Assembly (NCBI GenBank): GCA_938029725.1
Contig: CALHGE010000031.1
Span: 1-64,000, forward strand
Reading direction: 5' to 3'
Length of the DNA stretch: 64,000 nucleotides
DNA from: an uncultured Flavobacteriaceae bacterium
GTDB lineage: Bacteria; Bacteroidota; Bacteroidia; Flavobacteriales; Flavobacteriaceae
Under the pieces are notes generated by a model. The model did not search any database, was not told where the DNA came from, and was given only the letters and a program-made list of their open reading frames with translations. Every line of letters starts with the position of its first letter. The stretch's first letter is position 1. Below, piece by piece: positions 1-64,000 of this stretch. Both the position numbers and the translations under genes were made by a program.

Positions 1-596
1 TCAAATCAATACTTTATTCACCCTAAATAGTTAAGTTATTGTTAAAAAGGAGCAGTTTCGGGGTCACTAGCTATTAAACCATGTATTAAGCCTTAAAAAC
101 AAGGTGTTTTTTGAAATATGGATAGTTCCTCTTTCTCCGCAAAAAGCCCCGTTATCATAATGATAACGGGGCTTTGTTTTTAGCATTACCAATACCGTTG
201 CCAAATGTTTTGTTTTTAGTATGCTTGGAAGATTAAAATAAACTTCAAATTAACATGATGCTCCTGCATTGTTCTATTCAATAATTTGTAAAAAAGATGG
301 GCAAAGTGAACCATTGAAAAAGGTTTTTTTTGAACCACTTAAAAATCGTTTTAGACTTTACTATAACAGGGTTTGCAATACATATTGCTATGCTCATTTG
401 ATTCCGGTGGGTTGGTATACTATGTCTGCCCTTTCCACGCTATTGGGCTTTACTACATACGGTGTCAAAGCAAATAGCTTATTAGTGTTGTTGAATTGAT
501 AAGAGCGATCGACTCAGTAGTGCTGTACCTAAAGAAATAGGAAATGCTTTGAGGGGTGAATTTGTTTTACATTGTAAAGACCTTACTTCGAATACG
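1..596. other. Intergenic stretch without a convincing gene
   Basis: No coding region is convincing here. The longest open frame (269-499, plus strand, TTG start) has no recognisable domain and no ribosome-binding site. The only clear element is the strong hairpin at 143-175, so a gene to the left of the window probably ends before it. The rest is AT-rich, non-repetitive sequence. Confidence 0.5.
143..180. terminator. Bidirectional intrinsic terminator
   Basis: A perfect 15-bp stem (143-157 pairing with 161-175) with GC-rich core AGCCCCGTTATCA and a 3-nt loop is preceded by an A-run and followed by a T-rich tract. This is a textbook factor-independent terminator and can work on either strand. 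It most likely ends a transcription unit lying left of this window. Confidence 0.85.
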
Positions 597-1235
597 CTAG
601 GAAGCCAGTAGTGCTGAACGTTCTGGAACAACGACCTCCCAATCATAAATAAAAATATCCAGAATTGATTTAGATTTGATCTCCTCTAGTTTAGATGCTG
701 TAAAATGCATAAGTTCTAAAGGGCGATCATCTGGTTTTATGCCATGGATATCTATCGCCAGTTTTTGACCCAAAAGCTTACCTAGAGGATGATGTCGGTA
801 GGTGAAAACGGTGTTTACTAGGCTAACGACACCTTCCATTTGGAATAGAATTTGTTGCATGAGTTCATTATGCTCCTTAGTAAAGGTGTAATTTTTTTTA
901 CAAGACCTGCAACGTACTACTAAGAGTTGATGCTGTTCATAATTCCAAAGCTGCATTTTGTCATTTTTGCAATGTTTGCAACAAGAAATACTTCTGCCAA
1001 AACTTTCAAGATGGTGATGTAGCACCTTATATTGCTGTATCAAACCTTCATTTTCCAGGAACCATAATCGTTGTTTCTTTCTCTGATTGGTGCGTTCTAT
1101 CGCAAAATACCAACAGAAAAATAAAAGCATAGAAAAAATCAAGGACATTAATAATAATGGGCCAGTATCTAAGGCAAAAGAGAGCACAGATATGGGTTCT
1201 TGAAGCCGAACCGATGCGGTTTGCTGTATAATCAT
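597..1235 (-). CDS. Membrane-anchored zinc-ribbon protein of unknown function
   Basis: The function is not recognised. The 212-residue product has one strong membrane segment (about residues 25-46). It is followed by a basic stretch and two cysteine pairs, CKHC (86-89) and CRSC (109-112), spaced like a zinc ribbon. The rest is a soluble domain rich in charged and aromatic residues, with no enzyme motif that I can see. It lies downstream of the minus-strand REC-GT2 gene, 324 bases away, so co-transcription is possible but unsupported. An ATG start at 1235 puts the membrane segment close to the N-terminus. The short ATG-overlapping frame upstream is a shadow. Confidence 0.65.
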   Translation of the reverse strand: MIIQQTASVRLQEPISVLSFALDTGPLLLMSLIFSMLLFFCWYFAIERTNQRKKQRLWFLENEGLIQQYKVLHHHLESFGRSISCCKHCKNDKMQLWNYEQHQLLVVRCRSCKKNYTFTKEHNELMQQILFQMEGVVSLVNTVFTYRHHPLGKLLGQKLAIDIHGIKPDDRPLELMHFTASKLEEIKSKSILDIFIYDWEVVVPERSALLAS

Positions 1236-1559
1236 CAGGGGGACATTTGGTTAGCACCACAATGTAATAAAAAATCAGCAAATAATAAAGTCGCAAAAAA
1301 GAAAGAAAATGTTAGTGCCATAAGCACTGCATTCTGGTAAATTCTTCAAAAATTATACTTGGTTTGGCCAGAGGGTATAATTGATTTTCATTCAAACGCA
1401 TACCTCTATTTTACCTGTAGAGTAGGGGTGCCACTTTTGGCGACCACGTTACGCATTCCAGGATCAGCTGGTGAAGCGGCTGAACCATTCCGAACTTTGG
1501 TCTAACTTGGCAGTGAGTGCTGCATCAGGTTTTAGACCTACTGCGGAGCAATTAAAGTA
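1236..1559. other. Intergenic region with a locally GC-richer patch
   Basis: No gene is supported. Bases around 1425-1530 are noticeably richer in GC than the surroundings and read without stops for short distances on both strands. They might be the remnant of a mobile element or displaced gene, but I could not match them to a family. No terminal inverted repeats are visible. Confidence 0.35.
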
Positions 1560-2756
1560 TCAGATTTTGAAATTTTTCACCTTCGTGCTAAGTTTAAAGA
1601 GTGAGGCGAGCTCTAAGGTTATTTGGGTGATTTGGCTTATAGTTTTTGTGTTGTATTTTATAAATGTTTTAGAACTATTGGATGGTTTCCAACGCTGTAA
1701 TGGTTGTTCATAAATGAGTTTTTGAGCTGAATGACGGCCGTAGATTTTTTTCATTCTCATAAAAATTTCTACATCAAATAGCCATTTGGTAATAAATTTT
1801 TCGTTGAATAGTAACGATGCAATTTCACGATCCATGATTTTTGCACCACATTGGGTGTCCTTTAAAGGCATACCTAAAATCTTCTGAATAAGAACACTGA
1901 TCGTTTGCCGTGGCGTATGCTTATTTATATTTGTTCCTACTCGGACCATTCTTGAACCGCTAACAATTTTAAAATCAGAATTTTCAATTACGCTAACCAA
2001 GGCGTTGAAATCTTGGAAGTCAGTTGATAAATCGGCATCTAAAAAGCCGACATAGTCAAATTGTTGGTCTTTTGTGAGTCTTAACATTCCTTGGCGAATA
2101 GCTTCGGCTTTACCTACATTCTTTTTGCAGTTGTAAACACTAATGTTATCAGGGTTTGAATCTCTTAATTGCCTGAGAACAGATAGCGTATTATCAGAAC
2201 TACCATCGTTGACGAAACATAAATGATAGCCTATATTTTTATACGAAAAAGCCTTGAATTCTGAACGCAATAGTCTTTGCTCTTCATTAAAACAGGGTAT
2301 TACTAAGCCAACACAATTTTTTCGTAAAATTTGCTCTTCTAACTTTGCTTTTTGTAAGAATTCTTCAGAATGAGCTGTCCCGATGATACGTCTAACTCTC
2401 GCTGCCATTTCATCTAAGCTTACTGGTTTTTTTAAATAATCATTAATGCCAAGGTTGAAATTTTCAAGAATTACGGCTTCATCTGTATTTCCGGATAGTA
2501 CCAAAATAGGCGTATCTCGTTTCATAAAAACTCTGATATATTTGACCACTTCAATACCGGTGCATTGCACAAGTTCATTGCCAGACATTTCTGGCATGTT
2601 CATGTCTAGCAATACCAAATCAGGATTAAAAGAATTATATAAGAGTATTCCCTCTTCATTAGAACTGGCTGTTTTTACTTCATAACTTAGTTCGGTAAGT
2701 CTTTTTTTGATAGATGATAAGATCAATTGCTGATCGTCAATGGCTAAAATCTTCAT
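1560..2756 (-). CDS. Response-regulator receiver domain fused to a polyprenyl-phosphate sugar synthase-type GT2 (copy 1)
   Basis: Residues 1-125 form a CheY-like receiver domain with acidic pair D7/D8, phospho-acceptor D51, S88 and the K before P111. Residues from about 150 onward form a GT2 domain with VIPCFNEE, NDGSSDNT, the DADLSTDF metal-binding motif, DTQCGAKIM and FDVEIFMRM. These signatures match the dolichyl-/undecaprenyl-phosphate glucosyltransferase (ALG5/GtrB-like) branch. The inferred role is making a lipid-linked monosaccharide at the inner membrane under phosphorylation control. Unlike copy 2 (12152-13291), the receiver carries about 8 extra residues (NELVQCT region, 60-67) right after the MSG that follows D51. 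No DNA-binding output domain is present. Confidence 0.88.
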   Translation of the reverse strand: MKILAIDDQQLILSSIKKRLTELSYEVKTASSNEEGILLYNSFNPDLVLLDMNMPEMSGNELVQCTGIEVVKYIRVFMKRDTPILVLSGNTDEAVILENFNLGINDYLKKPVSLDEMAARVRRIIGTAHSEEFLQKAKLEEQILRKNCVGLVIPCFNEEQRLLRSEFKAFSYKNIGYHLCFVNDGSSDNTLSVLRQLRDSNPDNISVYNCKKNVGKAEAIRQGMLRLTKDQQFDYVGFLDADLSTDFQDFNALVSVIENSDFKIVSGSRMVRVGTNINKHTPRQTISVLIQKILGMPLKDTQCGAKIMDREIASLLFNEKFITKWLFDVEIFMRMKKIYGRHSAQKLIYEQPLQRWKPSNSSKTFIKYNTKTISQITQITLELASLFKLSTKVKNFKI

Positions 2757-3097
2757 AGGTTTAGATTTAAATTCACAATTGTTTAATTGCTGAAATCAAG
2801 GGGATTGGCTTGGTAACCAAGGCAAATATAGCTAGGGCTTATCTTCAGTTTTGTTAAAACAAGTTGATTCGTGAGTTGCTGTAGTTGTATCGCTATTTTA
2901 GTACGGTGGCTGAAATAGTACTTTAATGATACGCCCTATGAGCAAGCATCTCTTTTCAAGCGAAATAAATTGGAGTGGTTGCTCATTAGAAGTGAGGAAT
3001 TTCATAAATGCTTATTGTTATGTATAGGAGATTACACTATTTTTTTTAATTTAGTTGATGGGCCATTAGGTGCCTTTTTTAGCACTGAATAATGAAA

Positions 3098-3153
3098 ACA
3101 ATAATGGTGTAAGTATTTTTTTTTTAAAATGTAAACTATTCTACCATTATTGT
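3098..3153. repeat. 11-bp perfect inverted repeat, possible operator
   Basis: ACAATAATGGT at 3098-3108 is exactly mirrored by ACCATTATTGT at 3143-3153, with a T-rich 34-nt spacer. The right arm ends 13 bp before the putative -7 box of the downstream gene, so it covers the -33 area. A dimeric or looped regulator site, or a transcript hairpin, is possible. Confidence 0.5.
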
Positions 3154-3166
3154 AATCCTCATCTTA

Positions 3167-3174
3167 TATATTTG
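3167..3174 (+). promoter_or_regulatory. Bacteroidetes-type -7 box (TATATTTG)
   Basis: TATATTTG matches the Bacteroidetes TAnnTTTG consensus exactly and lies 35 bp before the TTG start of the large membrane protein. The -33 element is weak: a TTG occurs at an unfavourable spacing of about 14 bp. Assignment rests mainly on the -7 match and position. Confidence 0.4.
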
Positions 3175-3209
3175 ATACCTTTAGTAAAATTTTGATTCTT
3201 GCATAAATT

Positions 3210-6200
3210 TTGAAGAAAAAAACCAATACCCTCTTAATATTAGCTTTAATTGTAGGGCTTGCTTTCCACGGTTCCGCTATTTTTTTCACATTGGAATCTA
3301 CCTATGATGCCTTAATTCATTTATTTTTTGCCGATCATTATGCCAATAGCTGGTTTGACCCCTGGGAATATAGGTGGTATACAGGCTTTACCGTGCAATC
3401 ATACCCTCCACTTGTTCACCAAGTGATTGGAATACTCTCCTACATAGGCGGTCTAAAATTTGGAATGTACACGGTAGGCTTACTGGCTATTGTATTATTT
3501 ATAACAGGTGCCTATCGATACACCTTATTAATGACTGGCAGTAGAAGAATAGCGGGTTATGGTGCTGTTTTAGCTGTTTTCTCTTCCACTTTTGTAGAAA
3601 CACTGCATATTTTTGGGCAATTACCAAGTATCACAGCCCTATCCATTTTACTGCATTCCATGACAGAAATTTACCTGTGGATAAAAACAGGTAAAATGCG
3701 ATACTTTATTACCTCTGTTACTATGCTTGCGGTAACGGTTACTTCGCATCATGTAACGCCTATTTTCGGAATGGTATTTTTTATAGCACCCTTAATAGGA
3801 ATGGCAGTTATGGATGCCTCTAGAGAGCGTGTAAATTCGTATAAAAAACTCTCTTTTAAGATTTTTTGGAATACCACATTAAAGCATTTTTGGAGAATAG
3901 CAAAATTTGGAGGAACTGCTATCTTTTTAATCGTTTTCTGTATTTTTCCGTATTGGTACAATTCCAAAAGAAACCCAATTAATCAAGTCGCTATCCCGCA
4001 TGGATCACGCGATAATTTCTTAGAAATCACTTCATCTGGATTGGTGTTTTTTATAATTCCATGGGGCGTTTTTCTGTTTGTTTTGCCGTATTTCTTTTAT
4101 AGATATTTTAGTAAAAGATATGTATTCTTTGGCTTGTCTTTTGCACTTCTAACCATCTTAGGAACTGGCGGTACAACGCCCATTCCTTTAATGATGCTAG
4201 GAGAAACGGCATTTAACATTCTTACTTTAGACAGGTTTACCCTTTGGGCAACTATAATGGCCCTGCCAATTTTTGCTGAGTTTGCATTTAGAATGGTGGA
4301 AGGGGATTTAAAGGTTTTGATACAAGAAAAATTTGGAGGTGTTTATCACAGAGTCTTAGGCGGTCTCATAGCTGGTGGCATGTTATTCATGGTACTATTT
4401 ACTATGACCTTAGGCTATTTTAGACCTTCACAACCTGCTAAAATTAAAATGCTCCCTATTGTTAACTTTTTAGGAGCAGATTCACATGATGCTTGGCGCT
4501 ATTTACCTTTAGGCTTTGGTGATCAAATGGCATGGCTTTCTGCACAAACCAATGCAATGACAGTGGATGGAAATTACCACTCAGCGCGGCGATTACCAGA
4601 GTTAACCACAAGGGCTATTGAACGCATAGAAAATTCTAAATTTAGAGGTGTAGAGGGTATCGGGTCGCTGCAGCAGTTTTTAACCGTACCGGAAAAATAT
4701 AATTTAAAATATATTTTCTCAAATGATAAATTCTACGACCCCATACTTTACTATTGCGGATGGCAGCGTCTGCAGCAATTAGAGAATGGTATTATGGTTT
4801 GGGAAAAACTAAATGTGGCACCCATACCGCAAATTATGCCCAAACAAGATGTTCCTGCCGTAATGAAATTAATGTGGGGTATAATTCCACTAACCACCGT
4901 GTTATTAGCAATTTTCGTTAATATTCAAATGATTTGGGTACGGCTATTAAAGTCTAAAAAATTAGAAGAGCATTCTTTTATGAAGCTTGCGTTGCCTTTT
5001 AAAAAGTTTCCGCCTAAACTTTTAACATTTTCTCATTGGTGGGCACTGCTAATGCTGCTGTGCTTGAGTTATGGTATGTATCTGTTTTATGTAAAAAACG
5101 TAGCGCAACTATCTCCAAACAATGTAGTAGAGTCTTACTATGATGCTTTAGATTTTAAAGATTTTTCTAGAGCTCACGCCTACCTTGACCCAGAAAATAA
5201 CATTGACATTGCCCAGTATATGTTAGAGGTCTCTGTAACCGACGGAATTTTAAGTTCGTATGCCAAATTAGATTCTTTGCATATTGAAATTTATGATGAG
5301 ACGAAGAATAGTGCAAAAGCCAAAGTATCAAGTATGTGGATTACGCCACTAGAAAATATTTTTAATGATGATTATCATGAACTTGTAAAAAGAGATAGTA
5401 AATGGTACCTAAAACCATCAAAAGTTGATAATGATATACCACCAGATCAACTTTTTACTGCCAATGGTACTACTTTTTATAATCACGGTAGAAGAAAGAT
5501 TACCACACAAGAAACCTATCATGAAGATGTTTTAAAACAACCGGTGTTAGAAATTCTTTCAGCTAAACTCGTAAAATACAAAGGGCAGTATAGCATTGTC
5601 GGAGAGCTACAAAACGTTGATAATACACCAGCAGATATTGTGATTAAGGCTACACTTTACAACGATAACAATACAGAACTTGCCAATTACAATGCTAAAC
5701 ATCAAATTAAGCACAAGTTAATGCCTAAAGAAACAACAACGTTTAAAATAAACTTTGAAGGTATTGCTTGGTCCTCTACCAAAGACACGCTACCACCAAC
5801 GTTTGACCCAGACCAGTTTACTCCAATTAGCTTTGAAGAACAACCAACCAAATTCAATTTACAGTCTGCAGGAAATACGGCGAACACCGATTTGTATAAG
5901 CAGGTAGCCTTGCAAGATTTAGAGTATACAGACCAAGGTTTTAATGGTGTTCTATTTAATTCAGGAGTACAAGAAGTGACCATACCTCAGTTAATAATTT
6001 CTTACTATGATGATCAAAATAAATTACTCTGGGTAGATCATAAATTTGTTACTGAAGGAGTTCGCATTCAGCGAAAACAATTTTTCAACTACAAGCCGTT
6101 AGATTTAGATAGTCTTAAAATTATAAATAGTAGCTTAAAGAACTGCTTTGTAAATGGATTGCCTAATGAAGCTATAGCAGAAAAAATATTTCCGAATAGA

Positions 6201-6299
6201 AAAATAATACATGGCGCAAAGCAAACCCAACCATTTAAAGGAAAGGGCTTCGACTACTTAAAGTTTGAAATAAACAGTTATATCGGTAACCCCAAATAG
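3210..6299 (+). CDS. Large GT-C-like polytopic membrane glycosyltransferase with periplasmic NTF2-like and beta domains
   Basis: The 1029-residue product begins with a membrane segment and then a loop containing the acidic motif TYDALIHLF (D33) and QSYPPLVH. This arrangement resembles GT-C enzymes, which use polyprenyl-phosphate sugars. About ten to twelve membrane segments occur up to residue ~410, and two more lie near 555 and 620. The C-terminal 400 residues are predicted periplasmic: an NTF2-like module (about 632-740), a FxLYD-like beta domain (about 780-865) and a further beta domain (900-1000). The start is TTG, with no nearby ATG. Together with the two REC-GT2 proteins it could transfer a lipid-linked sugar outside the membrane. 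The GT-C assignment is from motif and topology only. Confidence 0.65.
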   Translation: MKKKTNTLLILALIVGLAFHGSAIFFTLESTYDALIHLFFADHYANSWFDPWEYRWYTGFTVQSYPPLVHQVIGILSYIGGLKFGMYTVGLLAIVLFITGAYRYTLLMTGSRRIAGYGAVLAVFSSTFVETLHIFGQLPSITALSILLHSMTEIYLWIKTGKMRYFITSVTMLAVTVTSHHVTPIFGMVFFIAPLIGMAVMDASRERVNSYKKLSFKIFWNTTLKHFWRIAKFGGTAIFLIVFCIFPYWYNSKRNPINQVAIPHGSRDNFLEITSSGLVFFIIPWGVFLFVLPYFFYRYFSKRYVFFGLSFALLTILGTGGTTPIPLMMLGETAFNILTLDRFTLWATIMALPIFAEFAFRMVEGDLKVLIQEKFGGVYHRVLGGLIAGGMLFMVLFTMTLGYFRPSQPAKIKMLPIVNFLGADSHDAWRYLPLGFGDQMAWLSAQTNAMTVDGNYHSARRLPELTTRAIERIENSKFRGVEGIGSLQQFLTVPEKYNLKYIFSNDKFYDPILYYCGWQRLQQLENGIMVWEKLNVAPIPQIMPKQDVPAVMKLMWGIIPLTTVLLAIFVNIQMIWVRLLKSKKLEEHSFMKLALPFKKFPPKLLTFSHWWALLMLLCLSYGMYLFYVKNVAQLSPNNVVESYYDALDFKDFSRAHAYLDPENNIDIAQYMLEVSVTDGILSSYAKLDSLHIEIYDETKNSAKAKVSSMWITPLENIFNDDYHELVKRDSKWYLKPSKVDNDIPPDQLFTANGTTFYNHGRRKITTQETYHEDVLKQPVLEILSAKLVKYKGQYSIVGELQNVDNTPADIVIKATLYNDNNTELANYNAKHQIKHKLMPKETTTFKINFEGIAWSSTKDTLPPTFDPDQFTPISFEEQPTKFNLQSAGNTANTDLYKQVALQDLEYTDQGFNGVLFNSGVQEVTIPQLIISYYDDQNKLLWVDHKFVTEGVRIQRKQFFNYKPLDLDSLKIINSSLKNCFVNGLPNEAIAEKIFPNRKIIHGAKQTQPFKGKGFDYLKFEINSYIGNPK

Positions 6300-6300
6300 C

Positions 6301-7539
6301 ATGCGATTTAAAGTTATTATAGTTTTAAGTTTATTTCTATTCGGCTGTTCTTCTAAAAAAGAACCAGAAATAAAACAAAGTGTTAGCCCAAAAGTGAGCC
6401 TAGTCGCCATGCAAAACAGTTTTGTTGCGGGTGATTCGATTTCCTTACTTTTTAAAACAGATACCCCGACTAACAAATTCAAATTACAAATTAAAAACGC
6501 ATATGGAAATACGCTTTTAGCATCAAAAAAAGATAGCAGTAAACTACTTTTATTTAAGCTTCCTAAAAACTTCACTAGACTCGCTGGCCCGTGCCGATGG
6601 AAACTTTTACAAGAAGAAAAAACGGTATTACAAGGTGAATTTGAAATTGGTGTAAACGCAACCAAGGCTACGTTTATTGAGTCTTATTTTGGACCAAGAA
6701 GTATTACTGCAGGATATAATGATTTTTCTATGCTAACAATTGCTCCAACAGATGTGTATGATAACCCTTTGGATAATGGCACAGAAGTAACCGTTAAATA
6801 TCAGTTTTTAGAGAATATTAGTGAGCTGAAAATTACAAGTCAAAACTTTATGGCCTGGTACAATGTAAGGTCTACCACAAAATCTGGAAGAATATTAGTA
6901 TCATCAGAATGCAATGGTACTACTTCAAAAGAGCTTGCCACTATTGTTTATCCTTCCAATGCTACTAATTTCTCTATAAGTGCATCTAGTGCACATAATT
7001 TTGCCGACGGTAATCAAATAGTAACGTTTACATCAGATATTATTCGAGATGAGTTTGGCAATATGGTAAGTAATGGTACTTTGGTGACCTTCATTATAAA
7101 AAATGAAAAAGATTCTTATTTGTATACCATAGGTACCACGCTAAACGGTATTGTTGAAGCTAGAACTTTACACCCAGATCAAGCTTCACAATGGGAGATA
7201 CAGGCATTTGTTACTGGCGCAGCAGAGAGTAATACTGCAGCGTTTTCGTTTAAGCCAGCCATTAAAGATTATCCTGTTTATTTCTCTAAAGGAAATAGAA
7301 ATATAGCCATTGGTCCTTTTGAAAGTTTTATGAAGCAGCTTATTCCTGATGGTCTGCTTTTGCAACTTGATATCTATGATGCCAACGGAGAGTTTATCGA
7401 ATCAAAAAAAACAACTACTAAAAACGGAGCTTGTACTATATTCTTAGGGGAACATTTTTTGCCTGAAGGTGAGTATACACTAAAATTAGAGGCGGCAGGA
7501 ATCACAAAAGAATTTACAAAAAACATACATGGGTATTAA
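6301..7539 (+). CDS. Lipoprotein with bacterial Ig-like (Big_1-type) domains
   Basis: A short signal peptide ends in the lipobox LFGC (C16), predicting lipid anchoring. The mature part is beta-rich. Around residues 215-270 it reads like an invasin/intimin-type Ig domain (NFADGNQIVTF followed by DEFGNMVSNGT), and a similar unit precedes it (about 125-210). No catalytic motif is seen. It starts one base after the stop of the GT-C-like gene and overlaps the next gene by 11 bp, so the three genes form one operon. A structural or scaffold role at the glycan machinery in the periplasm is inferred. Confidence 0.75.
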   Translation: MRFKVIIVLSLFLFGCSSKKEPEIKQSVSPKVSLVAMQNSFVAGDSISLLFKTDTPTNKFKLQIKNAYGNTLLASKKDSSKLLLFKLPKNFTRLAGPCRWKLLQEEKTVLQGEFEIGVNATKATFIESYFGPRSITAGYNDFSMLTIAPTDVYDNPLDNGTEVTVKYQFLENISELKITSQNFMAWYNVRSTTKSGRILVSSECNGTTSKELATIVYPSNATNFSISASSAHNFADGNQIVTFTSDIIRDEFGNMVSNGTLVTFIIKNEKDSYLYTIGTTLNGIVEARTLHPDQASQWEIQAFVTGAAESNTAAFSFKPAIKDYPVYFSKGNRNIAIGPFESFMKQLIPDGLLLQLDIYDANGEFIESKKTTTKNGACTIFLGEHFLPEGEYTLKLEAAGITKEFTKNIHGY

Positions 7540-9076
7540 ATTAAATAAAGCACTCTACAGAACGGTACTGATCGTCACATTTTTGGGGATCAACGCCCTT
7601 GTGATTTATGGACTAGGTGCTGCTTGGGCTTTTATGAATACTGGAGCAGACAAAACTTCTATGTTGCATTTAGAAGTTCCTATGGAAGATGTATATAAAC
7701 CAAGTTTTGAATGGACCAACTTAGAAAACCCAGGAAGACCTATGGAAGTACAGGCCTTAGGCGAGATTACTAATGATTACATGAATGCTTGGCATGTTCG
7801 TAATATAGCCTATAAGAAAAATGACCCCTACGGTATCGAAGATTTTTACACCGATAGCGCTAGAGTAAGGCTTTATGATAATATAGACCTAAATAAAAAA
7901 AATAAAAACTGGTTTAAACGAACAACCTTAAGTCATAATTCTTCTTTAGATTTTTATACTGCAGATGGTACGATGGTTGTTTTCAAAGATTACAATGTTG
8001 AGCAATACCAGGAGACTTATGAAGGAGAGAAACTAGTCTTTAAAGAAAAGGATACCACCAGCTATCAAGTAATGATGCTTTTAGAAGATGGTTTTTGGCG
8101 TATAAGACACTTAAAAGAAATTCCTACACCAAGAGATACTTCTAAAGTGGAGGAGCGAAATATAGAAGATAAAATAAAAAAAATTGAAGCTATAAAGGGC
8201 ATTAACTACTACCCGAAAGATTCGCCTTGGGATACCTTTGGAAAAAGATTTAATGATAGTATCATTAACCAAGATTTTAAAATTATTCAAAATATGGGTT
8301 TAAATACTATACGGGTATTTATACAATATGAAGATTTTGGGAAAAACAGCGTAAATTATAAGAAACTCGAGCTACTTAAAATACTTCTAGATACGGCAGA
8401 AGCGAATAAGCTAGATGTGCTGATCACTTTATTTGATTTCTACGGAGATTATGATGTTTCTAATTGGACACTTACCCATAGGCATGCAGAAACTATTGTG
8501 AATGCTGTTAAAGATCATCCGGCCCTTTTAGGATGGGATATAAAAAATGAGCCCGATTTAGATTTTGATTCTCGTGGGCGTTTACGGGTGTTAAGCTGGC
8601 TAGAACAAATGATAGAAAATATTAAGAAGTGGGATAAAAACCATCCCGTTACCATAGGTTGGTCTTCTCCAGAAGCTGGCATAGAACTGGCCGATAAAGT
8701 AGATTTTGTATCCTACCATTATTACAGAGAAATTCAGAACTATAAAAAAGCATACGACAGCTTGAATGCTGTTGTACCAAACAAACCCAAAGTACTTCAA
8801 GAGTATGGCATGTCTTCATATAAAGGGCTATGGAATTTATATACAGGAGCCGATGAACAAGGACAATTAGATTACTACGTAGCGATGCAAAAAATACTGA
8901 AGGATAATAATATTCCTTATATGTTTTGGACCTTATATGATTTTAAAAAAGTTCCTAGCGCTGTGGCAGGAAGCTTACCGTGGAAAACTAAAAAACAACA
9001 TTTCTTTGGTTGCTTAGATACCTTAGGAAATAAAAAACCGGTATACTTTGAATTAGCAGAAAAAAACAGGGAATGA
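7529..9076 (+). CDS. Membrane-anchored clan GH-A glycoside hydrolase with NTF2-like domain
   Basis: The 515-residue protein has one N-terminal membrane segment (about 12-35), an NTF2-like region (about 75-200) and a TIM-barrel glycosidase of cellulase/GH5-like type (about 215-505). The two catalytic glutamates are visible: acid/base E341 in IKNEPDLD, and nucleophile E425 in LQEYGMSS. NTIRVF and the terminal FWTLYDF fit the same clan. Periplasmic, anchored hydrolases are common in exopolysaccharide operons, where they trim or release polymer. Its presence downstream of the glycosyltransferase supports such a role. The family number cannot be fixed from sequence reading. Confidence 0.8.
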   Translation: MGIKLNKALYRTVLIVTFLGINALVIYGLGAAWAFMNTGADKTSMLHLEVPMEDVYKPSFEWTNLENPGRPMEVQALGEITNDYMNAWHVRNIAYKKNDPYGIEDFYTDSARVRLYDNIDLNKKNKNWFKRTTLSHNSSLDFYTADGTMVVFKDYNVEQYQETYEGEKLVFKEKDTTSYQVMMLLEDGFWRIRHLKEIPTPRDTSKVEERNIEDKIKKIEAIKGINYYPKDSPWDTFGKRFNDSIINQDFKIIQNMGLNTIRVFIQYEDFGKNSVNYKKLELLKILLDTAEANKLDVLITLFDFYGDYDVSNWTLTHRHAETIVNAVKDHPALLGWDIKNEPDLDFDSRGRLRVLSWLEQMIENIKKWDKNHPVTIGWSSPEAGIELADKVDFVSYHYYREIQNYKKAYDSLNAVVPNKPKVLQEYGMSSYKGLWNLYTGADEQGQLDYYVAMQKILKDNNIPYMFWTLYDFKKVPSAVAGSLPWKTKKQHFFGCLDTLGNKKPVYFELAEKNRE

Positions 9077-9099
9077 CTTTTTAGTCATTCCCTGTTTTT
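9065..9099. terminator. Bidirectional terminator between convergent genes
   Basis: A 14-bp perfect stem (9065-9078 with 9083-9096), a TTTT loop and a flanking T-run lie between the hydrolase and the convergent glycosyltransferase gene. The hydrolase stop codon (9074-9076) is inside the left arm. Confidence 0.88.
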
Positions 9100-9114
9100 A
9101 AACTAAACCATATT

Positions 9115-10353
9115 TTACATCTGTTGTTCTTCTAACTCGCTGATTTTCTTTGGTAGCGTAAGTTCAAAACCCTCTGATTTTGATGCTTTTATTGCTTTGA
9201 AATAGTCTACATACATTCTGGTAATTTCAGACATTGGTAAAGAACAGGCGGCTTTGTAGTTTGTTTTACCCAATTGAATTCGATATTCTTCTTGAGTAAT
9301 AATTTTCTCAATCGCGTCTGCTAAAGATGCGGTACTTGCTGGGTCAAAAAATTCTCCGGTGTAGCCTTCTTCTCGAACTAAAATACTCAAATCGCCCAAG
9401 TCGGGGAGTACTACGGCATTACCGTAACTTCCAGCTTGGTGCAGTACACCTGAACTTCCGGTAGTTGAAGTGTACGGAAATACAGTGACCGCGCTTTCAC
9501 CAAATATTCTCGGTACATCTTCTTCGGCCACATATCCGGTAAATTTTATTTGTGGTACATGGCTATATTTTTTTTTCATTGAATCTAAATAACCAGGTGT
9601 ATTCGGACTGTCGGTACCAGCGATAACAATTTCAATATCTTCAGTAGTTCTCGTACGAATCAATTCAATTGCTTCGATTAAAATCTCTACTTTTTTATAG
9701 GTTCCGAACTTGCCAAAGGCCATAACTTGTTTTGGCCCTGCAGGCAATAGATAACTTGGTTCAGGAGGTGTTTCAAAAGAACCATGTGGAATTAATGCGA
9801 TGTTTCGCGCTTTATATTTCTTTTCAAGAATAGTTACATATTTACTAATAGTAACAGCTAGTATATCTGATGCTAAAACAAAGCGCGTTAATGTGGTGCC
9901 TATAAAGTTATAGACTTTTTGTAATACCTTATTTTTTGTAAATCCGGCGTTTTCCAAATCTACTTGTTCAAGAATATTATGAAGTAGTGAAATTGTAGGA
10001 ATACCTTTTAATCTGCATACCATAGGAAGCATTAGGCCTAGCGCTGCTGGAATTTTTTTATCTCCAAATTTTAAAAATTGGAGGTTAAATAAAACGGCAT
10101 CAGGTTTGGTTTTAGAAATGACTTTAGATATTTTTAAAAGGTTGGTATAATCATTAAAATTCCAACATTCCTTTACCGTTATTTTACAACCCTGTTCTTC
10201 AAATTTTAGGTCTTTCGCTTCAGCCGTAACATCAGTAATGAGAACAATCTCAGTCACTTCTTCTTGAAGTCTAAAATGTTTAACTAAGTGATATCCGTAT
10301 TCAGTGAGGGTTACTTTGCTCGGTGGGTAAGCCGTGACAATTGCTAATTTCAT
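9115..10353 (-). CDS. GT4-family glycosyltransferase
   Basis: This 412-residue cytoplasmic enzyme has a two-Rossmann GT-B layout. The N-terminal half opens with IVTAYPPSK and contains ISLLHN. The C-terminal donor domain has VMAFGKFGTYKK, IVIAGTDSP and IKFTGYV. The usual EX7E region reads SSGVLHQAGSYGN, with glutamine where the second glutamate normally stands, a variant that may still be active. It is the last gene of the minus-strand group STAS-flippase-GT4 and probably adds sugars to the glycan. The Pel system also pairs a GT4 with a Wzx-like transporter, but homology to PelF is not shown. Confidence 0.85.
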   Translation of the reverse strand: MKLAIVTAYPPSKVTLTEYGYHLVKHFRLQEEVTEIVLITDVTAEAKDLKFEEQGCKITVKECWNFNDYTNLLKISKVISKTKPDAVLFNLQFLKFGDKKIPAALGLMLPMVCRLKGIPTISLLHNILEQVDLENAGFTKNKVLQKVYNFIGTTLTRFVLASDILAVTISKYVTILEKKYKARNIALIPHGSFETPPEPSYLLPAGPKQVMAFGKFGTYKKVEILIEAIELIRTRTTEDIEIVIAGTDSPNTPGYLDSMKKKYSHVPQIKFTGYVAEEDVPRIFGESAVTVFPYTSTTGSSGVLHQAGSYGNAVVLPDLGDLSILVREEGYTGEFFDPASTASLADAIEKIITQEEYRIQLGKTNYKAACSLPMSEITRMYVDYFKAIKASKSEGFELTLPKKISELEEQQM

Positions 10354-10478
10354 AGGGTTAAGTTTATACTAGTAAATTGGTTATTTATAATTTAAAGTTT
10401 CGATTAAAATGATTTGTACTATACAGCTTCACCTCAGCTAAAATTTCGCTTTAGCTACGAGTAAAATATTTTAAATCA

Positions 10479-11732
10479 CTAGCTCTCGAGGGGTTTATTT
10501 GCATAGGTTTTATGTACAAAATAAATGAGCTGTGCAATCAATAAACCGACCATTGCGATGATTTGAACTTGAACAACAACGGCAAGGCTGTCGTGAAAAA
10601 ACACCACTAAAAGAATCTGTGATACTCCTAGTACACCTGAAAATATAACAGGTACGTATTGGTCAAGGGATAAAAAGTAATAGGCGAAAATATTTGAAAT
10701 AGCGAACAATGAAGTGGCTAGTGCATATTGCCAAAGTAAACCTGCCATTGAAATATAGGCTTCTCCAAACAAAATAGAAATTATAAGTTCTGGAAGTAGA
10801 TAACAGGTACTAACAATGAGTAGTGACAGCACAGAAATATAGCCCACATATTTAAAAAGAATGGGGGCCGTTGGTTCTCCATCTTTTTGTTTTTGTACTA
10901 CTGCTGGTAGCAAAAGCATTACAAACATCCATGCTACAAAGTATACTGCTCTTCCAATTAATGCCAATGAAGCATAGAGCCCGGCATCAAGCGCATCAAA
11001 GTAGTGCTTTACTAACAATATGTCACTATTGTTGATTAGAATCTGAGTGAGCTCGTAACAGGCGGTAATTACCATGAATCGTGTTACTTGTTTTTGATAT
11101 TCTGGAGCTAGTTCTCTAGTTTTGAAAAAAGAAAAGTCTTTGAGGTTAGTAGGTATTAACCCGAAAAAGAAAGAGGCAACAATACCTAATGCGACGATAA
11201 GAGAAGGCTCTAAAGGAAGCAACATCAAGGCAATGATCGTTAGTATCAATCTACTCCACATTTCCGTTTGATAGGTAATAGAAAGCCTATTAAAATCTTG
11301 TTTACCTTGATACTTACCTCTGTTGACACTCATAAAAAAATAGAGCGGAACACCAAAGCCAAAGGCTGTAAACATCCATGAATTTTGTGTATTAAATAGT
11401 AGTTGAAGATCTTTTGCAAAAAAGAGAACTAGGATGCCTACGGCAATTCCGAAAATAGCAGAATACCGATACATTTTATTTTGAAAAGCAATCCATTGCT
11501 TATTTTCGAAAAGTACGGCGAACTTTGCCGTCGCTAATTGAAAGGTCATGCCCATAAATGATAAAACCAATAAAAGCGTAATTAATAGGGCTGCATCAGC
11601 AAAAGCTTCAGGCCCCAAAAGACGACCTAAAACTAAGTTATACAGGTAGTTGCCAACATTAACAATTAGCACACTAGCCATAAAAACCTGTTCAGGAGAT
11701 ACTTTTTTTAAGGTGAGCCTAAATGCGGTCAT
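10479..11732 (-). CDS. Wzx/MATE-like polysaccharide flippase
   Basis: The 417-residue hydrophobic protein has about 12 membrane segments and an N-terminal LGRLLGPEAFADA motif typical of O-antigen/polysaccharide transporters of the MOP superfamily. It should move lipid-linked or nascent glycan across the inner membrane. Its start overlaps the 3' end of the STAS gene by 14 bp, showing translational coupling. A 7-bp hairpin (AGCTAAA/TTTAGCT, 10436-10456) follows the gene. The neighbours (GT4, GT2 fusions, TPR-barrel exporter) support a surface-glycan role. Confidence 0.85.
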   Translation of the reverse strand: MTAFRLTLKKVSPEQVFMASVLIVNVGNYLYNLVLGRLLGPEAFADAALLITLLLVLSFMGMTFQLATAKFAVLFENKQWIAFQNKMYRYSAIFGIAVGILVLFFAKDLQLLFNTQNSWMFTAFGFGVPLYFFMSVNRGKYQGKQDFNRLSITYQTEMWSRLILTIIALMLLPLEPSLIVALGIVASFFFGLIPTNLKDFSFFKTRELAPEYQKQVTRFMVITACYELTQILINNSDILLVKHYFDALDAGLYASLALIGRAVYFVAWMFVMLLLPAVVQKQKDGEPTAPILFKYVGYISVLSLLIVSTCYLLPELIISILFGEAYISMAGLLWQYALATSLFAISNIFAYYFLSLDQYVPVIFSGVLGVSQILLVVFFHDSLAVVVQVQIIAMVGLLIAQLIYFVHKTYANKPLES

Positions 11733-12021
11733 GGCTAAGAATGTATGAGGTTTTAGTAGACTTCATCGTCATTGCTATATTTTTGTTATCTCTACCAATA
11801 ATTTGAATAATCCGATTACTTTTCATAAAATCAAGGTATAGTTGCTCGATTTCAAATGCACCGCCAGACTCCATATAAGTGACATCATCTAGGTTTAAAA
11901 TAATTTCATCAAATTCTAGTAAGAAAGAATGAAAATGTTGCTTGAGCATTACAGCGTTTTCAGACGATAGTTCACCTACCACATTAATTACACTGTCATT
12001 CTGGTTTACTTCTAAAGCCAT
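11719..12021 (-). CDS. STAS-domain (anti-sigma antagonist-like) protein with altered phosphosite
   Basis: The 100-residue protein follows the STAS pattern: VINVVGEL near the start, IILNLDDVTYM, then a helix. In SpoIIAA-type proteins the DSSG motif carries the phosphorylated serine. Here the motif reads ESGG (residues 51-54), so the phosphorylatable serine position appears to be glycine (G53). It may bind a partner constitutively or use a different switch. It begins the flippase-GT4 operon and overlaps the flippase gene by 14 bp, which links partner-switching regulation to glycan export. Confidence 0.78.
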   Translation of the reverse strand: MALEVNQNDSVINVVGELSSENAVMLKQHFHSFLLEFDEIILNLDDVTYMESGGAFEIEQLYLDFMKSNRIIQIIGRDNKNIAMTMKSTKTSYILSHDRI

Positions 12022-12151
12022 AATTTTTTATTTTGGGGGTTAAGATTTAATTCAATATGCGAATATCCTTTTTACAAAAAAGGGAATTACATTTAGTAAA
12101 CGGATGATGATTTTCTGCAAACCAATGGTATGACATTACAGGGTATCGTTT

Positions 12152-13291
12152 TTATCTATAGGTAAACGCTATTTGCGCAAGTTGACCAACAATTTTCACA
12201 GAATCTTTCATAGATAGTTTAGAACCATCTGCATGAATCCATCGTTTGAGGGGTTGCTCACAAATAAATTGCTGAACATTAGCCTTGCCATAGTGTTTAC
12301 GCATTCTCATGAAAATTTCTACATCGAATATCCATTTCGTAATAAAGGGTTTTGTGAAGAGCAATGGAATGATATCTTTTCGCATGATTTTAGCGCCACA
12401 TTGCGTGTCATTAAAGGGCATTTGAAGAATGGTTCTTATAATAAGATTTATAGTCATACTTATTATTTTCCGTGCCGATTCTTTTGTTATGTCGGCGCCC
12501 ATTCTGGCCATTCTCGAACCACTGACAATTTTAAAATCAGAATCTTCTAATGTTTCTACTAAGTCATGAAAGTCTCTAAAATCGGTCGACAAATCTGCAT
12601 CTAAAAAACCAATGTAATCAAGTTGCGGGTCTTTGGCTAAATGAAGCATTCCCTGACGTACTGCTTCTGCTTTACCACCATTTTTTTCACAGTCAAAAAC
12701 GCTAATGTGACTCTTGTTCGCCAGTTTTAGTTCTTCTAGTACCTGAAGTGTATTATCTGTACTACCATCATTCACAAAACATAAGTGATACCCTAGGTTT
12801 TTGTGTGCAAATTCTTTGAATTCATCACTTGATAGTCGTTCTTCCTCATTATAACATGGTATTACCACCCCAACACAGTTCTTTTGTAATAATTGTGTTT
12901 CAGTTGTGTTCGTTAAAATGGTATCCGTTTCAGGAGCACCTATAAGCCTCTTAATTCGTGCTGCCATTTCTTCTAGGCTCACTGGCTTTTTCATGTAGTC
13001 TTCAATACCCAAAGCGAAACCATCAATTATAACATTTTCTTCCGTATTACCTGACATGACCAAAATTGGGGTTTTTGATTTTTTGGTTGTGCGAATATGT
13101 TTAACCACATCTAAGCCAGATATACCAGGCATATTAATATCAACAAGAACCAAATCTGGCTTAAAAGATTCAAATAATGAAATTCCTTTTTCTCCAGAAT
13201 CTGCGACTGCTACAGTATAGCCAATTTCTAAGAGTCTTTTTTCTACTGATAATAAAATTAGTTGTTGGTCATCAATGGCTAATATTTTCAT
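12152..13291 (-). CDS. Response-regulator receiver domain fused to a polyprenyl-phosphate sugar synthase-type GT2 (copy 2)
   Basis: This protein has the same architecture as the 1560-2756 gene, and the two are clear paralogues. The receiver domain (1-120) has D7/D8, phospho-acceptor D51, S80 and K102. The GT2 domain starts near 134 with VVIPCYNEEE and shows NDGSTDNT, DADLSTDF, SGSRMARMGA, DTQCGAKIM and FDVEIFMRM. This copy lacks the 8-residue insertion of copy 1 and so represents the standard receiver. The leader has TACTTAAAACCCAAA three bases before the ATG, identical to that of the receiver gene at 22988. The inferred product is a lipid-linked hexose for the GT-C-like protein. Confidence 0.9.
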   Translation of the reverse strand: MKILAIDDQQLILLSVEKRLLEIGYTVAVADSGEKGISLFESFKPDLVLVDINMPGISGLDVVKHIRTTKKSKTPILVMSGNTEENVIIDGFALGIEDYMKKPVSLEEMAARIKRLIGAPETDTILTNTTETQLLQKNCVGVVIPCYNEEERLSSDEFKEFAHKNLGYHLCFVNDGSTDNTLQVLEELKLANKSHISVFDCEKNGGKAEAVRQGMLHLAKDPQLDYIGFLDADLSTDFRDFHDLVETLEDSDFKIVSGSRMARMGADITKESARKIISMTINLIIRTILQMPFNDTQCGAKIMRKDIIPLLFTKPFITKWIFDVEIFMRMRKHYGKANVQQFICEQPLKRWIHADGSKLSMKDSVKIVGQLAQIAFTYR

Positions 13292-14128
13292 TAATTTGGG
13301 TTTTAAGTATAGAAAAGATATATGATTAAATACCTTTTCGGGGGGTTAATTATAGGATTGATTTATTGTCATTTGTAATCCATATCTTACATAAAACGAA
13401 TTATTAGCGTAATAGTATGTTAGGAAGCCCTTATTCGTTCAAATGCACTTTTGGGTAGCATCTTTATTAATTCTAGTTTCGTTCCTTTTAAAGTGTTTTC
13501 ATAGTTTATATATTAATAGGTGTTAAAATAAAAATATTGTTAGGGCAGCCGCCACTTAACCCAAAAGCAGGCTACCCAAAACAACATTTCAAGGGAATTG
13601 ACTTAACTATTATTTTATTTTTTTGTTTACTCCAAGTACATATCATTTTTGATTCTCTAAGAATAGGAATCATTTTTTATTTTTTAAACCAATTACATAG
13701 AATGTATTACAACTAGGTTTGACCTTGACATATATTTTAAAAGAGTAATAGCAGCCTTTGTATCAAATTCAAGAACCTTCTCTAGATCTAGAGGTATTAA
13801 TGATAGCCCCTTGACTAGCTTGCTCATCGCTGATTTGAAATTTCAAAAGGTTTCTTTAACCAAAGTTTCGTTTACATTGCACCCATCTTAGTTTTTCAAT
13901 AGCTGTTATGACATCCTTATTATATTTACCTTCTTCTGAGAACGAGACAAATATCTTAAACATAGCTTTTGTAAATCGGCATTTTCGTTCGATAGAAGTT
14001 TAGTGTAGATGAATGAACCATATCGTACTTCCAAAGCCAAAAGGTCACCACTACCTTTATAATTGAAATCAATACTAATAAATACAAACAATTAACGTTA
14101 TGTATCTGTAGTAAAAATCTCACTTCTT
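13292..14128. other. Gene-free divergent intergenic region
   Basis: No gene is supported in these 837 bases. A 61-codon TTG-started frame at 13906-14091 (minus) has no domain and poor coding character. A perfect 11-bp inverted repeat, TTTTGGGTAGC (13449-13459) and GCTACCCAAAA (13571-13581), brackets 111 bp. The region probably holds control sequences for the divergent REC-GT2 copy 2 and TPR-barrel genes. Confidence 0.5.
13295..13309 (-). promoter_or_regulatory. Shared leader motif TACTTAAAACCCAAA (copy before REC-GT2 copy 2)
   Basis: This 15-nt sequence lies three bases before the ATG of REC-GT2 copy 2. It is identical, with identical spacing, to the leader of the CheY-like gene at 22587-22988. 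Related forms (CTTAACCC) precede the STAS and GT4 genes. It may be a translation-enhancing leader or the trace of common descent. Confidence 0.5.
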
Positions 14129-16189
14129 ATGATTCGCTATTATCTCATTATTATTACCTTCTTTTCATTTTCAATTTTGCTTGCTCAAAGTAAGATGCAA
14201 GAGGGCTTTAGCCTTCTTGAAAAAGGAGATTTCGAAGAAGCAGAGGTATTCTTTGCTGAGTATTTAAAAACAGATTCTGAAAATAAAACAGCACTGCTTT
14301 GTTATGGTCGTGCGGTTGGCTTAAGTGGCGAACCTGTCAAAGCAACCGGCTTATTTGCAGAATTGCTGGAAACCTACCCAACCGATTTTGAAGTAGCAAT
14401 TAATTATAATGAATCATTTTTATGGGCAAAGAAGTATGAAGAAGCAAAACCCTTATACGCCAAAATGGTGGAAGATTATCCAACTAAATTTGCCGCGGTA
14501 TTAGGCTATGCGAATACACTAAGTAATCTTAAGGAGTTTGAAGAGGCACTCAAGTTAGTAGAAAAAGCACTAGAACTAGAGCCTGATAATGCAAGTGCAA
14601 AGATTTCGCGTAAATACATGAGATTAGGCTTAGCCAGTACCTTTGTAAATAAACAGAATTATGCCAGCGGAGAAAAATGGCTAAAAGAAATTTTTGTTGA
14701 TTTTCCTGATGATAAAGATGCCCTACTCAACTTATCAAATCTATACCTTATTACGAAGCAGGTGGATAGTGCTAAAGTGATGTACAAACGATATGCTAGT
14801 TCGCCTAAAGATTCTATAACGGCTCTAAACGGTATTGCCTTGGCAGAACATATAGGAGAGAATGACAAACAGGCATTACTCGTTGTTAAATCTTCTAAAG
14901 CTAAGGTGCTGCAATTTGATGATTTTGAGTTAACTGAACGCACTTACGAACGGTACATACAGGCATTGATTTGGAATCGAAAATTTATTAGTGCCAAACG
15001 ACAAATAGATAGTTTAGAACAGGTACATAAGAATCGGAATTGGATTCATGCGCTTAAAGCCACACTCGGACTTTATATTGGGGAGTCTAAAAATAGTATT
15101 GCAAGTTATGATGCTATTCTTGCGAATGATAGTACCTCTTTTGATGGTAATTTAGGAAAAGCGAATGCGATGTTCGCAGCAGATAGAATTATACCAGCAT
15201 ATCAATCGGCATCGAATACACTGAAATTTTATAAAAATCAAAAAGATGCTCTCGGCTTTATTGAAAAGCTCGACTTGATTTATACCCCTTTTGTAGAAGA
15301 GCATGTCGCTTATACTTTTGACAATGGTAACAATGTAGCTTTTTCTACAAATACTACGGTCAACCTACCCTTGTCCACTAAATTTCGCACAACGGTTAGT
15401 TACCAATTCAGAACAACTGAAAATACAGTTACTTTAAATAAAGCGAATTCTCGCGTTTTATTGGCTGGCTTGGAATATAAACTATTCCCTAAAACAAATT
15501 TTAAAGGAGTATTCGGAATCAATAATTCACGGTTTATGACAGAGGCATATACGCAGCCTGTCTTAGATTTAAAACTGCAGACACAACCTTTTAAATTACA
15601 AAATCTAGATCTCGGCTATCAGCGAGAGGTTCAGAGTTTTAATGCAGAACTTATTGAACGTGAAATCGTACTCAATCATTTTGGACTCAACTATAATCTA
15701 GGCACTAATTTTAACTTAGGTTGGTATACCCAGCTCATGCATACCCAGCAAAGTGATGAAAACGTAAGAAACCTATTGTTTACATCTTTGTATTATAATC
15801 TACTTCGTAAACCTGCGTTGAAAGTGGGTATCAATTATCAATATGTAGCTTTTAAAGATCAAGTACCAACCATTTATTTTAGTCCAGAAATATACCAGGC
15901 CGTTGAATTTTTTGCTGATTTAAGAGGTCAATTTTCTGATAAAACAAGCTATATGATTAGCGCAGCTACTGGTTTACAGCAAGTAGAAGAAGACCCGCAA
16001 ACAGCTATTTTTAGAGCAGAAACAAGTATACAACATCAACATTCTAAACGCCTGAGTTTTCAAGCCTATGGTAAGTATAGTAATATTGCTTCGGCTACTG
16101 CTGCTGGTTTTGAATTTACTGAGGTAGGGGTGAAGGTGAAATGGTTGTTTGCAAAAATGCCGTTATTTTCAATACAACTTGATGAGTAA
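14129..16189 (+). CDS. TPR plus outer-membrane beta-barrel protein, putative glycan exporter
   Basis: A signal peptide (about 1-19, ending LLAQ) is followed by tetratricopeptide-like helical repeats from about 20 to 370. One clear unit is EEALKLVEKALELEPDN near 145. The final 300 residues alternate polar and hydrophobic residues with aromatic strand ends, as in a beta-barrel, and finish near the C-terminus with a strand and short tail. PelB, PgaA and BcsC of exopolysaccharide systems have the same TPR-then-barrel layout. Together with the flippase and glycosyltransferases on the other strand, this suggests polymer export across the outer membrane. Sequence homology to those proteins is not established. 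Confidence 0.75.
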   Translation: MIRYYLIIITFFSFSILLAQSKMQEGFSLLEKGDFEEAEVFFAEYLKTDSENKTALLCYGRAVGLSGEPVKATGLFAELLETYPTDFEVAINYNESFLWAKKYEEAKPLYAKMVEDYPTKFAAVLGYANTLSNLKEFEEALKLVEKALELEPDNASAKISRKYMRLGLASTFVNKQNYASGEKWLKEIFVDFPDDKDALLNLSNLYLITKQVDSAKVMYKRYASSPKDSITALNGIALAEHIGENDKQALLVVKSSKAKVLQFDDFELTERTYERYIQALIWNRKFISAKRQIDSLEQVHKNRNWIHALKATLGLYIGESKNSIASYDAILANDSTSFDGNLGKANAMFAADRIIPAYQSASNTLKFYKNQKDALGFIEKLDLIYTPFVEEHVAYTFDNGNNVAFSTNTTVNLPLSTKFRTTVSYQFRTTENTVTLNKANSRVLLAGLEYKLFPKTNFKGVFGINNSRFMTEAYTQPVLDLKLQTQPFKLQNLDLGYQREVQSFNAELIEREIVLNHFGLNYNLGTNFNLGWYTQLMHTQQSDENVRNLLFTSLYYNLLRKPALKVGINYQYVAFKDQVPTIYFSPEIYQAVEFFADLRGQFSDKTSYMISAATGLQQVEEDPQTAIFRAETSIQHQHSKRLSFQAYGKYSNIASATAAGFEFTEVGVKVKWLFAKMPLFSIQLDE

Positions 16190-16353
16190 TGATATCAGCT
16201 TTAGGTTCATGATTTAAGCTAAAATTGCGTATTGATTTACTTCTATAACGCTAGGTTTTTTCTTTTTTCGGTAGATACCTTCGGTATACATTTACAAGTG
16301 AAATTTTATATGAATTGTTTTTAAACATCTAAGCTCGATTTTTTGAACGCTTG

Positions 16354-16404
16354 CTAAAAGTAAAAGGATAGCCTCACTAATCGCAAGACTATCCTTTTAC
16401 TTAG
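16354..16404. other. Long perfect hairpin without a U-tract
   Basis: AAGTAAAAGGATAG (16358-16371) pairs perfectly with CTATCCTTTTACTT (16389-16402) across a 17-nt loop, and the stem extends outward with one bulge. It lies 165 bp after the TPR-barrel stop. No T-run follows, so it may be an atypical terminator, a structured RNA or a remnant of a small repeat element. Confidence 0.55.
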
Positions 16405-16888
16405 TAACTGCCATTCCTCTTGACCCAAACCTTTCAACGGAATAGCTCTCAAACACCTTACTACAAATTTGTCAATAGTTATTTCTCATATTGCCTTCCG
16501 TTTTGTTACCCAGTGCTAAATACCTGACTAAATTGACTTTTTATTTTCTAAATTTTTTAGGTCATTTTGATACGAAATGGATGCTATTGTATCTATGCAA
16601 TTTTGGGCAAAAGCAAAAGCAAAAGTAACATAGGATCGTGCAGCTAATAAAAGTCAAAAATGTTTCATAGGATGCAGGTTTAATTGAATATTTTAAATAG
16701 CTGAACTCTAGTACTAAAAATTAAGGTGAATAGCTTAGCATACAGCCTACGGTCGTAGGGTGGAAGTTTTTATTTGTCAAGCGCTATATGGAGTCTTTTT
16801 TGATCTCGAAATTTTAAATATGAAATACTAGATCCTGTTTTTTGAATTAAATTGAGCCCCCTTTCGCATCTTGGAATGTGCGGGTGAT

Positions 16889-17002
16889 TTAAAACATTCC
16901 AGCGAGAGACATACCAGCGATAACAACGACTGAGGATATAACCGTCTTTAAAACAGTTACCATAGCTTTCAAAGTAAATAATAATAGCAGACTATTTTTC
17001 AT
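16889..17002 (-). CDS. Possible 37-residue hydrophobic small membrane peptide
   Basis: An ATG-initiated frame encodes 37 residues beginning MKNSLLLLFTLKAMVTV and ending in GMSLAGMF. It has two lysines near the N-terminal half and a hydrophobic segment (about 20-36) that could span a membrane. A promoter-like pair, TTTG-N16-TACGTTTA, lies 18 bp upstream. An 8-bp inverted repeat (TGGAATGT/ACATTCCA, 16872-16901) overlaps the stop codon and could form a 3' hairpin. It is encoded just downstream of the NO-sensing operon. It may be random, and conservation would decide. Confidence 0.4.
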   Translation of the reverse strand: MKNSLLLLFTLKAMVTVLKTVISSVVVIAGMSLAGMF

Positions 17003-17019
17003 AATGAATACATTTAAGT

Positions 17020-17047
17020 TAAACGTAGGTTTTAAATACAACTCAAA
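17020..17047 (-). promoter_or_regulatory. Putative promoter of the small frame (TTTG-N16-TACGTTTA)
   Basis: On the minus strand TTTG (17047-17044) and TACGTTTA (17027-17020) are separated by 16 bp, near the Bacteroidetes -33/-7 pattern (7 of 8 at -7). The spacing is slightly short. Its position 18 bp before the ATG of the 37-aa frame fits. Confidence 0.4.
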
Positions 17048-17074
17048 GGTATCTTAAAGTTAGCGCTAGAAAAG

Positions 17075-17114
17075 ACCAGCGTCGGCAGATGATACTTTCG
17101 TATCGGTAGCTGGT
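17075..17114. other. Nested hairpin downstream of the LytTR gene
   Basis: ACCAGC (17075-17080) pairs with GCTGGT (17109-17114), enclosing a perfect GATAC-TTTC-GTATC hairpin (17091-17104). It lies about 48 bp after the end of the minus-strand signalling operon. It may stabilise or terminate that transcript, although no U-tract follows. Confidence 0.5.
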
Positions 17115-17161
17115 TCAAATTAATAGTTAACGGTTTAATTTACTAAAAAACACGGCGCTAT

Positions 17162-17872
17162 TTACAGTAGATTTAATCGGCGCATCAACTCTGGCCTATT
17201 AGAGCGGCTTATGGGTATGACGTTCTTCTCAATTAAAACGCTATTATCTTCAATGTCAATTATCTTGCTAAAATTTATGATATATGATCTGTGAATCTGT
17301 AAAAAGAGCGCTGCTGGTAATTTGGAATTAATTTTTTTTAAGGTTGTATGTACCAAAAATTCTGAAGTTTCAGTTTTTACATTTATGTAATCACCTTTGG
17401 CTTCAATAAGCAAGATCTCTTTGTATTTTAACTTAATCAAACGCCGGTCAATATTAATATAGAGATCTTCTCCAAGCGCATTTTCGCTGCCTGTACCCTT
17501 ATTTTGTTTTGGAGGAATACTTGAGCTACTATTAATTTTTTGAACACATTTTTCGAAGCGCTTTGGAGTTATTGGCTTGACCAAGTAATCAATAATCATC
17601 TCGTATTCGTAGGACGCTATAGCGAAATCAGGATCTGATGTTGTAATTACTACCTTTGGAGGATTCTTTAAAGTTTGCAGAAAATCAATACCAGAAAACC
17701 CAGGCATGTGTAAATCAAGAAAGATCACATCGACTTCTTGTCGGTTCAAAAATTTAATTGCCTCAATAGCATTTTCAAATTCTTGAACTACCTCTAAATC
17801 AGGCAAAGTGCTGCAGAGTTTTTTTACAATTGCTCTTGACGACGCTTCATCATCAATGATGATACACTTCAT
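17162..17872 (-). CDS. LytTR-family response regulator
   Basis: Residues 1-120 are a receiver domain with acidic D7/D8, phospho-acceptor D53 (IFLDLHMPG) and K98 in VKPITPKRF. Residues from about 140 are a LytTR DNA-binding domain, with ILLIEAKGDYINV and FLQIHRSYIINF. It would bind target promoters when phosphorylated. It is the last gene of a seven-gene minus-strand operon, 2 bp after the Hpt gene, and is the likely transcriptional output of the phosphorelay. Its targets are not known. The adjacent glycan locus is a candidate by position only. Confidence 0.92.
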   Translation of the reverse strand: MKCIIIDDEASSRAIVKKLCSTLPDLEVVQEFENAIEAIKFLNRQEVDVIFLDLHMPGFSGIDFLQTLKNPPKVVITTSDPDFAIASYEYEMIIDYLVKPITPKRFEKCVQKINSSSSIPPKQNKGTGSENALGEDLYINIDRRLIKLKYKEILLIEAKGDYINVKTETSEFLVHTTLKKINSKLPAALFLQIHRSYIINFSKIIDIEDNSVLIEKNVIPISRSNRPELMRRLNLL

Positions 17873-17874
17873 AC

Positions 17875-18192
17875 TTAGATCGTTTTAAGGTAATTTTCAA
17901 TAGTATTTATGATTTTCATGAAATCATCTTTTAGTCTTTCATTACCTAAACGTAATTCTTCTTCAAAAATTACAGCAATCTTATAGCTTTCTTCCAAGCC
18001 TAGGATATTCATTTTATGTTTGAGCTTATGCACATTCTGAGACGCCGCATCTGTTCTATTATTATCAATATTATCAATATACTCTAATTTTTCTATTGGA
18101 AACTCATCCTTTAGAATTTTGACAAAATTGGCCTTGAACCCCAAATCATCACCAGAGAGCTCATCAATATAATTCATGTTAGGAATTTCCAT
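17875..18192 (-). CDS. Hpt (histidine phosphotransfer) protein
   Basis: This 105-residue helical protein has the motif VHKLKHKMNILGL, in which H55 is the probable phosphorylated histidine of an Hpt four-helix bundle. It sits between a histidine kinase (4 bp upstream) and the LytTR regulator (2 bp downstream). The order predicts phosphate transfer from kinase through Hpt to one or both response regulators of the operon. No other domain is present, so it is a stand-alone phosphotransfer module. Confidence 0.82.
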   Translation of the reverse strand: MEIPNMNYIDELSGDDLGFKANFVKILKDEFPIEKLEYIDNIDNNRTDAASQNVHKLKHKMNILGLEESYKIAVIFEEELRLGNERLKDDFMKIINTIENYLKTI

Positions 18193-18196
18193 ATTC

Positions 18197-19246
18197 TTAT
18201 TTTTTTATTGTGAAAAAGAAAGTAGCACCTTTTCCTTCTTCAGATTTCAGCCAGATTTCTCCACTAAATGAATTCACTATTTTTTTTACTAAAGCCAGGC
18301 CTATACCTGTGGCTTTGAAGTCATCTTCAAGTTTTTTAAACATCTTAAAAATATCGTTTTGATATTTTTTAGCAATACCTTTTCCATTATCAGAAATACT
18401 AAACTTCCAATAGCTTGGTTCTTCCGTTGCAGCAATTTGAATTAGCCCCTTAGGGTTATGTTCCGTCGCGCTTAAGGCATTGTCTAATAGATTCTTGAAC
18501 AATTGTTCTAACTTGTATTTGCCAATTACTAAAGTAGGCAGCGGAGCAATCGTTTCAATGCTAATATTTTTAGGAACGTAAAGCGTTTTAGCAATTTCTG
18601 ATATCAGAAGTTTCACATCAACTTCCACCTTTTTTTCTTCGATATCGGTAATCGTGGCATGTTTTAAAATGCCATCTACCAGTGCGTCCATCTTTTCTAG
18701 ATTTTCACTGATGAGCTCGCAGTTATCTTTTGATTCTTCAGAGAAGATTATGGCATCTTTTTCTTGAATACACCCTATTAAAAAATTAATATTTCGCATC
18801 GGCGATTTCAAATCATGTGAAACCATATGGGCATAATTATTTAATGCTTCGTTGCGTTCTTCTAGGTTCTTAAGGAGCACATCTTTTTCGGCCGATATCT
18901 GATTTATTTTAGAAGATTGTTCCTCAAGTTTTTTCGCCAATGCTAATGGATCGAAATGCTCAGCTTCTTCCTGATCTTGATTTCCCGCATTAGGGTTTAG
19001 TGCTGCAATAGAACGCTCAAGCGATTCTATCACTTTTTTTTGTGCATCAGCCCTGTTGCGTAAATCATCGTTCGCCTCAGATAGCTCTTGTGAGCTAAGA
19101 ATGGTCGATCGTTGTAGGAGTTCTAATTTAGAGTCATTATCCGAATATGATTTACTAATCACTTCCAAAAAATCGGAAAGCGCTTCATTTTTAGCCCACT
19201 TATCAGGCAAGAATTTGCGAATTTGTCGAGATAATAATTTGTGCAT
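18197..19246 (-). CDS. Cytoplasmic histidine kinase without a sensor domain
   Basis: The first ~115 residues are helical and charged (coiled-coil-like), with no PAS, GAF or membrane segment. The kinase core follows with H-box MVSHDLKSPMR, N-box NLLDNALSATE, G1 DNGKGI and G2 GIGLALVKK. Its ATG shares one base with the stop of the FIST gene (TAATG), so the two are translationally coupled. This fits a kinase whose input comes from the FIST sensor, as described for NosP-associated kinases in other bacteria. No transmembrane segment is seen, so it should act in the cytoplasm. Confidence 0.88.
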   Translation of the reverse strand: MHKLLSRQIRKFLPDKWAKNEALSDFLEVISKSYSDNDSKLELLQRSTILSSQELSEANDDLRNRADAQKKVIESLERSIAALNPNAGNQDQEEAEHFDPLALAKKLEEQSSKINQISAEKDVLLKNLEERNEALNNYAHMVSHDLKSPMRNINFLIGCIQEKDAIIFSEESKDNCELISENLEKMDALVDGILKHATITDIEEKKVEVDVKLLISEIAKTLYVPKNISIETIAPLPTLVIGKYKLEQLFKNLLDNALSATEHNPKGLIQIAATEEPSYWKFSISDNGKGIAKKYQNDIFKMFKKLEDDFKATGIGLALVKKIVNSFSGEIWLKSEEGKGATFFFTIKK

Positions 19247-20379
19247 TATTCGCTAAATAAAGTTAGGGTCATGGTTTGGTTGTGCAATTTACACTCTTGT
19301 TGACCGGCAAATGGTGCCATCTCGCCATAGGAATAAAAACCCATTATTTCGGGCTTATCACCTATAGAGCCAATAACTTCCTCAACCTCTTCTTCAGTGC
19401 GTTGATCCATCACCAATTTTCTTCCAACGCAACTCACCAAAAGGGCTAATTCAGGTTCTGTTGTTCTATCTCTCATGGCATACTCACCAGCTTTAGCTGC
19501 GCCTTCGGCAATGTCATCAACTGTTGACATCATCAATTGTACTTTTGAGCCTTCTGGTACGTCACCCGCCAAAATCATCGCATTATTTTCCTCGTCAATA
19601 TTGAGAATTGTTCGTACGATAACTTCTTTACTATTTGGCATACGTACATTTAATGGATATAACAGGGCCGCTTCGGGTAATCCTTTTGCCTTATCTCCTA
19701 GGTATAGCTTGTACAAATCAAGTGCTGGTTTTCCATCCAATTCGTATAATATATTATTCTTCGCTTTTGTAATCATTCGCTGTGGTCCAAAACCTGTCCA
19801 TCCGCCGAAGTTCGCGCTTGTAATTTCCAAGGTATCACCATAAAAACCAATACAAACTACTTCACCTTCTTCTGGGTTTCCGTTATAAGAGGCTAAAGTG
19901 CGCTCAAAACGAGCATCATCTCCACAAAGGCCACCAGAAATAGAAACACTTGTGTCCAAATTGGCCTCTAACCCTTTGATCAAACCACTTCCGTTTACAT
20001 TGGTTCCTTCCGATATTATGAATGTATGTTTTAAATTTTCTTTAGGCAAATTGCTAATTAAACTATGCCCCAAATCTTCTACATTCATGTGATGAGTATG
20101 CATGTTCTCACGTACGACTTTGAAGCTGCTTTTTTCAAACTCGATGGCGGTAAGCACAATACTTTCATCATAGACCTTGTTTTTCAAAATCTCACCTGAG
20201 GTAGTACCAAACACGATATGGCCGTCAGGGTATACCTCCTTTATTTCTTGATAAATACTTTTTGATTCAAGTGCATACCGATTGCCAAAAACCAGAACTA
20301 AAGGTTCTATTAATGCTTTGCGCGCTTTTAAAAATTCCCACGTGCCATTTTTTTCTTTAACACCCTGCTCAATCTTCAT
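19246..20379 (-). CDS. FIST-domain sensor protein, NosP-like
   Basis: The 377-residue soluble protein matches FIST proteins. The N-terminal half has VFGTTSGEIL and the ISGGLCGDDARFERT stretch, followed by GFYGDTLEIT. The FIST_C half contains YKLYLGDKA, SCVGRKLVM, and the terminal GFYSYGEMAPF and HNQTMTLTLF signatures. NosP proteins of this family bind haem and sense nitric oxide and regulate a neighbouring histidine kinase. Here the gene overlaps such a kinase by one base and follows an H-NOX/kinase pair. The haem ligand cannot be assigned by eye, so NO sensing is inferred from family and context. Confidence 0.85.
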   Translation of the reverse strand: MKIEQGVKEKNGTWEFLKARKALIEPLVLVFGNRYALESKSIYQEIKEVYPDGHIVFGTTSGEILKNKVYDESIVLTAIEFEKSSFKVVRENMHTHHMNVEDLGHSLISNLPKENLKHTFIISEGTNVNGSGLIKGLEANLDTSVSISGGLCGDDARFERTLASYNGNPEEGEVVCIGFYGDTLEITSANFGGWTGFGPQRMITKAKNNILYELDGKPALDLYKLYLGDKAKGLPEAALLYPLNVRMPNSKEVIVRTILNIDEENNAMILAGDVPEGSKVQLMMSTVDDIAEGAAKAGEYAMRDRTTEPELALLVSCVGRKLVMDQRTEEEVEEVIGSIGDKPEIMGFYSYGEMAPFAGQQECKLHNQTMTLTLFSE

Positions 20380-20381
20380 AA

Positions 20382-21989
20382 TTATTTTTTTATGGTAAAA
20401 TAAAATGTGGTGCCTTCACCGGGTGTACTTTCCAACCAGACTTCACCCTCGTATAAATCAATAATTTTCTTAACAATAGATAAGCCTATTCCTGTAGAGC
20501 CAGCCTTGTTCCCTATAGATTGGAAAATTTTAAATATTTTTTCATGATATTCTTTAGGTATACCTACTCCGTTATCTTCAATGCTAAACTGCCAATGCGT
20601 ATTGGTTTCTTCGTAATCTATATGTACCAGCCCAACCTTATTTTCAATATGTACAACAGCATTACTCATAAAGTTTTGAAATACCTGATGAACTTTGGTT
20701 TTGTCTGCAAAAATCACAGGTAATTGCTTTACAATTTTTACCTCAACATGATCAGGAATATAGATGATATCGGTAATTTCTTTGATTACCATATTAACAT
20801 CAACCATAGTATTTTCGACGGCATCACTACTAACGGTTGAATATTTAAGAATGCCGACAATCAACTTGTCCATTGCTTCAACCTTCTCTTGCATCAAACT
20901 TAATTGCGTGACACCATTTTCATCTAAAACGTCTTTATAATCTTCATATAGCCATGTTGCTAAAGCACTTATGCTACGCAAGGGTGATTTTAAATCATGC
21001 GATACAATATGAGCGTATTCTTGTAAACCTTTGTTGCTTTCTTCTAACTCTGCAAGCAGGTCTTCTTTTTCCAATTCAAGCTCTCTTTCGTTACTAATAT
21101 CTTCAATCATCGCTACTTGATACTCTAACTTGCCTTGAACGTTCTTAAAAGCATTTACAAATGACTTTGCCCATAAAATACTTCCGTCTTTTCTGATATA
21201 TTTTTTTACGATTGAATACTGATCCAATTCTCCTGCATCCATTTGTTTGATGAGCTCCTTTGACTTTTCAGCATCTTCAGGCGATGAAAAGTGGTCTATA
21301 TACATGGTTCGGAGTTCAGATTTTGAATACCCAACAAGTTTGACAAAAGTTCCGTTTGACTTTACAATTTTATTGTCTACTGTCAATACAATTCCTAAGG
21401 GAGAATTTTCAACAATGATGTCAAGTTCTTTCTTTTGATCCGCTAGCAGATGTTTGATTTCTGTCTCGTGAGTGATATCTCTAATAATACCCTGAGCAGC
21501 AATGGGTTTTCTGTTTTTATCGTAAACAAGACTGCTATTAATTTGAACATATTTCTCCACCCTGTCTTTCAACACAATCATGGCTTGATAATTTTTCAAT
21601 ACACCTACTTCAAATAAACTTTGAATAGATTCCGCAGTATATGCGTAATAGTCTGGGTGTACTAGAGTAGAGAGGTTTACGGTTTCTTTTTCGCAGTCGT
21701 ACCCTAAAAAATCTTTTGCGGAGGGGTTCATCTTAATAATGTTGAACTGGAGGTCCATTACCACATAAGGGTCAACAATGTTCATGAAAACACCATCAAG
21801 TTCTGACTTAGTTTCGGTTAAGAGGTTTTCTAGCCTGGCGTTAGACTCCCTTAAATGGTAGCTCACATCATAAAGTTCTTTCGATTTTTCTTCTAAGATT
21901 CTTTCCGCTTGTGCGCGAGCCCTTTTCTGACGATCTAAGGCTTTTTTTAGAAGAACAATTTCTTTATTATCCATTTTGAGTAACGTCAA
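20382..21989 (-). CDS. PAS-PAS histidine kinase, probable H-NOX partner
   Basis: After a helical N-terminus (1-65) there are two PAS domains (about 65-185 and 190-310), with PAC-like ends (IIRDITHE, MIEDISNE). The kinase core has H-box IVSHDLKSPLR, N-box FMSNAVV, G1 DNGVGIP and G2 GIGLSIVKK. No membrane segment is present. The annotated start overlaps the H-NOX gene by 23 bp. An internal ATG at 21974 would give an 8-bp overlap and a protein five residues shorter. Overlap with H-NOX suggests that the haem sensor controls this kinase, and the second kinase in the operon probably pairs with FIST. Confidence 0.9.
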   Translation of the reverse strand: MTLLKMDNKEIVLLKKALDRQKRARAQAERILEEKSKELYDVSYHLRESNARLENLLTETKSELDGVFMNIVDPYVVMDLQFNIIKMNPSAKDFLGYDCEKETVNLSTLVHPDYYAYTAESIQSLFEVGVLKNYQAMIVLKDRVEKYVQINSSLVYDKNRKPIAAQGIIRDITHETEIKHLLADQKKELDIIVENSPLGIVLTVDNKIVKSNGTFVKLVGYSKSELRTMYIDHFSSPEDAEKSKELIKQMDAGELDQYSIVKKYIRKDGSILWAKSFVNAFKNVQGKLEYQVAMIEDISNERELELEKEDLLAELEESNKGLQEYAHIVSHDLKSPLRSISALATWLYEDYKDVLDENGVTQLSLMQEKVEAMDKLIVGILKYSTVSSDAVENTMVDVNMVIKEITDIIYIPDHVEVKIVKQLPVIFADKTKVHQVFQNFMSNAVVHIENKVGLVHIDYEETNTHWQFSIEDNGVGIPKEYHEKIFKIFQSIGNKAGSTGIGLSIVKKIIDLYEGEVWLESTPGEGTTFYFTIKK

Positions 21990-22509
21990 ATTTTACTTCG
22001 GTGCCATCTTCCTTTAGAAGTTCATAAGCGATAGTAGCACTGCTGTTAAAATGTTCAAAACATTTTTCAATAAGCCCGTGAGCTAAACGATACAATCCTC
22101 TAGATGATGAATAGATCATGGATATAGAGTTGTCTGTTTTTTCTAATATTTTAAAAGTGGGTAATTCCGCTTCTGGGTGTAGTTTTTGAACATGAACATG
22201 AATATGATCCTCGATCGAATATAAAAGTGAAAGAGGAGAAGTGTAGTTTTGAATTACTTCAGGATGGGCCTTTCCTAAACCATCGAAAAGATATAGCCCA
22301 AAAGTATAGATCAAATCGTTCGCAGGAATTTCGACAACTTTACTCAGGCTAGTAATTAAGCTGAGCATTTCATTAAAATCGTATGTGCCCACTGAAGTAT
22401 AAATACCTTCAGAAGGCAAATTTGAATTCTCAATGACGGTATCGGTAGTTTCTAAGCCAAAAGTTGCTTCTACCATTTCTAAAAATTCCGTAAAAATAAT
22501 GCCCTTCAT
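21967..22509 (-). CDS. H-NOX (haem nitric oxide/oxygen binding) sensor protein
   Basis: The 180-residue protein carries the diagnostic H-NOX YxSxR motif (Y133-S135-R137) that binds haem propionates. It also has a HIHVHVQKLHP segment in which H104 aligns with the proximal histidine of soluble guanylate cyclase. The LPTF after it also fits the family. The length matches stand-alone bacterial H-NOX proteins. NO binding would alter activity of the partner kinase encoded immediately downstream. The gene follows a CheY-like regulator by 77 bp. Confidence 0.9.
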   Translation of the reverse strand: MKGIIFTEFLEMVEATFGLETTDTVIENSNLPSEGIYTSVGTYDFNEMLSLITSLSKVVEIPANDLIYTFGLYLFDGLGKAHPEVIQNYTSPLSLLYSIEDHIHVHVQKLHPEAELPTFKILEKTDNSISMIYSSSRGLYRLAHGLIEKCFEHFNSSATIAYELLKEDGTEVKFDVTQNG

Positions 22510-22586
22510 ATATTTTATTTTAAAAACATGAAAGTAGGAAGAATATTACTTAAATTTAATTTTTTGTTGTGAAGCCACTATTTTTG

Positions 22587-22988
22587 TTAGGCTTTTACTA
22601 GCTCATTTGCTTCCCAATATTCAAATACCGCACGAATTTTCATTTCGTAATCCTCATATTTTAAGGGCTTTAAGATGTAACCTGCGATACCAACCTTATA
22701 GCATTCTAATAAATCTGCTCGATTTTCAGATGTTGTCAAAATAATTGTAGGTAAATATTTCATGACCTCATCAGCTTTCAGAATCTTCAAAAATTCAATA
22801 CCGCTCATTCTAGGCATATTAAGGTCTAAAAGAATAATATCTGGTAAATCTGAATCTGATTTTAAAAAATCAAGGGCTTCTTCACCATTTTTTGCTTCCG
22901 TGATGTTGTGCTTCGTTTGTAATTTAGATACCGTACGTTGCAGCTTCATCGTCTCAATATTATCGTCTTCAACAAATAAAATATTCAT
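22587..22988 (-). CDS. Stand-alone CheY-like response regulator
   Basis: The 133-residue protein is a single receiver domain with acidic E7/D8/D9, phospho-acceptor D55 (LLDLNMPRMSG), T86 and K103 in ILKPLKYED. There is no output domain, so it acts by protein-protein contact or as a phosphate sink. It heads the NO-sensing operon. Its leader, TACTTAAAACCCAAA three bases before ATG, is identical to that of REC-GT2 copy 2. Confidence 0.9.
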   Translation of the reverse strand: MNILFVEDDNIETMKLQRTVSKLQTKHNITEAKNGEEALDFLKSDSDLPDIILLDLNMPRMSGIEFLKILKADEVMKYLPTIILTTSENRADLLECYKVGIAGYILKPLKYEDYEMKIRAVFEYWEANELVKA

Positions 22989-22991
22989 GTT

Positions 22992-23006
22992 TTTGGGTTT
23001 TAAGTA
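22992..23006 (-). promoter_or_regulatory. Shared leader motif TACTTAAAACCCAAA (copy before CheY-like gene)
   Basis: This sequence is identical to the element at 13295-13309 in sequence and in its 3-base spacing to the ATG. The two genes both begin with receiver domains, so the motif may reflect common origin or shared translational control. Confidence 0.5.
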
Positions 23007-23176
23007 AATGCAATGATATTAAATAACGAGAAAATAGCTCGAGAAGTGTAGACGAATGGTAATTTTCTATAGATGGACGGAGAGAAACTTTCGATGGAAG
23101 CCGAACTGCTCCTGCTAGATTTTTAGTTTTTCTTAGCGTGTGTAAAGATTTCCTTTTTTGCCCGTATTTTTGTGTT

Positions 23177-23932
23177 ATGGAAGAATGGTACCATTATGTA
23201 CTTCTTATCGTTACAGGTTTTGCCGTCGGTTTTATCAATACCGTTGCTGGTGGTGGGTCGTTACTTTCTCTTCCAATTTTGATATTTTTAGGATTACCAC
23301 CTAGCGTCGCCAATGGTACCAATCGTGTTGCTATTATTATACAGACGGCGATTGCAACAGCAGGTTTTAAAAGTAAAGGAGTGTCAACAGCACCCTTTAA
23401 TATTTATTTAGGTATTTCGGCATTGCTTGGAGCTGTAATTGGGGCTCAGATTGCTATTGATATTAAAGGAGAAACCTTCAACCAAATACTTGCCGTAATA
23501 ATGATTGTGGTGGTGCTGATCATTATTTTTAAGCCAGAAATGAAGTTGGTTCAAATGCAAGAACGACTCACAGGTAAGTACTTATGGATTGGCATCATTG
23601 CGTTTTTTTTCTTCGGAATTTATGGCGGATTCATAAATGCCGGTTTAGGCTTTATAATTATACTATTTTTGCATTATGTTAATCGAATGACTTTAGTTCG
23701 TTCAAACGCTACCAAAGTTGCGGTGGTTTTCATCTATACGTTATCAGCTTTGGCTGTTTTTGTATTAAACGATAGAGTGAATTGGACTATAGGATTAATT
23801 CTAGCTATTGGAAATGGCTCAGGAGCATGGTTAGCAAGTAGAATTTCTGTTGCTAAAGGAGATGGATTTATAAAAACCTTCATTGTGATTATGGTGGTGG
23901 CACTCTCTATTAAACTTTGGTTTTTTAAATAA
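23177..23932 (+). CDS. TauE/SafE (TSUP) family membrane permease
   Basis: The 251-residue protein has about eight membrane segments and the two TSUP half-motifs: FINTVAGGGSLLSLPIL near the N-terminus and GGFINAGLGFI in the middle. These proteins export or import sulfite, sulfonates or related anions, and the substrate here is unknown. The ATG at 23177 is chosen because it begins right before the first membrane segment. A GTG at 23138 would add 13 residues that do not fit the family. Confidence 0.88.
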   Translation: MEEWYHYVLLIVTGFAVGFINTVAGGGSLLSLPILIFLGLPPSVANGTNRVAIIIQTAIATAGFKSKGVSTAPFNIYLGISALLGAVIGAQIAIDIKGETFNQILAVIMIVVVLIIIFKPEMKLVQMQERLTGKYLWIGIIAFFFFGIYGGFINAGLGFIIILFLHYVNRMTLVRSNATKVAVVFIYTLSALAVFVLNDRVNWTIGLILAIGNGSGAWLASRISVAKGDGFIKTFIVIMVVALSIKLWFFK

Positions 23933-23975
23933 GTTAATTTAATATCATTCCTGAAAGAAGGAAATATATTACGAT

Positions 23976-24614
23976 ATGATGAATAATTCGGTAGAACAAT
24001 TAGAATGGCGATACGCCGTAAAGAAATTCGATTCTGAAAAACAGCTTTCGAAAGAGAAACTAGTTATTTTAAAAAATGCCTTTAACCTCACTGCTACTTC
24101 ATACGGTTTGCAACCGATAACCTTAGTGGTAATTCAAAATAAAGCGCTTCAGAAGGAGTTGGTGTCACATTCTTATGGGCAGGAGCAAGTTGCGCAAGCT
24201 TCACATGTTTTAGTGATTTGTATAGAAAATGAAATAGATTCGGACTATATAGCAAACTACTTTGACAAGGTGAAAAAAGTGCGGGGTACAAGTGAAGAAA
24301 TTTTGAATCCGTTTAAGGAATCAATAACTAAGAGTTTTTCTAAGAAGGAGATTCGAGAAATTAAAGAATGGTCAAAGAATCAAGCCTACTTGGCTCTGGG
24401 TAATTTATTAACCATATGTGCTCTAGAAGAAATAGATTCTTGCCCTATGGAAGGTTTTAGCCCTCCAGCATATGACGAAATTTTGAAGTTGAAAGAAAAA
24501 GGATTAAGCGCTACCTTGGTTTTACCAGTCGGTTATAGGGCAGAAGATGATCTGTTTTCTACTTTTAAAAAGGTTAGAAAAGATATGAGTGAAAGTATCA
24601 TAGAAATATCTTAG
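23976..24614 (+). CDS. NfsB-like nitroreductase family flavoprotein
   Basis: The 212-residue protein shows the nitroreductase pattern: an N-terminal WRYAVKKFD, ATSYGLQPITLVVI, the central QAYLALGNLLTICALEE helix and the C-terminal LVLPVGYRAEDD. It should bind FMN and reduce nitroaromatics or quinones with NAD(P)H. The gene follows the TSUP permease by 43 bp and may be co-transcribed. The MM start leaves a one-residue ambiguity. Confidence 0.88.
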   Translation: MMNNSVEQLEWRYAVKKFDSEKQLSKEKLVILKNAFNLTATSYGLQPITLVVIQNKALQKELVSHSYGQEQVAQASHVLVICIENEIDSDYIANYFDKVKKVRGTSEEILNPFKESITKSFSKKEIREIKEWSKNQAYLALGNLLTICALEEIDSCPMEGFSPPAYDEILKLKEKGLSATLVLPVGYRAEDDLFSTFKKVRKDMSESIIEIS

Positions 24615-24621
24615 TAGAGCG

Positions 24622-24656
24622 ATCAACCATCAACTATCAGCCATCAATCATCAATC
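24622..24656. repeat. Five tandem heptanucleotide repeats
   Basis: Consecutive 7-mers ATCAACC, ATCAACT, ATCAGCC, ATCAATC and ATCAATC run without gaps in the 58-bp gap before the aminotransferase gene, followed by AAAGAAG and its ATG. The pattern resembles short tandemly repeated heptanucleotides seen between genes in some bacteria. Confidence 0.7.
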
Positions 24657-24672
24657 ATTAAAGAAGTAAGCT

Positions 24673-25866
24673 ATGCCAGGATTTGAACTTTTTGGAGAAC
24701 AAGAGAAAAAACAGGTGCAAGAGGTGCTAGATACTGGTGTCTTAATGCGCTATGGTTTCGATGGCATGCGCAAGGGCCAGTGGAAAGCCTTAGAGCTAGA
24801 AAAAGCTTTGGCTAAAAGAATGCAAGTCGAACATGCACAATTGCTAAATAGCGGCACTTCTGCTTTAACTGTTGCTTTGGCAAGTGCAGGAGTAGGGGCT
24901 GGCGACGAAGTAATCATGCCAACATTTACTTTTGTTGCGTCTTTTGAGTCTATTTTGGCGATTGGTGCTGTACCCATTTTGGTAGATGTAGATGATACAT
25001 TGACCTTGAGTCCCGATGCGGTTGAAAGGGCCATTACAGAAAGAACTAAAGTTATTATGCCTGTGCATATGTGTGGTTCAATGGCTGATTTAAAAGCATT
25101 GAAATTTATTTGTGACACACATGGCTTATTATTGATAGAAGATGCATGTCAGGCTATCGGAGGTACTTTTGAAGGAAAGCCTTTGGGAAGTTATGGCGAC
25201 TTAGGATGTTTTTCTTTTGACTATGTAAAAACAATTACCTGTGGTGAAGGTGGGGCTGTTATCACAAACCATGAAAAATATAAAATAAACGCTGACCGCT
25301 TTTCTGACCATGGCCATGATCATATGGGTTCTGATAGAGGTGCAGAGACGCATCCATTTCTAGGCTATAATTACCGTATTTCTGAGTTGAACGCTGCCGT
25401 AGGTTTGGCACAAATTGAAAGGTTGGATGAGTTTCTGACCATCCAAAGAAAAAATTATACGATTTTGAGGGAAGCCTTAGCCTCTATTCCTGAAGTATCT
25501 TTTCGAAGAGTTCCGGCAGGGGGCGAAGAGAGTTACGCCTTTTTGAATTTCTTCTTGCCAGATGAAGCTTCTGCTAAAAAAGTACATCAAGCTTTAGGAA
25601 ATAGGGGAGTGGATGCTTGTTTTTATTGGTATGATAACAATTGGCATTACTATCGAAAATGGGAACATTTAACGAATTTAAAATCCCTCGGAAAACTGCC
25701 ACAAGAAATTTATGATCAACTTCCTGATTATTCAAAATTAGATTTTTCGAAATCTGACCACTGGGTAGGGCGCACTATTTCGTGTTTAGTGAAGCTAGGA
25801 TGGAGCGAAACAGATGTTCATGAACGAGCTCATAAAATGGCAGCGGTAATTAAAGCGAATATTTAA
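24673..25866 (+). CDS. DegT/DnrJ/EryC1/StrS-family PLP aminotransferase
   Basis: The 397-residue protein has the family landmarks: NSGTSALTVAL (PLP phosphate binding), MPTFTFVAS, VHMCGSMADL, IEDACQAIGG, and the lysine motif FDYVKTITCGEGG with K186 as the likely Schiff-base residue. The GYNYRISELNAA motif follows. Members make amino sugars or related transaminated metabolites. No neighbouring sugar-nucleotide genes specify the substrate. The stop overlaps the convergent ribB stop by 4 bp. Confidence 0.88.
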   Translation: MPGFELFGEQEKKQVQEVLDTGVLMRYGFDGMRKGQWKALELEKALAKRMQVEHAQLLNSGTSALTVALASAGVGAGDEVIMPTFTFVASFESILAIGAVPILVDVDDTLTLSPDAVERAITERTKVIMPVHMCGSMADLKALKFICDTHGLLLIEDACQAIGGTFEGKPLGSYGDLGCFSFDYVKTITCGEGGAVITNHEKYKINADRFSDHGHDHMGSDRGAETHPFLGYNYRISELNAAVGLAQIERLDEFLTIQRKNYTILREALASIPEVSFRRVPAGGEESYAFLNFFLPDEASAKKVHQALGNRGVDACFYWYDNNWHYYRKWEHLTNLKSLGKLPQEIYDQLPDYSKLDFSKSDHWVGRTISCLVKLGWSETDVHERAHKMAAVIKANI

Positions 25867-26993
25867 TACTTGACGTAATCCACAATCTCTAACCCATACC
25901 CCACTATGCCAACTCGTTTGGTCTGTTGACGATTAGTGAGCAACCGCATTTTTGTGATATTGATATCATGAAGAATTTGTGCGCCTATTCCAAAGTCACG
26001 CGTATCCATATCTATTTTTGGCGCCTTGAGAACTCCTTCTTTTTGTAAGGCTTTCAATTCTGTTAATCGCGATAAAAGATTTAAAGATTCTGAATCTTGG
26101 TTGATAAATACAATAGCCCCTTTGCCTTCTGTATTGATGGCGGTAAACATATCTTCTAATTTCTTATCAGGGTTGTTTGTTAAGGTACCTAAAACATCAT
26201 TATTAACAAGGGTGGAGTTGATTCGTGTCAATACTTTTTCGTCTTTATTCCAACTTCCTTTGGTTAAAGCAATATGAATATGATTGTTGGTAGTTTGCTT
26301 ATAGGCTCTCAGTCTAAAATCTCCAAAACGTGTAGTTATAGTAAAGTCTTCTTTTTTGTCAATAAGACTATCATGCTCCATACGGTAAGCAACCAAATCT
26401 TCGATAGAAACAATCTTTAATTTGAATTTTTCAGCAACCATCATAAGTTGAGGAAGTCGCGCCATTGTGCCATCTTCATTCATGATTTCAACGATGATAC
26501 CTGCAGGCTTGAGTCCGGCTAAACGGGCAAAATCAATTGCGGCTTCCGTATGACCTGTTCTTCTCAAAACACCACCTTCTTTGGCTATTAAAGGAAAAAT
26601 ATGACCTGGTCTTGCTAAATCATGTGGTTTGGTAGCTGAATCTGTAAGGGCAAAGACCGTTTTTGCTCTATCAGAGGCTGAAATACCAGTAGTGACACCA
26701 TTTCCTCGTAAATCTACAGAAACCGTAAAAGCGGTTTCTAAAGGATCTGTATTATGATCTACCATCATATGTAGCCCTAGATCTTTGCAACGCCCTTCCG
26801 TTAATGGAGCGCAGATCAGTCCTCTTCCATGCTTTGCCATAAAATTGACGGTTTCAGGAGTGGCTAATTCAGCGGCGGCTAAGAAATCGCCTTCGTTTTC
26901 GCGATTTTCATCATCAACTACAATGATAACTTTGCCAGCGCGAATGTCTGTAATCGCTTCTTCTATGGTATTCAGTTGTATGTTTTTTTTCAT
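25863..26993 (-). CDS. ribB: 3,4-dihydroxy-2-butanone-4-phosphate synthase with degenerate GTP cyclohydrolase II domain
   Basis: The N-terminal half (to about 205) is a well-conserved RibB with VVDDENRENEGDF and GHTEAAIDFARLA, making the four-carbon unit of riboflavin. The C-terminal half aligns in order with GTP cyclohydrolase II but lacks the zinc-binding cysteines (the usual HSECLTGD...RCDCG region reads INSTLVNNDVLGTLTNN) and the RGIG loop (INQDSESLN). This half is probably inactive in GTP cyclohydrolysis, resembling described RibBX proteins. The ATG at 26993 is preferred over a TTG at 27005 that overlaps the upstream stop. Confidence 0.88.
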   Translation of the reverse strand: MKKNIQLNTIEEAITDIRAGKVIIVVDDENRENEGDFLAAAELATPETVNFMAKHGRGLICAPLTEGRCKDLGLHMMVDHNTDPLETAFTVSVDLRGNGVTTGISASDRAKTVFALTDSATKPHDLARPGHIFPLIAKEGGVLRRTGHTEAAIDFARLAGLKPAGIIVEIMNEDGTMARLPQLMMVAEKFKLKIVSIEDLVAYRMEHDSLIDKKEDFTITTRFGDFRLRAYKQTTNNHIHIALTKGSWNKDEKVLTRINSTLVNNDVLGTLTNNPDKKLEDMFTAINTEGKGAIVFINQDSESLNLLSRLTELKALQKEGVLKAPKIDMDTRDFGIGAQILHDINITKMRLLTNRQQTKRVGIVGYGLEIVDYVKY

Positions 26994-27001
26994 GCTAGTT
27001 A

Positions 27002-28477
27002 TCAAGAGGTGGTACTTTTATCTTTCTTTTTTGGAAGGAATTTTTTGAAAAAGTCGATGACTCTTCCAAAACTCATCAAACCCTTATCAGCTGTTGCTCT
27101 TCTTGTTAAAATCACACCCAAAGGTAGCATAACCAAAGTAGATAGCCATGCGCCGAGCATCGGGTGAATGTTTCCTTTTTTAGAATAATTTTCTGCAAAC
27201 ACGCCCAAGAAATAATAGATTAAGAATAAAACTATCGCAATGACCATGGGCAACCCTAACCCTCCTTTTCGAATAATAGCGCCAAGCGGAGCTCCAACAA
27301 AAAATAAGATAATACATGAAAAAGCTAAGGCGAACTTTTTATGTAGCGAAAGAATGTGGCGCCTATGAAATTCATAACGCTTGTTCATCTCTTTCTTTTT
27401 TCCTTGTATTGAGGTCAAAACATTGGCAGTTGAATTCTTTGCGGAATTCAACAATTGAACCTGTTGCCACTCTGGATATAAAGTCGCTATACTATCTTTT
27501 AAAATATCAAACTTAAGGTTTTTAGAAAGCTCTGGTAGGGCGCCTTTTAGTGTACTGTCTACTTTTGGAATGGCAACAAATACCCCCATTCGCTCAGAAG
27601 TGACTTTAGAAAATGAAGTTACCCTTCGCAGGTTGTCTTGTTTGATAGAATCAATATCTTTTGTTAAACGAGAGATATTTTTCATTTTCTCCGTTCGTAG
27701 ATCTTTTTCTTCTTCCAGATCTACATTATTGAACTCTGATAGATCAATATTCATGGTGTAGGTCTCGAATTCAGACTGTGCGAATGGGTATTTCTTTTTA
27801 TCACTTTTAGTTCCTTCTACCGCCTGGTACAACTGACCATCATTTAAAACCAATTGTATAATATTAGACTTCTCGCTACTTTTTAGTTCGCCAGTTTTAG
27901 CTTTGATAACGCGGTAGTTGACATTGGTCTTGGTCTTTTGATGAATGATTACATTCTCTAAAAAGTTATCATTTTCACCATATTTTCGATCTACTTTAAT
28001 ATTCATATCTGCAGTTTCGAAATCGCTAAAAACACCTTCCGCAATGGCAATGGCCGGTTTTAGTTTAGCGATATTTCTTCGCAGATAAAATATTTTTTGT
28101 TCAGAAGCAGGAATGACATTATTGGCAAAGTAAAAAGTGACTCCGCCCAAACCTATCATAAATATAACAATGCTAAGCATCGCACGTTGCAGTGAAATGC
28201 CAGAAGCTTTCATGGCAGCGAACTCGTAGTGTTCTGCAAAATTTCCGAAAGTGAGTATGGAGGACAAAAGAACAGTCAAAGGAAGTACCTTTTCGGTAAG
28301 CTCTGGCATCTTATAAAAGAAGAACTTTCCTATGATAAGCATATCGAGGCCTTTGCCTGCCAAATCATCAATAAACAACCAGATTGATTGAAAAATGAAG
28401 ATGAACATCATTATGACAAACGAACTGATTAAATTAGATAAAAATCGAGATAAAATGTATTTATCGAGAATTCTCAA
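27002..28477 (-). CDS. LptF/LptG-family lipopolysaccharide export permease (YjgP/YjgQ)
   Basis: The 491-residue protein has three membrane segments at each end and a large periplasmic beta domain between, the LptF/G layout. It begins RILDKYILSRFLSN, typical for the family, and has HKKFALAFSCIILFFVGAPLGAI before the second membrane block. With the LptB ATPase it would extract LPS toward the outer membrane. It lies 10 bp after lolA in the operon tpx-dgkA-ftsK-lolA-lpt-ribB. Which of LptF or LptG it is cannot be decided by eye. Confidence 0.88.
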   Translation of the reverse strand: MRILDKYILSRFLSNLISSFVIMMFIFIFQSIWLFIDDLAGKGLDMLIIGKFFFYKMPELTEKVLPLTVLLSSILTFGNFAEHYEFAAMKASGISLQRAMLSIVIFMIGLGGVTFYFANNVIPASEQKIFYLRRNIAKLKPAIAIAEGVFSDFETADMNIKVDRKYGENDNFLENVIIHQKTKTNVNYRVIKAKTGELKSSEKSNIIQLVLNDGQLYQAVEGTKSDKKKYPFAQSEFETYTMNIDLSEFNNVDLEEEKDLRTEKMKNISRLTKDIDSIKQDNLRRVTSFSKVTSERMGVFVAIPKVDSTLKGALPELSKNLKFDILKDSIATLYPEWQQVQLLNSAKNSTANVLTSIQGKKKEMNKRYEFHRRHILSLHKKFALAFSCIILFFVGAPLGAIIRKGGLGLPMVIAIVLFLIYYFLGVFAENYSKKGNIHPMLGAWLSTLVMLPLGVILTRRATADKGLMSFGRVIDFFKKFLPKKKDKSTTS

Positions 28478-28487
28478 GGTAAATGCC

Positions 28488-29150
28488 TTAGTTTTTTATG
28501 ATGTAGTACCCGTCGCTCTTGTACTTGGTTTCATCAAAAGTAAATAAGGTTTTTGATAAAGGTTGATTTGTTTTAAAAGAATTAACAGTAATCGTCGTAG
28601 TAGTGCTGTTTTTTCCAGTGTAAATAAGTTTATAGATGTGTTTTGTTTCAGCATCCACGCCCATTAAAATACTCTTTATTTCAGCATTACTATCCATCGG
28701 AACCAGTTTTACATACTGTATTTTTCGACCTTGAACATTTTGAAGAATGTCCCAAGCATAAGTATGACCTTCCTTATAGAAGGTTAACATTTTTGAAGGC
28801 GTCAAGGCATTTTCATCTGCTGCTTTATCTTCAATCGTCACCTCTTCATTTTCAGGCACAATGGTGTATACTTTATTTCCGTCATATAACTGCTGCGTGC
28901 CCAAATAGTTGAAAAGGTATTTGTCATTTTGCAAGGTAACATCACCGCGAGTCTCAGAATTTATATCCGCTTCTGTATTTTGTAATACGTAGTTGAAGTC
29001 TACAAAAATATTCTCGTAGGCCTGAACTTTGTTGTAAACATCATCTAGTAATGTCTTTGCTTTACTTGAATTTTGAGAAAAAGAAAAATTCGCGATAAAA
29101 ATTAATACGAATACTAAAACTAATTTTTTCATTACTTTATTTAATTTCAT
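28488..29150 (-). CDS. lolA: Outer-membrane lipoprotein carrier LolA-type protein
   Basis: The protein has a signal peptide (KKLVLVFVLIFIANFSFSQ) and the LolA pattern: an early VQAYENIFVDFNYVLQN strand and later DGNKVYTIVPENEEV and PSKMLTFYKEGH. It shuttles lipoproteins through the periplasm. The first ATG (29150) overlaps ftsK by 14 bp. A second ATG at 29132 gives a cleaner signal peptide and no overlap, so the true start may be there. Its position between ftsK and the Lpt permease is typical of flavobacteria. Confidence 0.87.
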   Translation of the reverse strand: MKLNKVMKKLVLVFVLIFIANFSFSQNSSKAKTLLDDVYNKVQAYENIFVDFNYVLQNTEADINSETRGDVTLQNDKYLFNYLGTQQLYDGNKVYTIVPENEEVTIEDKAADENALTPSKMLTFYKEGHTYAWDILQNVQGRKIQYVKLVPMDSNAEIKSILMGVDAETKHIYKLIYTGKNSTTTTITVNSFKTNQPLSKTLFTFDETKYKSDGYYIIKN

Positions 29151-31512
29151 TATTAAGTAAATGTTCTAAGGCTATTAAATCCACCACTAAAACCTGTCTG
29201 GCTTTACTACCTTCAAAGGGTCCAACGATTCCGGCGGCTTCTAATTGATCTACAATTCGTCCGGCCCGGTTATAGCCTAATTTTAATTTTCTTTGAATTA
29301 ATGATGCTGAGCCTTGCTGCGCAATTACAATCACTTCAGCGGCTTCTTTAAACTTAGCATCTCTGTCTGAGATGTTATTATCAATACTTGTGCCAGAATC
29401 GTCACCAGAGTATTCAGGTAATTGATGCGCCTCAGGATACGCTCTTTGTGAACCAATAAATTCTGTGATTTTAGCGACTTCAGGTGTGTCTACAAAAGCA
29501 CATTGAATACGTGTTACATCGTTGCCTTGAGTAAATAACATATCACCTCGGCCAATTAATTGATCGGCTCCTGAAGCATCTAAAATGGTTCTTGAATCTA
29601 TTTTAGAAGTTACTCTAAAAGCAATACGCGCTGGAAAATTCGCCTTAATAATACCTGTAATTACATTCACCGAAGGACGTTGAGTAGCAATAATCAAATG
29701 GATACCAATAGCTCTTGCCAACTGTGCTAATCGCGCAACGGGAGTCTCTACTTCCTTACCAGCGGTCATAATCAAATCGGCAAACTCATCAATTACCAGA
29801 ACAATATAAGGTAAGAACATATGACCGTCATTCGGATTCAGTTTTCGTGCCTTAAACTTATCGTTGTATTCTTTAATGTTACGAACCATTGCTGTTTTTA
29901 ACAATTCATAGCGATTATCCATTTCAATACAGAGTGAATTCAAGGTGTGAATCACCTTGGTATTATCGGTTATAATAGCATCTTCAGAATCAGGTAGCTT
30001 GGCCAAGAAATGGCGCTCTATTTTATTGAAGAGTGTTAACTCTACTTTCTTCGGATCTACCAAAACAAACTTCACTTCTGCAGGATGTTTTTTATAAAGT
30101 AAGGAGGTAAGTACAGCGTTAAGCCCTACAGATTTACCTTGCCCAGTAGCACCCGCCATCAATAGGTGGGGCATTTTTGCTAAATCAACCACAAAGGTTT
30201 CATTGCTGATGGTTTTACCAAAAGCAATCGGCAATTCCATTTCCGCTTTCTGAAATTTTGTAGAAGCGATCACTGAGCGCATAGAAACAATCGAGGACTT
30301 TTTATTCGGAACTTCAATACCAATGGTGCCTTTTCCAGGAATTGGCGCAATGATACGGATGCCTAATGCCGCAAGTGATAGGGCGATATCATCTTCTAGG
30401 TTTTTAATTTTAGAAATACGAACTCCCGCTTCCGGAACAATTTCGTATAAGGTTACGGTCGGTCCAATAGTTGCCTTAATCTGGGCAATACCAATTTTGT
30501 AGTTCTTAAGCGTGTTTACAATTTTAGTTTTGTTCTCTTCAAGTTCCGCCTGATTAATTGTAATTCCGCCTGTAACACCGTGTTGATCTAATAATTCTAT
30601 AGTTGGAAATTTATAACTTCCCAAGTCTAGGGTAGGATCGAACTCACCAAAATCAGCAACCAATTTTTCAGCAGTATTCTTTTTGACTTCTTTTTCTTCA
30701 ACGATTTTTTCGACTTTCATCGCTAAATCTTCAACCTCTTCCTCGACAGGAACGGTAACCTCGAAATCATCAATAGTTTTTTCAACTAGTGGAGGAATGT
30801 CTTGTTTATGGGTGTAGGTGTCAATGATTACTGGTGTTTCATCCTCTGATTCAACTGAAAGCGTCATTTCTCCCGAATCGTTTTCTTTGGGATTAGTATT
30901 CCCTGTGAGTTCAGTTTTTAGAGCATTTGTCTTGTTCTTGAACCAACTAGCGATTTCATCTGGCGCGAATTTGAACAAACGCACAAGAATAAAGACTAAT
31001 CCGAAGACTAGCAGCAGGAGCACGCCAATCTTACCCACGTAATCTTGCAGAAAATCGTTCATTTCATATCCTATCAGTCCGCCTAATAAAGGTTGTTCAT
31101 AAGCAAAGAAACCTAGGGCGATAGAAATCCATATCATGAAAATCAAACCCCAAATCCATTTTTTGAGCATTCCTTTTTGATCTAGCCCCAAGAACATGTA
31201 GAGGCCTTTCAAACATAGTAAGACGGGCAGAATTAAAGACGTTATTCCGAAGCCCTTGTACATGAAGAAATGACTTACCGCAGCACCGAATTTATTGAGA
31301 AGGTTTTTTGCTTCCTCATTACGATCGTTAAATTCAGTTAATGCACTTTGGTCATCTTGCCAATTGAAGTAAAAAGAGATAAAAGAAAAGAAAAGGGCAA
31401 TGCTGAGGAGCGTCAACAAGCTTCCCAGTATAATTTTATTCTGTTTGGATAATTTAAAAGACCTTGGTTTTTTGGTAGGTTTCGCCTTGGTTTTCTTTGT
31501 CCTCTTTGCCAT
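29137..31512 (-). CDS. ftsK: DNA translocase FtsK/SpoIIIE
   Basis: The 791-residue protein has four N-terminal membrane segments (about 25-180), an acidic linker (to about 290) and the motor domain. Walker A is GATGQGKSVGLN and Walker B is VLVIDEFADLIM, followed by the ATQRPSVNVITG motif. The last ~65 residues form the winged-helix gamma domain (IQRKLKLGYNRAGRIVDQLE) that reads polar DNA sequences. It coordinates chromosome segregation with division. The linker is short compared with E. coli FtsK, as usual in Bacteroidetes. Confidence 0.95.
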   Translation of the reverse strand: MAKRTKKTKAKPTKKPRSFKLSKQNKIILGSLLTLLSIALFFSFISFYFNWQDDQSALTEFNDRNEEAKNLLNKFGAAVSHFFMYKGFGITSLILPVLLCLKGLYMFLGLDQKGMLKKWIWGLIFMIWISIALGFFAYEQPLLGGLIGYEMNDFLQDYVGKIGVLLLLVFGLVFILVRLFKFAPDEIASWFKNKTNALKTELTGNTNPKENDSGEMTLSVESEDETPVIIDTYTHKQDIPPLVEKTIDDFEVTVPVEEEVEDLAMKVEKIVEEKEVKKNTAEKLVADFGEFDPTLDLGSYKFPTIELLDQHGVTGGITINQAELEENKTKIVNTLKNYKIGIAQIKATIGPTVTLYEIVPEAGVRISKIKNLEDDIALSLAALGIRIIAPIPGKGTIGIEVPNKKSSIVSMRSVIASTKFQKAEMELPIAFGKTISNETFVVDLAKMPHLLMAGATGQGKSVGLNAVLTSLLYKKHPAEVKFVLVDPKKVELTLFNKIERHFLAKLPDSEDAIITDNTKVIHTLNSLCIEMDNRYELLKTAMVRNIKEYNDKFKARKLNPNDGHMFLPYIVLVIDEFADLIMTAGKEVETPVARLAQLARAIGIHLIIATQRPSVNVITGIIKANFPARIAFRVTSKIDSRTILDASGADQLIGRGDMLFTQGNDVTRIQCAFVDTPEVAKITEFIGSQRAYPEAHQLPEYSGDDSGTSIDNNISDRDAKFKEAAEVIVIAQQGSASLIQRKLKLGYNRAGRIVDQLEAAGIVGPFEGSKARQVLVVDLIALEHLLNNEIK

Positions 31513-31574
31513 TCAATAGGTTATTCAGGGGGTAAAAATACAAATTTAACGCGGAAGAAGAAGGGCTAAATTTC

Positions 31575-31946
31575 TCAAAATATTTTTGGCAAATAAATGA
31601 TGCATCCAATAATGGTTGCGGCAATCGAAACTATCATCACTGCTCCAGCAGAAACATCTTTTATGAATCCGATTTTTTTGTCAAATTCTGGTTGCACAAA
31701 ATCAGAGACTTTTTCAATAGCTGTATTTAAACCTTCAGTTCCCATGATAATAGCTATTGTAAGAATTTGGAGAATCCATTCTGTGTTTGAAATTTCAAAA
31801 TAGAACCCGGCAACGGTCATAACTATGGCAATACATACCTGAACTTTTATACTCGCTTCAGTACGAATCAAAAGAAGGGCTCCACGTAATGCGAAGCCCA
31901 CACTTTTTATTCTGTTTACTAAGAATGAATCTTTAGGCATTTGCAA
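31575..31946 (-). CDS. dgkA: Diacylglycerol/undecaprenol kinase family protein
   Basis: The 123-residue protein has three membrane segments and the DgkA signature TEGLNTAIEKVSDFV, plus the N-terminal AFRG-like region (VGFALRGALLLIRTEAS). It phosphorylates diacylglycerol or undecaprenol at the inner membrane. The start overlaps tpx by 14 bp, so translation is coupled. Confidence 0.9.
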   Translation of the reverse strand: MQMPKDSFLVNRIKSVGFALRGALLLIRTEASIKVQVCIAIVMTVAGFYFEISNTEWILQILTIAIIMGTEGLNTAIEKVSDFVQPEFDKKIGFIKDVSAGAVMIVSIAATIIGCIIYLPKIF

Positions 31947-32439
31947 TTGCTTCTAAGGCTGCTGCGTAATTTGGTTCGTCTGCTATTTCACTAACCTGCT
32001 CTGCGTGTAACACTTTTCCATCTTCATTAAGAACCACTACAGCTCTAGAGTGTAACGGCATTAATGGTCCGTCTGAAAAATCTACTTGGTAGGCTTTGCC
32101 AAAATTACCATCTCTGAAATCAGAAAGCATTTCAACACTTTCGATACCTTCTGCACCACAAAAACGAGCTTGGGCAAAGGGTAAGTCTTTAGAAATACAA
32201 AGTACAACCGTATTGTCTAAGCCTGACGCATCTTTGTTGAATTGACGCACAGATTGCGCACAAGTACCTGTATCAATACTTGGAAATATGTTAAGAACTA
32301 CTTTCTTTCCATTGTAATCAGCGAGCGTGGCAGCTGATAAATCACCTTTGGTTAAGTTAAATTCTGGAGCTGCACTACCAACTGCTGGTAAAGTGCCTAT
32401 TGAGTTTATTGGATTTCCACCTAAAGTAATTGAAGCCAT
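31933..32439 (-). CDS. tpx: Thiol peroxidase
   Basis: The 168-residue protein has the Tpx motifs NIFPSIDTGTC with peroxidatic C60 and ARFCGAEG with resolving C94, plus HSRAVVVLN near the C-terminus. It reduces peroxides using thioredoxin. It is the first gene of the minus-strand core block. An A/T-rich leader precedes the ATG. Confidence 0.95.
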   Translation of the reverse strand: MASITLGGNPINSIGTLPAVGSAAPEFNLTKGDLSAATLADYNGKKVVLNIFPSIDTGTCAQSVRQFNKDASGLDNTVVLCISKDLPFAQARFCGAEGIESVEMLSDFRDGNFGKAYQVDFSDGPLMPLHSRAVVVLNEDGKVLHAEQVSEIADEPNYAAALEAIANA

Positions 32440-32529
32440 ATTTTTTTAATTTTTTGTGAAATTAAAAAAACGTTACTAAATTCTTAGCATAAAGATGTTT
32501 ATTATTTTAAGCTTTGGGAAATGCTTAAC

Positions 32530-32602
32530 TTTTTAGGCATGATTAAAAAGAGCGTACTTCGGTTGGTAGATATGCATGCCCCGCTTAAGAGATGCCTAAA
32601 AA
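32530..32602. repeat. 11-bp inverted repeat bracketing a 51-nt interior
   Basis: TTTTTAGGCAT (32530-32540) is mirrored exactly by ATGCCTAAAAA (32592-32602). An inner AGCG/CGCT pair (32551-32554/32582-32585) could extend the stem. It lies between nhaC and tpx, both on the minus strand, and may be the nhaC terminator or a tiny mobile-repeat remnant. Confidence 0.5.
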
Positions 32603-32697
32603 CTAGCATCTATCAAATACCGCCTCAGCTAAATTCAACATTGACAACCACTAGATTTGGAGTTTTACAAGCCCCATGTATTTCTTAAACGAAAAGT

Positions 32698-34197
32698 TTA
32701 TTTTGAATCGGTGGAAACCAATTGTTTTATTTTAATACCAAGGCCGGCAAATATCAAAGTCATAATCGGACTTAACCAATTGAAAATGGCATAGAACATA
32801 TACTCAAATACACTTACGCCAAGAACGCCACTATGGTAAGCGCCACAGGTATTCCAAGGAATCAGTACTGAAGTCACTGTACCTGAATCTTCCAAGGTTC
32901 GACTCAAATTTTCTGGTGCAAGCCCTCTATCTTCATAGGCCTTAGCAAACATTTTACCTGGTACCACGATGGCCAAATACTGATCTGAAGCGGTAATGTT
33001 CAAGGCTAAACAACTTCCTACGGTACTTGCGAAAAGCCCGAAGGTTGTTTTTGCCATACTTAATAATGATTTTGTAATTCTTGAAAGCGCTCCAATACCA
33101 TCCATTATTCCCCCGAAAACCATAGCACAAACTATGAGCCATATGGTTCCAAGCATTCCTGCCATTCCTTTGGCAGAGAATAGATCGCTTAGTGTTGCAT
33201 TATCTGAAGCGATAGCAGTTTTGACCGTAATTGCGGTTAATATGCCTTTGTATCCTGATTCAAAATCAAGGCTTTCACTACCTCCGATAGTGGCCACTAT
33301 ACCGGGTTGAAAAATCAAAGCGAAAACACCACCTAAAAGAGTTCCTATTAGCAGTGCCAGTAGGGGTGGAGCTTTTTTAATAATCATAAAAATGACAGCC
33401 AATGGCACTAAAAACAACCAGCCTGAGATATTAAAACTCTTTTCAATTGAAGCTAAAATAGCTTCGGTGTCAGCCGTTCCATTTGTTTCTATTGTAAAGC
33501 CTAAAATAATAAAGACAACCAGCGTTACCACAATTGTTGGTATTGTGGTAATGGTCATGTATTTAATATGACTAAAAAGCTCACCTCCGGCCATGGCAGG
33601 TGCGAGATTGGTGGTATCACTCAAAGGCGATAATTTATCTCCGAAATAAGCGCCAGATAAAACAGCTCCAGCGGTCATTCCAAGCGAAATTCCCAAGGCA
33701 TCACCAATGCCTATTAGGGCTATACCAACCGTAGCAGAGGTTGTCCAAGAGCTACCTGTCGCTATCGATATGATGGCGCAGATTATTACGCTCGCGGCAA
33801 GAAAGATAGTGGGGTTCAATATTTGAAGTCCATAATAAATCATGGAAGGTATAATACCACTAATCAACCAAGTACCTGATAGGGCACCAACCATAAGAAG
33901 TATAAGCAAGGCCCCTGTTGTAGATTTTACATTTTCGGCAACTTCGGCCATCATTTGTTTATAAGATACTTTATTAAAGAACCCTACAATTGCAGCAACT
34001 GCACCTCCTAATAAAAGAATAAACTGATTAGACCCGCTTAACGCATCATCACCAAAAACAAACACGTTGTATGCTAACATGGCCACAAGAACGAAAACAG
34101 GTAGAAGCGCTTCCCAGATACTGAGCTCTCTATTTTCTACAATGTTTTCGTTCTCTCTGTGTTTGTTTTTTTTCTTGCTCTCCATATCTCGGTTCAA
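32698..34197 (-). CDS. nhaC: NhaC-family Na+/H+ antiporter
   Basis: The 499-residue protein has about 12 membrane segments and the NhaC-family features GSSWTTSATVGIALIGIG, SGAYFGDKLSPLSDTTNLAP and NITASDQYLAIVVPGKMF. It exchanges sodium for protons across the inner membrane, which fits a marine lifestyle. A basic cytoplasmic N-terminus precedes the first membrane segment. Some family members exchange other ions or metabolites, so specificity is inferred. Confidence 0.9.
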   Translation of the reverse strand: MNRDMESKKKNKHRENENIVENRELSIWEALLPVFVLVAMLAYNVFVFGDDALSGSNQFILLLGGAVAAIVGFFNKVSYKQMMAEVAENVKSTTGALLILLMVGALSGTWLISGIIPSMIYYGLQILNPTIFLAASVIICAIISIATGSSWTTSATVGIALIGIGDALGISLGMTAGAVLSGAYFGDKLSPLSDTTNLAPAMAGGELFSHIKYMTITTIPTIVVTLVVFIILGFTIETNGTADTEAILASIEKSFNISGWLFLVPLAVIFMIIKKAPPLLALLIGTLLGGVFALIFQPGIVATIGGSESLDFESGYKGILTAITVKTAIASDNATLSDLFSAKGMAGMLGTIWLIVCAMVFGGIMDGIGALSRITKSLLSMAKTTFGLFASTVGSCLALNITASDQYLAIVVPGKMFAKAYEDRGLAPENLSRTLEDSGTVTSVLIPWNTCGAYHSGVLGVSVFEYMFYAIFNWLSPIMTLIFAGLGIKIKQLVSTDSK

Positions 34198-34255
34198 TTG
34201 GTTATTCCGTAATATTACGATTTTGGATACGGCTGTGCAAGCTGTATTTTAAGAA

Positions 34256-35476
34256 CTAAACTAGGACTTGAGCTTGAGGAGTTATATTCAATTGTTTCAG
34301 ACAGTCCTGCATTTTTCGATAGGTTCGCTCAATATCGTGATCCAATCCTATTGAGAATCGAATAAGTCCATTTGAAAGTCCCATCTCTAGTTGTTCCTCT
34401 AAAGGTATTTCAGAAGAAGTCGAGGTTCCAGGAGCACTAAACAAGGTTTTGTAGAAACCTAGGCTCACTGCAAGATATCCTAATTTTTCTGCTTGCATGA
34501 GCTCCATGAACGCGTTTGCATTTTCTAATGAACCAAGGTCTAGCGTTAATAAACCGCCAAAACCATAGTCAGCATTCATTTGTTCTTTCATGATATGATG
34601 ACCAAAATGCGAAACAAGACCAGGGTAAACCGCCCGAAACCCTTCCGCTTCAAATTTTTGTGCTAAGAATAATGCATTTTTACTATGCTGTTGTATGCGA
34701 ATAGTTAGGGTTCTCATGTTTTTCAAGATAGAAGCTGCCCGCAGACTGTCAAGTGTGCTTCCAAATAGCATTCCGGCACCATTATTTACATCTTTTAGGC
34801 TAAGACAAAACTCGGCAGTACCACATACGGCCCCTGCGACACAATCACTGGTTCCGTTAATAAACTTAGTTAAACTATGAATTACAATATCAGCCCCTAG
34901 TTTAGCAGCAGAAATTGAAAGCGGAGCAAAAGTATTATCAACAACTAAGGGAATGCCATGTTTTTTGGCAAGCTCAGAAAGTGCTTTGATATCTGCTACT
35001 TCAAGCAAAGGGTTGCTAACAGACTCGCAATAAATCATTTTGGTTCTCGAAGTGATAGATTTTTCTACAGTTTCAAGAGATGTGATGTCAACAAAGCTGG
35101 TGTCAATAGCAAACTTCTTCACGAAATTTTTCAGAAAGGCATAGGTGCCACCATAGATGGTTCTGCTACTGACAACATGGTCACCAGCATCACATAGCTG
35201 CATGATTACTGAGCTTATAGCGCCCATACCACTGGCATAGACATTGGCAGCTTCTGTACCTTCTAAAGCGGCTAAGGCATCGCCGAGGTGCAGGTTAGAT
35301 GGCGAAGAGTGGCGGCTGTAAAGATAGCAACCATCTGTGTTTCCTTCAAAGGTATCGATCATGGTTTTTGCCGATAGAAAAGTATATGTCGAAGAATCTG
35401 ATATGGAAGGGTTTATGCCTCCAAATTCTCCAAAGTGTTGTAAATCTTGTAATTTATTTGCGGATGTATTGCTCAT
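34256..35476 (-). CDS. Trans-sulfuration-family PLP enzyme (methionine gamma-lyase / cystathionine gamma-synthase type)
   Basis: The protein of about 406 residues shows the Cys/Met-metabolism PLP fold: YSRHSSPSNLHLGDALAALEGTEAA, YASGMGAISS, IYGGTY, VVDNTFAPL and the lysine motif HSLTKFINGTSD (K204 with this start). The position that is cysteine in Pseudomonas methionine gamma-lyase is glycine here, so lyase or synthase cannot be separated by eye. A divergent Lrp/AsnC regulator 154 bp away favours catabolic control by an amino acid. ATG 35476 is preferred over TTG 35497 because it has a cleaner leader. Confidence 0.88.
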   Translation of the reverse strand: MSNTSANKLQDLQHFGEFGGINPSISDSSTYTFLSAKTMIDTFEGNTDGCYLYSRHSSPSNLHLGDALAALEGTEAANVYASGMGAISSVIMQLCDAGDHVVSSRTIYGGTYAFLKNFVKKFAIDTSFVDITSLETVEKSITSRTKMIYCESVSNPLLEVADIKALSELAKKHGIPLVVDNTFAPLSISAAKLGADIVIHSLTKFINGTSDCVAGAVCGTAEFCLSLKDVNNGAGMLFGSTLDSLRAASILKNMRTLTIRIQQHSKNALFLAQKFEAEGFRAVYPGLVSHFGHHIMKEQMNADYGFGGLLTLDLGSLENANAFMELMQAEKLGYLAVSLGFYKTLFSAPGTSTSSEIPLEEQLEMGLSNGLIRFSIGLDHDIERTYRKMQDCLKQLNITPQAQVLV

Positions 35477-35497
35477 GATATCGCTGATTTTGAACAA

Positions 35498-35528
35498 TAA
35501 AATTAGACTTTATTAGTTTTTTTTACAA
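35498..35528 (-). promoter_or_regulatory. Putative promoter of the trans-sulfuration gene (TTG-N20-TAATTTTA)
   Basis: On the minus strand TTG (35528-35526) and TAATTTTA (35505-35498) are 20 bp apart, 7 of 8 matching TAnnTTTG. They lie 22 bp before the chosen ATG, next to the direct repeats at 35529-35552. Confidence 0.45.
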
Positions 35529-35552
35529 TAGATAATTAAATATTTAGATAAT
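35529..35552. promoter_or_regulatory. Direct repeats TAGATAAT x2, possible Lrp operator
   Basis: TAGATAAT occurs at 35529-35536 and 35545-35552 with an 8-bp AT-rich spacer, in the shared region between the trans-sulfuration gene and the divergent Lrp-family gene. Lrp proteins often bind such AT-rich repeats and autoregulate. The assignment rests on position. Confidence 0.4.
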
Positions 35553-35559
35553 AAATCTA

Positions 35560-35567
35560 TAAATTTG
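35560..35567 (+). promoter_or_regulatory. -7 box TAAATTTG before the Lrp-type gene
   Basis: TAAATTTG is an exact TAnnTTTG match, 62 bp before the chosen ATG at 35630. No good TTTG -33 element is visible, so an activator or the repeats upstream may assist. Confidence 0.35.
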
Positions 35568-35629
35568 ATTTTATCTTGATTTTTTATCGGAAAAGTGAAT
35601 TGATTTGCTATAAATTCAGAAAAAGTATC

Positions 35630-36091
35630 ATGTTGAAACTCGACGAAACTGATTTAAAACTTTTAGACTTACTACAGTCGGACTGTAAAAAGACTACTGC
35701 GGCATACGCGCAACAGCTGAATCTTTCCACAACTGCTATTTATGAGCGCATCAAACGATTAGAAAAATCAGGAACTATTGGCGCATATGTAGCCTTAGTT
35801 GATAAGAAAATGGTGAATAAAGCGTTTACTGTACTTTGTCATATTAAGTTGGTGCAGCATATCAAAGCATATGTTTTAAAATTCGAAAGGGAGGTACATA
35901 AATTAGCCGAGGTAGTAGAGTGTTATCATATTAGTGGTGACTACGATTATATTTTAAAGATTCACGTTAGTGATATGGAAGCGTATCGTGAATTTATGGT
36001 TACGAAGCTTACGGCAATTGATAACATAGGCAGCACGCAAAGTTCTTTCGTGATTAATGAAGTGAAGCATACAACTGCGATTGATGTTTAA
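35630..36091 (+). CDS. Lrp/AsnC-family transcriptional regulator
   Basis: The 153-residue protein begins MLKLDETDLKLLDLLQSD and has the Lrp helix-turn-helix (LSTTAIYERIKRLEKSG). A RAM/AsnC ligand-binding domain (VVECYHISGDYDYILKIHV) follows. The ATG at 35630 gives the usual family length. An upstream TTG at 35576 would add an unrelated 18-residue leader. Divergence from the trans-sulfuration enzyme suggests control of that gene in response to an amino acid such as methionine or cysteine. Confidence 0.92.
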   Translation: MLKLDETDLKLLDLLQSDCKKTTAAYAQQLNLSTTAIYERIKRLEKSGTIGAYVALVDKKMVNKAFTVLCHIKLVQHIKAYVLKFEREVHKLAEVVECYHISGDYDYILKIHVSDMEAYREFMVTKLTAIDNIGSTQSSFVINEVKHTTAIDV

Positions 36092-36106
36092 AACCAAAAA
36101 ATAGAT

Positions 36107-36114
36107 TAATTTTG
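36107..36114 (+). promoter_or_regulatory. -7 box TAATTTTG before lpdA
   Basis: TAATTTTG exactly matches TAnnTTTG and lies 30 bp before the ATG of lpdA. A TTG about 23 bp upstream could be the -33 element. An A-rich leader follows, as usual in flavobacteria. Confidence 0.5.
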
Positions 36115-36143
36115 TTTCATACTTTTTAAAAAAAATAACATTT

Positions 36144-37550
36144 ATGAGTTCATATGATGTAGTCGTTATCGGTTCTGGTCCTGGAGGATATGTAGCAGCA
36201 ATCCGTTGTGCCCAATTGGGAATGAAAACTGCCATAATCGAAAAATATGCTACCCTTGGTGGTACCTGCCTAAATGTGGGCTGTATACCCTCTAAAGCAT
36301 TGTTAGATTCCTCACATCATTACGAAGATGCTGTAAAGCATTTTGAGGAACACGGTATTGAGATTCCGGGCGAAATAAAAGTCAATTTAGAGAAAATGAT
36401 TTCCCGTAAGCAAGGGGTTGTTGATATGACTACTAAGGGAATTCAGTTCTTAATGGATAAAAACAAAATTGAAGTTTTCGAGGGTTTGGGAAGCTTTAAA
36501 GATGCGACTCATATCAACATCGAAAAAAATGATGGCGAAAATGAAACCATTGAAGCAAAAAATATCATTATAGCTACTGGTTCAAAACCATCTACATTAC
36601 CCTTTATAAAAGTAGATAAGGAAAGAGTAATTACCTCTACAGAAGCCTTAAAGTTGAAGGAAATTCCGAAACATATGATTATCATAGGTGGTGGAGTTAT
36701 CGGATTAGAGCTTGGTCAAGTATATAAAAGATTAGGTGCCGAGGTTACAGTTGTTGAGTATATGGATAGAATCATTCCAACCATGGATGCGGCTCTTTCT
36801 AAGGAATTGATGAAGACGATGAAAAAGCAGAAGGCCAAATTTGCACTTTCGCACAAGGTTAAATCTGTAGAACGAAAAGGAAATGAAGTTATCGTCAAAG
36901 CAGACAATAAAAAAGGGGAAGAGGTTACGTTTACAGGCGATTACTGTTTGGTTGCTGTGGGAAGAAGTGCGTATACGGAGGGATTAAACCTCGAAGCTGC
37001 CGGAGTTAAAATAGAAGAAAGAGGTAGGGTAGCGGTAAACGCTCATTTACAGACCAATGTATCAAATATATATGCTATTGGAGATGTTATTAAAGGTGCA
37101 ATGTTAGCGCATAAAGCGGAAGAAGAAGGTACCTTGGTTGCTGAAATTATGGCCGGTCAAAAACCGCATATCGATTATAATTTGATTCCTGGAGTCGTGT
37201 ACACATGGCCAGAAGTTGCTGCTGTTGGTAAAACGGAAGAAGAGCTCAAGGAAGCTGGAGTTGACTATAAAGTTGGTCAATTTCCAATGAGAGCTTTAGG
37301 ACGTTCAAGGGCTAGTGGTGATGTTGACGGATTCGTGAAAATTCTCGCAGATAAGAAAACAGATGAAGTATTAGGGGTTCACATGATTGGAGCTCGCTGT
37401 GCTGATTTAATTACAGAAGCTGTTACTGCGATGGAATTTAGAGCATCAGCGGAAGATATAGCGCGAATGAGTCATGCACATCCAACCTATGCAGAAGCTG
37501 TTAAGGAAGCGGCGCTTGCGGCTACTGGAGATAGAGCTTTACATATTTAA
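36144..37550 (+). CDS. lpdA: Dihydrolipoyl dehydrogenase
   Basis: The 468-residue flavoenzyme has FAD-binding VVIGSGPGGYVAA, the redox disulfide GGTCLNVGCIPSK (C42/C47), NAD-binding IIGGGVIGLELGQ, YAIGDVIKGAMLAHKAEEEG and the C-terminal catalytic SHAHPTYAEA. It reoxidises lipoamide in the pyruvate, 2-oxoglutarate, branched-chain or glycine complexes. No E1 or E2 gene is adjacent, so it may serve several complexes. A strong terminator follows. Confidence 0.96.
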   Translation: MSSYDVVVIGSGPGGYVAAIRCAQLGMKTAIIEKYATLGGTCLNVGCIPSKALLDSSHHYEDAVKHFEEHGIEIPGEIKVNLEKMISRKQGVVDMTTKGIQFLMDKNKIEVFEGLGSFKDATHINIEKNDGENETIEAKNIIIATGSKPSTLPFIKVDKERVITSTEALKLKEIPKHMIIIGGGVIGLELGQVYKRLGAEVTVVEYMDRIIPTMDAALSKELMKTMKKQKAKFALSHKVKSVERKGNEVIVKADNKKGEEVTFTGDYCLVAVGRSAYTEGLNLEAAGVKIEERGRVAVNAHLQTNVSNIYAIGDVIKGAMLAHKAEEEGTLVAEIMAGQKPHIDYNLIPGVVYTWPEVAAVGKTEEELKEAGVDYKVGQFPMRALGRSRASGDVDGFVKILADKKTDEVLGVHMIGARCADLITEAVTAMEFRASAEDIARMSHAHPTYAEAVKEAALAATGDRALHI

Positions 37551-37570
37551 TCACTACATCATATGAAAAA

Positions 37571-37600
37571 AAAAGGCAGCCATTTGGCTGCCTTTTTTTT
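37571..37600. terminator. Bidirectional terminator after lpdA
   Basis: An 11-bp perfect stem, AAAAGGCAGCC (37571-37581) with GGCTGCCTTTT (37586-37596), has an ATTT loop and T/A-runs on both sides. It sits between convergent lpdA and the CDGSH gene. Confidence 0.92.
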
Positions 37601-37601
37601 G

Positions 37602-37832
37602 TTAGTTCTTATGTGACCCATCACAATAGGGCGGATTACTTGTTAGTTTACAAGTACATAAATGTGCTTTTTTTGCTTCTTCCACTTCAAAAGTTAATGG
37701 CGGTGTTGCTTTAGCAGCTCTATGTGAGCCATCGCAAAACGGCTGATTTGTGCTGTGGCTGCAAGTGCACCATGAATATTTTTTGTCTTTTTCTAAATCG
37801 CAGGCTATTGGGGAAAATGTTTTATCGCTCAT
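37602..37832 (-). CDS. Double-CDGSH iron-sulfur protein
   Basis: The 76-residue protein has two complete CDGSH motifs, CTCSHSTNQPFCDGSH (about 22-37) and CTCKLTSNPPYCDGSH (about 59-74). Each can hold a 2Fe-2S cluster through three cysteines and one histidine. The tandem layout matches the CISD3/MiNT-like type. Such proteins take part in iron-sulfur or redox handling, but the exact role is unknown. No membrane anchor is present, so it should be cytoplasmic. The gene is alone, followed by the shared terminator with lpdA. Confidence 0.92.
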   Translation of the reverse strand: MSDKTFSPIACDLEKDKKYSWCTCSHSTNQPFCDGSHRAAKATPPLTFEVEEAKKAHLCTCKLTSNPPYCDGSHKN

Positions 37833-37898
37833 GTATATTGATTTTAATCTATGAACGCTAAAAATAGAAGAAACTTATTACAGTTGAGGGCGGGAAGG

Positions 37899-39074
37899 CT
37901 AATTTTTAACCAATCCAAATAACTTCAGTAATACGACTCTTGCTTTTGTGAAAAGAAACCGTATGAACACTTCTCCTTTTTTGAGTATATACTTGAACGC
38001 AGTAGATAGATGGCTTTTAATACTCACTTTGTGTCTCTCGTAAAGTAGTGCAGTAAAAGAGCACACAATCATAAAGGCTAGTGCACTTGCAATAACTAGG
38101 GCAGGAGATAGTGAATGATGAAAATATTGGTATAGCCCTAAGCCAGTAAAACTTCCATATAAAAAGACAAAATGAATAATATAGATGGATAAGGTGCTTT
38201 GTCCAATTTTAAGTAAGGTGCTATTTGTTAGCCATTGTCTACCGAGCATAAACACGGCAAAAGCAATAAAAACATCCCCTAAGCGTATAAAAAGGTAATT
38301 GTTAAAAAATATATCGGCGAAAAGTCGAATTCCCGTTGCTCTAGAAACCTCTAGAAAGAAATCCGAAGAATAAAAAATGAGAACGGCCCCAATAACTGTA
38401 GACATCGTAATTGCTATTGGGTAAAAGTTTTTGTACGCCTTATAACGGGTAAACAAAACAGCGATAAATGCTCCAAAAGAAGCATAGCCAAACCAAGGAA
38501 ATATAGTAAATACTGAGCCGTTAGATTTTACAAAATAATTAGCGATTGCATCTGGCAAGAATGGATACGTCCATTTTTGATATGCTGGTTCAAAGATGAA
38601 TAGGAGCATGGTGATAGCAACCAATACCGTCGGAAATAAGAACTTTTTACTAGAATAGGTCAAGAGGTAAATTGCAATAATTCCTAATATCGATAGCCCA
38701 ATACAATGCAGAACATCGACCAAATAGAACGAACTGTAAATTTCACCATAAAGAATACCTAAAAGGTTTATTCGCAATAGATAGCCTATGGCGAGCAGCT
38801 CTAGTCCTCGGCGAATACCTTTCTTTACTCTCGGGTTTTCAAATCCTGTTTTTGGTACTCGAATAAGCAAATAGGTAAATATAAATCCGGATACGGTAAA
38901 GAAAACGGGCGCGGTCATTCCTCTGAAATACTTCCAAATGCTATAGTACACATCTGAATTGTCGCGAAAAGCGTTGTCGAGAAGTCCGTCTATAAAATGC
39001 CCCTGTAGCATCATGAGAATAGCCCATGCACGCATAGCATCAATAAAATAAAGTCTTGCAGTCTTCTTTTCCAA
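37899..39074 (-). CDS. Multi-pass acyltransferase-family membrane protein (HGSNAT/DUF1624 or acyltransferase-3 type)
   Basis: The 391-residue protein has about ten membrane segments. Its N-terminal motif FIDAMRAWAILMMLQGHF places an R and an H as in membrane acyltransferases that modify glycans or lipids. FFTVSGFIFTYLLIRV fits the same class. The C-terminus is basic (RARVVLLKLFGL end). The donor is probably acyl-CoA and the acceptor is unknown. It is separated from its neighbours by more than 60 bp on each side, so it is likely a single-gene unit. Assignment between related acyltransferase families is uncertain. Confidence 0.72.
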   Translation of the reverse strand: MEKKTARLYFIDAMRAWAILMMLQGHFIDGLLDNAFRDNSDVYYSIWKYFRGMTAPVFFTVSGFIFTYLLIRVPKTGFENPRVKKGIRRGLELLAIGYLLRINLLGILYGEIYSSFYLVDVLHCIGLSILGIIAIYLLTYSSKKFLFPTVLVAITMLLFIFEPAYQKWTYPFLPDAIANYFVKSNGSVFTIFPWFGYASFGAFIAVLFTRYKAYKNFYPIAITMSTVIGAVLIFYSSDFFLEVSRATGIRLFADIFFNNYLFIRLGDVFIAFAVFMLGRQWLTNSTLLKIGQSTLSIYIIHFVFLYGSFTGLGLYQYFHHSLSPALVIASALAFMIVCSFTALLYERHKVSIKSHLSTAFKYILKKGEVFIRFLFTKARVVLLKLFGLVKN

Positions 39075-39224
39075 GGAAAAAATCTCTTTTTAATTTAAAA
39101 TCCGGTCATCTATATGCTTCTATAACAGTATGTTTAGATGCTTTAGCCTTCAAAATTAGCTAAAATACTCGCATCACAAGCCTATTTGAGGTATTTTCGT
39201 TATGCGAACTTTTTAAACGTAATT

Positions 39225-39758
39225 ATGAGTACAATATTGGCATTTGCAGGAAGCAACTCATCATCTTCGGTGAACTTCAAATTGGTAAAACATACGGTTT
39301 CTTTAATTCAAGGGGCCGAGGTCAAGTTAATGAATATGGAGAATTATCCATTTCCGATGTATAGTGAAGACTATGAAAAGCAAAATGGATTTTCAAATTC
39401 GTTGATTGAAATTAAAAATGATATTCAAAATGCAGCGGGCCTCATCATTTCTGTAAACGAACATAATGGCCACCCTTCTGCCTATTTTAAAAATTTTCTA
39501 GATTGGTTATCGCGCTTTGATCGTGATTTTGTCAAAGACAAAACAATACTTTTAATGTCGACTTCACCTGGAAAGAGAGGTGGTGTTGGAGCTCATGAAG
39601 TGGTTAAGAATGTACTTTCAAGATTTGGAGCTGCTTCAATTATAAGCTTTTCATTGCCATTATTCTATGATAATTTTGAGGAAGGAAAAGGCATAAGTAA
39701 TTCAGAACTGTCAGAAACTCATCAAGCCGCTTTATCTAAATTTTTAGCTGAAATTTAA
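39225..39758 (+). CDS. NAD(P)H-dependent FMN reductase family protein
   Basis: The 177-residue protein starts MSTILAFAGSNSSSSVNFKLV, the FMN-phosphate loop of the flavodoxin-like NADPH-FMN reductase family. It also has EHNGHPSAYFKNFLDWLSR and STSPGKRGGVGAHEVVKNV. It reduces FMN, azo dyes or quinones. The ATG at 39225 replaces an upstream start at 39186 that would add 13 unrelated residues. It leads an operon: pabB begins 5 bp after its stop. Confidence 0.9.
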   Translation: MSTILAFAGSNSSSSVNFKLVKHTVSLIQGAEVKLMNMENYPFPMYSEDYEKQNGFSNSLIEIKNDIQNAAGLIISVNEHNGHPSAYFKNFLDWLSRFDRDFVKDKTILLMSTSPGKRGGVGAHEVVKNVLSRFGAASIISFSLPLFYDNFEEGKGISNSELSETHQAALSKFLAEI

Positions 39759-39763
39759 ACACT

Positions 39764-41065
39764 TTGCGTAAACAGCTTTCTTTTATAATTGCCGATAATA
39801 TTGTTTTTAAGCAAGCGCTTTTATGCTGGTCTCAGCAGTTTAATGAGGTGGCTTGGTTAGATAGTAATGAACATTCTGGACGATATAGTTCTTTTGAATC
39901 TGTTTTGGCGGCAGATGCATTAACTGCAAAGATTACAGACGCTCAAAATGCTTTTGCAGATTTAAAGGAGTATTATCAAGAAACCAAAGATTGGATTTTT
40001 GGCTACCTCTCGTATGACCTCAAAAATGATATCGAACACTTGTCTTCAAAGAATCATGATGGCTTAGAACTGCCCGACCTGTACTTTTTTCAGCCCAAGA
40101 AAATTATAAGCATCAAAGGCAACACTGCCCATTTCAACTATCTCAATATGGTGGATGATGAAATAGAGGGTGATTATCAAGCGATTCTTGACTGTTTTAA
40201 AAATGAGCAGTTAGACCCACCTTCAAGGACCAATATTCGAATTAAAATGCGAATTTTTAAGGATGAATATTTCAAGAAGGTTCAGCAAATGCTATCACAT
40301 ATTCATCGTGGAGATATCTATGAGGCCAATTTTTGTCAAGAGTTCTATGCAGAAGATACTGAAATTGATGTTTTAAAGACTTACCGAAAGCTTAATAGAA
40401 TTTCAAAAGCTCCTTTTGCTAGCTTTCTAAAGCTGAGCGATACCTATCTTTTGTCAGCTTCTCCGGAACGCTATTTGCGAAAGGAAGGCACAAAAATCAT
40501 ATCCCAACCTATAAAAGGAACAGCAAAACGCTCGCTTGATACTAAAGAAGACAAAGACTTAAAATCTGCACTAGCCCTTGACGAAAAGGAACGTGCAGAA
40601 AATATTATGATCGTTGATCTCATTCGAAATGATGTGTCAAAAAGCGCTTTGAAAGGTAGTGTGACTGTTGAGGAACTTTGCAAAGTATATTCGTTTCAAC
40701 AGGTGCATCAAATGATTTCTACGATTACTGCGCAAGTTTCAGAAGATAAAAACCCGATAGAAATAATTAAAGAAACTTGGCCCATGGGCAGTATGACCGG
40801 TGCTCCAAAGATTTCGGCTATGAAAATAATAGAGGCCTTAGAATCTTTTAAACGAGGCTTGTACAGCGGTGCTGTTGGCTATTTCACGCCAGAAGGAGAT
40901 TTTGATTTTAACGTTGTTATACGAAGCATTCTCTACAATGCATCTAAAAAATATGTATCGTATTCAGTAGGGAGTGCTATAACTGCAAAAGCAATTCCTG
41001 AGAAGGAATATGAAGAATGTTTGTTGAAGGCAAAAGCAATGCGAGAAGTGCTGGAAAATGTTTGA
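39764..41065 (+). CDS. pabB: Aminodeoxychorismate synthase component I
   Basis: The 433-residue chorismate-binding enzyme has [40 protein letters not shown] and the C-terminal VIRSILYN and [14 protein letters not shown]. The motif [10 protein letters not shown] carries K251, the lysine nucleophile that distinguishes PabB from TrpE (which has alanine). It converts chorismate and ammonia to aminodeoxychorismate for folate. The N-terminal ~130 residues are more divergent. The start is TTG, 5 bp after the FMN reductase stop. No glutaminase (pabA) is adjacent. Confidence 0.9.
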
Positions 41066-41089
41066 TGAAAATCACCTAACTTGAGCCCA

Positions 41090-41917
41090 ATGGAAGTAAT
41101 AGAATTTAGATTTCATACGCAAGCATGCGAAGTATATGGTTTTTATACGCATCCTGAGAATCCAAAAGGAGTTGTGGTTTTAGTTCATGGTTTTGGAGAG
41201 CATTCTGGCCGTTATATCGAGAAGGTTATACCTATGTTGCTCGCTTCAGATCTAGCTGTTCTAGCTTATGACAATGTTGGCCATGGCAAATCTAGCGGAA
41301 AAAGGGGGCATTGCTCAAGTTATAGTTCCTTGCTTAACATGCTTGGAGATAGTATAGAAGAAGCTAAAAAGAGGTGCCCAAACCTACCTGTTTTTTTATA
41401 TGGTCATAGTATGGGCGGAAACTTAGTTTTAAATTATGCGCTAAGAAGAGAAGCTAAGCTGGCGGGAATAATTACTACCAGTCCGTATTTGCGATTGGCA
41501 TTTCAAGCACCGAAATGGAAAATGGTTTTGGGAAAGATGCTATTGCATGTTATGCCGTCGCTAACACTTCCTTCAGGTTTAGACCCTAAGGGTATTTCTA
41601 GAATCTCTGAAGAAGTTGAAAAATATAAGAATGACCCTTTGGTTCACGACAAGGTGAGTCCTATGTTTTCTTTTCCTGTAATGGATGCTGGAGAGTGGGC
41701 CATTCAAAATGCGGACCAATTAGCGGTAAACACCTTGCTCTTACATGGTACCGCAGACCCCATAATTGACTACAATGGTACAAAAGAGTTTCATCAAAAT
41801 TCAAACAAAACCCTTTTGGAGTCATTTGAGGGTGGGTATCATGAACTTCATTATGATTTGTGCAGCACTGAAATGTTGTCTACGATTCAAGATTGGATGA
41901 AGCAACAATTAGTTTGA
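41090..41917 (+). CDS. Alpha/beta hydrolase, monoacylglycerol-lipase (Hydrolase_4) type
   Basis: The 275-residue protein has VLVHGFGEHSGRY near residue 30, the nucleophile elbow YGHSMGGNL (S about 114), the acid in LLHGTADPIIDY and the histidine in GGYHELHYD. These features fit lysophospholipase/monoacylglycerol lipase. The ATG at 41090 is chosen over TTG 41081. The gene lies 24 bp after pabB and 12 bp before tilS, so it belongs to the operon. The physiological substrate is unknown. Confidence 0.88.
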   Translation: MEVIEFRFHTQACEVYGFYTHPENPKGVVVLVHGFGEHSGRYIEKVIPMLLASDLAVLAYDNVGHGKSSGKRGHCSSYSSLLNMLGDSIEEAKKRCPNLPVFLYGHSMGGNLVLNYALRREAKLAGIITTSPYLRLAFQAPKWKMVLGKMLLHVMPSLTLPSGLDPKGISRISEEVEKYKNDPLVHDKVSPMFSFPVMDAGEWAIQNADQLAVNTLLLHGTADPIIDYNGTKEFHQNSNKTLLESFEGGYHELHYDLCSTEMLSTIQDWMKQQLV

Positions 41918-41929
41918 TACCTTTGTGCT

Positions 41930-43237
41930 GTGCTAATAGAATTTAAAAAACATATCAAAAACAACTTTCCTGAGCTTCAAGAAAAAACGTTTCTTTTAGC
42001 CTGTAGCGGTGGCTTAGATAGCGTAGTTTTGACGCACTTATGTCATGCTTGTACATTAGATTTTTCAATTGCCCATTGTAATTTTCAGCTACGTGGAACG
42101 GAAAGCGATTCTGATGAAAAGTTCGTCACAAGTCTAGCAGCTGATTTAAATTATAAATTTTATGTAACTCATTTTAATACAAATGATTACGTTGCTAAAA
42201 ATAAAGTGAATATTCAAATCGCCGCTCGAGATTTAAGATATGCTTGGTTTAAAGTATTGATGCAGGAAAATGGAATTCAAACACTAGTTACTGCGCATCA
42301 TGCGGATGATAATCTAGAAACTTTTTTAATCAACCTTTCTAGAGGTACCGGTATTGATGGTTTAACAGGAATACCCTCTAAAACAGATGTCATTTCGAGA
42401 CCCTTACTTGCTTTTTCAAGAGCGCAAATTTTAGCTTATGCCGCTGCAGAGAACCTGAAATGGGTTGAAGATAAGAGCAATGTAGAGGTGAAGTACTTGC
42501 GGAATAAAATTCGTCATGAAATCGTTCCCACTTTGAAAGAGCTACATCCTAGTTTTTTAAAGAATTTTGAACTGACACAATCTCATTTGATTGGCGCTAA
42601 CGCGGTTTTGAGTAATCAGATTGCCTTGCTAAAAGCTAGAATTTTTGAAGCACACGCTGATGGATTTCGCATTTCAATTGAAGAATTGGCCGTTTTACAG
42701 CCGCAAAGCGCTTATTTACATGCCTTGTTCAAGGTATATGGTTTTACTGCTTGGCATGACATAGCTAGGCTTCTAAAAGGAATCAGCGGTAAGGCTGTAC
42801 ATTCTAAAACACATCGATTGGTGCGCGATAGGGCGTACCTGTTACTTGAAGAATTACGTATTCAGAAAGTCGAAAGTTTTACGATTAAAGAGGGGCAACA
42901 GCAGATACAAACCCCAATTCACTTGATTATTGAAGAACTTGTTTCCATAAAAGATACTTCTAAGAACATACTTTATGTAGATAAAGATTCGTTAAAATAC
43001 CCACTAGTCGTTAGGAAATGGGAAAAAGGCGACTACTTTTATCCTTTTGGTATGACAGGAAAGAAAAAACTTTCGAAATATTTAAAGGATGAAAAGATCG
43101 ATGTCATTTCCAAAGAAAAACAATGGTTACTTTGTTCAGAAAATCAAATTATTTGGATCGTTGGAAGACGCTCAGATCAACGATTTTCAGTAACTGAAAA
43201 GACAAAAAAAATTGTAAAGTTTACCCTACCAAAATGA
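41930..43237 (+). CDS. tilS: tRNA(Ile)-lysidine synthase
   Basis: The 435-residue protein has the PP-loop ACSGGLDSVVL near residue 24-34, HCNFQLRGTESD, TAHHADDNLETFL, the NLSRGTGIDGLTGI region and RNKIRHEIVP, all typical of TilS. It modifies the wobble cytidine of tRNA-Ile to lysidine and is essential in most bacteria. The C-terminal domain (WEKGDYFYPFGMTGKKKLSKYL) is also present. The start is GTG. The stop overlaps the dsbD ATG by 4 bp (ATGA), so the two are translationally coupled. Confidence 0.95.
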   Translation: MLIEFKKHIKNNFPELQEKTFLLACSGGLDSVVLTHLCHACTLDFSIAHCNFQLRGTESDSDEKFVTSLAADLNYKFYVTHFNTNDYVAKNKVNIQIAARDLRYAWFKVLMQENGIQTLVTAHHADDNLETFLINLSRGTGIDGLTGIPSKTDVISRPLLAFSRAQILAYAAAENLKWVEDKSNVEVKYLRNKIRHEIVPTLKELHPSFLKNFELTQSHLIGANAVLSNQIALLKARIFEAHADGFRISIEELAVLQPQSAYLHALFKVYGFTAWHDIARLLKGISGKAVHSKTHRLVRDRAYLLLEELRIQKVESFTIKEGQQQIQTPIHLIIEELVSIKDTSKNILYVDKDSLKYPLVVRKWEKGDYFYPFGMTGKKKLSKYLKDEKIDVISKEKQWLLCSENQIIWIVGRRSDQRFSVTEKTKKIVKFTLPK

Positions 43238-45213
43238 AATATATAATAGTTAGTATTGTTTTGTTTTTCAGCGTATTATCTGGTTTTGGCCAAAGTGATG
43301 ACGCACCAGTTCTTTGGTCACAAGAAATACATCAGATTTCCGACACAGCGTATGAGTTGGTGATGAAAGCGAAAATAGCGGATGAATGGCATGTGTTTTC
43401 ACAGTTTACGCCTGAAGGTGGCTCTATACCAAGCCAGTTTACCTATAAAAATGTGGGTGCTGATTTCGAACTCATCGGTAACACTTCTGAAAGTGAAACC
43501 ACCAGTAAGTATGAAGAGGTTTTTGAAATTGAAGAAGTATTTTTTATTCAGGAAGCCATTTTCAAACAAAAAATAAAACTCCTAAATTCTGATGTACAGC
43601 AGATTGATATCAATCTGTTTTATCAGGTATGCAAAGAAGTCTGTATTACAGTGGAGAAAGATTTTAATTTCCGATTAGATGGGGGAGAAGCAGTAGTTGT
43701 CAATCAAAGCGTTGATGATAGAAGTTTAGCGCTGACAAAGGCCTTGAAGAAGGATTTAAAAAATAAAGAATTATTAACTGACGAAGCAGATACTCTTAAT
43801 ACGGGTTCTAGTATTTGGGTGATTTTTGGCCTCGGCTTCCTCGGAGGGCTCATTGCACTTTTGACTCCTTGCGTATTTCCTATGATTCCGTTAACGGTAT
43901 CTTTTTTCACAAAGCAATCGCAGAATAAGGCAAAGGGTATTTCAAATGCGATTTTGTATGGTTTTTTTATTGTATTAATTTACTTTTTATTGAGTCTACC
44001 TTTTCATTTATTCGATTCTGTAGATTCACAAATACTCAATACAATTGCTACAAACATATGGTTGAACCTATTGTTTTTCGTTCTTTTCGTATTTTTTGCT
44101 TTTTCGTTTTTCGGATACTATGAACTGACACTACCAAGCTCTTGGGCTAATAAGATGGATGAGGCTTCTACTAAAATAGGAGGTGTTATCGGTATATTTT
44201 TTATGGCGGTAACACTAGCGATCGTTTCGTTTTCATGTACAGGTCCAATATTAGGTGGTTTACTAGGTGGCACAGCTCTTTCGGAGGGTGATATTGCAAC
44301 GAACCTGTCAGCAGGTATGACCGGCTTTGGAGTTGCACTAGCTTTGCCATTTGCTTTGTTTGCCTTGTTTCCAGCTTGGCTAAATTCACTTCCTAAGTCT
44401 GGCGGATGGATGACTACGGTAAAAGTAGTATTGGGTTTTTTAGAATTAGCATTGGCCTTAAAATTTCTTTCTAACGTTGATTTAGTGGGCCATTGGGGTA
44501 TTTTTAAACGAGAAATATTTATCGGTATCTGGATTGTATTATTTCTCTTAATGGCGGGGTATCTATTTGGTGTATTCAGATTTCCACATGACGGTCCGAA
44601 ACAAAAATTATCTATCGGAAGAAAAACTATGGGCTTTTTAAGCGCAGCTTTTTCTGTATACCTAGTTCTCGGACTGGTGAAAGTGGTCGATTTGAAACCC
44701 TTGAGTGGTATTTTACCTCCTGAATTTTATAGCGTTTTCGAAACAGAGAATGATTGCCCTTTAGGGTTGAATTGTTTTAAAGATTTTGATGAGGGTGTTG
44801 CCTATGCTAAATCGGTAAACAAGCCCATTCTTGTCGATTTTACGGGTTGGGCCTGTTCTAATTGCCGAAGAATGGAAGAAAAGGTTTGGAGTCAAGCTGA
44901 TATATACCCTATTCTAAACGAGGAATATGTGTTGATTTCATTATATGTAGATGATAATGTCAAAAAACTTCCAGAAGAAGAGCAGTTCGATTTTCAATAC
45001 GAATCAGGGCGCGTAAAACGGATCGAAACTATTGGGCAGAAATGGGGTACTTTTCAAACCCTGAACTTCAATGCTGCTTCGCAGCCCTACTATGTATTAT
45101 TATCTCCAGAGCTTGAAGTTTTACATCATTCGATTCAATATACGGATAGAGACACGTACAAAGCCTGGTTGAATACTGGCCTTGAAAAACACAAAGCCTT
45201 ATCGCAATACTAG
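43234..45213 (+). CDS. dsbD: Thiol:disulfide interchange protein DsbD
   Basis: The 659-residue protein starts with a signal peptide and an N-terminal periplasmic domain (about 20-160). That domain has the cysteine pair context YQVCKEVCITVEKDF. The membrane domain (about 190-490) has eight segments, including LLTPCVFPMIPLTVSFF and FSCTGPILGGLLGG. The C-terminal thioredoxin-like domain has the active site GWACSNCRRME. It carries electrons from cytoplasmic thioredoxin to periplasmic thiols, supporting disulfide isomerisation and cytochrome c maturation. A strong terminator closes the operon at 45263. Confidence 0.93.
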   Translation: MKYIIVSIVLFFSVLSGFGQSDDAPVLWSQEIHQISDTAYELVMKAKIADEWHVFSQFTPEGGSIPSQFTYKNVGADFELIGNTSESETTSKYEEVFEIEEVFFIQEAIFKQKIKLLNSDVQQIDINLFYQVCKEVCITVEKDFNFRLDGGEAVVVNQSVDDRSLALTKALKKDLKNKELLTDEADTLNTGSSIWVIFGLGFLGGLIALLTPCVFPMIPLTVSFFTKQSQNKAKGISNAILYGFFIVLIYFLLSLPFHLFDSVDSQILNTIATNIWLNLLFFVLFVFFAFSFFGYYELTLPSSWANKMDEASTKIGGVIGIFFMAVTLAIVSFSCTGPILGGLLGGTALSEGDIATNLSAGMTGFGVALALPFALFALFPAWLNSLPKSGGWMTTVKVVLGFLELALALKFLSNVDLVGHWGIFKREIFIGIWIVLFLLMAGYLFGVFRFPHDGPKQKLSIGRKTMGFLSAAFSVYLVLGLVKVVDLKPLSGILPPEFYSVFETENDCPLGLNCFKDFDEGVAYAKSVNKPILVDFTGWACSNCRRMEEKVWSQADIYPILNEEYVLISLYVDDNVKKLPEEEQFDFQYESGRVKRIETIGQKWGTFQTLNFNAASQPYYVLLSPELEVLHHSIQYTDRDTYKAWLNTGLEKHKALSQY

Positions 45214-45262
45214 TTTGTAAAAAGAAGTTTAAGTGCCAATCAAATAGATATATAGGTATAAA

Positions 45263-45289
45263 AAAAAGCCACCTAATAGGTGGCTTTTT
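45263..45289. terminator. Bidirectional terminator after dsbD
   Basis: AAAAAGCCACC (45263-45273) pairs with GGTGGCTTTTT (45279-45289) around a TAATA loop, between convergent dsbD and the metalloprotease gene. Confidence 0.9.
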
Positions 45290-45311
45290 GTATTGAAAAC
45301 ATTTAATTTAT

Positions 45312-46481
45312 CTAGTGTAGATTTCCTGCATTGTCAGCAGCATCTGAACCTCCAACAATACCGTCTAATTTTGAAAGAAAGGCATCATGTACTGATTGAG
45401 CAGTAGCAATTTGTCCTTTTTTCTTCTGGTTAGAAGCGAACAAGTAACCTTGTCTAGCAGCTTCTAATCGCTGATTTGGTGTACCATGGTGACCTGGACT
45501 TTCAAATCCGCAATCGCCAATGTTAAAAAAGGAAGCTAGTACATCTTCAACTCTTTTCCAGTTATAGGTGCCGCCACGCTTGTGAGTTAAATAGTAAGCT
45601 GTAAGAAAATCAGCTTCCAACTCTGTCATACGAGTTGATTCAGGAGTATTATTGAATGCTGGTACTGGGTATTCCCAGTTGCCAAAGTTTTGAAATTGAA
45701 TTTGATGGCCCCACTCGTGCGCAAGAATTCCAGACCAAACTACTTTTGCATCCAAGCCTGTTTCAGCTAGCATAGAAACGATGCCATCACCAACAACAAT
45801 AATTCCACCAAAGGTCGCAAATCCGTCAGAAGCATAAAGTGGATTTTCTGGAATTTGATCACTTGTTGTATTAAAATTTTCTGCGATGCCCAAAAGATAA
45901 TCTATAACTTCTGGTGGAGCGCTGGAGTAATTTTCATAGACATAGCGTAGTACATTTAAATCTTCTAATGTTGAAGTATGCTGGCCTCTAACACTAATCA
46001 AATTTGGCATATCCCAAAATTTCTCGAGGCTCCTCACCCTGTTTTTTACATAATGTGTGTACTCGCCATTGGCACCAAAAGTATCTGTATTGATGTTATC
46101 AAACGCAGCAATTTGGTTAATTATGAAATAGTCATCAAGTATTACTCCTATGGCATCTGGGTTGCCATCCCAACTACCTAGGAAGCCGCCAATAAGAGCA
46201 TTATTGTAAAACGATATTACTGAGCGAAATGGCGTATCTCCACACTCGCTTGGTACCACCACGTTGAAATTGTTTTTAAATTCATGTGATGTTTTTCCTG
46301 GAAGATTCCAGCTTAAATTACCCTCAATATTCTGAGGAATCGAATTAATCGATGCCGTTGCCGAAACTGCATTCAAATCTGATTCTGTACCAGATAAGGT
46401 TTCTTCATCACTGCTACAGGAAACAAAAATAAACCCTGCGGTTAAAGCAACTAGGAATTTCTTTTTTGTAATCATTTTCAT
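45312..46481 (-). CDS. Lipoprotein zinc metallopeptidase
   Basis: A signal peptide ends in lipobox FVSC (C22), predicting outer-membrane or periplasmic anchoring. The catalytic motif HEWGH (255-259) is followed about 30 residues later by MTELEADFLTAYY, supplying the third zinc ligand as in neutral zinc metallopeptidases (YpfJ-like). SPGHHGTPNQRLEAARQGY near the end also fits that group. No partner gene is adjacent. The substrate is unknown. Confidence 0.82.
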   Translation of the reverse strand: MKMITKKKFLVALTAGFIFVSCSSDEETLSGTESDLNAVSATASINSIPQNIEGNLSWNLPGKTSHEFKNNFNVVVPSECGDTPFRSVISFYNNALIGGFLGSWDGNPDAIGVILDDYFIINQIAAFDNINTDTFGANGEYTHYVKNRVRSLEKFWDMPNLISVRGQHTSTLEDLNVLRYVYENYSSAPPEVIDYLLGIAENFNTTSDQIPENPLYASDGFATFGGIIVVGDGIVSMLAETGLDAKVVWSGILAHEWGHQIQFQNFGNWEYPVPAFNNTPESTRMTELEADFLTAYYLTHKRGGTYNWKRVEDVLASFFNIGDCGFESPGHHGTPNQRLEAARQGYLFASNQKKKGQIATAQSVHDAFLSKLDGIVGGSDAADNAGNLH

Positions 46482-46630
46482 ATTAATTTTAGGTTTAAAT
46501 ATTTCATGGAAATTAAGAAAAAAATGTTAAAAAAATAACTTTCATGCACCTTTGAGTTTTAAAAATACTTCTATTAGATAGTTTTTATACTCTTCTTTTA
46601 AATGATATCTTTCCTGAAAATATAAACAAC

Positions 46631-49024
46631 TTGAACAAAATAAAGAAACTTGGCCTTGCATTAATGGCCTTTGTAGCACTTATAGCTATTTCCGTCGCCA
46701 TTTTTGCCTACACCTTAAAACCTGATTACGATGGAGAAAAAGCATTAGCTAATCTTTCTGAAAATGTTGATGTCTATTATGACGCTTATGGTATTCCTCA
46801 TATTTATGGTACTTCAGAAAAAGATGCTTTCCGTGCGTTAGGATATGTGCATGCACAAGATCGATTATGGCAAATGGAATTGCTTCGGCGAATTGGTAGT
46901 GGTGGCTTGTCTGAAGTTTTTGGAAAGGATATGTTGCAAACCGATAAGTTCTTTTTATCCTTAGGAATTGATGAAAACTCTGAAGAAACTGTTTCGCAAC
47001 TTGACTTGAATAGCAAGGAAATACAACTTTCACAGGCTTATTTAGATGGTATTAATCAATTCATAGCCGATGGTCCAAAACCGGTCGAATTCTATTTAAC
47101 CGGTATAGAAAGAAAACCTTTTGTATTAAAAGATATCTACAATACTATGGGCTATATGGCATTCAGTTTTGCAATGGCGCATAAAACGGATCCTTTTCTT
47201 ACGAACCTCAAAAATAAACTGGGCCCTGAATATCTAATGGATTTAGAAATAGATGTGGACCCGAATACTACCTGGATTAAGAATTACAAAGCGCAATCTA
47301 AAGATTCGATACAAAATACGATTACTGCAATGCTAACGGATGCCCTGGGTGAAATTTCTATTCCATTATTTGAAGGAAGTAATAGCTGGGTCATAGCCCC
47401 TAAAAAAACAAAGCATGCTAAGGTCATTCTTGCCAATGACCCACATATTGGCTTTTCGCAGCCATCTGTTTGGTATGAAGCTCATGTGAGTACGCCTAAT
47501 TATGAGCGATACGGATATCATATTGCAGGGTTACCATTCCCTTTACTGGCGCATAACAGAGTGAATGCCTATGGTATTACCATGTTTGAAAATGATGATG
47601 TTGATTTTTATTATGAAGAGGAAAACACTTTAAACAAAGACCAATATAAAGGCAAAGATGGTTGGGTAGATTTTGAAAAGGTTTCAAAAGTGATAAAAGT
47701 GAAAGATACGGCAGATTATAAATTCACTTTTAAAAGAACCGATCATGGTCCCGTTTTAAACCAAATAGCAGATCAAATTACTGGCGAACGCCCCATTAGC
47801 ATGTCTTGGTCGTATACGAAAGGCGAAAACCATGCGATGCGTGCTATTTATGGAATTAGTTATGCAAATGACATTCAAGAATTTGACAGTGCACTAGCTG
47901 ATATTCATGCGCCAGGATTAAATATTATGTATGGTGATGCGGCAGGAAATATTGCTTGGTGGGCAACCGCGAAATTGTATCAAATACCAGATAGTGTGCA
48001 TACAAAGTTCGTCTTTGAACCTGATGCAGGCTTAGATGAGAATAAAACCTATCTTCCTTTTTCTGAAAACCCACATGCTATAAATCCACCTTGGAATTAC
48101 GTGTATTCTGCAAACAATCAACCTGACTCTATTGCCGGAATGAAATACCCAGGGTATTATTTGCCTGAAAATAGAGCCAAACGTATCGTACAACTTTTAG
48201 AACCTAAAAATGATTGGGATAGAAAATCGGTTGGTAAAATGATAACAGATGTCACTTCTTCAGTTAACCCTTCTATAGTAACCAATTTCGGAAAGGAAAT
48301 AGAAGTAACAGACCTAGCGGAAGACGAAATAAAGCTTTTAGACCAACTTAGGGTATGGAAAGGAGACTACCCCTTAGAAAGTATTGCAGCAACTGTTTTT
48401 CACCGTTGGGAATACTTCTTTCTGAAAAATACATTTGAAGATGAGCTAGGAGTCGATTTGTTTGCGCAATTTATGGCCACCCATTTGCATAAGAGAGTTA
48501 TCGCTCCTATGGCAGCTAATTCGGAATCAATTTGGTGGGATAACGTGAACACCAAAGATGTTTTTGAAACACAGTCTGAAATCATACAGAAATCGTTTAA
48601 AGATGCTGTTGCAGACCTTAGAAATAGTTTAGGAGAAGACAGCAATACTTGGCAGTGGAGCCGCGTGCATACCATAGAACACGCTCACCCCATTGGTCAG
48701 GTGGCAGCTCTTCGTTCGTTTTTCAACGTTGGCCCATTTCCAGTAAACGGAACTCGGGAGGTCATCAATAATATGGCTTTTGGTTATGGTGACACTGGTG
48801 ATTACAAAGTAAGCTCTGGGCCATCAACAAGGCGCGTTATTGATTTTTCTGATATTGAAAATAGTATGAGTATTTTGCCAACTGGGCAATCGGGTAATCC
48901 GTTTAGTGCGCACTATAAAGACCAAGCAGAAATGTTCATAAATGGAGAATTTCGCAAGATGATGATTAATAGAGAGGAAATCATCGAAAAAGCTGCTACC
49001 AAGTTAGTTTTGACCCCTCAGTAG
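46631..49024 (+). CDS. Penicillin acylase family N-terminal nucleophile hydrolase
   Basis: The 797-residue precursor has one N-terminal membrane segment or signal (about 8-28), then DAYGIPHIYGTSEKDAFRALGY and HAQDRLWQMELLRR of the alpha subunit. The autocleavage site is FEGSNSWVIAP, where S250 would become the N-terminal nucleophile. NDPHIGFSQP follows. Family members hydrolyse amide bonds of penicillins, acyl-homoserine lactones or other N-acyl compounds, so the substrate is unknown. The start is TTG. The gene is probably a single transcription unit, with a hairpin after it. Confidence 0.9.
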   Translation: MNKIKKLGLALMAFVALIAISVAIFAYTLKPDYDGEKALANLSENVDVYYDAYGIPHIYGTSEKDAFRALGYVHAQDRLWQMELLRRIGSGGLSEVFGKDMLQTDKFFLSLGIDENSEETVSQLDLNSKEIQLSQAYLDGINQFIADGPKPVEFYLTGIERKPFVLKDIYNTMGYMAFSFAMAHKTDPFLTNLKNKLGPEYLMDLEIDVDPNTTWIKNYKAQSKDSIQNTITAMLTDALGEISIPLFEGSNSWVIAPKKTKHAKVILANDPHIGFSQPSVWYEAHVSTPNYERYGYHIAGLPFPLLAHNRVNAYGITMFENDDVDFYYEEENTLNKDQYKGKDGWVDFEKVSKVIKVKDTADYKFTFKRTDHGPVLNQIADQITGERPISMSWSYTKGENHAMRAIYGISYANDIQEFDSALADIHAPGLNIMYGDAAGNIAWWATAKLYQIPDSVHTKFVFEPDAGLDENKTYLPFSENPHAINPPWNYVYSANNQPDSIAGMKYPGYYLPENRAKRIVQLLEPKNDWDRKSVGKMITDVTSSVNPSIVTNFGKEIEVTDLAEDEIKLLDQLRVWKGDYPLESIAATVFHRWEYFFLKNTFEDELGVDLFAQFMATHLHKRVIAPMAANSESIWWDNVNTKDVFETQSEIIQKSFKDAVADLRNSLGEDSNTWQWSRVHTIEHAHPIGQVAALRSFFNVGPFPVNGTREVINNMAFGYGDTGDYKVSSGPSTRRVIDFSDIENSMSILPTGQSGNPFSAHYKDQAEMFINGEFRKMMINREEIIEKAATKLVLTPQ

Positions 49025-49030
49025 CCTAAA

Positions 49031-49134
49031 CTACTGGTTCATAACATGCTAGTTTAAATAAGTGCTTTTTTTATCCTACACTTGTGGGGTGTAATCCAGT
49101 AGAAATCCTTTCAAATGAAGGCTTTTTCTATTTT
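49031..49134 (+). terminator. Structured 3' region with weak terminator after the acylase gene
   Basis: CTACTGG (49031-49037) mirrors CCAGTAG (49096-49102) and encloses a TACAC/GTGTA hairpin. Just after it, CCTTTCA and TGAAGG form a short stem followed by TTTTTCTATTTTTT. The second hairpin is the likely terminator and the first may be a structured RNA element. Confidence 0.45.
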
Positions 49135-49249
49135 TTGCTAATTATTTTCTTATATTAGAAAGTCAAATTCATTGAACCGACTCTTGTTTATTTGCAGCTC
49201 AAATCAAAAGTATTTGACACAGATACCATCGCGTAAATCTATTGATTAA

Positions 49250-52027
49250 ATGAAAAATACCTGCCTTGCGCTTTTATTCGTTTTCACTTCTATTTCGGTA
49301 AGTGCTCAAAACGATACGATACCCATTTCTATAAATTTTACCGAAGCTAAGATTGGTGAGGTATTGCAGCGCATAGAGGCGCATAGCTCCTATCAATTTT
49401 ATTATGTAGATGAATGGTTGGGTAACCAAAGAGTTTCTGGTTCATACCAAGATGCCGCTATCACTGAGATTTTGGAAGATCTGTTTGCGAATACAATCCT
49501 CAATTTCTATATACTTGACGGCAAAAAGGTATTATTGACACAGAATAATATTATTTACGATCAGCTTCCTAAAGGTTTTTTTCAAAGATCGAATCAGCAA
49601 GACAGTCAATTAATTGAGGCCGGTGATGACCGTGAATCTTTAAACCCTGTATTTGTTGCCGACGAAAGACTTCCAAAGCAGCGCGAGGTTGAAACGCTTC
49701 GCATTGGGAAAGAAACCTTAATTGGACAAAAACAAGAATATACGCTTTCAGGCTATGTGAAAAATGCGAAAACAGGAAAACCAATTCCTGATTTATCTTT
49801 GGTAATCAGAAATCGAAAAATAGGTGCGGTAACTGATGACAATGGTTTTTATGAAATCACTTTACCCGCAGGTGAAAACCTTTTTGAAACCAAAGCCTTA
49901 GGCATAGAATCACAGCAAAAAAGAGTTCTTATTTATAATGATGGGCAGCTAGATTTTAATCTGAATGAAAGTATAGAACAACTAGATGAAGTAGTAGTAG
50001 AAGCAGATAAAACGAAGAATGTGGAAGAAGAGATTACGGGTTCCACTACAATAGAGTCGGAAGAAACTAAAGATATACCGATGGTATTAGGTGAGCGCAA
50101 TATTTTGTCAGTGGCAACCACGCTACCAGGTATCACCAATGCAGGAGAAGGAGCTTCTGGACTAAACGTCAGAGGTGGTAAAACAGATCAGAACTTGATT
50201 CTTTTAGATGACGGGGTGGTTTATAATCCGACGCATTTCTTTGGAATTTTTCAAGCATTAAACCCCTTTGTTACTAAAGGAGTAGATATCTATAAAGGGA
50301 ATGTTCCGGCAGAGTTTGGAGGTCGTTTGTCTTCCGTTTTTGATATTACGACCATTGATGGCAATGTAGATACCTTTTCTGGTGAAGCTTCGCTAGGCCC
50401 CGTTACAGCGAACCTTATGCTTGAAATACCTTTGGTAAAAGAAAAATCTTCTTTGGTTTTAGGAGGTAGGGGTGCCTATTCTGATTGGATACTTCAGTCC
50501 TTAGATGAAGCATCGCTAAAGAACAGTTCGGCTTCCTTCTATGATGTGGTTGCCAACTACACGCACAAGATTAATGAAAATAATCAGATTAAGGCAACGG
50601 GTTACTATAGTAAGGATGCCTTTAGTATTACCTCAGATTCTTTGTATGGTTATAGTAATCGTTTATTCACTTTTGCTTGGAAACATAAATTTAATGAAAG
50701 AAATAATGGAAGTCTAATTCTTACCAATAGTGAATATGTTTTTGGTATTGATTTCGATGGACAAGCAAATAATGATTTTAATTTAGGCTATAGTATTGGT
50801 GAAACGGAAGCGAAACTAAAGTTCAAATTTCTTTTAAATGAGACCAATACGCTTGATTATGGAATTTCAAGTAAACTGTACAGCGTAAAACCAGGGTTTA
50901 TAGAACCCAGAGGTGCGGAATCGATCATACGACCTTTTGCAATCGCAGAAGATCGTGCTTTGGAAAGCGCAATTTTTATTGGAGATAATATAAGAATAGG
51001 AGATAAGATTGGTATAGAAGCTGGTATTCGATATTCGTTGTATGCGGCTTTAGGTGAATCTACACAAAGGGTATATGCCCCTAATCAGCCCAGAAATCAA
51101 GCGACTTTAATTGATAGTGTTGCCTATAAAAAAAATGAGGTTATAGAAACTTATGGGGGGCCGGAGTTCAGAATTTCTGGTCGCTATTCTTTCTCTGATA
51201 ATTTTTCTGTAAAGGCAGGGTTCAACAGCATGTACCAATACATTCATACGCTTTCAAATACCACCACTGTTTCTCCGATAGATACTTGGAAATTGTCAGA
51301 TTCGAATATCAGACCACAACGTTCAAATCAAGTAAGCCTCGGCTTCTTTAAGAATTTTGAAGATGAAAGTTACGAGCTTAGTCTGGAGGGTTACTATAAA
51401 ACTTCTGAAGATATTCTAGATTTTAAAACAGGAGCGCAGCTGCTTTTAAATGATGCTATAGAAAGTGAAGTTTTGCAAGGTGAAGGGCAGGCCTATGGAG
51501 TAGAATTACTAGTGCGTAAAAATTCTGGAAGATTAAAAGGGTGGTTGGGGTATACCTATTCACGTTCTCTTATCAAATTTGCCAGTGATTTTGCTGAAGA
51601 ACGCATCAACGGTGGTAAGTTCTTTCCATCAAATTATGACAAACCGCATGATGTAAGTTTAGTCGCTAATTGGAAGTTTACTACGCGCTACAGTGCATCA
51701 ATGAACTTTTCATATCAGACAGGTCGACCGGTAACCTATCCGATAGGGCAATATAATTTCAATAATTCCGAGTATGTTTTCTATAGCAATAGAAACGAAT
51801 TTAGAATTCCTGACTATTACCGCTTAGATTTAGGAATCAATATAGAGGGCAATCATAAAATCAAAAAATTCGCCCATAGTTTTTGGAATATCTCTGTGTA
51901 TAATGTCTTAGGGAGAGCAAATCCGTATTCGGTATTTTTTGTTTCAGAAGATGGTGGGGTAAAAGCATTTAAGAGCTCGATTTTTTCTATTCCGATTCCT
52001 TCAATTACCTATAATTTTAAATTTTAA
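49250..52027 (+). CDS. TonB-dependent receptor with STN and carboxypeptidase-like regulatory domains
   Basis: The 925-residue protein begins with a signal peptide (to about 20), an STN domain (about 25-85) and an ill-conserved linker. A CarboxypepD_reg-like beta domain follows (about 163-245: YTLSGYVKNAKTGKPIPD). The plug (about 270-370) has LNVRGGKTDQNLILLDDG and VPAEFGGRLSSVFDI, and the rest is a beta-barrel ending in a phenylalanine. It takes up a substrate through the outer membrane with TonB energy. The STN domain allows a signalling role, but no sigma/anti-sigma pair is adjacent. Two DUF4249 lipoproteins follow in the operon. Confidence 0.93.
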   Translation: MKNTCLALLFVFTSISVSAQNDTIPISINFTEAKIGEVLQRIEAHSSYQFYYVDEWLGNQRVSGSYQDAAITEILEDLFANTILNFYILDGKKVLLTQNNIIYDQLPKGFFQRSNQQDSQLIEAGDDRESLNPVFVADERLPKQREVETLRIGKETLIGQKQEYTLSGYVKNAKTGKPIPDLSLVIRNRKIGAVTDDNGFYEITLPAGENLFETKALGIESQQKRVLIYNDGQLDFNLNESIEQLDEVVVEADKTKNVEEEITGSTTIESEETKDIPMVLGERNILSVATTLPGITNAGEGASGLNVRGGKTDQNLILLDDGVVYNPTHFFGIFQALNPFVTKGVDIYKGNVPAEFGGRLSSVFDITTIDGNVDTFSGEASLGPVTANLMLEIPLVKEKSSLVLGGRGAYSDWILQSLDEASLKNSSASFYDVVANYTHKINENNQIKATGYYSKDAFSITSDSLYGYSNRLFTFAWKHKFNERNNGSLILTNSEYVFGIDFDGQANNDFNLGYSIGETEAKLKFKFLLNETNTLDYGISSKLYSVKPGFIEPRGAESIIRPFAIAEDRALESAIFIGDNIRIGDKIGIEAGIRYSLYAALGESTQRVYAPNQPRNQATLIDSVAYKKNEVIETYGGPEFRISGRYSFSDNFSVKAGFNSMYQYIHTLSNTTTVSPIDTWKLSDSNIRPQRSNQVSLGFFKNFEDESYELSLEGYYKTSEDILDFKTGAQLLLNDAIESEVLQGEGQAYGVELLVRKNSGRLKGWLGYTYSRSLIKFASDFAEERINGGKFFPSNYDKPHDVSLVANWKFTTRYSASMNFSYQTGRPVTYPIGQYNFNNSEYVFYSNRNEFRIPDYYRLDLGINIEGNHKIKKFAHSFWNISVYNVLGRANPYSVFFVSEDGGVKAFKSSIFSIPIPSITYNFKF

Positions 52028-52045
52028 AGAGTTGTTCAGCATTAA

Positions 52046-53308
52046 ATGAACTTATATAAATTATATATCATAGTTACCTCAATAGTACTTCTACTAGTGG
52101 TAGATTCTTGTGTTGAACCTTTTCAGGTAGAGACACAAGGTTTTGCAGGAGTGTTAGTGGTAGATGCTCGAATAACCAATGAAGAAAAACAGCATGAGGT
52201 TTTGCTTTCAAGGGCTAGGCCTTTTGAGCAAGATAGTATCACACCTGAGCGGAGTGCTCAAGTTTCTATTGTAAACAATAGCGGGACTATTTATGAGTTC
52301 GAAGAGTCCAGACCGGGCAGCTATATTTCAACTATAGTTTTTGGAGGAGAATCAGGTCAAGAGTATCAACTTTTAGTTACTACATCTGATGGGCAGTCAT
52401 ACGCTTCAACTTCTGAAACAATGCCTGAAAATATCGCAATTTCAGATTTGACTTTCAAACGTGAAACTAATGATTTAGGAGAAGATGGCCTTAGTGTTGT
52501 TTTAGATAACAGCAGTTTTGAAAATCAACCTAGATATTTCAGATACGATTATGAAGAAAATTATAAAATAGTGGCACCCAATTGGGATCCTTTTGAGTTT
52601 GTCATTATCGATAGTGTGGCTTGTACAGATGGAGATGCTTTTGAGGTAGGTATTAAAGCTAAAAAACCACTACAAGGTCTTGTTTGTTACGGTCAAAAGT
52701 CTTCTACCGATATTATTTTGGCTTCTACCGCGAACTTAGAAGGAAATACCCTGTCTGACTTTGTGGTTCGCTTTGTGAAACGCGAAAATTATATACTAAG
52801 GCATCGGTACAGCATTTTGGTGAATCAGTACACCCAATCAGTTGATGCACATTCTTATTATCAGAGTTTACTAGCTTTTAGTGTATCAGAGAGTGTTTTC
52901 TCTGAAACGCAGCCTGGTTTTCTGCTTGGCAATATAGAGTCGGTAACGAATAGCCAGCAGCCTGTAATTGGCTATTTTGAGACAGCTACCATAAGTTCGA
53001 AGCGTATTTACTTTAATTATGAAGACCTTTTTCCGGAGGCAGAATTACCAGAGTACCCATTTAATTGCGCTACTCTTGGAAACCCTAGGTTAATTCCAAG
53101 AGGATATCATTGTTCAAATGGTTCAAGCGGTGTTTGTGATGGTAATTGTGAATCTCCATTGATCGGTCAAATACAAGCAAATTTGATAGTATTTGCTGCT
53201 GAGAAAGACCCGATTGATTTTGGGAGTCCGTATTTAACGCTACCGCGAGGCTGCGGCGACTGTACAGCACTCGGTAGTGAGATAAAACCTGATTTTTGGA
53301 TAGATTAA
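52046..53308 (+). CDS. DUF4249-family lipoprotein (copy 1)
   Basis: A signal peptide ends in VDSC (C22), followed by VEPFQVETQGFAGVLVVDA, the DUF4249 opening. The protein is beta-rich and ends CGDCTALGS...PDFWID, a C-terminal motif shared with the next gene. DUF4249 proteins are encoded beside TonB-dependent receptors in Bacteroidetes and probably act with them at the outer membrane, but the biochemical role is unknown. The gene lies 18 bp after the receptor. Confidence 0.88.
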   Translation: MNLYKLYIIVTSIVLLLVVDSCVEPFQVETQGFAGVLVVDARITNEEKQHEVLLSRARPFEQDSITPERSAQVSIVNNSGTIYEFEESRPGSYISTIVFGGESGQEYQLLVTTSDGQSYASTSETMPENIAISDLTFKRETNDLGEDGLSVVLDNSSFENQPRYFRYDYEENYKIVAPNWDPFEFVIIDSVACTDGDAFEVGIKAKKPLQGLVCYGQKSSTDIILASTANLEGNTLSDFVVRFVKRENYILRHRYSILVNQYTQSVDAHSYYQSLLAFSVSESVFSETQPGFLLGNIESVTNSQQPVIGYFETATISSKRIYFNYEDLFPEAELPEYPFNCATLGNPRLIPRGYHCSNGSSGVCDGNCESPLIGQIQANLIVFAAEKDPIDFGSPYLTLPRGCGDCTALGSEIKPDFWID

Positions 53309-53313
53309 TAAAT

Positions 53314-54570
53314 ATGAAAAAATATTTAGTTCTAGTATATAGTTGTTATTTAGTTTTAAGCTGTGTCGAACCCTTCGAGTTTGAAACAGAGACCTTTGAA
53401 GACGCTTTGGTAATAGAGGCCACTTTGACCAATGAAATGAAACGCCAGCAGATTATGCTATCTAGAGCAGTACGCTTTGAAGATTCTATAAAGGCTCCAG
53501 AGCGTAACGCCCAAGTAAGCATTCTTGATGAAGGGCAAAACGTTTATGAATTTGAAGAAAGTGAGCCCGGTACGTATACATCAAGTTTAGAATTTGCTGC
53601 CCAAAAAAGGATGCAGTATACGTTGATAGTTCATACTAGTGATGGAACGATATATAATTCAGATCCAGAAAGTTTCGAATCAGAATCTCAAATTGAAGAA
53701 GTATATGCCAATAGAGAAGCTAATGAAAAAGGCGAAGATGGCATCTTCATTTTTACAGATAGTTTTGATAGTTCAAGCGAATCGAAATATTTTCGATATG
53801 AGTTCGAAGAAACCTACAAGATTATAGCACCTAATTGGTCGCCTTTAGGTTTTGACTTGACGAATTATGAACCCTGTAATCCTGATTTTAGTTCTACCCA
53901 AATTTTATATGATTTAGCGATAGTTAGCAGAGAACAAGAGGAGCAAACATGTTATAATACCATATATTCAAAGCAAATCACACAGGCCAGTACGGCTGGT
54001 CTTTTAGATGCAAGAATTGAACGTTTTCCCGTTCGCTTTATTCCAAGTTCTGATTTTATCCTTACCCATCGCTACAGTATTCTGGTAAAACAGTATGTAC
54101 AGTCTACGAATGCTTTTTCATATTATCAAAGTTTAAATAATTTTTCGTCTTCGACCAGTGTTTTTTCAGAAATTCAACCAGGCTTTTTGCAAGGAAACAT
54201 TAGTGTTGAGAATAACACTGATAAAAAGGTACTGGGCTATTTTGAGGTAGCCTCCGTTTCTTCAAAACGAATATTTTTAGCTTACCGTGATTTTTATCCT
54301 GATGCGCCATTTCCGCTTTATATTAAAAAATGCATTCCCTTTTCAACACCATTAGAACATATTTCTTATTGTTTTAATGGCCAGAGTGCCGGAAACCCTT
54401 GCCCTGAATCTTTGATCGAGCGTATGGCTAGAAATAGCATCACCTATGTCTCAGAAAATGACGGAAGTGTAGGCCTTACGTGTCCCGGTGATTATGTAGT
54501 TGTTGATCGTGAATGTGGTGATTGTACGGCGCTAGGTAGTAATATAGTACCTGATTTTTGGGTCGAATAA
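53314..54570 (+). CDS. DUF4249-family lipoprotein (copy 2)
   Basis: This is a tandem paralogue of the preceding gene: VEPFEFETETFEDALVIEA after lipobox VLSC (C17), and CGDCTALGS...PDFWVE at the end. The ATG at 53314 is chosen because it gives a normal signal peptide 5 bp after the previous stop. A TTG at 53296 would overlap the previous gene and add six residues. Tandem copies may bind different ligands or form a complex with the receptor. Confidence 0.88.
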   Translation: MKKYLVLVYSCYLVLSCVEPFEFETETFEDALVIEATLTNEMKRQQIMLSRAVRFEDSIKAPERNAQVSILDEGQNVYEFEESEPGTYTSSLEFAAQKRMQYTLIVHTSDGTIYNSDPESFESESQIEEVYANREANEKGEDGIFIFTDSFDSSSESKYFRYEFEETYKIIAPNWSPLGFDLTNYEPCNPDFSSTQILYDLAIVSREQEEQTCYNTIYSKQITQASTAGLLDARIERFPVRFIPSSDFILTHRYSILVKQYVQSTNAFSYYQSLNNFSSSTSVFSEIQPGFLQGNISVENNTDKKVLGYFEVASVSSKRIFLAYRDFYPDAPFPLYIKKCIPFSTPLEHISYCFNGQSAGNPCPESLIERMARNSITYVSENDGSVGLTCPGDYVVVDRECGDCTALGSNIVPDFWVE

Positions 54571-54583
54571 AAATATAGATAAC

Positions 54584-56338
54584 ATGAATAGGAGTATAAA
54601 TTTAGTTACGTTGGTGGCGCTGTTTTTTTGGTCAGTGAGTTTTAGCCAAGAGTCAGAAGATCGTTCTTACGATCAGTTCAAGGTACTACCCAGCGAAAAA
54701 GTATATATCAGTGTAAATACTTCTTTGCTTTTTACAGGAGAATACCTTTTTTATAAGATGTACTGTTTAAATGATAAAACCAAACAGCTTAGTAAAATAA
54801 GCACAATTGGTTATGTTGAATTGATTAGCGAAGACAACGAGATCGTTTTTCATCATAAGATCCGATTAATTAAAAGTCAAGGGCAAGGTGATTTCTTTAT
54901 TCCAACCTCAGTGCCATCCGGAAACTATAAACTAATAGGATATACACGTTGGATGAGAAATGGGAGTTTTGATGTATTTTTTCAAGAGGATATTAGTATC
55001 ATCAACCCCTATCAAGTTAATCAAGATGCCCTTTTAGCTGCGCCTAAGGATAAGGAAACGCCGGGTACAGCACTAAGTATAGCTGTAATTAAAGAAGATA
55101 AAAGATTTGTTCTTTCTACAGATAAAGAAAGTTATGCTAAGAAATCTAAAGTGATATTAGCGCTTCAAAACTTCAGAGGTGCTTCTGGTTATGGTAGCTA
55201 TACGGTTTCAGTTAGAAAAAAGGAAACCATAAAAGATAGCGGTAAGCATACCACAGAATCGTTTATCGAATGGCATAAAAAACAATTAGCAAGAGCATCT
55301 TCTTTTTATGAAAAAATCACATTCGCACCTGAATTAGATGGTGAGTTAATCAAAGGGCGTCTTTTGGCTACAGCTGGGGAGGCCTCAATTGCAAATAAAT
55401 TGATTGGCGTCTCGATACCAGGTGAAGATTTTCAATTAAAGGCTGTGAGAACCGATAGTGTGGGTGTTTTTTACCTAAATATAAACAAAGATTATACAAT
55501 TCCGCAGGCTCTTTTTCAAGTTTTAGAGGATGATAGCGGGGCATATAAAATTGAAATAGAACAAGAGCAAGCCTTATCTTATGCTTCGTTGAAATTTCAA
55601 AAATTTTATATCAATCCAGAAATGGAAACTAGTATTAGAAAGCGCAGCACGTTCAATCAAATTGAAAACGGATATTTCGCAGAAAAGCCTGACACCTTAA
55701 TTTTAAAAGAGTTGAATGACCCCTATGGTGGTGCATATGTTGAAATGGTTACGCTAGGAGACTATACCCGATTTAAAACCTTAGAAGAGACTATTGTGGA
55801 ATTGGTGCCGAATGTTTGGACAAAAAAGAATACAGAAGGAAAAAGGGTTTTCAAAGCACGCTCCTTTGATGAAACTTATGAAGAATCAAAATATGATGCC
55901 TTTGTATATATTGATGGGGTTTTTATAGCAAGCCCTGAAGAATTAATGGACTTTGATACCAGACGAGTTAAAAGTATACATACGGTACGAGAGAAATATC
56001 GTTTGGGAGGAAAGTACTATTTTGGAATGATTAATATGGTAACCAATGGGGCTGATTATTTTAACCAGATCAGTGATACTTCTATTACAAAGCTTGAATT
56101 GGACAGACCTCGTCCGACCAAGAACTATTTTAATCAAAAGTACTTGGCTGGTTTTAATCCAAGAATTCCAGATTTTAGAAATCAACTTTTATGGAAACCA
56201 ACAGTTATCGTTGAAGGAAAAGAACTTGCGCTGTCTTTTTATACTTCTGAAGTTGCTGGTGAGTATGAAGTAAGTTTAGAAGGTTTTTCTATTTATGGTA
56301 GGCCTGTTGCCATTCGAGAAACATTTATAGTAAATTAA
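54584..56338 (+). CDS. Secreted MG2-like protein of the receptor operon
   Basis: A signal peptide (to about 21, SVSFSQ) is followed by a beta-rich region with YISVNTSLLFTGEYLFYKMYC and GNYKLIGYTRWMRN, resembling the MG2-type macroglobulin repeats found in similar Bacteroidetes proteins. No lipobox or catalytic residue is visible. The last ~170 residues form another domain (VYIDGVFIASPEELMDFD). It starts 13 bp after the second DUF4249 gene and is the last gene of the operon. Its job is unknown. Confidence 0.7.
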   Translation: MNRSINLVTLVALFFWSVSFSQESEDRSYDQFKVLPSEKVYISVNTSLLFTGEYLFYKMYCLNDKTKQLSKISTIGYVELISEDNEIVFHHKIRLIKSQGQGDFFIPTSVPSGNYKLIGYTRWMRNGSFDVFFQEDISIINPYQVNQDALLAAPKDKETPGTALSIAVIKEDKRFVLSTDKESYAKKSKVILALQNFRGASGYGSYTVSVRKKETIKDSGKHTTESFIEWHKKQLARASSFYEKITFAPELDGELIKGRLLATAGEASIANKLIGVSIPGEDFQLKAVRTDSVGVFYLNINKDYTIPQALFQVLEDDSGAYKIEIEQEQALSYASLKFQKFYINPEMETSIRKRSTFNQIENGYFAEKPDTLILKELNDPYGGAYVEMVTLGDYTRFKTLEETIVELVPNVWTKKNTEGKRVFKARSFDETYEESKYDAFVYIDGVFIASPEELMDFDTRRVKSIHTVREKYRLGGKYYFGMINMVTNGADYFNQISDTSITKLELDRPRPTKNYFNQKYLAGFNPRIPDFRNQLLWKPTVIVEGKELALSFYTSEVAGEYEVSLEGFSIYGRPVAIRETFIVN

Positions 56339-56422
56339 AATAGTAGTCCTTTACTTTAGAAATAAAAATCTTTACTTACATTTAAAGGAAACAAAAAGAA
56401 CGATGAGCTAAGATGCAAGGGC

Positions 56423-56440
56423 TAAGACTTCTAAGTCTTA
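56423..56440. promoter_or_regulatory. Palindrome upstream of yifB
   Basis: TAAGACTT (56423-56430) and AAGTCTTA (56433-56440) form a perfect 8-bp dyad with a CT centre, 136 bp before yifB. It could be a regulator site or a short hairpin downstream of the receptor operon. Confidence 0.4.
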
Positions 56441-56575
56441 CTATAAATAGATTTTAAAATATAAATAATCTTATCTCTTAAAGCGCAGCGGTCTTATTTA
56501 TTGATATGGAACTGTGGGTTTCATGGCGATAAAATTAGAAAGCTATCTTAAAGTTTTTTTATAGAGAATCATACT

Positions 56576-58111
56576 ATGCTTTCAAAAGTCTATGGCAGCG
56601 CGGTCTTTGGGGTTGAAGCCCAAACAATAACCTGTGAGGTAAATGTAGATATCGGGGTGGGCTACCATTTGGTAGGATTACCTGATAACGCAATAAAGGA
56701 GAGTAATTATCGTATTGCCGCCGCCTTACTGAACAATGGATATCGAATTCCCGGAAAGAAAATAACCCTCAATTTAGCGCCTGCCGATTTACGTAAAGAA
56801 GGTTCTGCTTATGATTTAACCTTGGCTTTGGGTATTCTAACTGCATCGGGTCAAATAAATTCTGAACACGTTGAGAAATATATAATTATGGGCGAATTAT
56901 CACTTGACGGGAGTTTGCAGCCCATAAAAGGAGCCTTACCGATAGCCATAAAAGCTCAGGAAGAAGGTTTTGAAGGCTTTATTTTACCCAAACAAAATGC
57001 AAGGGAAGCCGCTATTGTCAGTGATTTAAAAGTATATGGTGTAGAAAACATAAGTGAAGTCATCGAGTTTTTCGATAAAGGCACCCCTTTAGAGCAAACC
57101 ATAATCGATACCCGAGCCGAATTCTACAAAAATCTAGATTTTCCAGAATTTGATTTCTCGGATGTTAAAGGACAAGAAAGTATCAAGCGTTGTATGGAAA
57201 TTGCTGCCGCCGGTGGTCATAATGTGATTTTGATAGGCCCGCCAGGCTCAGGAAAGACCATGTTAGCAAAGCGATTACCATCAATTTTACCACCAATGAC
57301 CTTACACGAAGCGTTGGAGACTACTAAGATTCATAGCGTAGTAGGAAAGACGAAAAATACAGGCTTGATGAACCAACGTCCGTTTCGTAGTCCGCATCAT
57401 ACCATTAGCGACGTGGCTTTAGTGGGCGGCGGTTCGTATCCGCAACCTGGTGAAATTTCACTTTCACATAACGGCGTTCTCTTTTTAGACGAACTACCCG
57501 AATTCAAAAGAGGTGTTTTGGAAGTATTACGACAACCTTTAGAAGACCGTGAAGTGACTATTTCTCGAGCACGGTTTACAGTAACCTACCCCAGCAGTTT
57601 TATGTTAGTGGCGAGTATGAACCCGAGTCCGGGTGGGTATTTCAATGACCCCGACGCCCCGGTAAGCTCTTCACCAGCAGAAATGCAACGGTATTTGGGT
57701 AAAATATCAGGACCCTTGTTAGATCGTATCGATATTCATATCGAAGTGACTCCTGTGCCCTTTGAAAAGCTTTCAGAAGATAGAAAGGGGGAGGGGAGTG
57801 TTGAAATTCGAAAAAGAGTAACGGAGGCGCGTGAATTACAAACCAAGCGATTTGAAACCTTGGAGAATGTGCATTATAATGCACAAATGAATACCAAACA
57901 GATTCGAGAACATTGTGTGTTGGATGATACGTCTAAAACCTTACTCAAAAATGCTATGGAACGTTTGAATCTTTCTGCACGGGCCTATGACCGTATTTTA
58001 AAAGTAGCAAGAACCATTGCAGATTTAGAAAATACCGCAGAAGTTAATGGTACTCATATTGGGGAAGCTATTCAGTATCGCTCTTTGGATCGAGAGGGGT
58101 GGTTGGGGTAG
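56576..58111 (+). CDS. yifB: YifB/ComM-family Mg-chelatase-like AAA ATPase
   Basis: The 511-residue protein has the ChlI-like N-terminal domain (to about 170), Walker A GPPGSGKTMLAKR near residue 220, Walker B LFLDELPEF near 303, and the C-terminal helical domain ending SLDREGWLG. ComM is a helicase promoting branch migration during natural transformation. comM is also a known target of genomic islands in Acinetobacter. At least four degenerate copies of parts of this gene lie downstream (58836, 59779, 60807, 61582). Confidence 0.95.
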   Translation: MLSKVYGSAVFGVEAQTITCEVNVDIGVGYHLVGLPDNAIKESNYRIAAALLNNGYRIPGKKITLNLAPADLRKEGSAYDLTLALGILTASGQINSEHVEKYIIMGELSLDGSLQPIKGALPIAIKAQEEGFEGFILPKQNAREAAIVSDLKVYGVENISEVIEFFDKGTPLEQTIIDTRAEFYKNLDFPEFDFSDVKGQESIKRCMEIAAAGGHNVILIGPPGSGKTMLAKRLPSILPPMTLHEALETTKIHSVVGKTKNTGLMNQRPFRSPHHTISDVALVGGGSYPQPGEISLSHNGVLFLDELPEFKRGVLEVLRQPLEDREVTISRARFTVTYPSSFMLVASMNPSPGGYFNDPDAPVSSSPAEMQRYLGKISGPLLDRIDIHIEVTPVPFEKLSEDRKGEGSVEIRKRVTEARELQTKRFETLENVHYNAQMNTKQIREHCVLDDTSKTLLKNAMERLNLSARAYDRILKVARTIADLENTAEVNGTHIGEAIQYRSLDREGWLG

Positions 58112-58166
58112 CAAATTATGATTATTAAATTCGCTTTTTAGCTAAGAGGTGTTTAAAACCAAAGTA

Positions 58167-58204
58167 AAAAACCCCACCAGAATATCTGATAGGGTTAATT
58201 TTTA
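58167..58204. terminator. Terminator between yifB and the lipoprotein gene
   Basis: AACCC (58170-58174) pairs with GGGTT (58192-58196), and CAGA/TCTG pairs inside the loop. An A-run precedes and a T-rich stretch follows. It lies between convergent genes. Confidence 0.75.
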
Positions 58205-58218
58205 TGATTTCAATATGA

Positions 58219-58662
58219 TTAATTGCCTTCACTCATTGAAAAGCTTCCATTACCAGTAAAGCTGGTTACTTCAATGGTCACCGTCCATATACCAGAAGTC
58301 CCTGATGAAGTAACACCACCAATAGTATCAGGTTCTGTACCACCATTAATGGTACGGTCTAGTACCACAACTCCTTCGGAATCTTCTACGATCATTCTAA
58401 AAGTTCCTTTTGTAGTAGCTGTTATGTCAGCATTGTAGTCAGCTGTATTAAGGTTGTTATTCCAAATAAAGGAACGTGAGATGGTGCCATCTTTACCTGT
58501 AAAACTAGCGTCAATATCACCGTTAAAATCTGATCGGTCACCCACCAGTAAAGTGCCATTTACCGTTATGCTTGCAGATGTATCCTCATCTTTGTCGCAT
58601 GATATAAAAAAGACAACTGCAAAAACAAGTGTTACTACTTTTAATAATCTTGTGTTTTTCAT
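58219..58662 (-). CDS. Small predicted lipoprotein of unknown function
   Basis: The 147-residue protein has a signal peptide with lipobox FISC (C22) after KVVTLVFAVVF, then a beta-rich domain with no recognisable family (ITVNGTLLVGDRSDF, GTSGIWTVTIEV). The ATG at 58662 gives a normal signal peptide. An upstream start at 58740 would put 26 extra residues in front. It is convergent with yifB. Its role is unknown. Confidence 0.75.
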   Translation of the reverse strand: MKNTRLLKVVTLVFAVVFFISCDKDEDTSASITVNGTLLVGDRSDFNGDIDASFTGKDGTISRSFIWNNNLNTADYNADITATTKGTFRMIVEDSEGVVVLDRTINGGTEPDTIGGVTSSGTSGIWTVTIEVTSFTGNGSFSMSEGN

Positions 58663-58835
58663 ATATATTAATTTTAAGATTTGAAAAGATATAACGCAGT
58701 TTAAAAATAATATTATATTGATATTTCTAATAGAGAGCATAACTATTTCTTATGCTAACTATTTAATTTACCTGACAAACGATGTTTACTACAAATTTGT
58801 GCTTAGCAATCTTAAACTTAGAGTTTTTGAAAATT

Positions 58836-58910
58836 AGAGTTACACATTCAGGTGCATTGCAGAGGCGATTCAGTATCGTAGTTTGGATCGAGAGGGGGTG
58901 GTTGGGGTAA
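58836..58910 (+). pseudogene. Degenerate 3' end of a yifB copy (fragment A)
   Basis: Bases 58859-58910 read AEAIQYRSLDREG, then WLG and a stop after removal of one G from a G-run. This matches the last residues of the intact yifB at 56576. Several serine, alanine and arginine codons differ synonymously, so it diverged as coding sequence before decay. The upstream part (58836-58856) is shared with fragment B. Confidence 0.75.
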
Positions 58911-58955
58911 GGTAGAACCCTAGTGCTCTCATTGATATTGATTGTTAACCATTCG

Positions 58956-59672
58956 TTATTTATTTAATTCATCCTTTAAGAGTTGAAGTGCTATTTGTGT
59001 TTCTTCAAGACCATCTTCTAAAGAGTTGTTTAACCAGCCTCTGTCATCTCTACTTTGATTTAATGTATTAATAAACTCTCGGTCGTTAAATAGACTGTCA
59101 TAATCATAAGGCTCGAATTTCAGTCCTTGTTTTCTCATGAATCTTTTACTTTGGAGTCTCATTGCTTCATTGTTTGTGTACGTAACCACATCCAATTTAG
59201 ATTTAATAACTTGATAAGACCCTTCAAACAAATCGACAATATTCTTTTTCATCTGCTTATTTTGAATAATTTCTAAGCCTGCATTTTTTATAGATTCATA
59301 GCCTACTTCGGATATTAATGAGAGTTTTCTAATATAAAGGGACTTTGAAAAATGGTTGTTCAGGGAATCATGGTGGGGAAGTTTGTATTCGAGAGCGCTG
59401 ATTATTATTTCGCTCGATCTATCGTTCTTAAGATTTGCATTTATCCAATTCTTCAATATTTCGGTATTAAACTCAAGATTTTCAACAAGTTCTTCGAGCA
59501 TCCTTTTCTCTATTGACCTTTCTTTTCTTTCCTCATTCCAGTTGTTGATGGACAATGCAATAAGAATTCCAATAACAACCAGTACAATCTCCCCAATTGC
59601 ATAAAGAAAATATTTACTAAACTTATTTTCAGTGAGGAGTCTTTGACGAATTTTGCGAAAGAAGTTAATCAT
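58956..59672 (-). CDS. DUF6090-family membrane protein (copy 1)
   Basis: The 238-residue protein starts INFFRKIRQRLLTENKFSK. One membrane segment follows (about 25-45, IGEIVLVVIGILIALSINNWNE), which is the DUF6090 signature. The rest is predicted helical and soluble with no catalytic motif. The topology would place the C-terminal part on one side of the inner membrane. The function is unknown. Upstream, the 21-nt element at 59688-59708 resembles the one upstream of the second DUF6090 gene (17 of 21). Confidence 0.85.
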   Translation of the reverse strand: MINFFRKIRQRLLTENKFSKYFLYAIGEIVLVVIGILIALSINNWNEERKERSIEKRMLEELVENLEFNTEILKNWINANLKNDRSSEIIISALEYKLPHHDSLNNHFSKSLYIRKLSLISEVGYESIKNAGLEIIQNKQMKKNIVDLFEGSYQVIKSKLDVVTYTNNEAMRLQSKRFMRKQGLKFEPYDYDSLFNDREFINTLNQSRDDRGWLNNSLEDGLEETQIALQLLKDELNK

Positions 59673-59687
59673 TTGAAGTAGTGTTTA

Positions 59688-59708
59688 GCGGTTGCTAAAA
59701 CAAGATAA
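59688..59708 (-). promoter_or_regulatory. Conserved upstream element of DUF6090 copy 1
   Basis: GCGGTTGCTAAAACAAGATAA (read on the plus strand) matches 17 of 21 positions of the element at 62654-62674, at a similar distance (15-16 bp) from the DUF6090 start. On the coding strand it contains TATCTTG, resembling a -7 box. A shared promoter or regulator site is inferred. Confidence 0.45.
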
Positions 59709-59778
59709 TGAATTATTAATTAGGCGGTTAAGTAGCTTTAAAGCTATGATTTAGAAGGCCAACACATTGTAGAGCCTA

Positions 59779-59832
59779 ACAGATGTTACCCTTATCGGAG
59801 GCGAAGCCTACCCAAAGTCAGGTGAAATTTCA
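59779..59832 (+). pseudogene. Internal yifB fragment (fragment D)
   Basis: In one frame this reads T-D-V-T-L-I-G-G-E-A-Y-P-K-S-G-E-I-S. It matches intact yifB residues 278-295 at 11 of 18 positions, without a gap. Stops follow immediately. It covers the middle of the gene, unlike fragments A, B and C, which come from the 3' end. Confidence 0.65.
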
Positions 59833-59861
59833 TGAAAATAACGCTAGTGCGCCCAGCTTGT

Positions 59862-59884
59862 GCTGAACTTGTTTCAGTATGACG
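59862..59884. repeat. REP-like imperfect palindrome
   Basis: GCTGAACTTGTTTCAG followed by TATGACG resembles a short palindromic element (TGAAACAAGTTCAG class) that recurs between flavobacterial genes. Only one copy is seen in the window. Confidence 0.45.
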
Positions 59885-60027
59885 CTCGTAACCTCATAAT
59901 ATGAGCGTTTAGTTTGATAGGCGATCGCCAGCTACAAGCTATCGGGACTGGAGCTGTGCATGTTTGATTATAAAATACGCTTTCGAAATTTTGAAAGAGT
60001 GTTGTTGGTACAGTTGCTAATTAAATT

Positions 60028-60456
60028 TTAAACCCTGTCAAAATCTGCCTTCCAATTTTTTATGAGCTTTTTTATTTCTTTGTTCGTTAAGTTTTCTTTT
60101 AAAGCTTTTTCTACTAAGGGTAAATATTCGGCATCACTAGCAAAACGTAGGGCTATAATTTGGGCTACTTTTAGTTCTCTAGGGAATAATTTGCCTGTCA
60201 TTACATAATACCTCAAATTTTCCTCAGCTTTTATGGCCCTGTCTTGTGCTTTTAAAGGAAAGCTGCGAACGTACCATGACATAATTAAAAAAATAACAGC
60301 AATCAGCACTACTAAAGAGGCTAAATACAAGTTATCACTACTGGTACGAATAAGATTGGTTATAGCACCGATTAATAAAGCTAGTATCGCAATAAACAAG
60401 AGTCCATGAAACCCTTTTACAAGTTTACCATGATTTTTAAAATTCTGTTCTTTCAT
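60028..60456 (-). CDS. DUF6526-family membrane protein
   Basis: The 142-residue protein has two membrane segments (about 17-37 and 43-63). A helical cytoplasmic domain containing KAQDRAIKAEENLRYYV and LRFASDAEYLPLVEKALKE follows, matching DUF6526. The function is unknown. It lies between yifB fragments D and B, so it may be part of an inserted block. Confidence 0.82.
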   Translation of the reverse strand: MKEQNFKNHGKLVKGFHGLLFIAILALLIGAITNLIRTSSDNLYLASLVVLIAVIFLIMSWYVRSFPLKAQDRAIKAEENLRYYVMTGKLFPRELKVAQIIALRFASDAEYLPLVEKALKENLTNKEIKKLIKNWKADFDRV

Positions 60457-60512
60457 TTTTTTTAGTTTGATTTAAAGATAATCTTAATAATTAGCACTTT
60501 TCTAATAAAAAG

Positions 60513-60540
60513 AAAGCCACTCAAACTATCGAGTGACTTT
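60513..60540 (-). terminator. Terminator abutting the truncated DUF6090 gene
   Basis: CACTC and GAGTG, extended by AAAG/CTTT with one mismatch, form a stem followed on the minus strand by CTTTCTTTTTATT. The last codons of the truncated frame lie in the stem, so a deletion fused the gene start directly to its terminator. Confidence 0.7.
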
Positions 60541-60681
60541 GTTATTATAATTCGTTATTTGAAGTGCAATCAAAATACCAATAACCACAAGCACAATTTT
60601 TCCAAAGGCATACAGAAGGTATTTGATGAATTTATTGCCCGTTAGAAGTTGCTGACGAATTTCACGAAAGAAGTTAATCAG
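60526..60681 (-). pseudogene. Truncated DUF6090 pseudogene
   Basis: The sequence encodes INFFREIRQQLLTGNKFIK and YAFGKIVLVVIGILIALQI, clearly the DUF6090 N-terminus, but stops after about 50 residues. The ATG of the homologues corresponds to CTG here (60681-60679), so the start is lost as well. An upstream ATG at 60735 is fortuitous. The glutamate of the GEIVLVV motif is lysine. Confidence 0.8.
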
Positions 60682-60806
60682 AGTAAGGCAGTGGTTACTT
60701 CTCCAAGGCACGGAAATATTTAATTCATGTTTCATGATGGAAATAAACAGTTTGTTTTCATTCTAAGAACTTGTAAGGTGTTATCCTCACTTTGAATGAT
60801 GTATTC

Positions 60807-60880
60807 AGAGTTACGCATTAGGGTGCAGTACAGAAGCCATTCAGCATCGGTCGCCAGATCGAGAGGAATAGTTGGCATGG
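60807..60880 (+). pseudogene. Degenerate 3' end of a yifB copy (fragment B)
   Basis: Bases 60830-60868 read TEAIQHRSPDREE, matching the EAIQYRSLDREG end of YifB. The preceding 21 bases match fragment A at 18 of 21 positions. It stops early and lacks the final WLG, so it is non-functional. Confidence 0.65.
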
Positions 60881-60882
60881 TC

Positions 60883-60917
60883 ATATTTATTTATCAGCTC
60901 ATTGGATAAATAAATAT
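60883..60917. repeat. Perfect 13-bp inverted repeat
   Basis: ATATTTATTTATC (60883-60895) is mirrored by GATAAATAAATAT (60905-60917), loop AGCTCATTG. It follows fragment B directly and precedes the small lipoprotein gene. It may be an operator or a hairpin. Confidence 0.6.
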
Positions 60918-61034
60918 AATCCTACGGACAGTAATTGTATGGTTTCGTCCCGAACTTCTGGCTACCGAGTATATATGCACCTATCTTTAATTTAGAAATT
61001 AAAATTATTTTTAAAAACAACCAAAACTACTATT

Positions 61035-61526
61035 ATGAAAAAAAGTTTAGGATTTCCAGGCCTTTTGTTAAGTACTATTTTTCTTTTTACTGCTTGTTCT
61101 ACTGTTGAAAAACCAGAGCCGATTGATATAGCGGGCATAAAGGTGGAGATACAGGCAATGGAGGATGCATTTGCTGCTGCTGAAAAGGCAAGAGATGCCA
61201 ATGCTGTTGCTGCTTATTATGGCGACGAAGCGATTAGCTATGGCCGTAATGAACAACCTAGTGCGGGTAAAGCTGCAATTCGTGAAGCCATCGCTCAGAA
61301 TATTGCGAAAGATACGCTAGGCAATTATAGCGTTTACAAGGTGGTCGATATCTTTGTAGAAGGTAATACAGCCGTTGAGATCGGCTCCTGGACAGAATTC
61401 GATGCGTCTGGCACGAAATTAGAAAATGGAAACTACATGTCCTATTTTGAAAAAAATAGTGATGGCTCGTATCAATGTGTACGTGATATGACTACCACAA
61501 CCAAACCCCTTGGTTCTGGGATGTAA
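61035..61526 (+). CDS. SnoaL/DUF4440-like lipoprotein
   Basis: A signal peptide ends in lipobox FTAC (C21). The mature 143 residues form an NTF2-like fold of the SnoaL/DUF4440 type: AMEDAFAAAEKARDANAVAAYYGDEAISYG, and later VVDIFVEGNTAVEIGSWTE and YMSYFEKNSDGSYQCVRD. The ligand is unknown. A terminator follows. It lies amid the yifB fragments and may be part of the same acquired block. Confidence 0.88.
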   Translation: MKKSLGFPGLLLSTIFLFTACSTVEKPEPIDIAGIKVEIQAMEDAFAAAEKARDANAVAAYYGDEAISYGRNEQPSAGKAAIREAIAQNIAKDTLGNYSVYKVVDIFVEGNTAVEIGSWTEFDASGTKLENGNYMSYFEKNSDGSYQCVRDMTTTTKPLGSGM

Positions 61527-61550
61527 ACTTTGAAACCATAAACCAAATTT

Positions 61551-61580
61551 AAATGAGTCTGCCTTTGGTGGACTCGTTTG
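61551..61580 (+). terminator. Terminator after the SnoaL-like lipoprotein gene
   Basis: GAGTC/GACTC with inner GCC/GGT(G) pairs and outer AAAT/GTTT forms a long stem at 61551-61580, followed by a short T-stretch. It ends just before yifB fragment C. Confidence 0.7.
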
Positions 61581-61581
61581 T

Positions 61582-61775
61582 GTTCGGAAAGCAACTTCCA
61601 ACAGCATACAAAACAATGCGACGGCAGTTGAAAAGCGCTCCGCTAGTGATTATGATAGAACTCTTAAAGTAGCGAGGCTCTTGCTGATCTGGAAAACACA
61701 TCCGAGGTAAACTGCGGTAATGTAGCCGAGGCTATCCAGTACAGATCTCTTGACACAGAAGGATGGTTGGGCTAA
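61582..61775 (+). pseudogene. C-terminal yifB pseudogene with one frameshift (fragment C)
   Basis: The first 32 codons (V-R-K-A-T-S ... YDRTLKVAR) align without gaps to the intact YifB C-terminal domain at 15 of 32 positions. After a 1-base deletion near 61678 the frame continues ADLENTSEVN, EAIQYRSLD, EGWLG and stop, 23 of 30 identical. Codons differ widely from the intact gene, so it is an old, independently evolved copy. Confidence 0.85.
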
Positions 61776-61897
61776 GTTTTAAATCATCATCTCCATGTTA
61801 GAGTAGTATTAGAAATAATGGCACCAGTTGGCCTTTGTCAATTTAGGAATGAGCAGGAGCTATTGTGAAAGCAAACCTATAGGTTGTTAGACTTTCG

Positions 61898-62638
61898 TTA
61901 TTTTTTCAATCTTTCTTCAATTAGTTTGATATCAGTTTTAGCCTCGCTCCTGTATCTTTTTAAATCTCTTAAATATTGATTAGAATACACATTATATTTT
62001 GCTGCTTTTCTTCTGAATTCATCATCATAAAAGTATTGAAACATAGCTTTATTGTATTTGTTCAACCGCCAATCATTGTACCAAGTATGTTTCTCAAATT
62101 CTTCTTCATTTTGAAATTGTAGCTTTCTCATAAGCTCATTATCTTCTTCAATAAAAAGCCTATTAACAGAATGCCTCTCTATGATACTCGCAATAAGCGT
62201 ATCTTTTTCAAAATCTAAATTATTTGACATGTTTTTTAATAACGCTATTCCTCTTTTGTTCATGCTAAACAAAAAATAATTTGAAATTGCCTTAGTGAAT
62301 ATTTCATATTTCTTAAAGCTTAGTTCAGTTATTGAGTCTAAAGCAGATTTCGACTTTTTTCTTTCTATTATTTTTAACAAAATGACTTTTTTATTTTCAT
62401 AGCCCTTTATGGGTCTTAAAATATTTAAAGTGTCTTTTATCAAATCAGCTTTAACAATATTCAAAACGGTATTTAATCTTCCTCTTTCAATACGTTTTTC
62501 ATTCCAATTGTTAATAGATAAAGCAATCAAAATTCCAATAACCACAAGTACAATTTCACCTATAGCATAGAGCAGATACCTACTAAACTTATTTTCAGAC
62601 AGAAGTTGCTGTCTTATTTTTCTGAAGAATTTGAGCAT
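61898..62638 (-). CDS. DUF6090-family membrane protein (copy 2)
   Basis: The 246-residue protein begins LKFFRKIRQQLLSENKFSRY, and its membrane segment has IGEIVLVVIGILIALSINNWNE, diagnostic for DUF6090. The remainder is helical and lysine-rich, diverged from copy 1. An upstream element like that of copy 1 is present. The function is unknown. Confidence 0.85.
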   Translation of the reverse strand: MLKFFRKIRQQLLSENKFSRYLLYAIGEIVLVVIGILIALSINNWNEKRIERGRLNTVLNIVKADLIKDTLNILRPIKGYENKKVILLKIIERKKSKSALDSITELSFKKYEIFTKAISNYFLFSMNKRGIALLKNMSNNLDFEKDTLIASIIERHSVNRLFIEEDNELMRKLQFQNEEEFEKHTWYNDWRLNKYNKAMFQYFYDDEFRRKAAKYNVYSNQYLRDLKRYRSEAKTDIKLIEERLKK

Positions 62639-62653
62639 CGAAAGAATAGATTG

Positions 62654-62674
62654 GCGGTTTCCTTAACAAGATAA
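62654..62674 (-). promoter_or_regulatory. Conserved upstream element of DUF6090 copy 2
   Basis: GCGGTTTCCTTAACAAGATAA (plus strand) matches 17 of 21 positions of the element at 59688-59708, at similar spacing to the start codon. A small CCTTA/TAAGG hairpin is contained in it. Confidence 0.45.
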
Positions 62675-62831
62675 GGAAATATTTAGTTGCTGATTTTAAG
62701 CTACTAAATAGCCTAGGCTTTCATACCAATTATATCGTTTTATGACGGGTATGCCATCTTATCGCTTAGGATTTTGCATTTAGTTCTTGGAGGAAACCAT
62801 CTATTTTGTAATTTTAGACAAAGCCATTTAT

Positions 62832-63881
62832 ATGCCGACCAACGAACAGTGTAAAAACTGCGAACAAATATTTGATTCTTCTTATGAATACTGCCCTCAT
62901 TGTGGTATGGAAGCTACAGACAACCTTACCGTTGGTGTTTTGTTTAGTAATACCATAGAAAACTACTTTTCCATAGACGCTAGATTCTTTAGAAGTTTTC
63001 TTACCCTAATGATAAGGCCTGGTGTGCTTGCACGGCGGTTTGTTGATGGAAAACGCCTCAAATATTTACATCCTGCCCAGTTTTACCTCTTTATCTCGGT
63101 CGTCTTTTTTTTTATCTTTTCCTTTACCGTTCGCAAAGCGGATACTGAGGTTTCTGAGGCTATTAAAAAGAGCTTTAAGCAGGAAATCAGTTTAGATTCT
63201 ATTACTGTAAATGCAGATTCATTGGATATTGAAGAGGCCAGAAATGCCCTTAAAAAAAATCAAAAGGTTATCGGCCTGTCCGATGAAGAACTTGTAGCAT
63301 TAGATTCGGTAATGACCTCAGATTCTGGTATGGCAAACATATCATTAGGTTTTGAGCGCAAGTTGTTGGACTCCCTTATCGCCGTAGGAGCAACAGAACA
63401 TCAAAAATTAGAGGCCATGGGAATGGAGGAGGATACAAATGCCTTTGGACGCAGGTTCTATACCCAAATACTGAAGTTTTATGAAAAACAGGGTGGAGGC
63501 ATTCTTCAGGTATTATTCGATACTATTCCTATTGCGATGTTTCTTCTTTTACCGTTTTTCGCCGTATTTCTTAAAATATTTTATTGGAAACCGGCCACTT
63601 TTGCCCACCATTTAGTTTTTAGCTTTTATTTCTTCACCTTTATATTCACATCGTTCTGCGTTATGCTTTTAGTAAATAAAGTGTGGGAGATTGCCATTTG
63701 GATCGAAGTGCTTATTTGCTTCTCATTTGTCCTATATCTTATTCTAGCGCTGCGCAATTTTTATCGGAGTTCCTGGTTAGGGGCTTTTCTTAAAGCTAGC
63801 GTGATCTCATTTTTGTACATGCTTATCATTGTGCCCGTAGCAGCAATGGGAATAATTATGGTGGCCTTTATGCTATATTAA
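62832..63881 (+). CDS. DUF3667-like membrane protein with N-terminal zinc ribbon
   Basis: The 349-residue protein begins MPTNEQCKNCEQIFDSSYEY and has CKNC and CPHC pairs, a zinc ribbon. The FRSFLTLMIRPGVLARRFVDGKR region and about five membrane segments follow (one near 85-105, the others after about 225). This matches DUF3667-type Bacteroidetes membrane proteins. A charged, helical region lies between the first and later membrane segments. An upstream TTG at 62787 would add 15 residues, and the ATG is preferred. The function is unknown. Confidence 0.82.
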   Translation: MPTNEQCKNCEQIFDSSYEYCPHCGMEATDNLTVGVLFSNTIENYFSIDARFFRSFLTLMIRPGVLARRFVDGKRLKYLHPAQFYLFISVVFFFIFSFTVRKADTEVSEAIKKSFKQEISLDSITVNADSLDIEEARNALKKNQKVIGLSDEELVALDSVMTSDSGMANISLGFERKLLDSLIAVGATEHQKLEAMGMEEDTNAFGRRFYTQILKFYEKQGGGILQVLFDTIPIAMFLLLPFFAVFLKIFYWKPATFAHHLVFSFYFFTFIFTSFCVMLLVNKVWEIAIWIEVLICFSFVLYLILALRNFYRSSWLGAFLKASVISFLYMLIIVPVAAMGIIMVAFMLY

Positions 63882-64000
63882 ACCTTTATCAATTCAAGTT
63901 TCACGCTGTCTAAGCGCTGGTGCGTATAGATCTCTTTAATTAATGGTCATTTCCTTTCATTCAATGGTCAATCTTAGACATCGCATCATCTTGGGCTACT

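Follow-up and report, generated by a model that had tools for sequence, protein, structure and literature searches.

Background

The control of biofilm polymers has mostly been described through c-di-GMP, and polymer systems such as Pel combine a GT4 enzyme, a flippase-like protein, a lipoprotein, a hydrolase and a TPR-barrel protein. The Flavobacteriaceae are abundant marine polysaccharide users.

For H-NOX proteins, the available text of PMC8738867 names three outputs, namely c-di-GMP, quorum sensing and gene expression. The closest described counterpart of the locus presented here is HnoX-HahK/syp of Vibrio fischeri, in which, according to the accessible portions of PMC12369376 and PMC8738867, an H-NOX protein, a histidine kinase and phosphotransfer are connected with a polysaccharide locus. 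In addition, the available part of PMC5847659 describes a receiver domain fused to a BcsA-like glycosyltransferase (PF13641), the archaeal MTH_548 of Methanobacteriaceae.

Here we describe a locus of an uncultured Flavobacteriaceae bacterium, located in a window (the whole stretch of DNA analysed) of 64,000 nucleotides. We lean towards the view that the region is one unit, in which an NO phosphorelay controls surface-polymer synthesis without c-di-GMP. In the literature searched, no paper was found that reports a polymer made by this locus, its phosphotransfer or a response to NO.

Results

Polymer genes and their conservation

The first half of the locus contains the following genes:

1560..2756, minus strand: REC-GT2 fusion copy A, adjoining the GT-C gene (Pfam Response_reg 8e-23, Glycos_transf_2 1e-22)
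3210..6299, plus strand: GT-C-like membrane protein of 1029 aa with C-terminal beta domains (AF2 model, weak Foldseek matches, FxLYD domain)
6301..7539, plus strand: lipoprotein with Ig-like matches (Pfam Invasin_D3, FlgD_ig; LFGC lipobox spotted by eye)
7529..9076, plus strand: membrane-anchored GH5/GH2-like (clan GH-A) hydrolase (Cellulase PF00150 6.5e-12; N-terminal anchor by eye)
9115..10353, minus strand: GT4 glycosyltransferase (PF13692 9e-19)
10479..11732, minus strand: Wzx-like flippase, Polysacc_synt_3 type (orthologue matches to PF13440)
11719..12021, minus strand: STAS-domain protein (PF01740 2e-7), its gene overlapping the flippase gene
12152..13291, minus strand: REC-GT2 fusion copy B, on the STAS/flippase side (Pfam Response_reg and Glycos_transf_2; AF2 pLDDT 82.8)
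14129..16189, plus strand: TPR protein with a predicted C-terminal outer-membrane barrel, candidate exporter (TPR_19 7e-21)

All nine are intact open reading frames, and most of the labels that the preliminary description had given them are backed by Pfam. That description had also read them as one set, and they do recur as a conserved neighbourhood across genomes rather than as scattered members, since the GT-C gene is flanked by the lipoprotein, GH5-like hydrolase, GT4, flippase and GT2 genes in 69/69 long named-genome loci, a recurrence that is more than chance. The REC-GT2 fusion is present in 67 and the TPR protein (within the available flank) in 62 of these 69 loci, and the STAS protein is an optional member because its gene is present in only 27. 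In detail, core counts refer to those 69 of 80 loci that are longer than 23 kb, and loci L001-L037, L177-L182 and L203-L212, which had been retrieved with the searches, were left out of the neighbourhood counts. The GT-C gene occurs in 54 of the 199 family genomes, and relatives of its protein are encoded on 508 stretches (genome_contigs search), making the locus a widespread candidate polymer system; nearly all carriers found are Flavobacteriaceae.

REC-GT2 fusions

Copies A and B are paralogues of 61% identity, and no further REC-GT2 fusions were found in this draft genome (92% complete). The position of copy A beside the GT-C gene is the commonest one in relatives, and this copy retains D7, D8, D51, S80 and K102 together with the GT2 motifs. 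Among 110 copies, which are not all independent as some genomes were counted twice (G handle and named contig), D8, D51, S80 and K102 are invariant and D7 is found in 109 (one D7E); the domain thus has the DD pocket, phospho-Asp, Thr/Ser switch and Lys of a receiver. The catalytic Asp motif of the GT2 domain is kept as well (D231 in 109/110 copies, D233 in 107/110). Other residue checks used 15 to 21 chosen orthologues.

By profile, the GT2 domain matches GtrB (6e-15), ArnC (1e-13) and DPMS (2e-10), and the fold search agrees. Together with the catalytic Asp motif this resembles the polyprenyl-phosphate-sugar synthases, among which the domain groups as had been proposed for a lipid-linked sugar synthase; its putative activity is the transfer of sugar to a polyprenyl phosphate. 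The further proposal that receiver phosphorylation may gate synthesis is consistent with the intact phospho-acceptor and partner residues; on the other side, the GT2 protein has no REC domain in 11/54 GT-C genomes and no partner specificity was demonstrable.

Remaining core proteins

The Pfam match of the GT-C-like protein is weak (PF10131, E 0.004, 16.0 bits vs a cut-off of 26.4). The top Foldseek matches of its model are the GT-C enzymes STT3 of OST (1.2e-3, TM 0.25), AftA (5e-3, rank 5) and DPY19 (1.7e-2), none at 1e-3 or below, with unrelated PBP2a and transglutaminase from rank 6 on; the AF2 model is poor (pLDDT 66). Neither the GT-C nor the flippase profile matched PDB sequences. The window flippase itself has no Pfam match at E 0.01, and 10/18 of its orthologues match Polysacc_synt_3 (PF13440, best 7e-15). 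In the hydrolase, whose PDB profile matches are endoglucanase and beta-glucuronidase, E341 and E425 are conserved in 15/15 orthologues. The TPR part of the proposed TPR-barrel protein is certain; its C-terminal barrel is a prediction for which the profile search against the PDB gave no solved relative (three chance-level rows, best E 0.69). The Bacteroidota-type promoter pattern gave three matches, equal to chance expectation, and an Rfam scan of positions 1-30000 gave none. These genes probably produce an exopolysaccharide and not some other kind of surface glycan.

A proposed NO-sensing relay

The preliminary description ended at position 16189, and a cluster of NO-sensing genes lies beyond it at 17162-22988:

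17162..17872, minus strand: LytTR response regulator (LytTR 8e-19, Response_reg 1e-17)
17875..18192, minus strand: Hpt-like phosphotransfer protein (VHKLKHK motif)
18197..19246, minus strand: histidine kinase 2, absent from some relatives (HisKA/HATPase_c)
19246..20379, minus strand: FIST-domain protein, candidate NosP-type NO sensor, absent from some relatives (FIST 2.5e-42, FIST_C 2e-33)
20382..21989, minus strand: PAS histidine kinase (HATPase_c 7e-26, PAS)
21967..22509, minus strand: H-NOX (haem NO-binding) protein (HNOB 4e-37)
22587..22988, minus strand: single-domain receiver adjoining H-NOX (Response_reg 2.5e-22)

The H-NOX protein scores 128.1 bits with HNOB against a curated cut-off of 25.5, and H104 and Y133-x-S135-x-R137 are present in 18/18 orthologues; YxSxR plus the proximal haem His is what we take to be the H-NOX motif. 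Position 142, presumably the site of the distal Tyr of O2 binders, is Leu or Phe in 18/18, which is a hint at NO selectivity in a protein predicted to bind NO. The FIST protein (FIST 145.4 bits, FIST_C 115.7 bits) has the domains of NosP and is a candidate NosP-type sensor with putative haem binding and NO sensing. The phosphotransfer protein is called no more than Hpt-like because it matches no Pfam family, including the Hpt model; H55 of its VHKLKHK motif is conserved in 18/18 orthologues, in a phospho-His helix of the HxLK type which we take to be the Hpt motif. Over the 52 H-NOX loci, the lone receiver is always present (52/52), the LytTR gene is found in 43 at the cut-offs used and the FIST gene in 26.

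The preliminary description had pointed to c-di-GMP as the frequent regulator of comparable systems. However, neither the window's own genome nor any GT-C genome (0/54) has a GGDEF match, which speaks against a c-di-GMP-controlled exopolysaccharide class and makes GGDEF-made c-di-GMP an unlikely co-regulator; the four of the 199 family genomes with GGDEF matches all lack the GT-C gene, and 195 have no match.

Linkage of the two halves

Both the GT-C and the H-NOX gene are found in 49 genomes, on one contig in 41 and on different contigs in eight. The distance between them is 11.1-32.1 kb in 40/41 same-family genomes with both on one contig, and about 2 Mb in G100. Their co-occurrence over the 199 genomes gives a Fisher p of 2e-20, uncorrected for genome relatedness, and both halves also lie together in G348, a genome classed in another family of the same class. 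A further 29 genomes have H-NOX but lack the GT-C gene; for many of the 28 that were retrieved (G112 was left out), a scan of some of the open reading frames identified no polymer genes alongside. As a control, ribB lies 3.8 kb from H-NOX in the window. Among the matches listed, 25 genomes carry ribB on the H-NOX contig, and in the 24 others, including 16 GT-C genomes, it is never within 33 kb of H-NOX. TauE and nitroreductase orthologues were found in 0/52 H-NOX loci, with flanks past the lone receiver of varying length, and hyp212 in 0/69 long loci.

A second polymer module beside the relay

In 11/199 genomes, none of which has the GT-C gene, a priming sugar transferase carries a fused receiver-like domain. 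The fusion lies 6.7-10.1 kb from H-NOX in eight of them; in G153 and G117 it is on another contig than H-NOX, and G082 has no H-NOX match. The same relay is found beside different polymer modules. The fused receiver lacks the phospho-site Asp, mostly replaced by Glu, in the three scored copies and, by eye, in the other five aligned copies, and an intact receiver is encoded by a separate neighbouring gene (8/8). This separate receiver and the REC of REC-GT2 are not mutual closest matches among genome receivers (tested both ways), so that a receiver specificity shared between the two polymer systems is unsupported. Several genomes encode short proteins close to the relay; a reading of these as receivers was rejected, as in the alignment, inspected by eye, they resemble the N-terminal part of GT2.

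Discussion

The proposed interplay of the two halves is as follows. In the 17.2-23.0 kb half, H-NOX, often together with the FIST/NosP-type protein, would modulate the histidine kinases, and phosphate would pass, in a direction and order that we infer, via the single-domain receiver and the Hpt-like protein, with the LytTR transcription factor and the GT2-fused receivers as the two types of end point. In the 1.6-16.2 kb half, REC-GT2 would load a sugar onto polyprenyl phosphate, the GT4 enzyme would assemble the lipid-linked unit and the flippase would flip it outward, and in the periplasm the GT-C enzyme would consume the lipid-phosphate sugar, with trimming by the anchored hydrolase and export by the TPR-barrel protein; the substrates of these enzymes and the nature of the polymer are presumed. 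The level of receiver phosphorylation would set the supply of lipid-phosphate sugar, so that NO would alter polymer output directly, upwards or downwards, without c-di-GMP. The earlier interpretation holds as far as the conserved set, the receiver residues and the GT2 type are concerned, and it overlooked the neighbouring H-NOX/FIST/kinase/Hpt relay, which is probably the input.

The relay might instead act on the polymer genes through LytTR transcription alone, the REC domain of GT2 serving other kinases, docking or dimerisation. The regulator is indeed common in H-NOX loci, and H-NOX is present in 10 of the 11 GT-C genomes with REC-less GT2, so that the fusion is not required for the pairing of H-NOX with GT-C; moreover, in the accessible portions of PMC12369376 and PMC8738867, V. 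fischeri H-NOX/HahK reaches syp by phosphotransfer to SypG. We nevertheless consider this rather unlikely, as the phosphorylation residues are intact in all 110 REC-GT2 copies bar the one D7E, and as two degenerate homologues (G113, G117) retain D7, D8, D51, S80 and K102 despite the loss of their GT2 motifs.

Another reading, in which the glycosyl genes act in protein O-glycosylation or in making a lipopolysaccharide or glycolipid under the NO relay, with no exported polymer, appears improbable. STT3 as the top match of the GT-C protein would fit an oligosaccharyltransferase, and GT4 enzymes, flippases and GtrB-like GT2 proteins are components of glycan-modification systems too; this match is weak, however, with the arabinosyltransferase AftA in the same short list, and the anchored GH-A hydrolase with its conserved glutamates, the lipoprotein and the TPR protein better suit polymer export. 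It is very improbable indeed that the halves are functionally unrelated and adjacent merely by descent in a little-rearranged family. Carriers are nearly all Flavobacteriaceae, in which synteny can be old, but the flanking ribB, TauE, nitroreductase and hyp212 genes are unconserved and the relay sits by different polymer modules.

Beyond an NO phosphorelay that would control polymer synthesis at this locus, we tentatively suggest, as a possibility somewhat less likely than not, a portable NO phosphorelay in bacteria without c-di-GMP. Its phosphate would end up on receivers that are either part of the enzymes charging the lipid carrier with sugar or partners of these enzymes. NO would then gate the first committed step, and the relay would have been recombined in evolution with different modules, namely GT-C/REC-GT2, the priming-transferase receiver-like fusion with its separate intact receiver and possibly a synthase-type module. 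The locus is conserved in many marine Flavobacteriaceae, whose polymer production may be switched by NO without c-di-GMP; if this is true, there would be a direct route from a gas signal to a surface polymer via a receiver-bearing glycosyltransferase.

Comparison with known systems

The set had been described as unlike any known system, and neither Pel nor PNAG models were reached. The parts list is similar to that of Pel, from which the locus differs by REC-GT2, the GT-C-like protein and the lack of a GGDEF match. Pfam presumably contains PelG and PelF models, yet the flippase orthologues match Polysacc_synt_3/Polysacc_synt and no PelG model, and the GT4 protein matches non-PelF models only. 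Membership of PNAG (Pga) is rejected by 38.6 bits with the PgaA model vs 366.65 and 58.2 with PgaC vs 422.3. No alginate or cellulose model came up at cut-off in the family scans (BcsC 16.8 bits vs 858), and none of the ten scanned proteins reached the PgaA, PgaC or BcsC cut-offs.

The GT2 domain is shared, by profile and fold, with GtrB/ArnC/DPMS, its N-terminal receiver domain being the feature here. MTH_548 is likewise a receiver-glycosyltransferase fusion, but archaeal, with a BcsA-like enzyme and with no NO relay reported in the available part of PMC5847659. As in the H-NOX/NosP pathways to c-di-GMP of Vibrio, Legionella and Shewanella, which in the available text of PMC8738867 have biofilm output, haem sensors would act on kinases, although here the 54 GT-C genomes sampled have no GGDEF match. 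The locus is most like V. fischeri HnoX-HahK/syp in its H-NOX, histidine kinase, phosphotransfer step and polysaccharide genes. The text available names SypG and SypE, both response regulators, as the outputs there, whereas in the present locus a biosynthetic glycosyltransferase carries a receiver of its own and the polymer genes have the relay as their neighbour.

Gene layout

All nine genes between 1560 and 16189 that the preliminary description had read as a candidate exopolysaccharide system are intact open reading frames, and their domain labels were mostly borne out. In the window (bases 1-64000 of contig C31, from a draft assembly of 3.80 Mb) the GT-C gene, the lipoprotein and the hydrolase are consecutive on the plus strand, each gene overlapping or abutting the next, while GT4, the flippase, STAS and one REC-GT2 (a receiver domain fused to a GT2 glycosyltransferase) lie on the minus strand, as does the other REC-GT2, which is placed ahead of the GT-C gene. 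A 212 aa protein at 597-1235 has no Pfam or NCBIfam match and was absent from the 69 long loci of relatives at the cut-offs used. Just past the limit of that description lie seven further genes, the proposed nitric oxide (NO) relay:

17162-22988, minus strand: LytTR regulator, Hpt-like protein, histidine kinase, FIST protein, PAS kinase, H-NOX and lone receiver

Conservation of the putative polymer genes

Among 199 genomes of the same family the GT-C gene is present in 54 (E 1e-40) and a GT2 match in 58 (E 1e-60), the alignment extending into the receiver domain in 46 of the latter. GT2 accompanies the GT-C gene in all 54 genomes; in 51 the two are less than 9 kb apart, and in three they are on different contigs. 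A sample of the phylum contained the GT-C gene in 12 of 395 genomes, 11 of them from the same family. Scanning named genomes yielded at least 508 relatives of the GT-C protein, of which 80 were kept, including Maribacter, Zobellia, Cellulophaga, Arenibacter, Winogradskyella, Olleya, Lacinutrix, Aquimarina, Lutibacter and Flavobacterium gillisiae. The set forms a conserved neighbourhood: in the 69 of these 80 loci that have full flanks, GT-C, lipoprotein, hydrolase, GT4, flippase and GT2 always occur together (69/69), with the receiver fusion on GT2 in 67, the TPR protein inside the flank in 62 and STAS in 27. Two fusions per locus, as in the window, were found in 10 of 139 loci examined.

Linkage with the proposed nitric oxide relay

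H-NOX occurs in 78 of the 199 genomes and in 49 of the 54 that carry the GT-C gene (Fisher p 2e-20). Where both are on one contig, they are 11.1-32.1 kb apart in 40 of 41 genomes; in the sole exception, G100, the two halves are ~2 Mb apart. The relay lies on the TPR side in all 20 genomes first fetched, which are the best REC-GT2 matches, and one genome assigned to another family (G348) shows the same arrangement. As a control we used ribB, which is found in 189/199 genomes and lies 3.8 kb from H-NOX in the window; none of the 24 further genomes used for this comparison, 16 with the GT-C gene, had it within 33 kb of H-NOX. The pairing is therefore not explained by general synteny and is kept by selection or joint transfer.

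At the cut-offs used, all 52 H-NOX loci contained the lone receiver, 43 contained LytTR, 36 Hpt and 26 FIST. Two genomes have, between relay and polymer genes, a DUF6923 protein that carries a type IX sorting tail (L067:9363-11954, L076:8919-11528).

Other gene sets beside the same relay

The scan of relay neighbours centred on the genomes named below, out of 28 retrieved that have H-NOX but lack the GT-C gene. The genes next to the relay in G034 are, in order, a UDP-glucose/GDP-mannose dehydrogenase, an epimerase, a lone receiver, a fusion of a receiver-like domain with a priming sugar transferase (PF02397), an outer-membrane efflux-type protein and then a protein with weak likeness to chain-length determinants; we read this set as another polymer system beside the relay. 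The PF02397 fusion was detected in 11 of 199 genomes, none of which has the GT-C gene, and lies 6.7-10.1 kb from H-NOX in eight; in G117 and G153 it is on a different contig, and G082 has no H-NOX match. Its receiver-like domain has no Asp at the phospho-site, mostly Glu (L094:16234-17460 and seven aligned orthologues), and the separate receiver adjoining it is intact in 8/8. Comparing the sequence of this receiver with that of REC-GT2 gave no sign of a common partner.

G090 has an HlyD-type protein, a dehydrogenase, a TackOD1 protein and a GT2 after the relay; L193:7921-9321 is a TackOD1 domain protein among putative polysaccharide genes adjoining the relay. G024, G087, G113 and G131 have a third gene set in common at this position. 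Conserved proteins of ~215, 269, 913-1180, 203 and 210 aa adjoin LytTR at L083, L192, L196 and L093, the last covering the first three within its stretch; in L192 none of the set matches NCBIfam, and Pfam matches are all but absent in L083, which additionally carries a degenerate REC-GT2 with an intact receiver. The neighbours scanned in G049 (amidohydrolase, porin, peptidase) and G083 (HlyD-type protein, oxidoreductase subunits, sulfate permease) are not clearly polysaccharide genes.

Residue conservation and enzyme likenesses

The receiver of REC-GT2 retains D8, D51, S80 and K102 in 110/110 copies and D7 in 109/110, some genomes being counted twice as the copies were drawn from two collections. 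Of 21 GT2 copies aligned, 18 have intact DAD and DTQCGAK motifs, and the three altered ones all come from genomes that lack the GT-C gene: in G077 DAD is changed and DTQCGAK intact, and the G113 and G117 homologues have lost both with the receiver complete. Both catalytic Glu of the hydrolase (15/15), the phosphotransfer His of Hpt (18/18) and the H-NOX proximal His with YxSxR (18/18) are retained. The REC-GT2 copy at 1560-2756 has a diverged C-terminus and an 8-residue insertion shortly after the phospho-Asp, otherwise seen only in L050 (2/21 aligned copies). Six proteins of ~165-215 aa near relay or polymer genes (L092:18189-18710, L095:16689-17183, L183:8073-8573, L187:11744-12388, L048:1047-1553, L054:10452-10964) resemble, by eye, the GT2 domain in its N-terminal part only, and the motifs there are altered.

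Profile searches with the GT2 domain gave GtrB (6e-15), ArnC (1e-13) and dolichyl-phosphate mannose synthase (2e-10), and a fold search with the AF2 model of REC-GT2 (pLDDT 82.8) returned the same enzymes plus the Spo0F/PhoP receivers. Enzymes of this type make polyprenyl-phosphate sugars, which are consumed by GT-C enzymes outside the membrane. Fold matches of the GT-C-like protein were STT3 (1.2e-3), AftA (5e-3) and DPY19 (1.7e-2), and the hits from rank 6 onwards include unrelated proteins, so that this predicted assignment is weaker than that of GT2.

Proposed mechanism and relation to known systems

Linkage of relay and polymer genes is observed; every signalling step leading from NO to LytTR and REC-GT2 is our inference. 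In the most likely reading, binding of NO to H-NOX, and perhaps to the FIST protein, would alter kinase activity; phosphate would then pass via the lone receiver and Hpt to both LytTR and REC-GT2, which would alter transcription as well as the amount of lipid-phosphate sugar supplied. The main rival is that the relay acts on the polymer genes via transcription only, which is favoured by a GT2 without receiver in 11 of the 54 GT-C genomes and by the precedent of Vibrio fischeri. We read the locus as an NO relay for a surface polymer whose output probably includes the receiver-bearing glycosyltransferase. Its host lineage is nearly devoid of GGDEF, with a match in 4/199 family genomes and in none of those with the GT-C gene (8 of 14 control genomes gave a match).

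A literature search found no paper combining Flavobacteriaceae, nitric oxide and H-NOX, and nothing on this locus in the titles and abstract openings of the matches listed. The exopolysaccharide cluster of Zunongwangia profunda is described as having Wza-, Wzc- and Wzi-like proteins, unlike the locus here (PMC4332637), a receiver is fused to a BcsA-like glycosyltransferase in Methanobacteriaceae (PMC5847659), and H-NOX of Vibrio fischeri controls polysaccharide through phosphotransfer (PMC12369376, PMC8738867). V. fischeri and the window have H-NOX in common, and for the window a polysaccharide locus and phosphotransfer are proposed as well.
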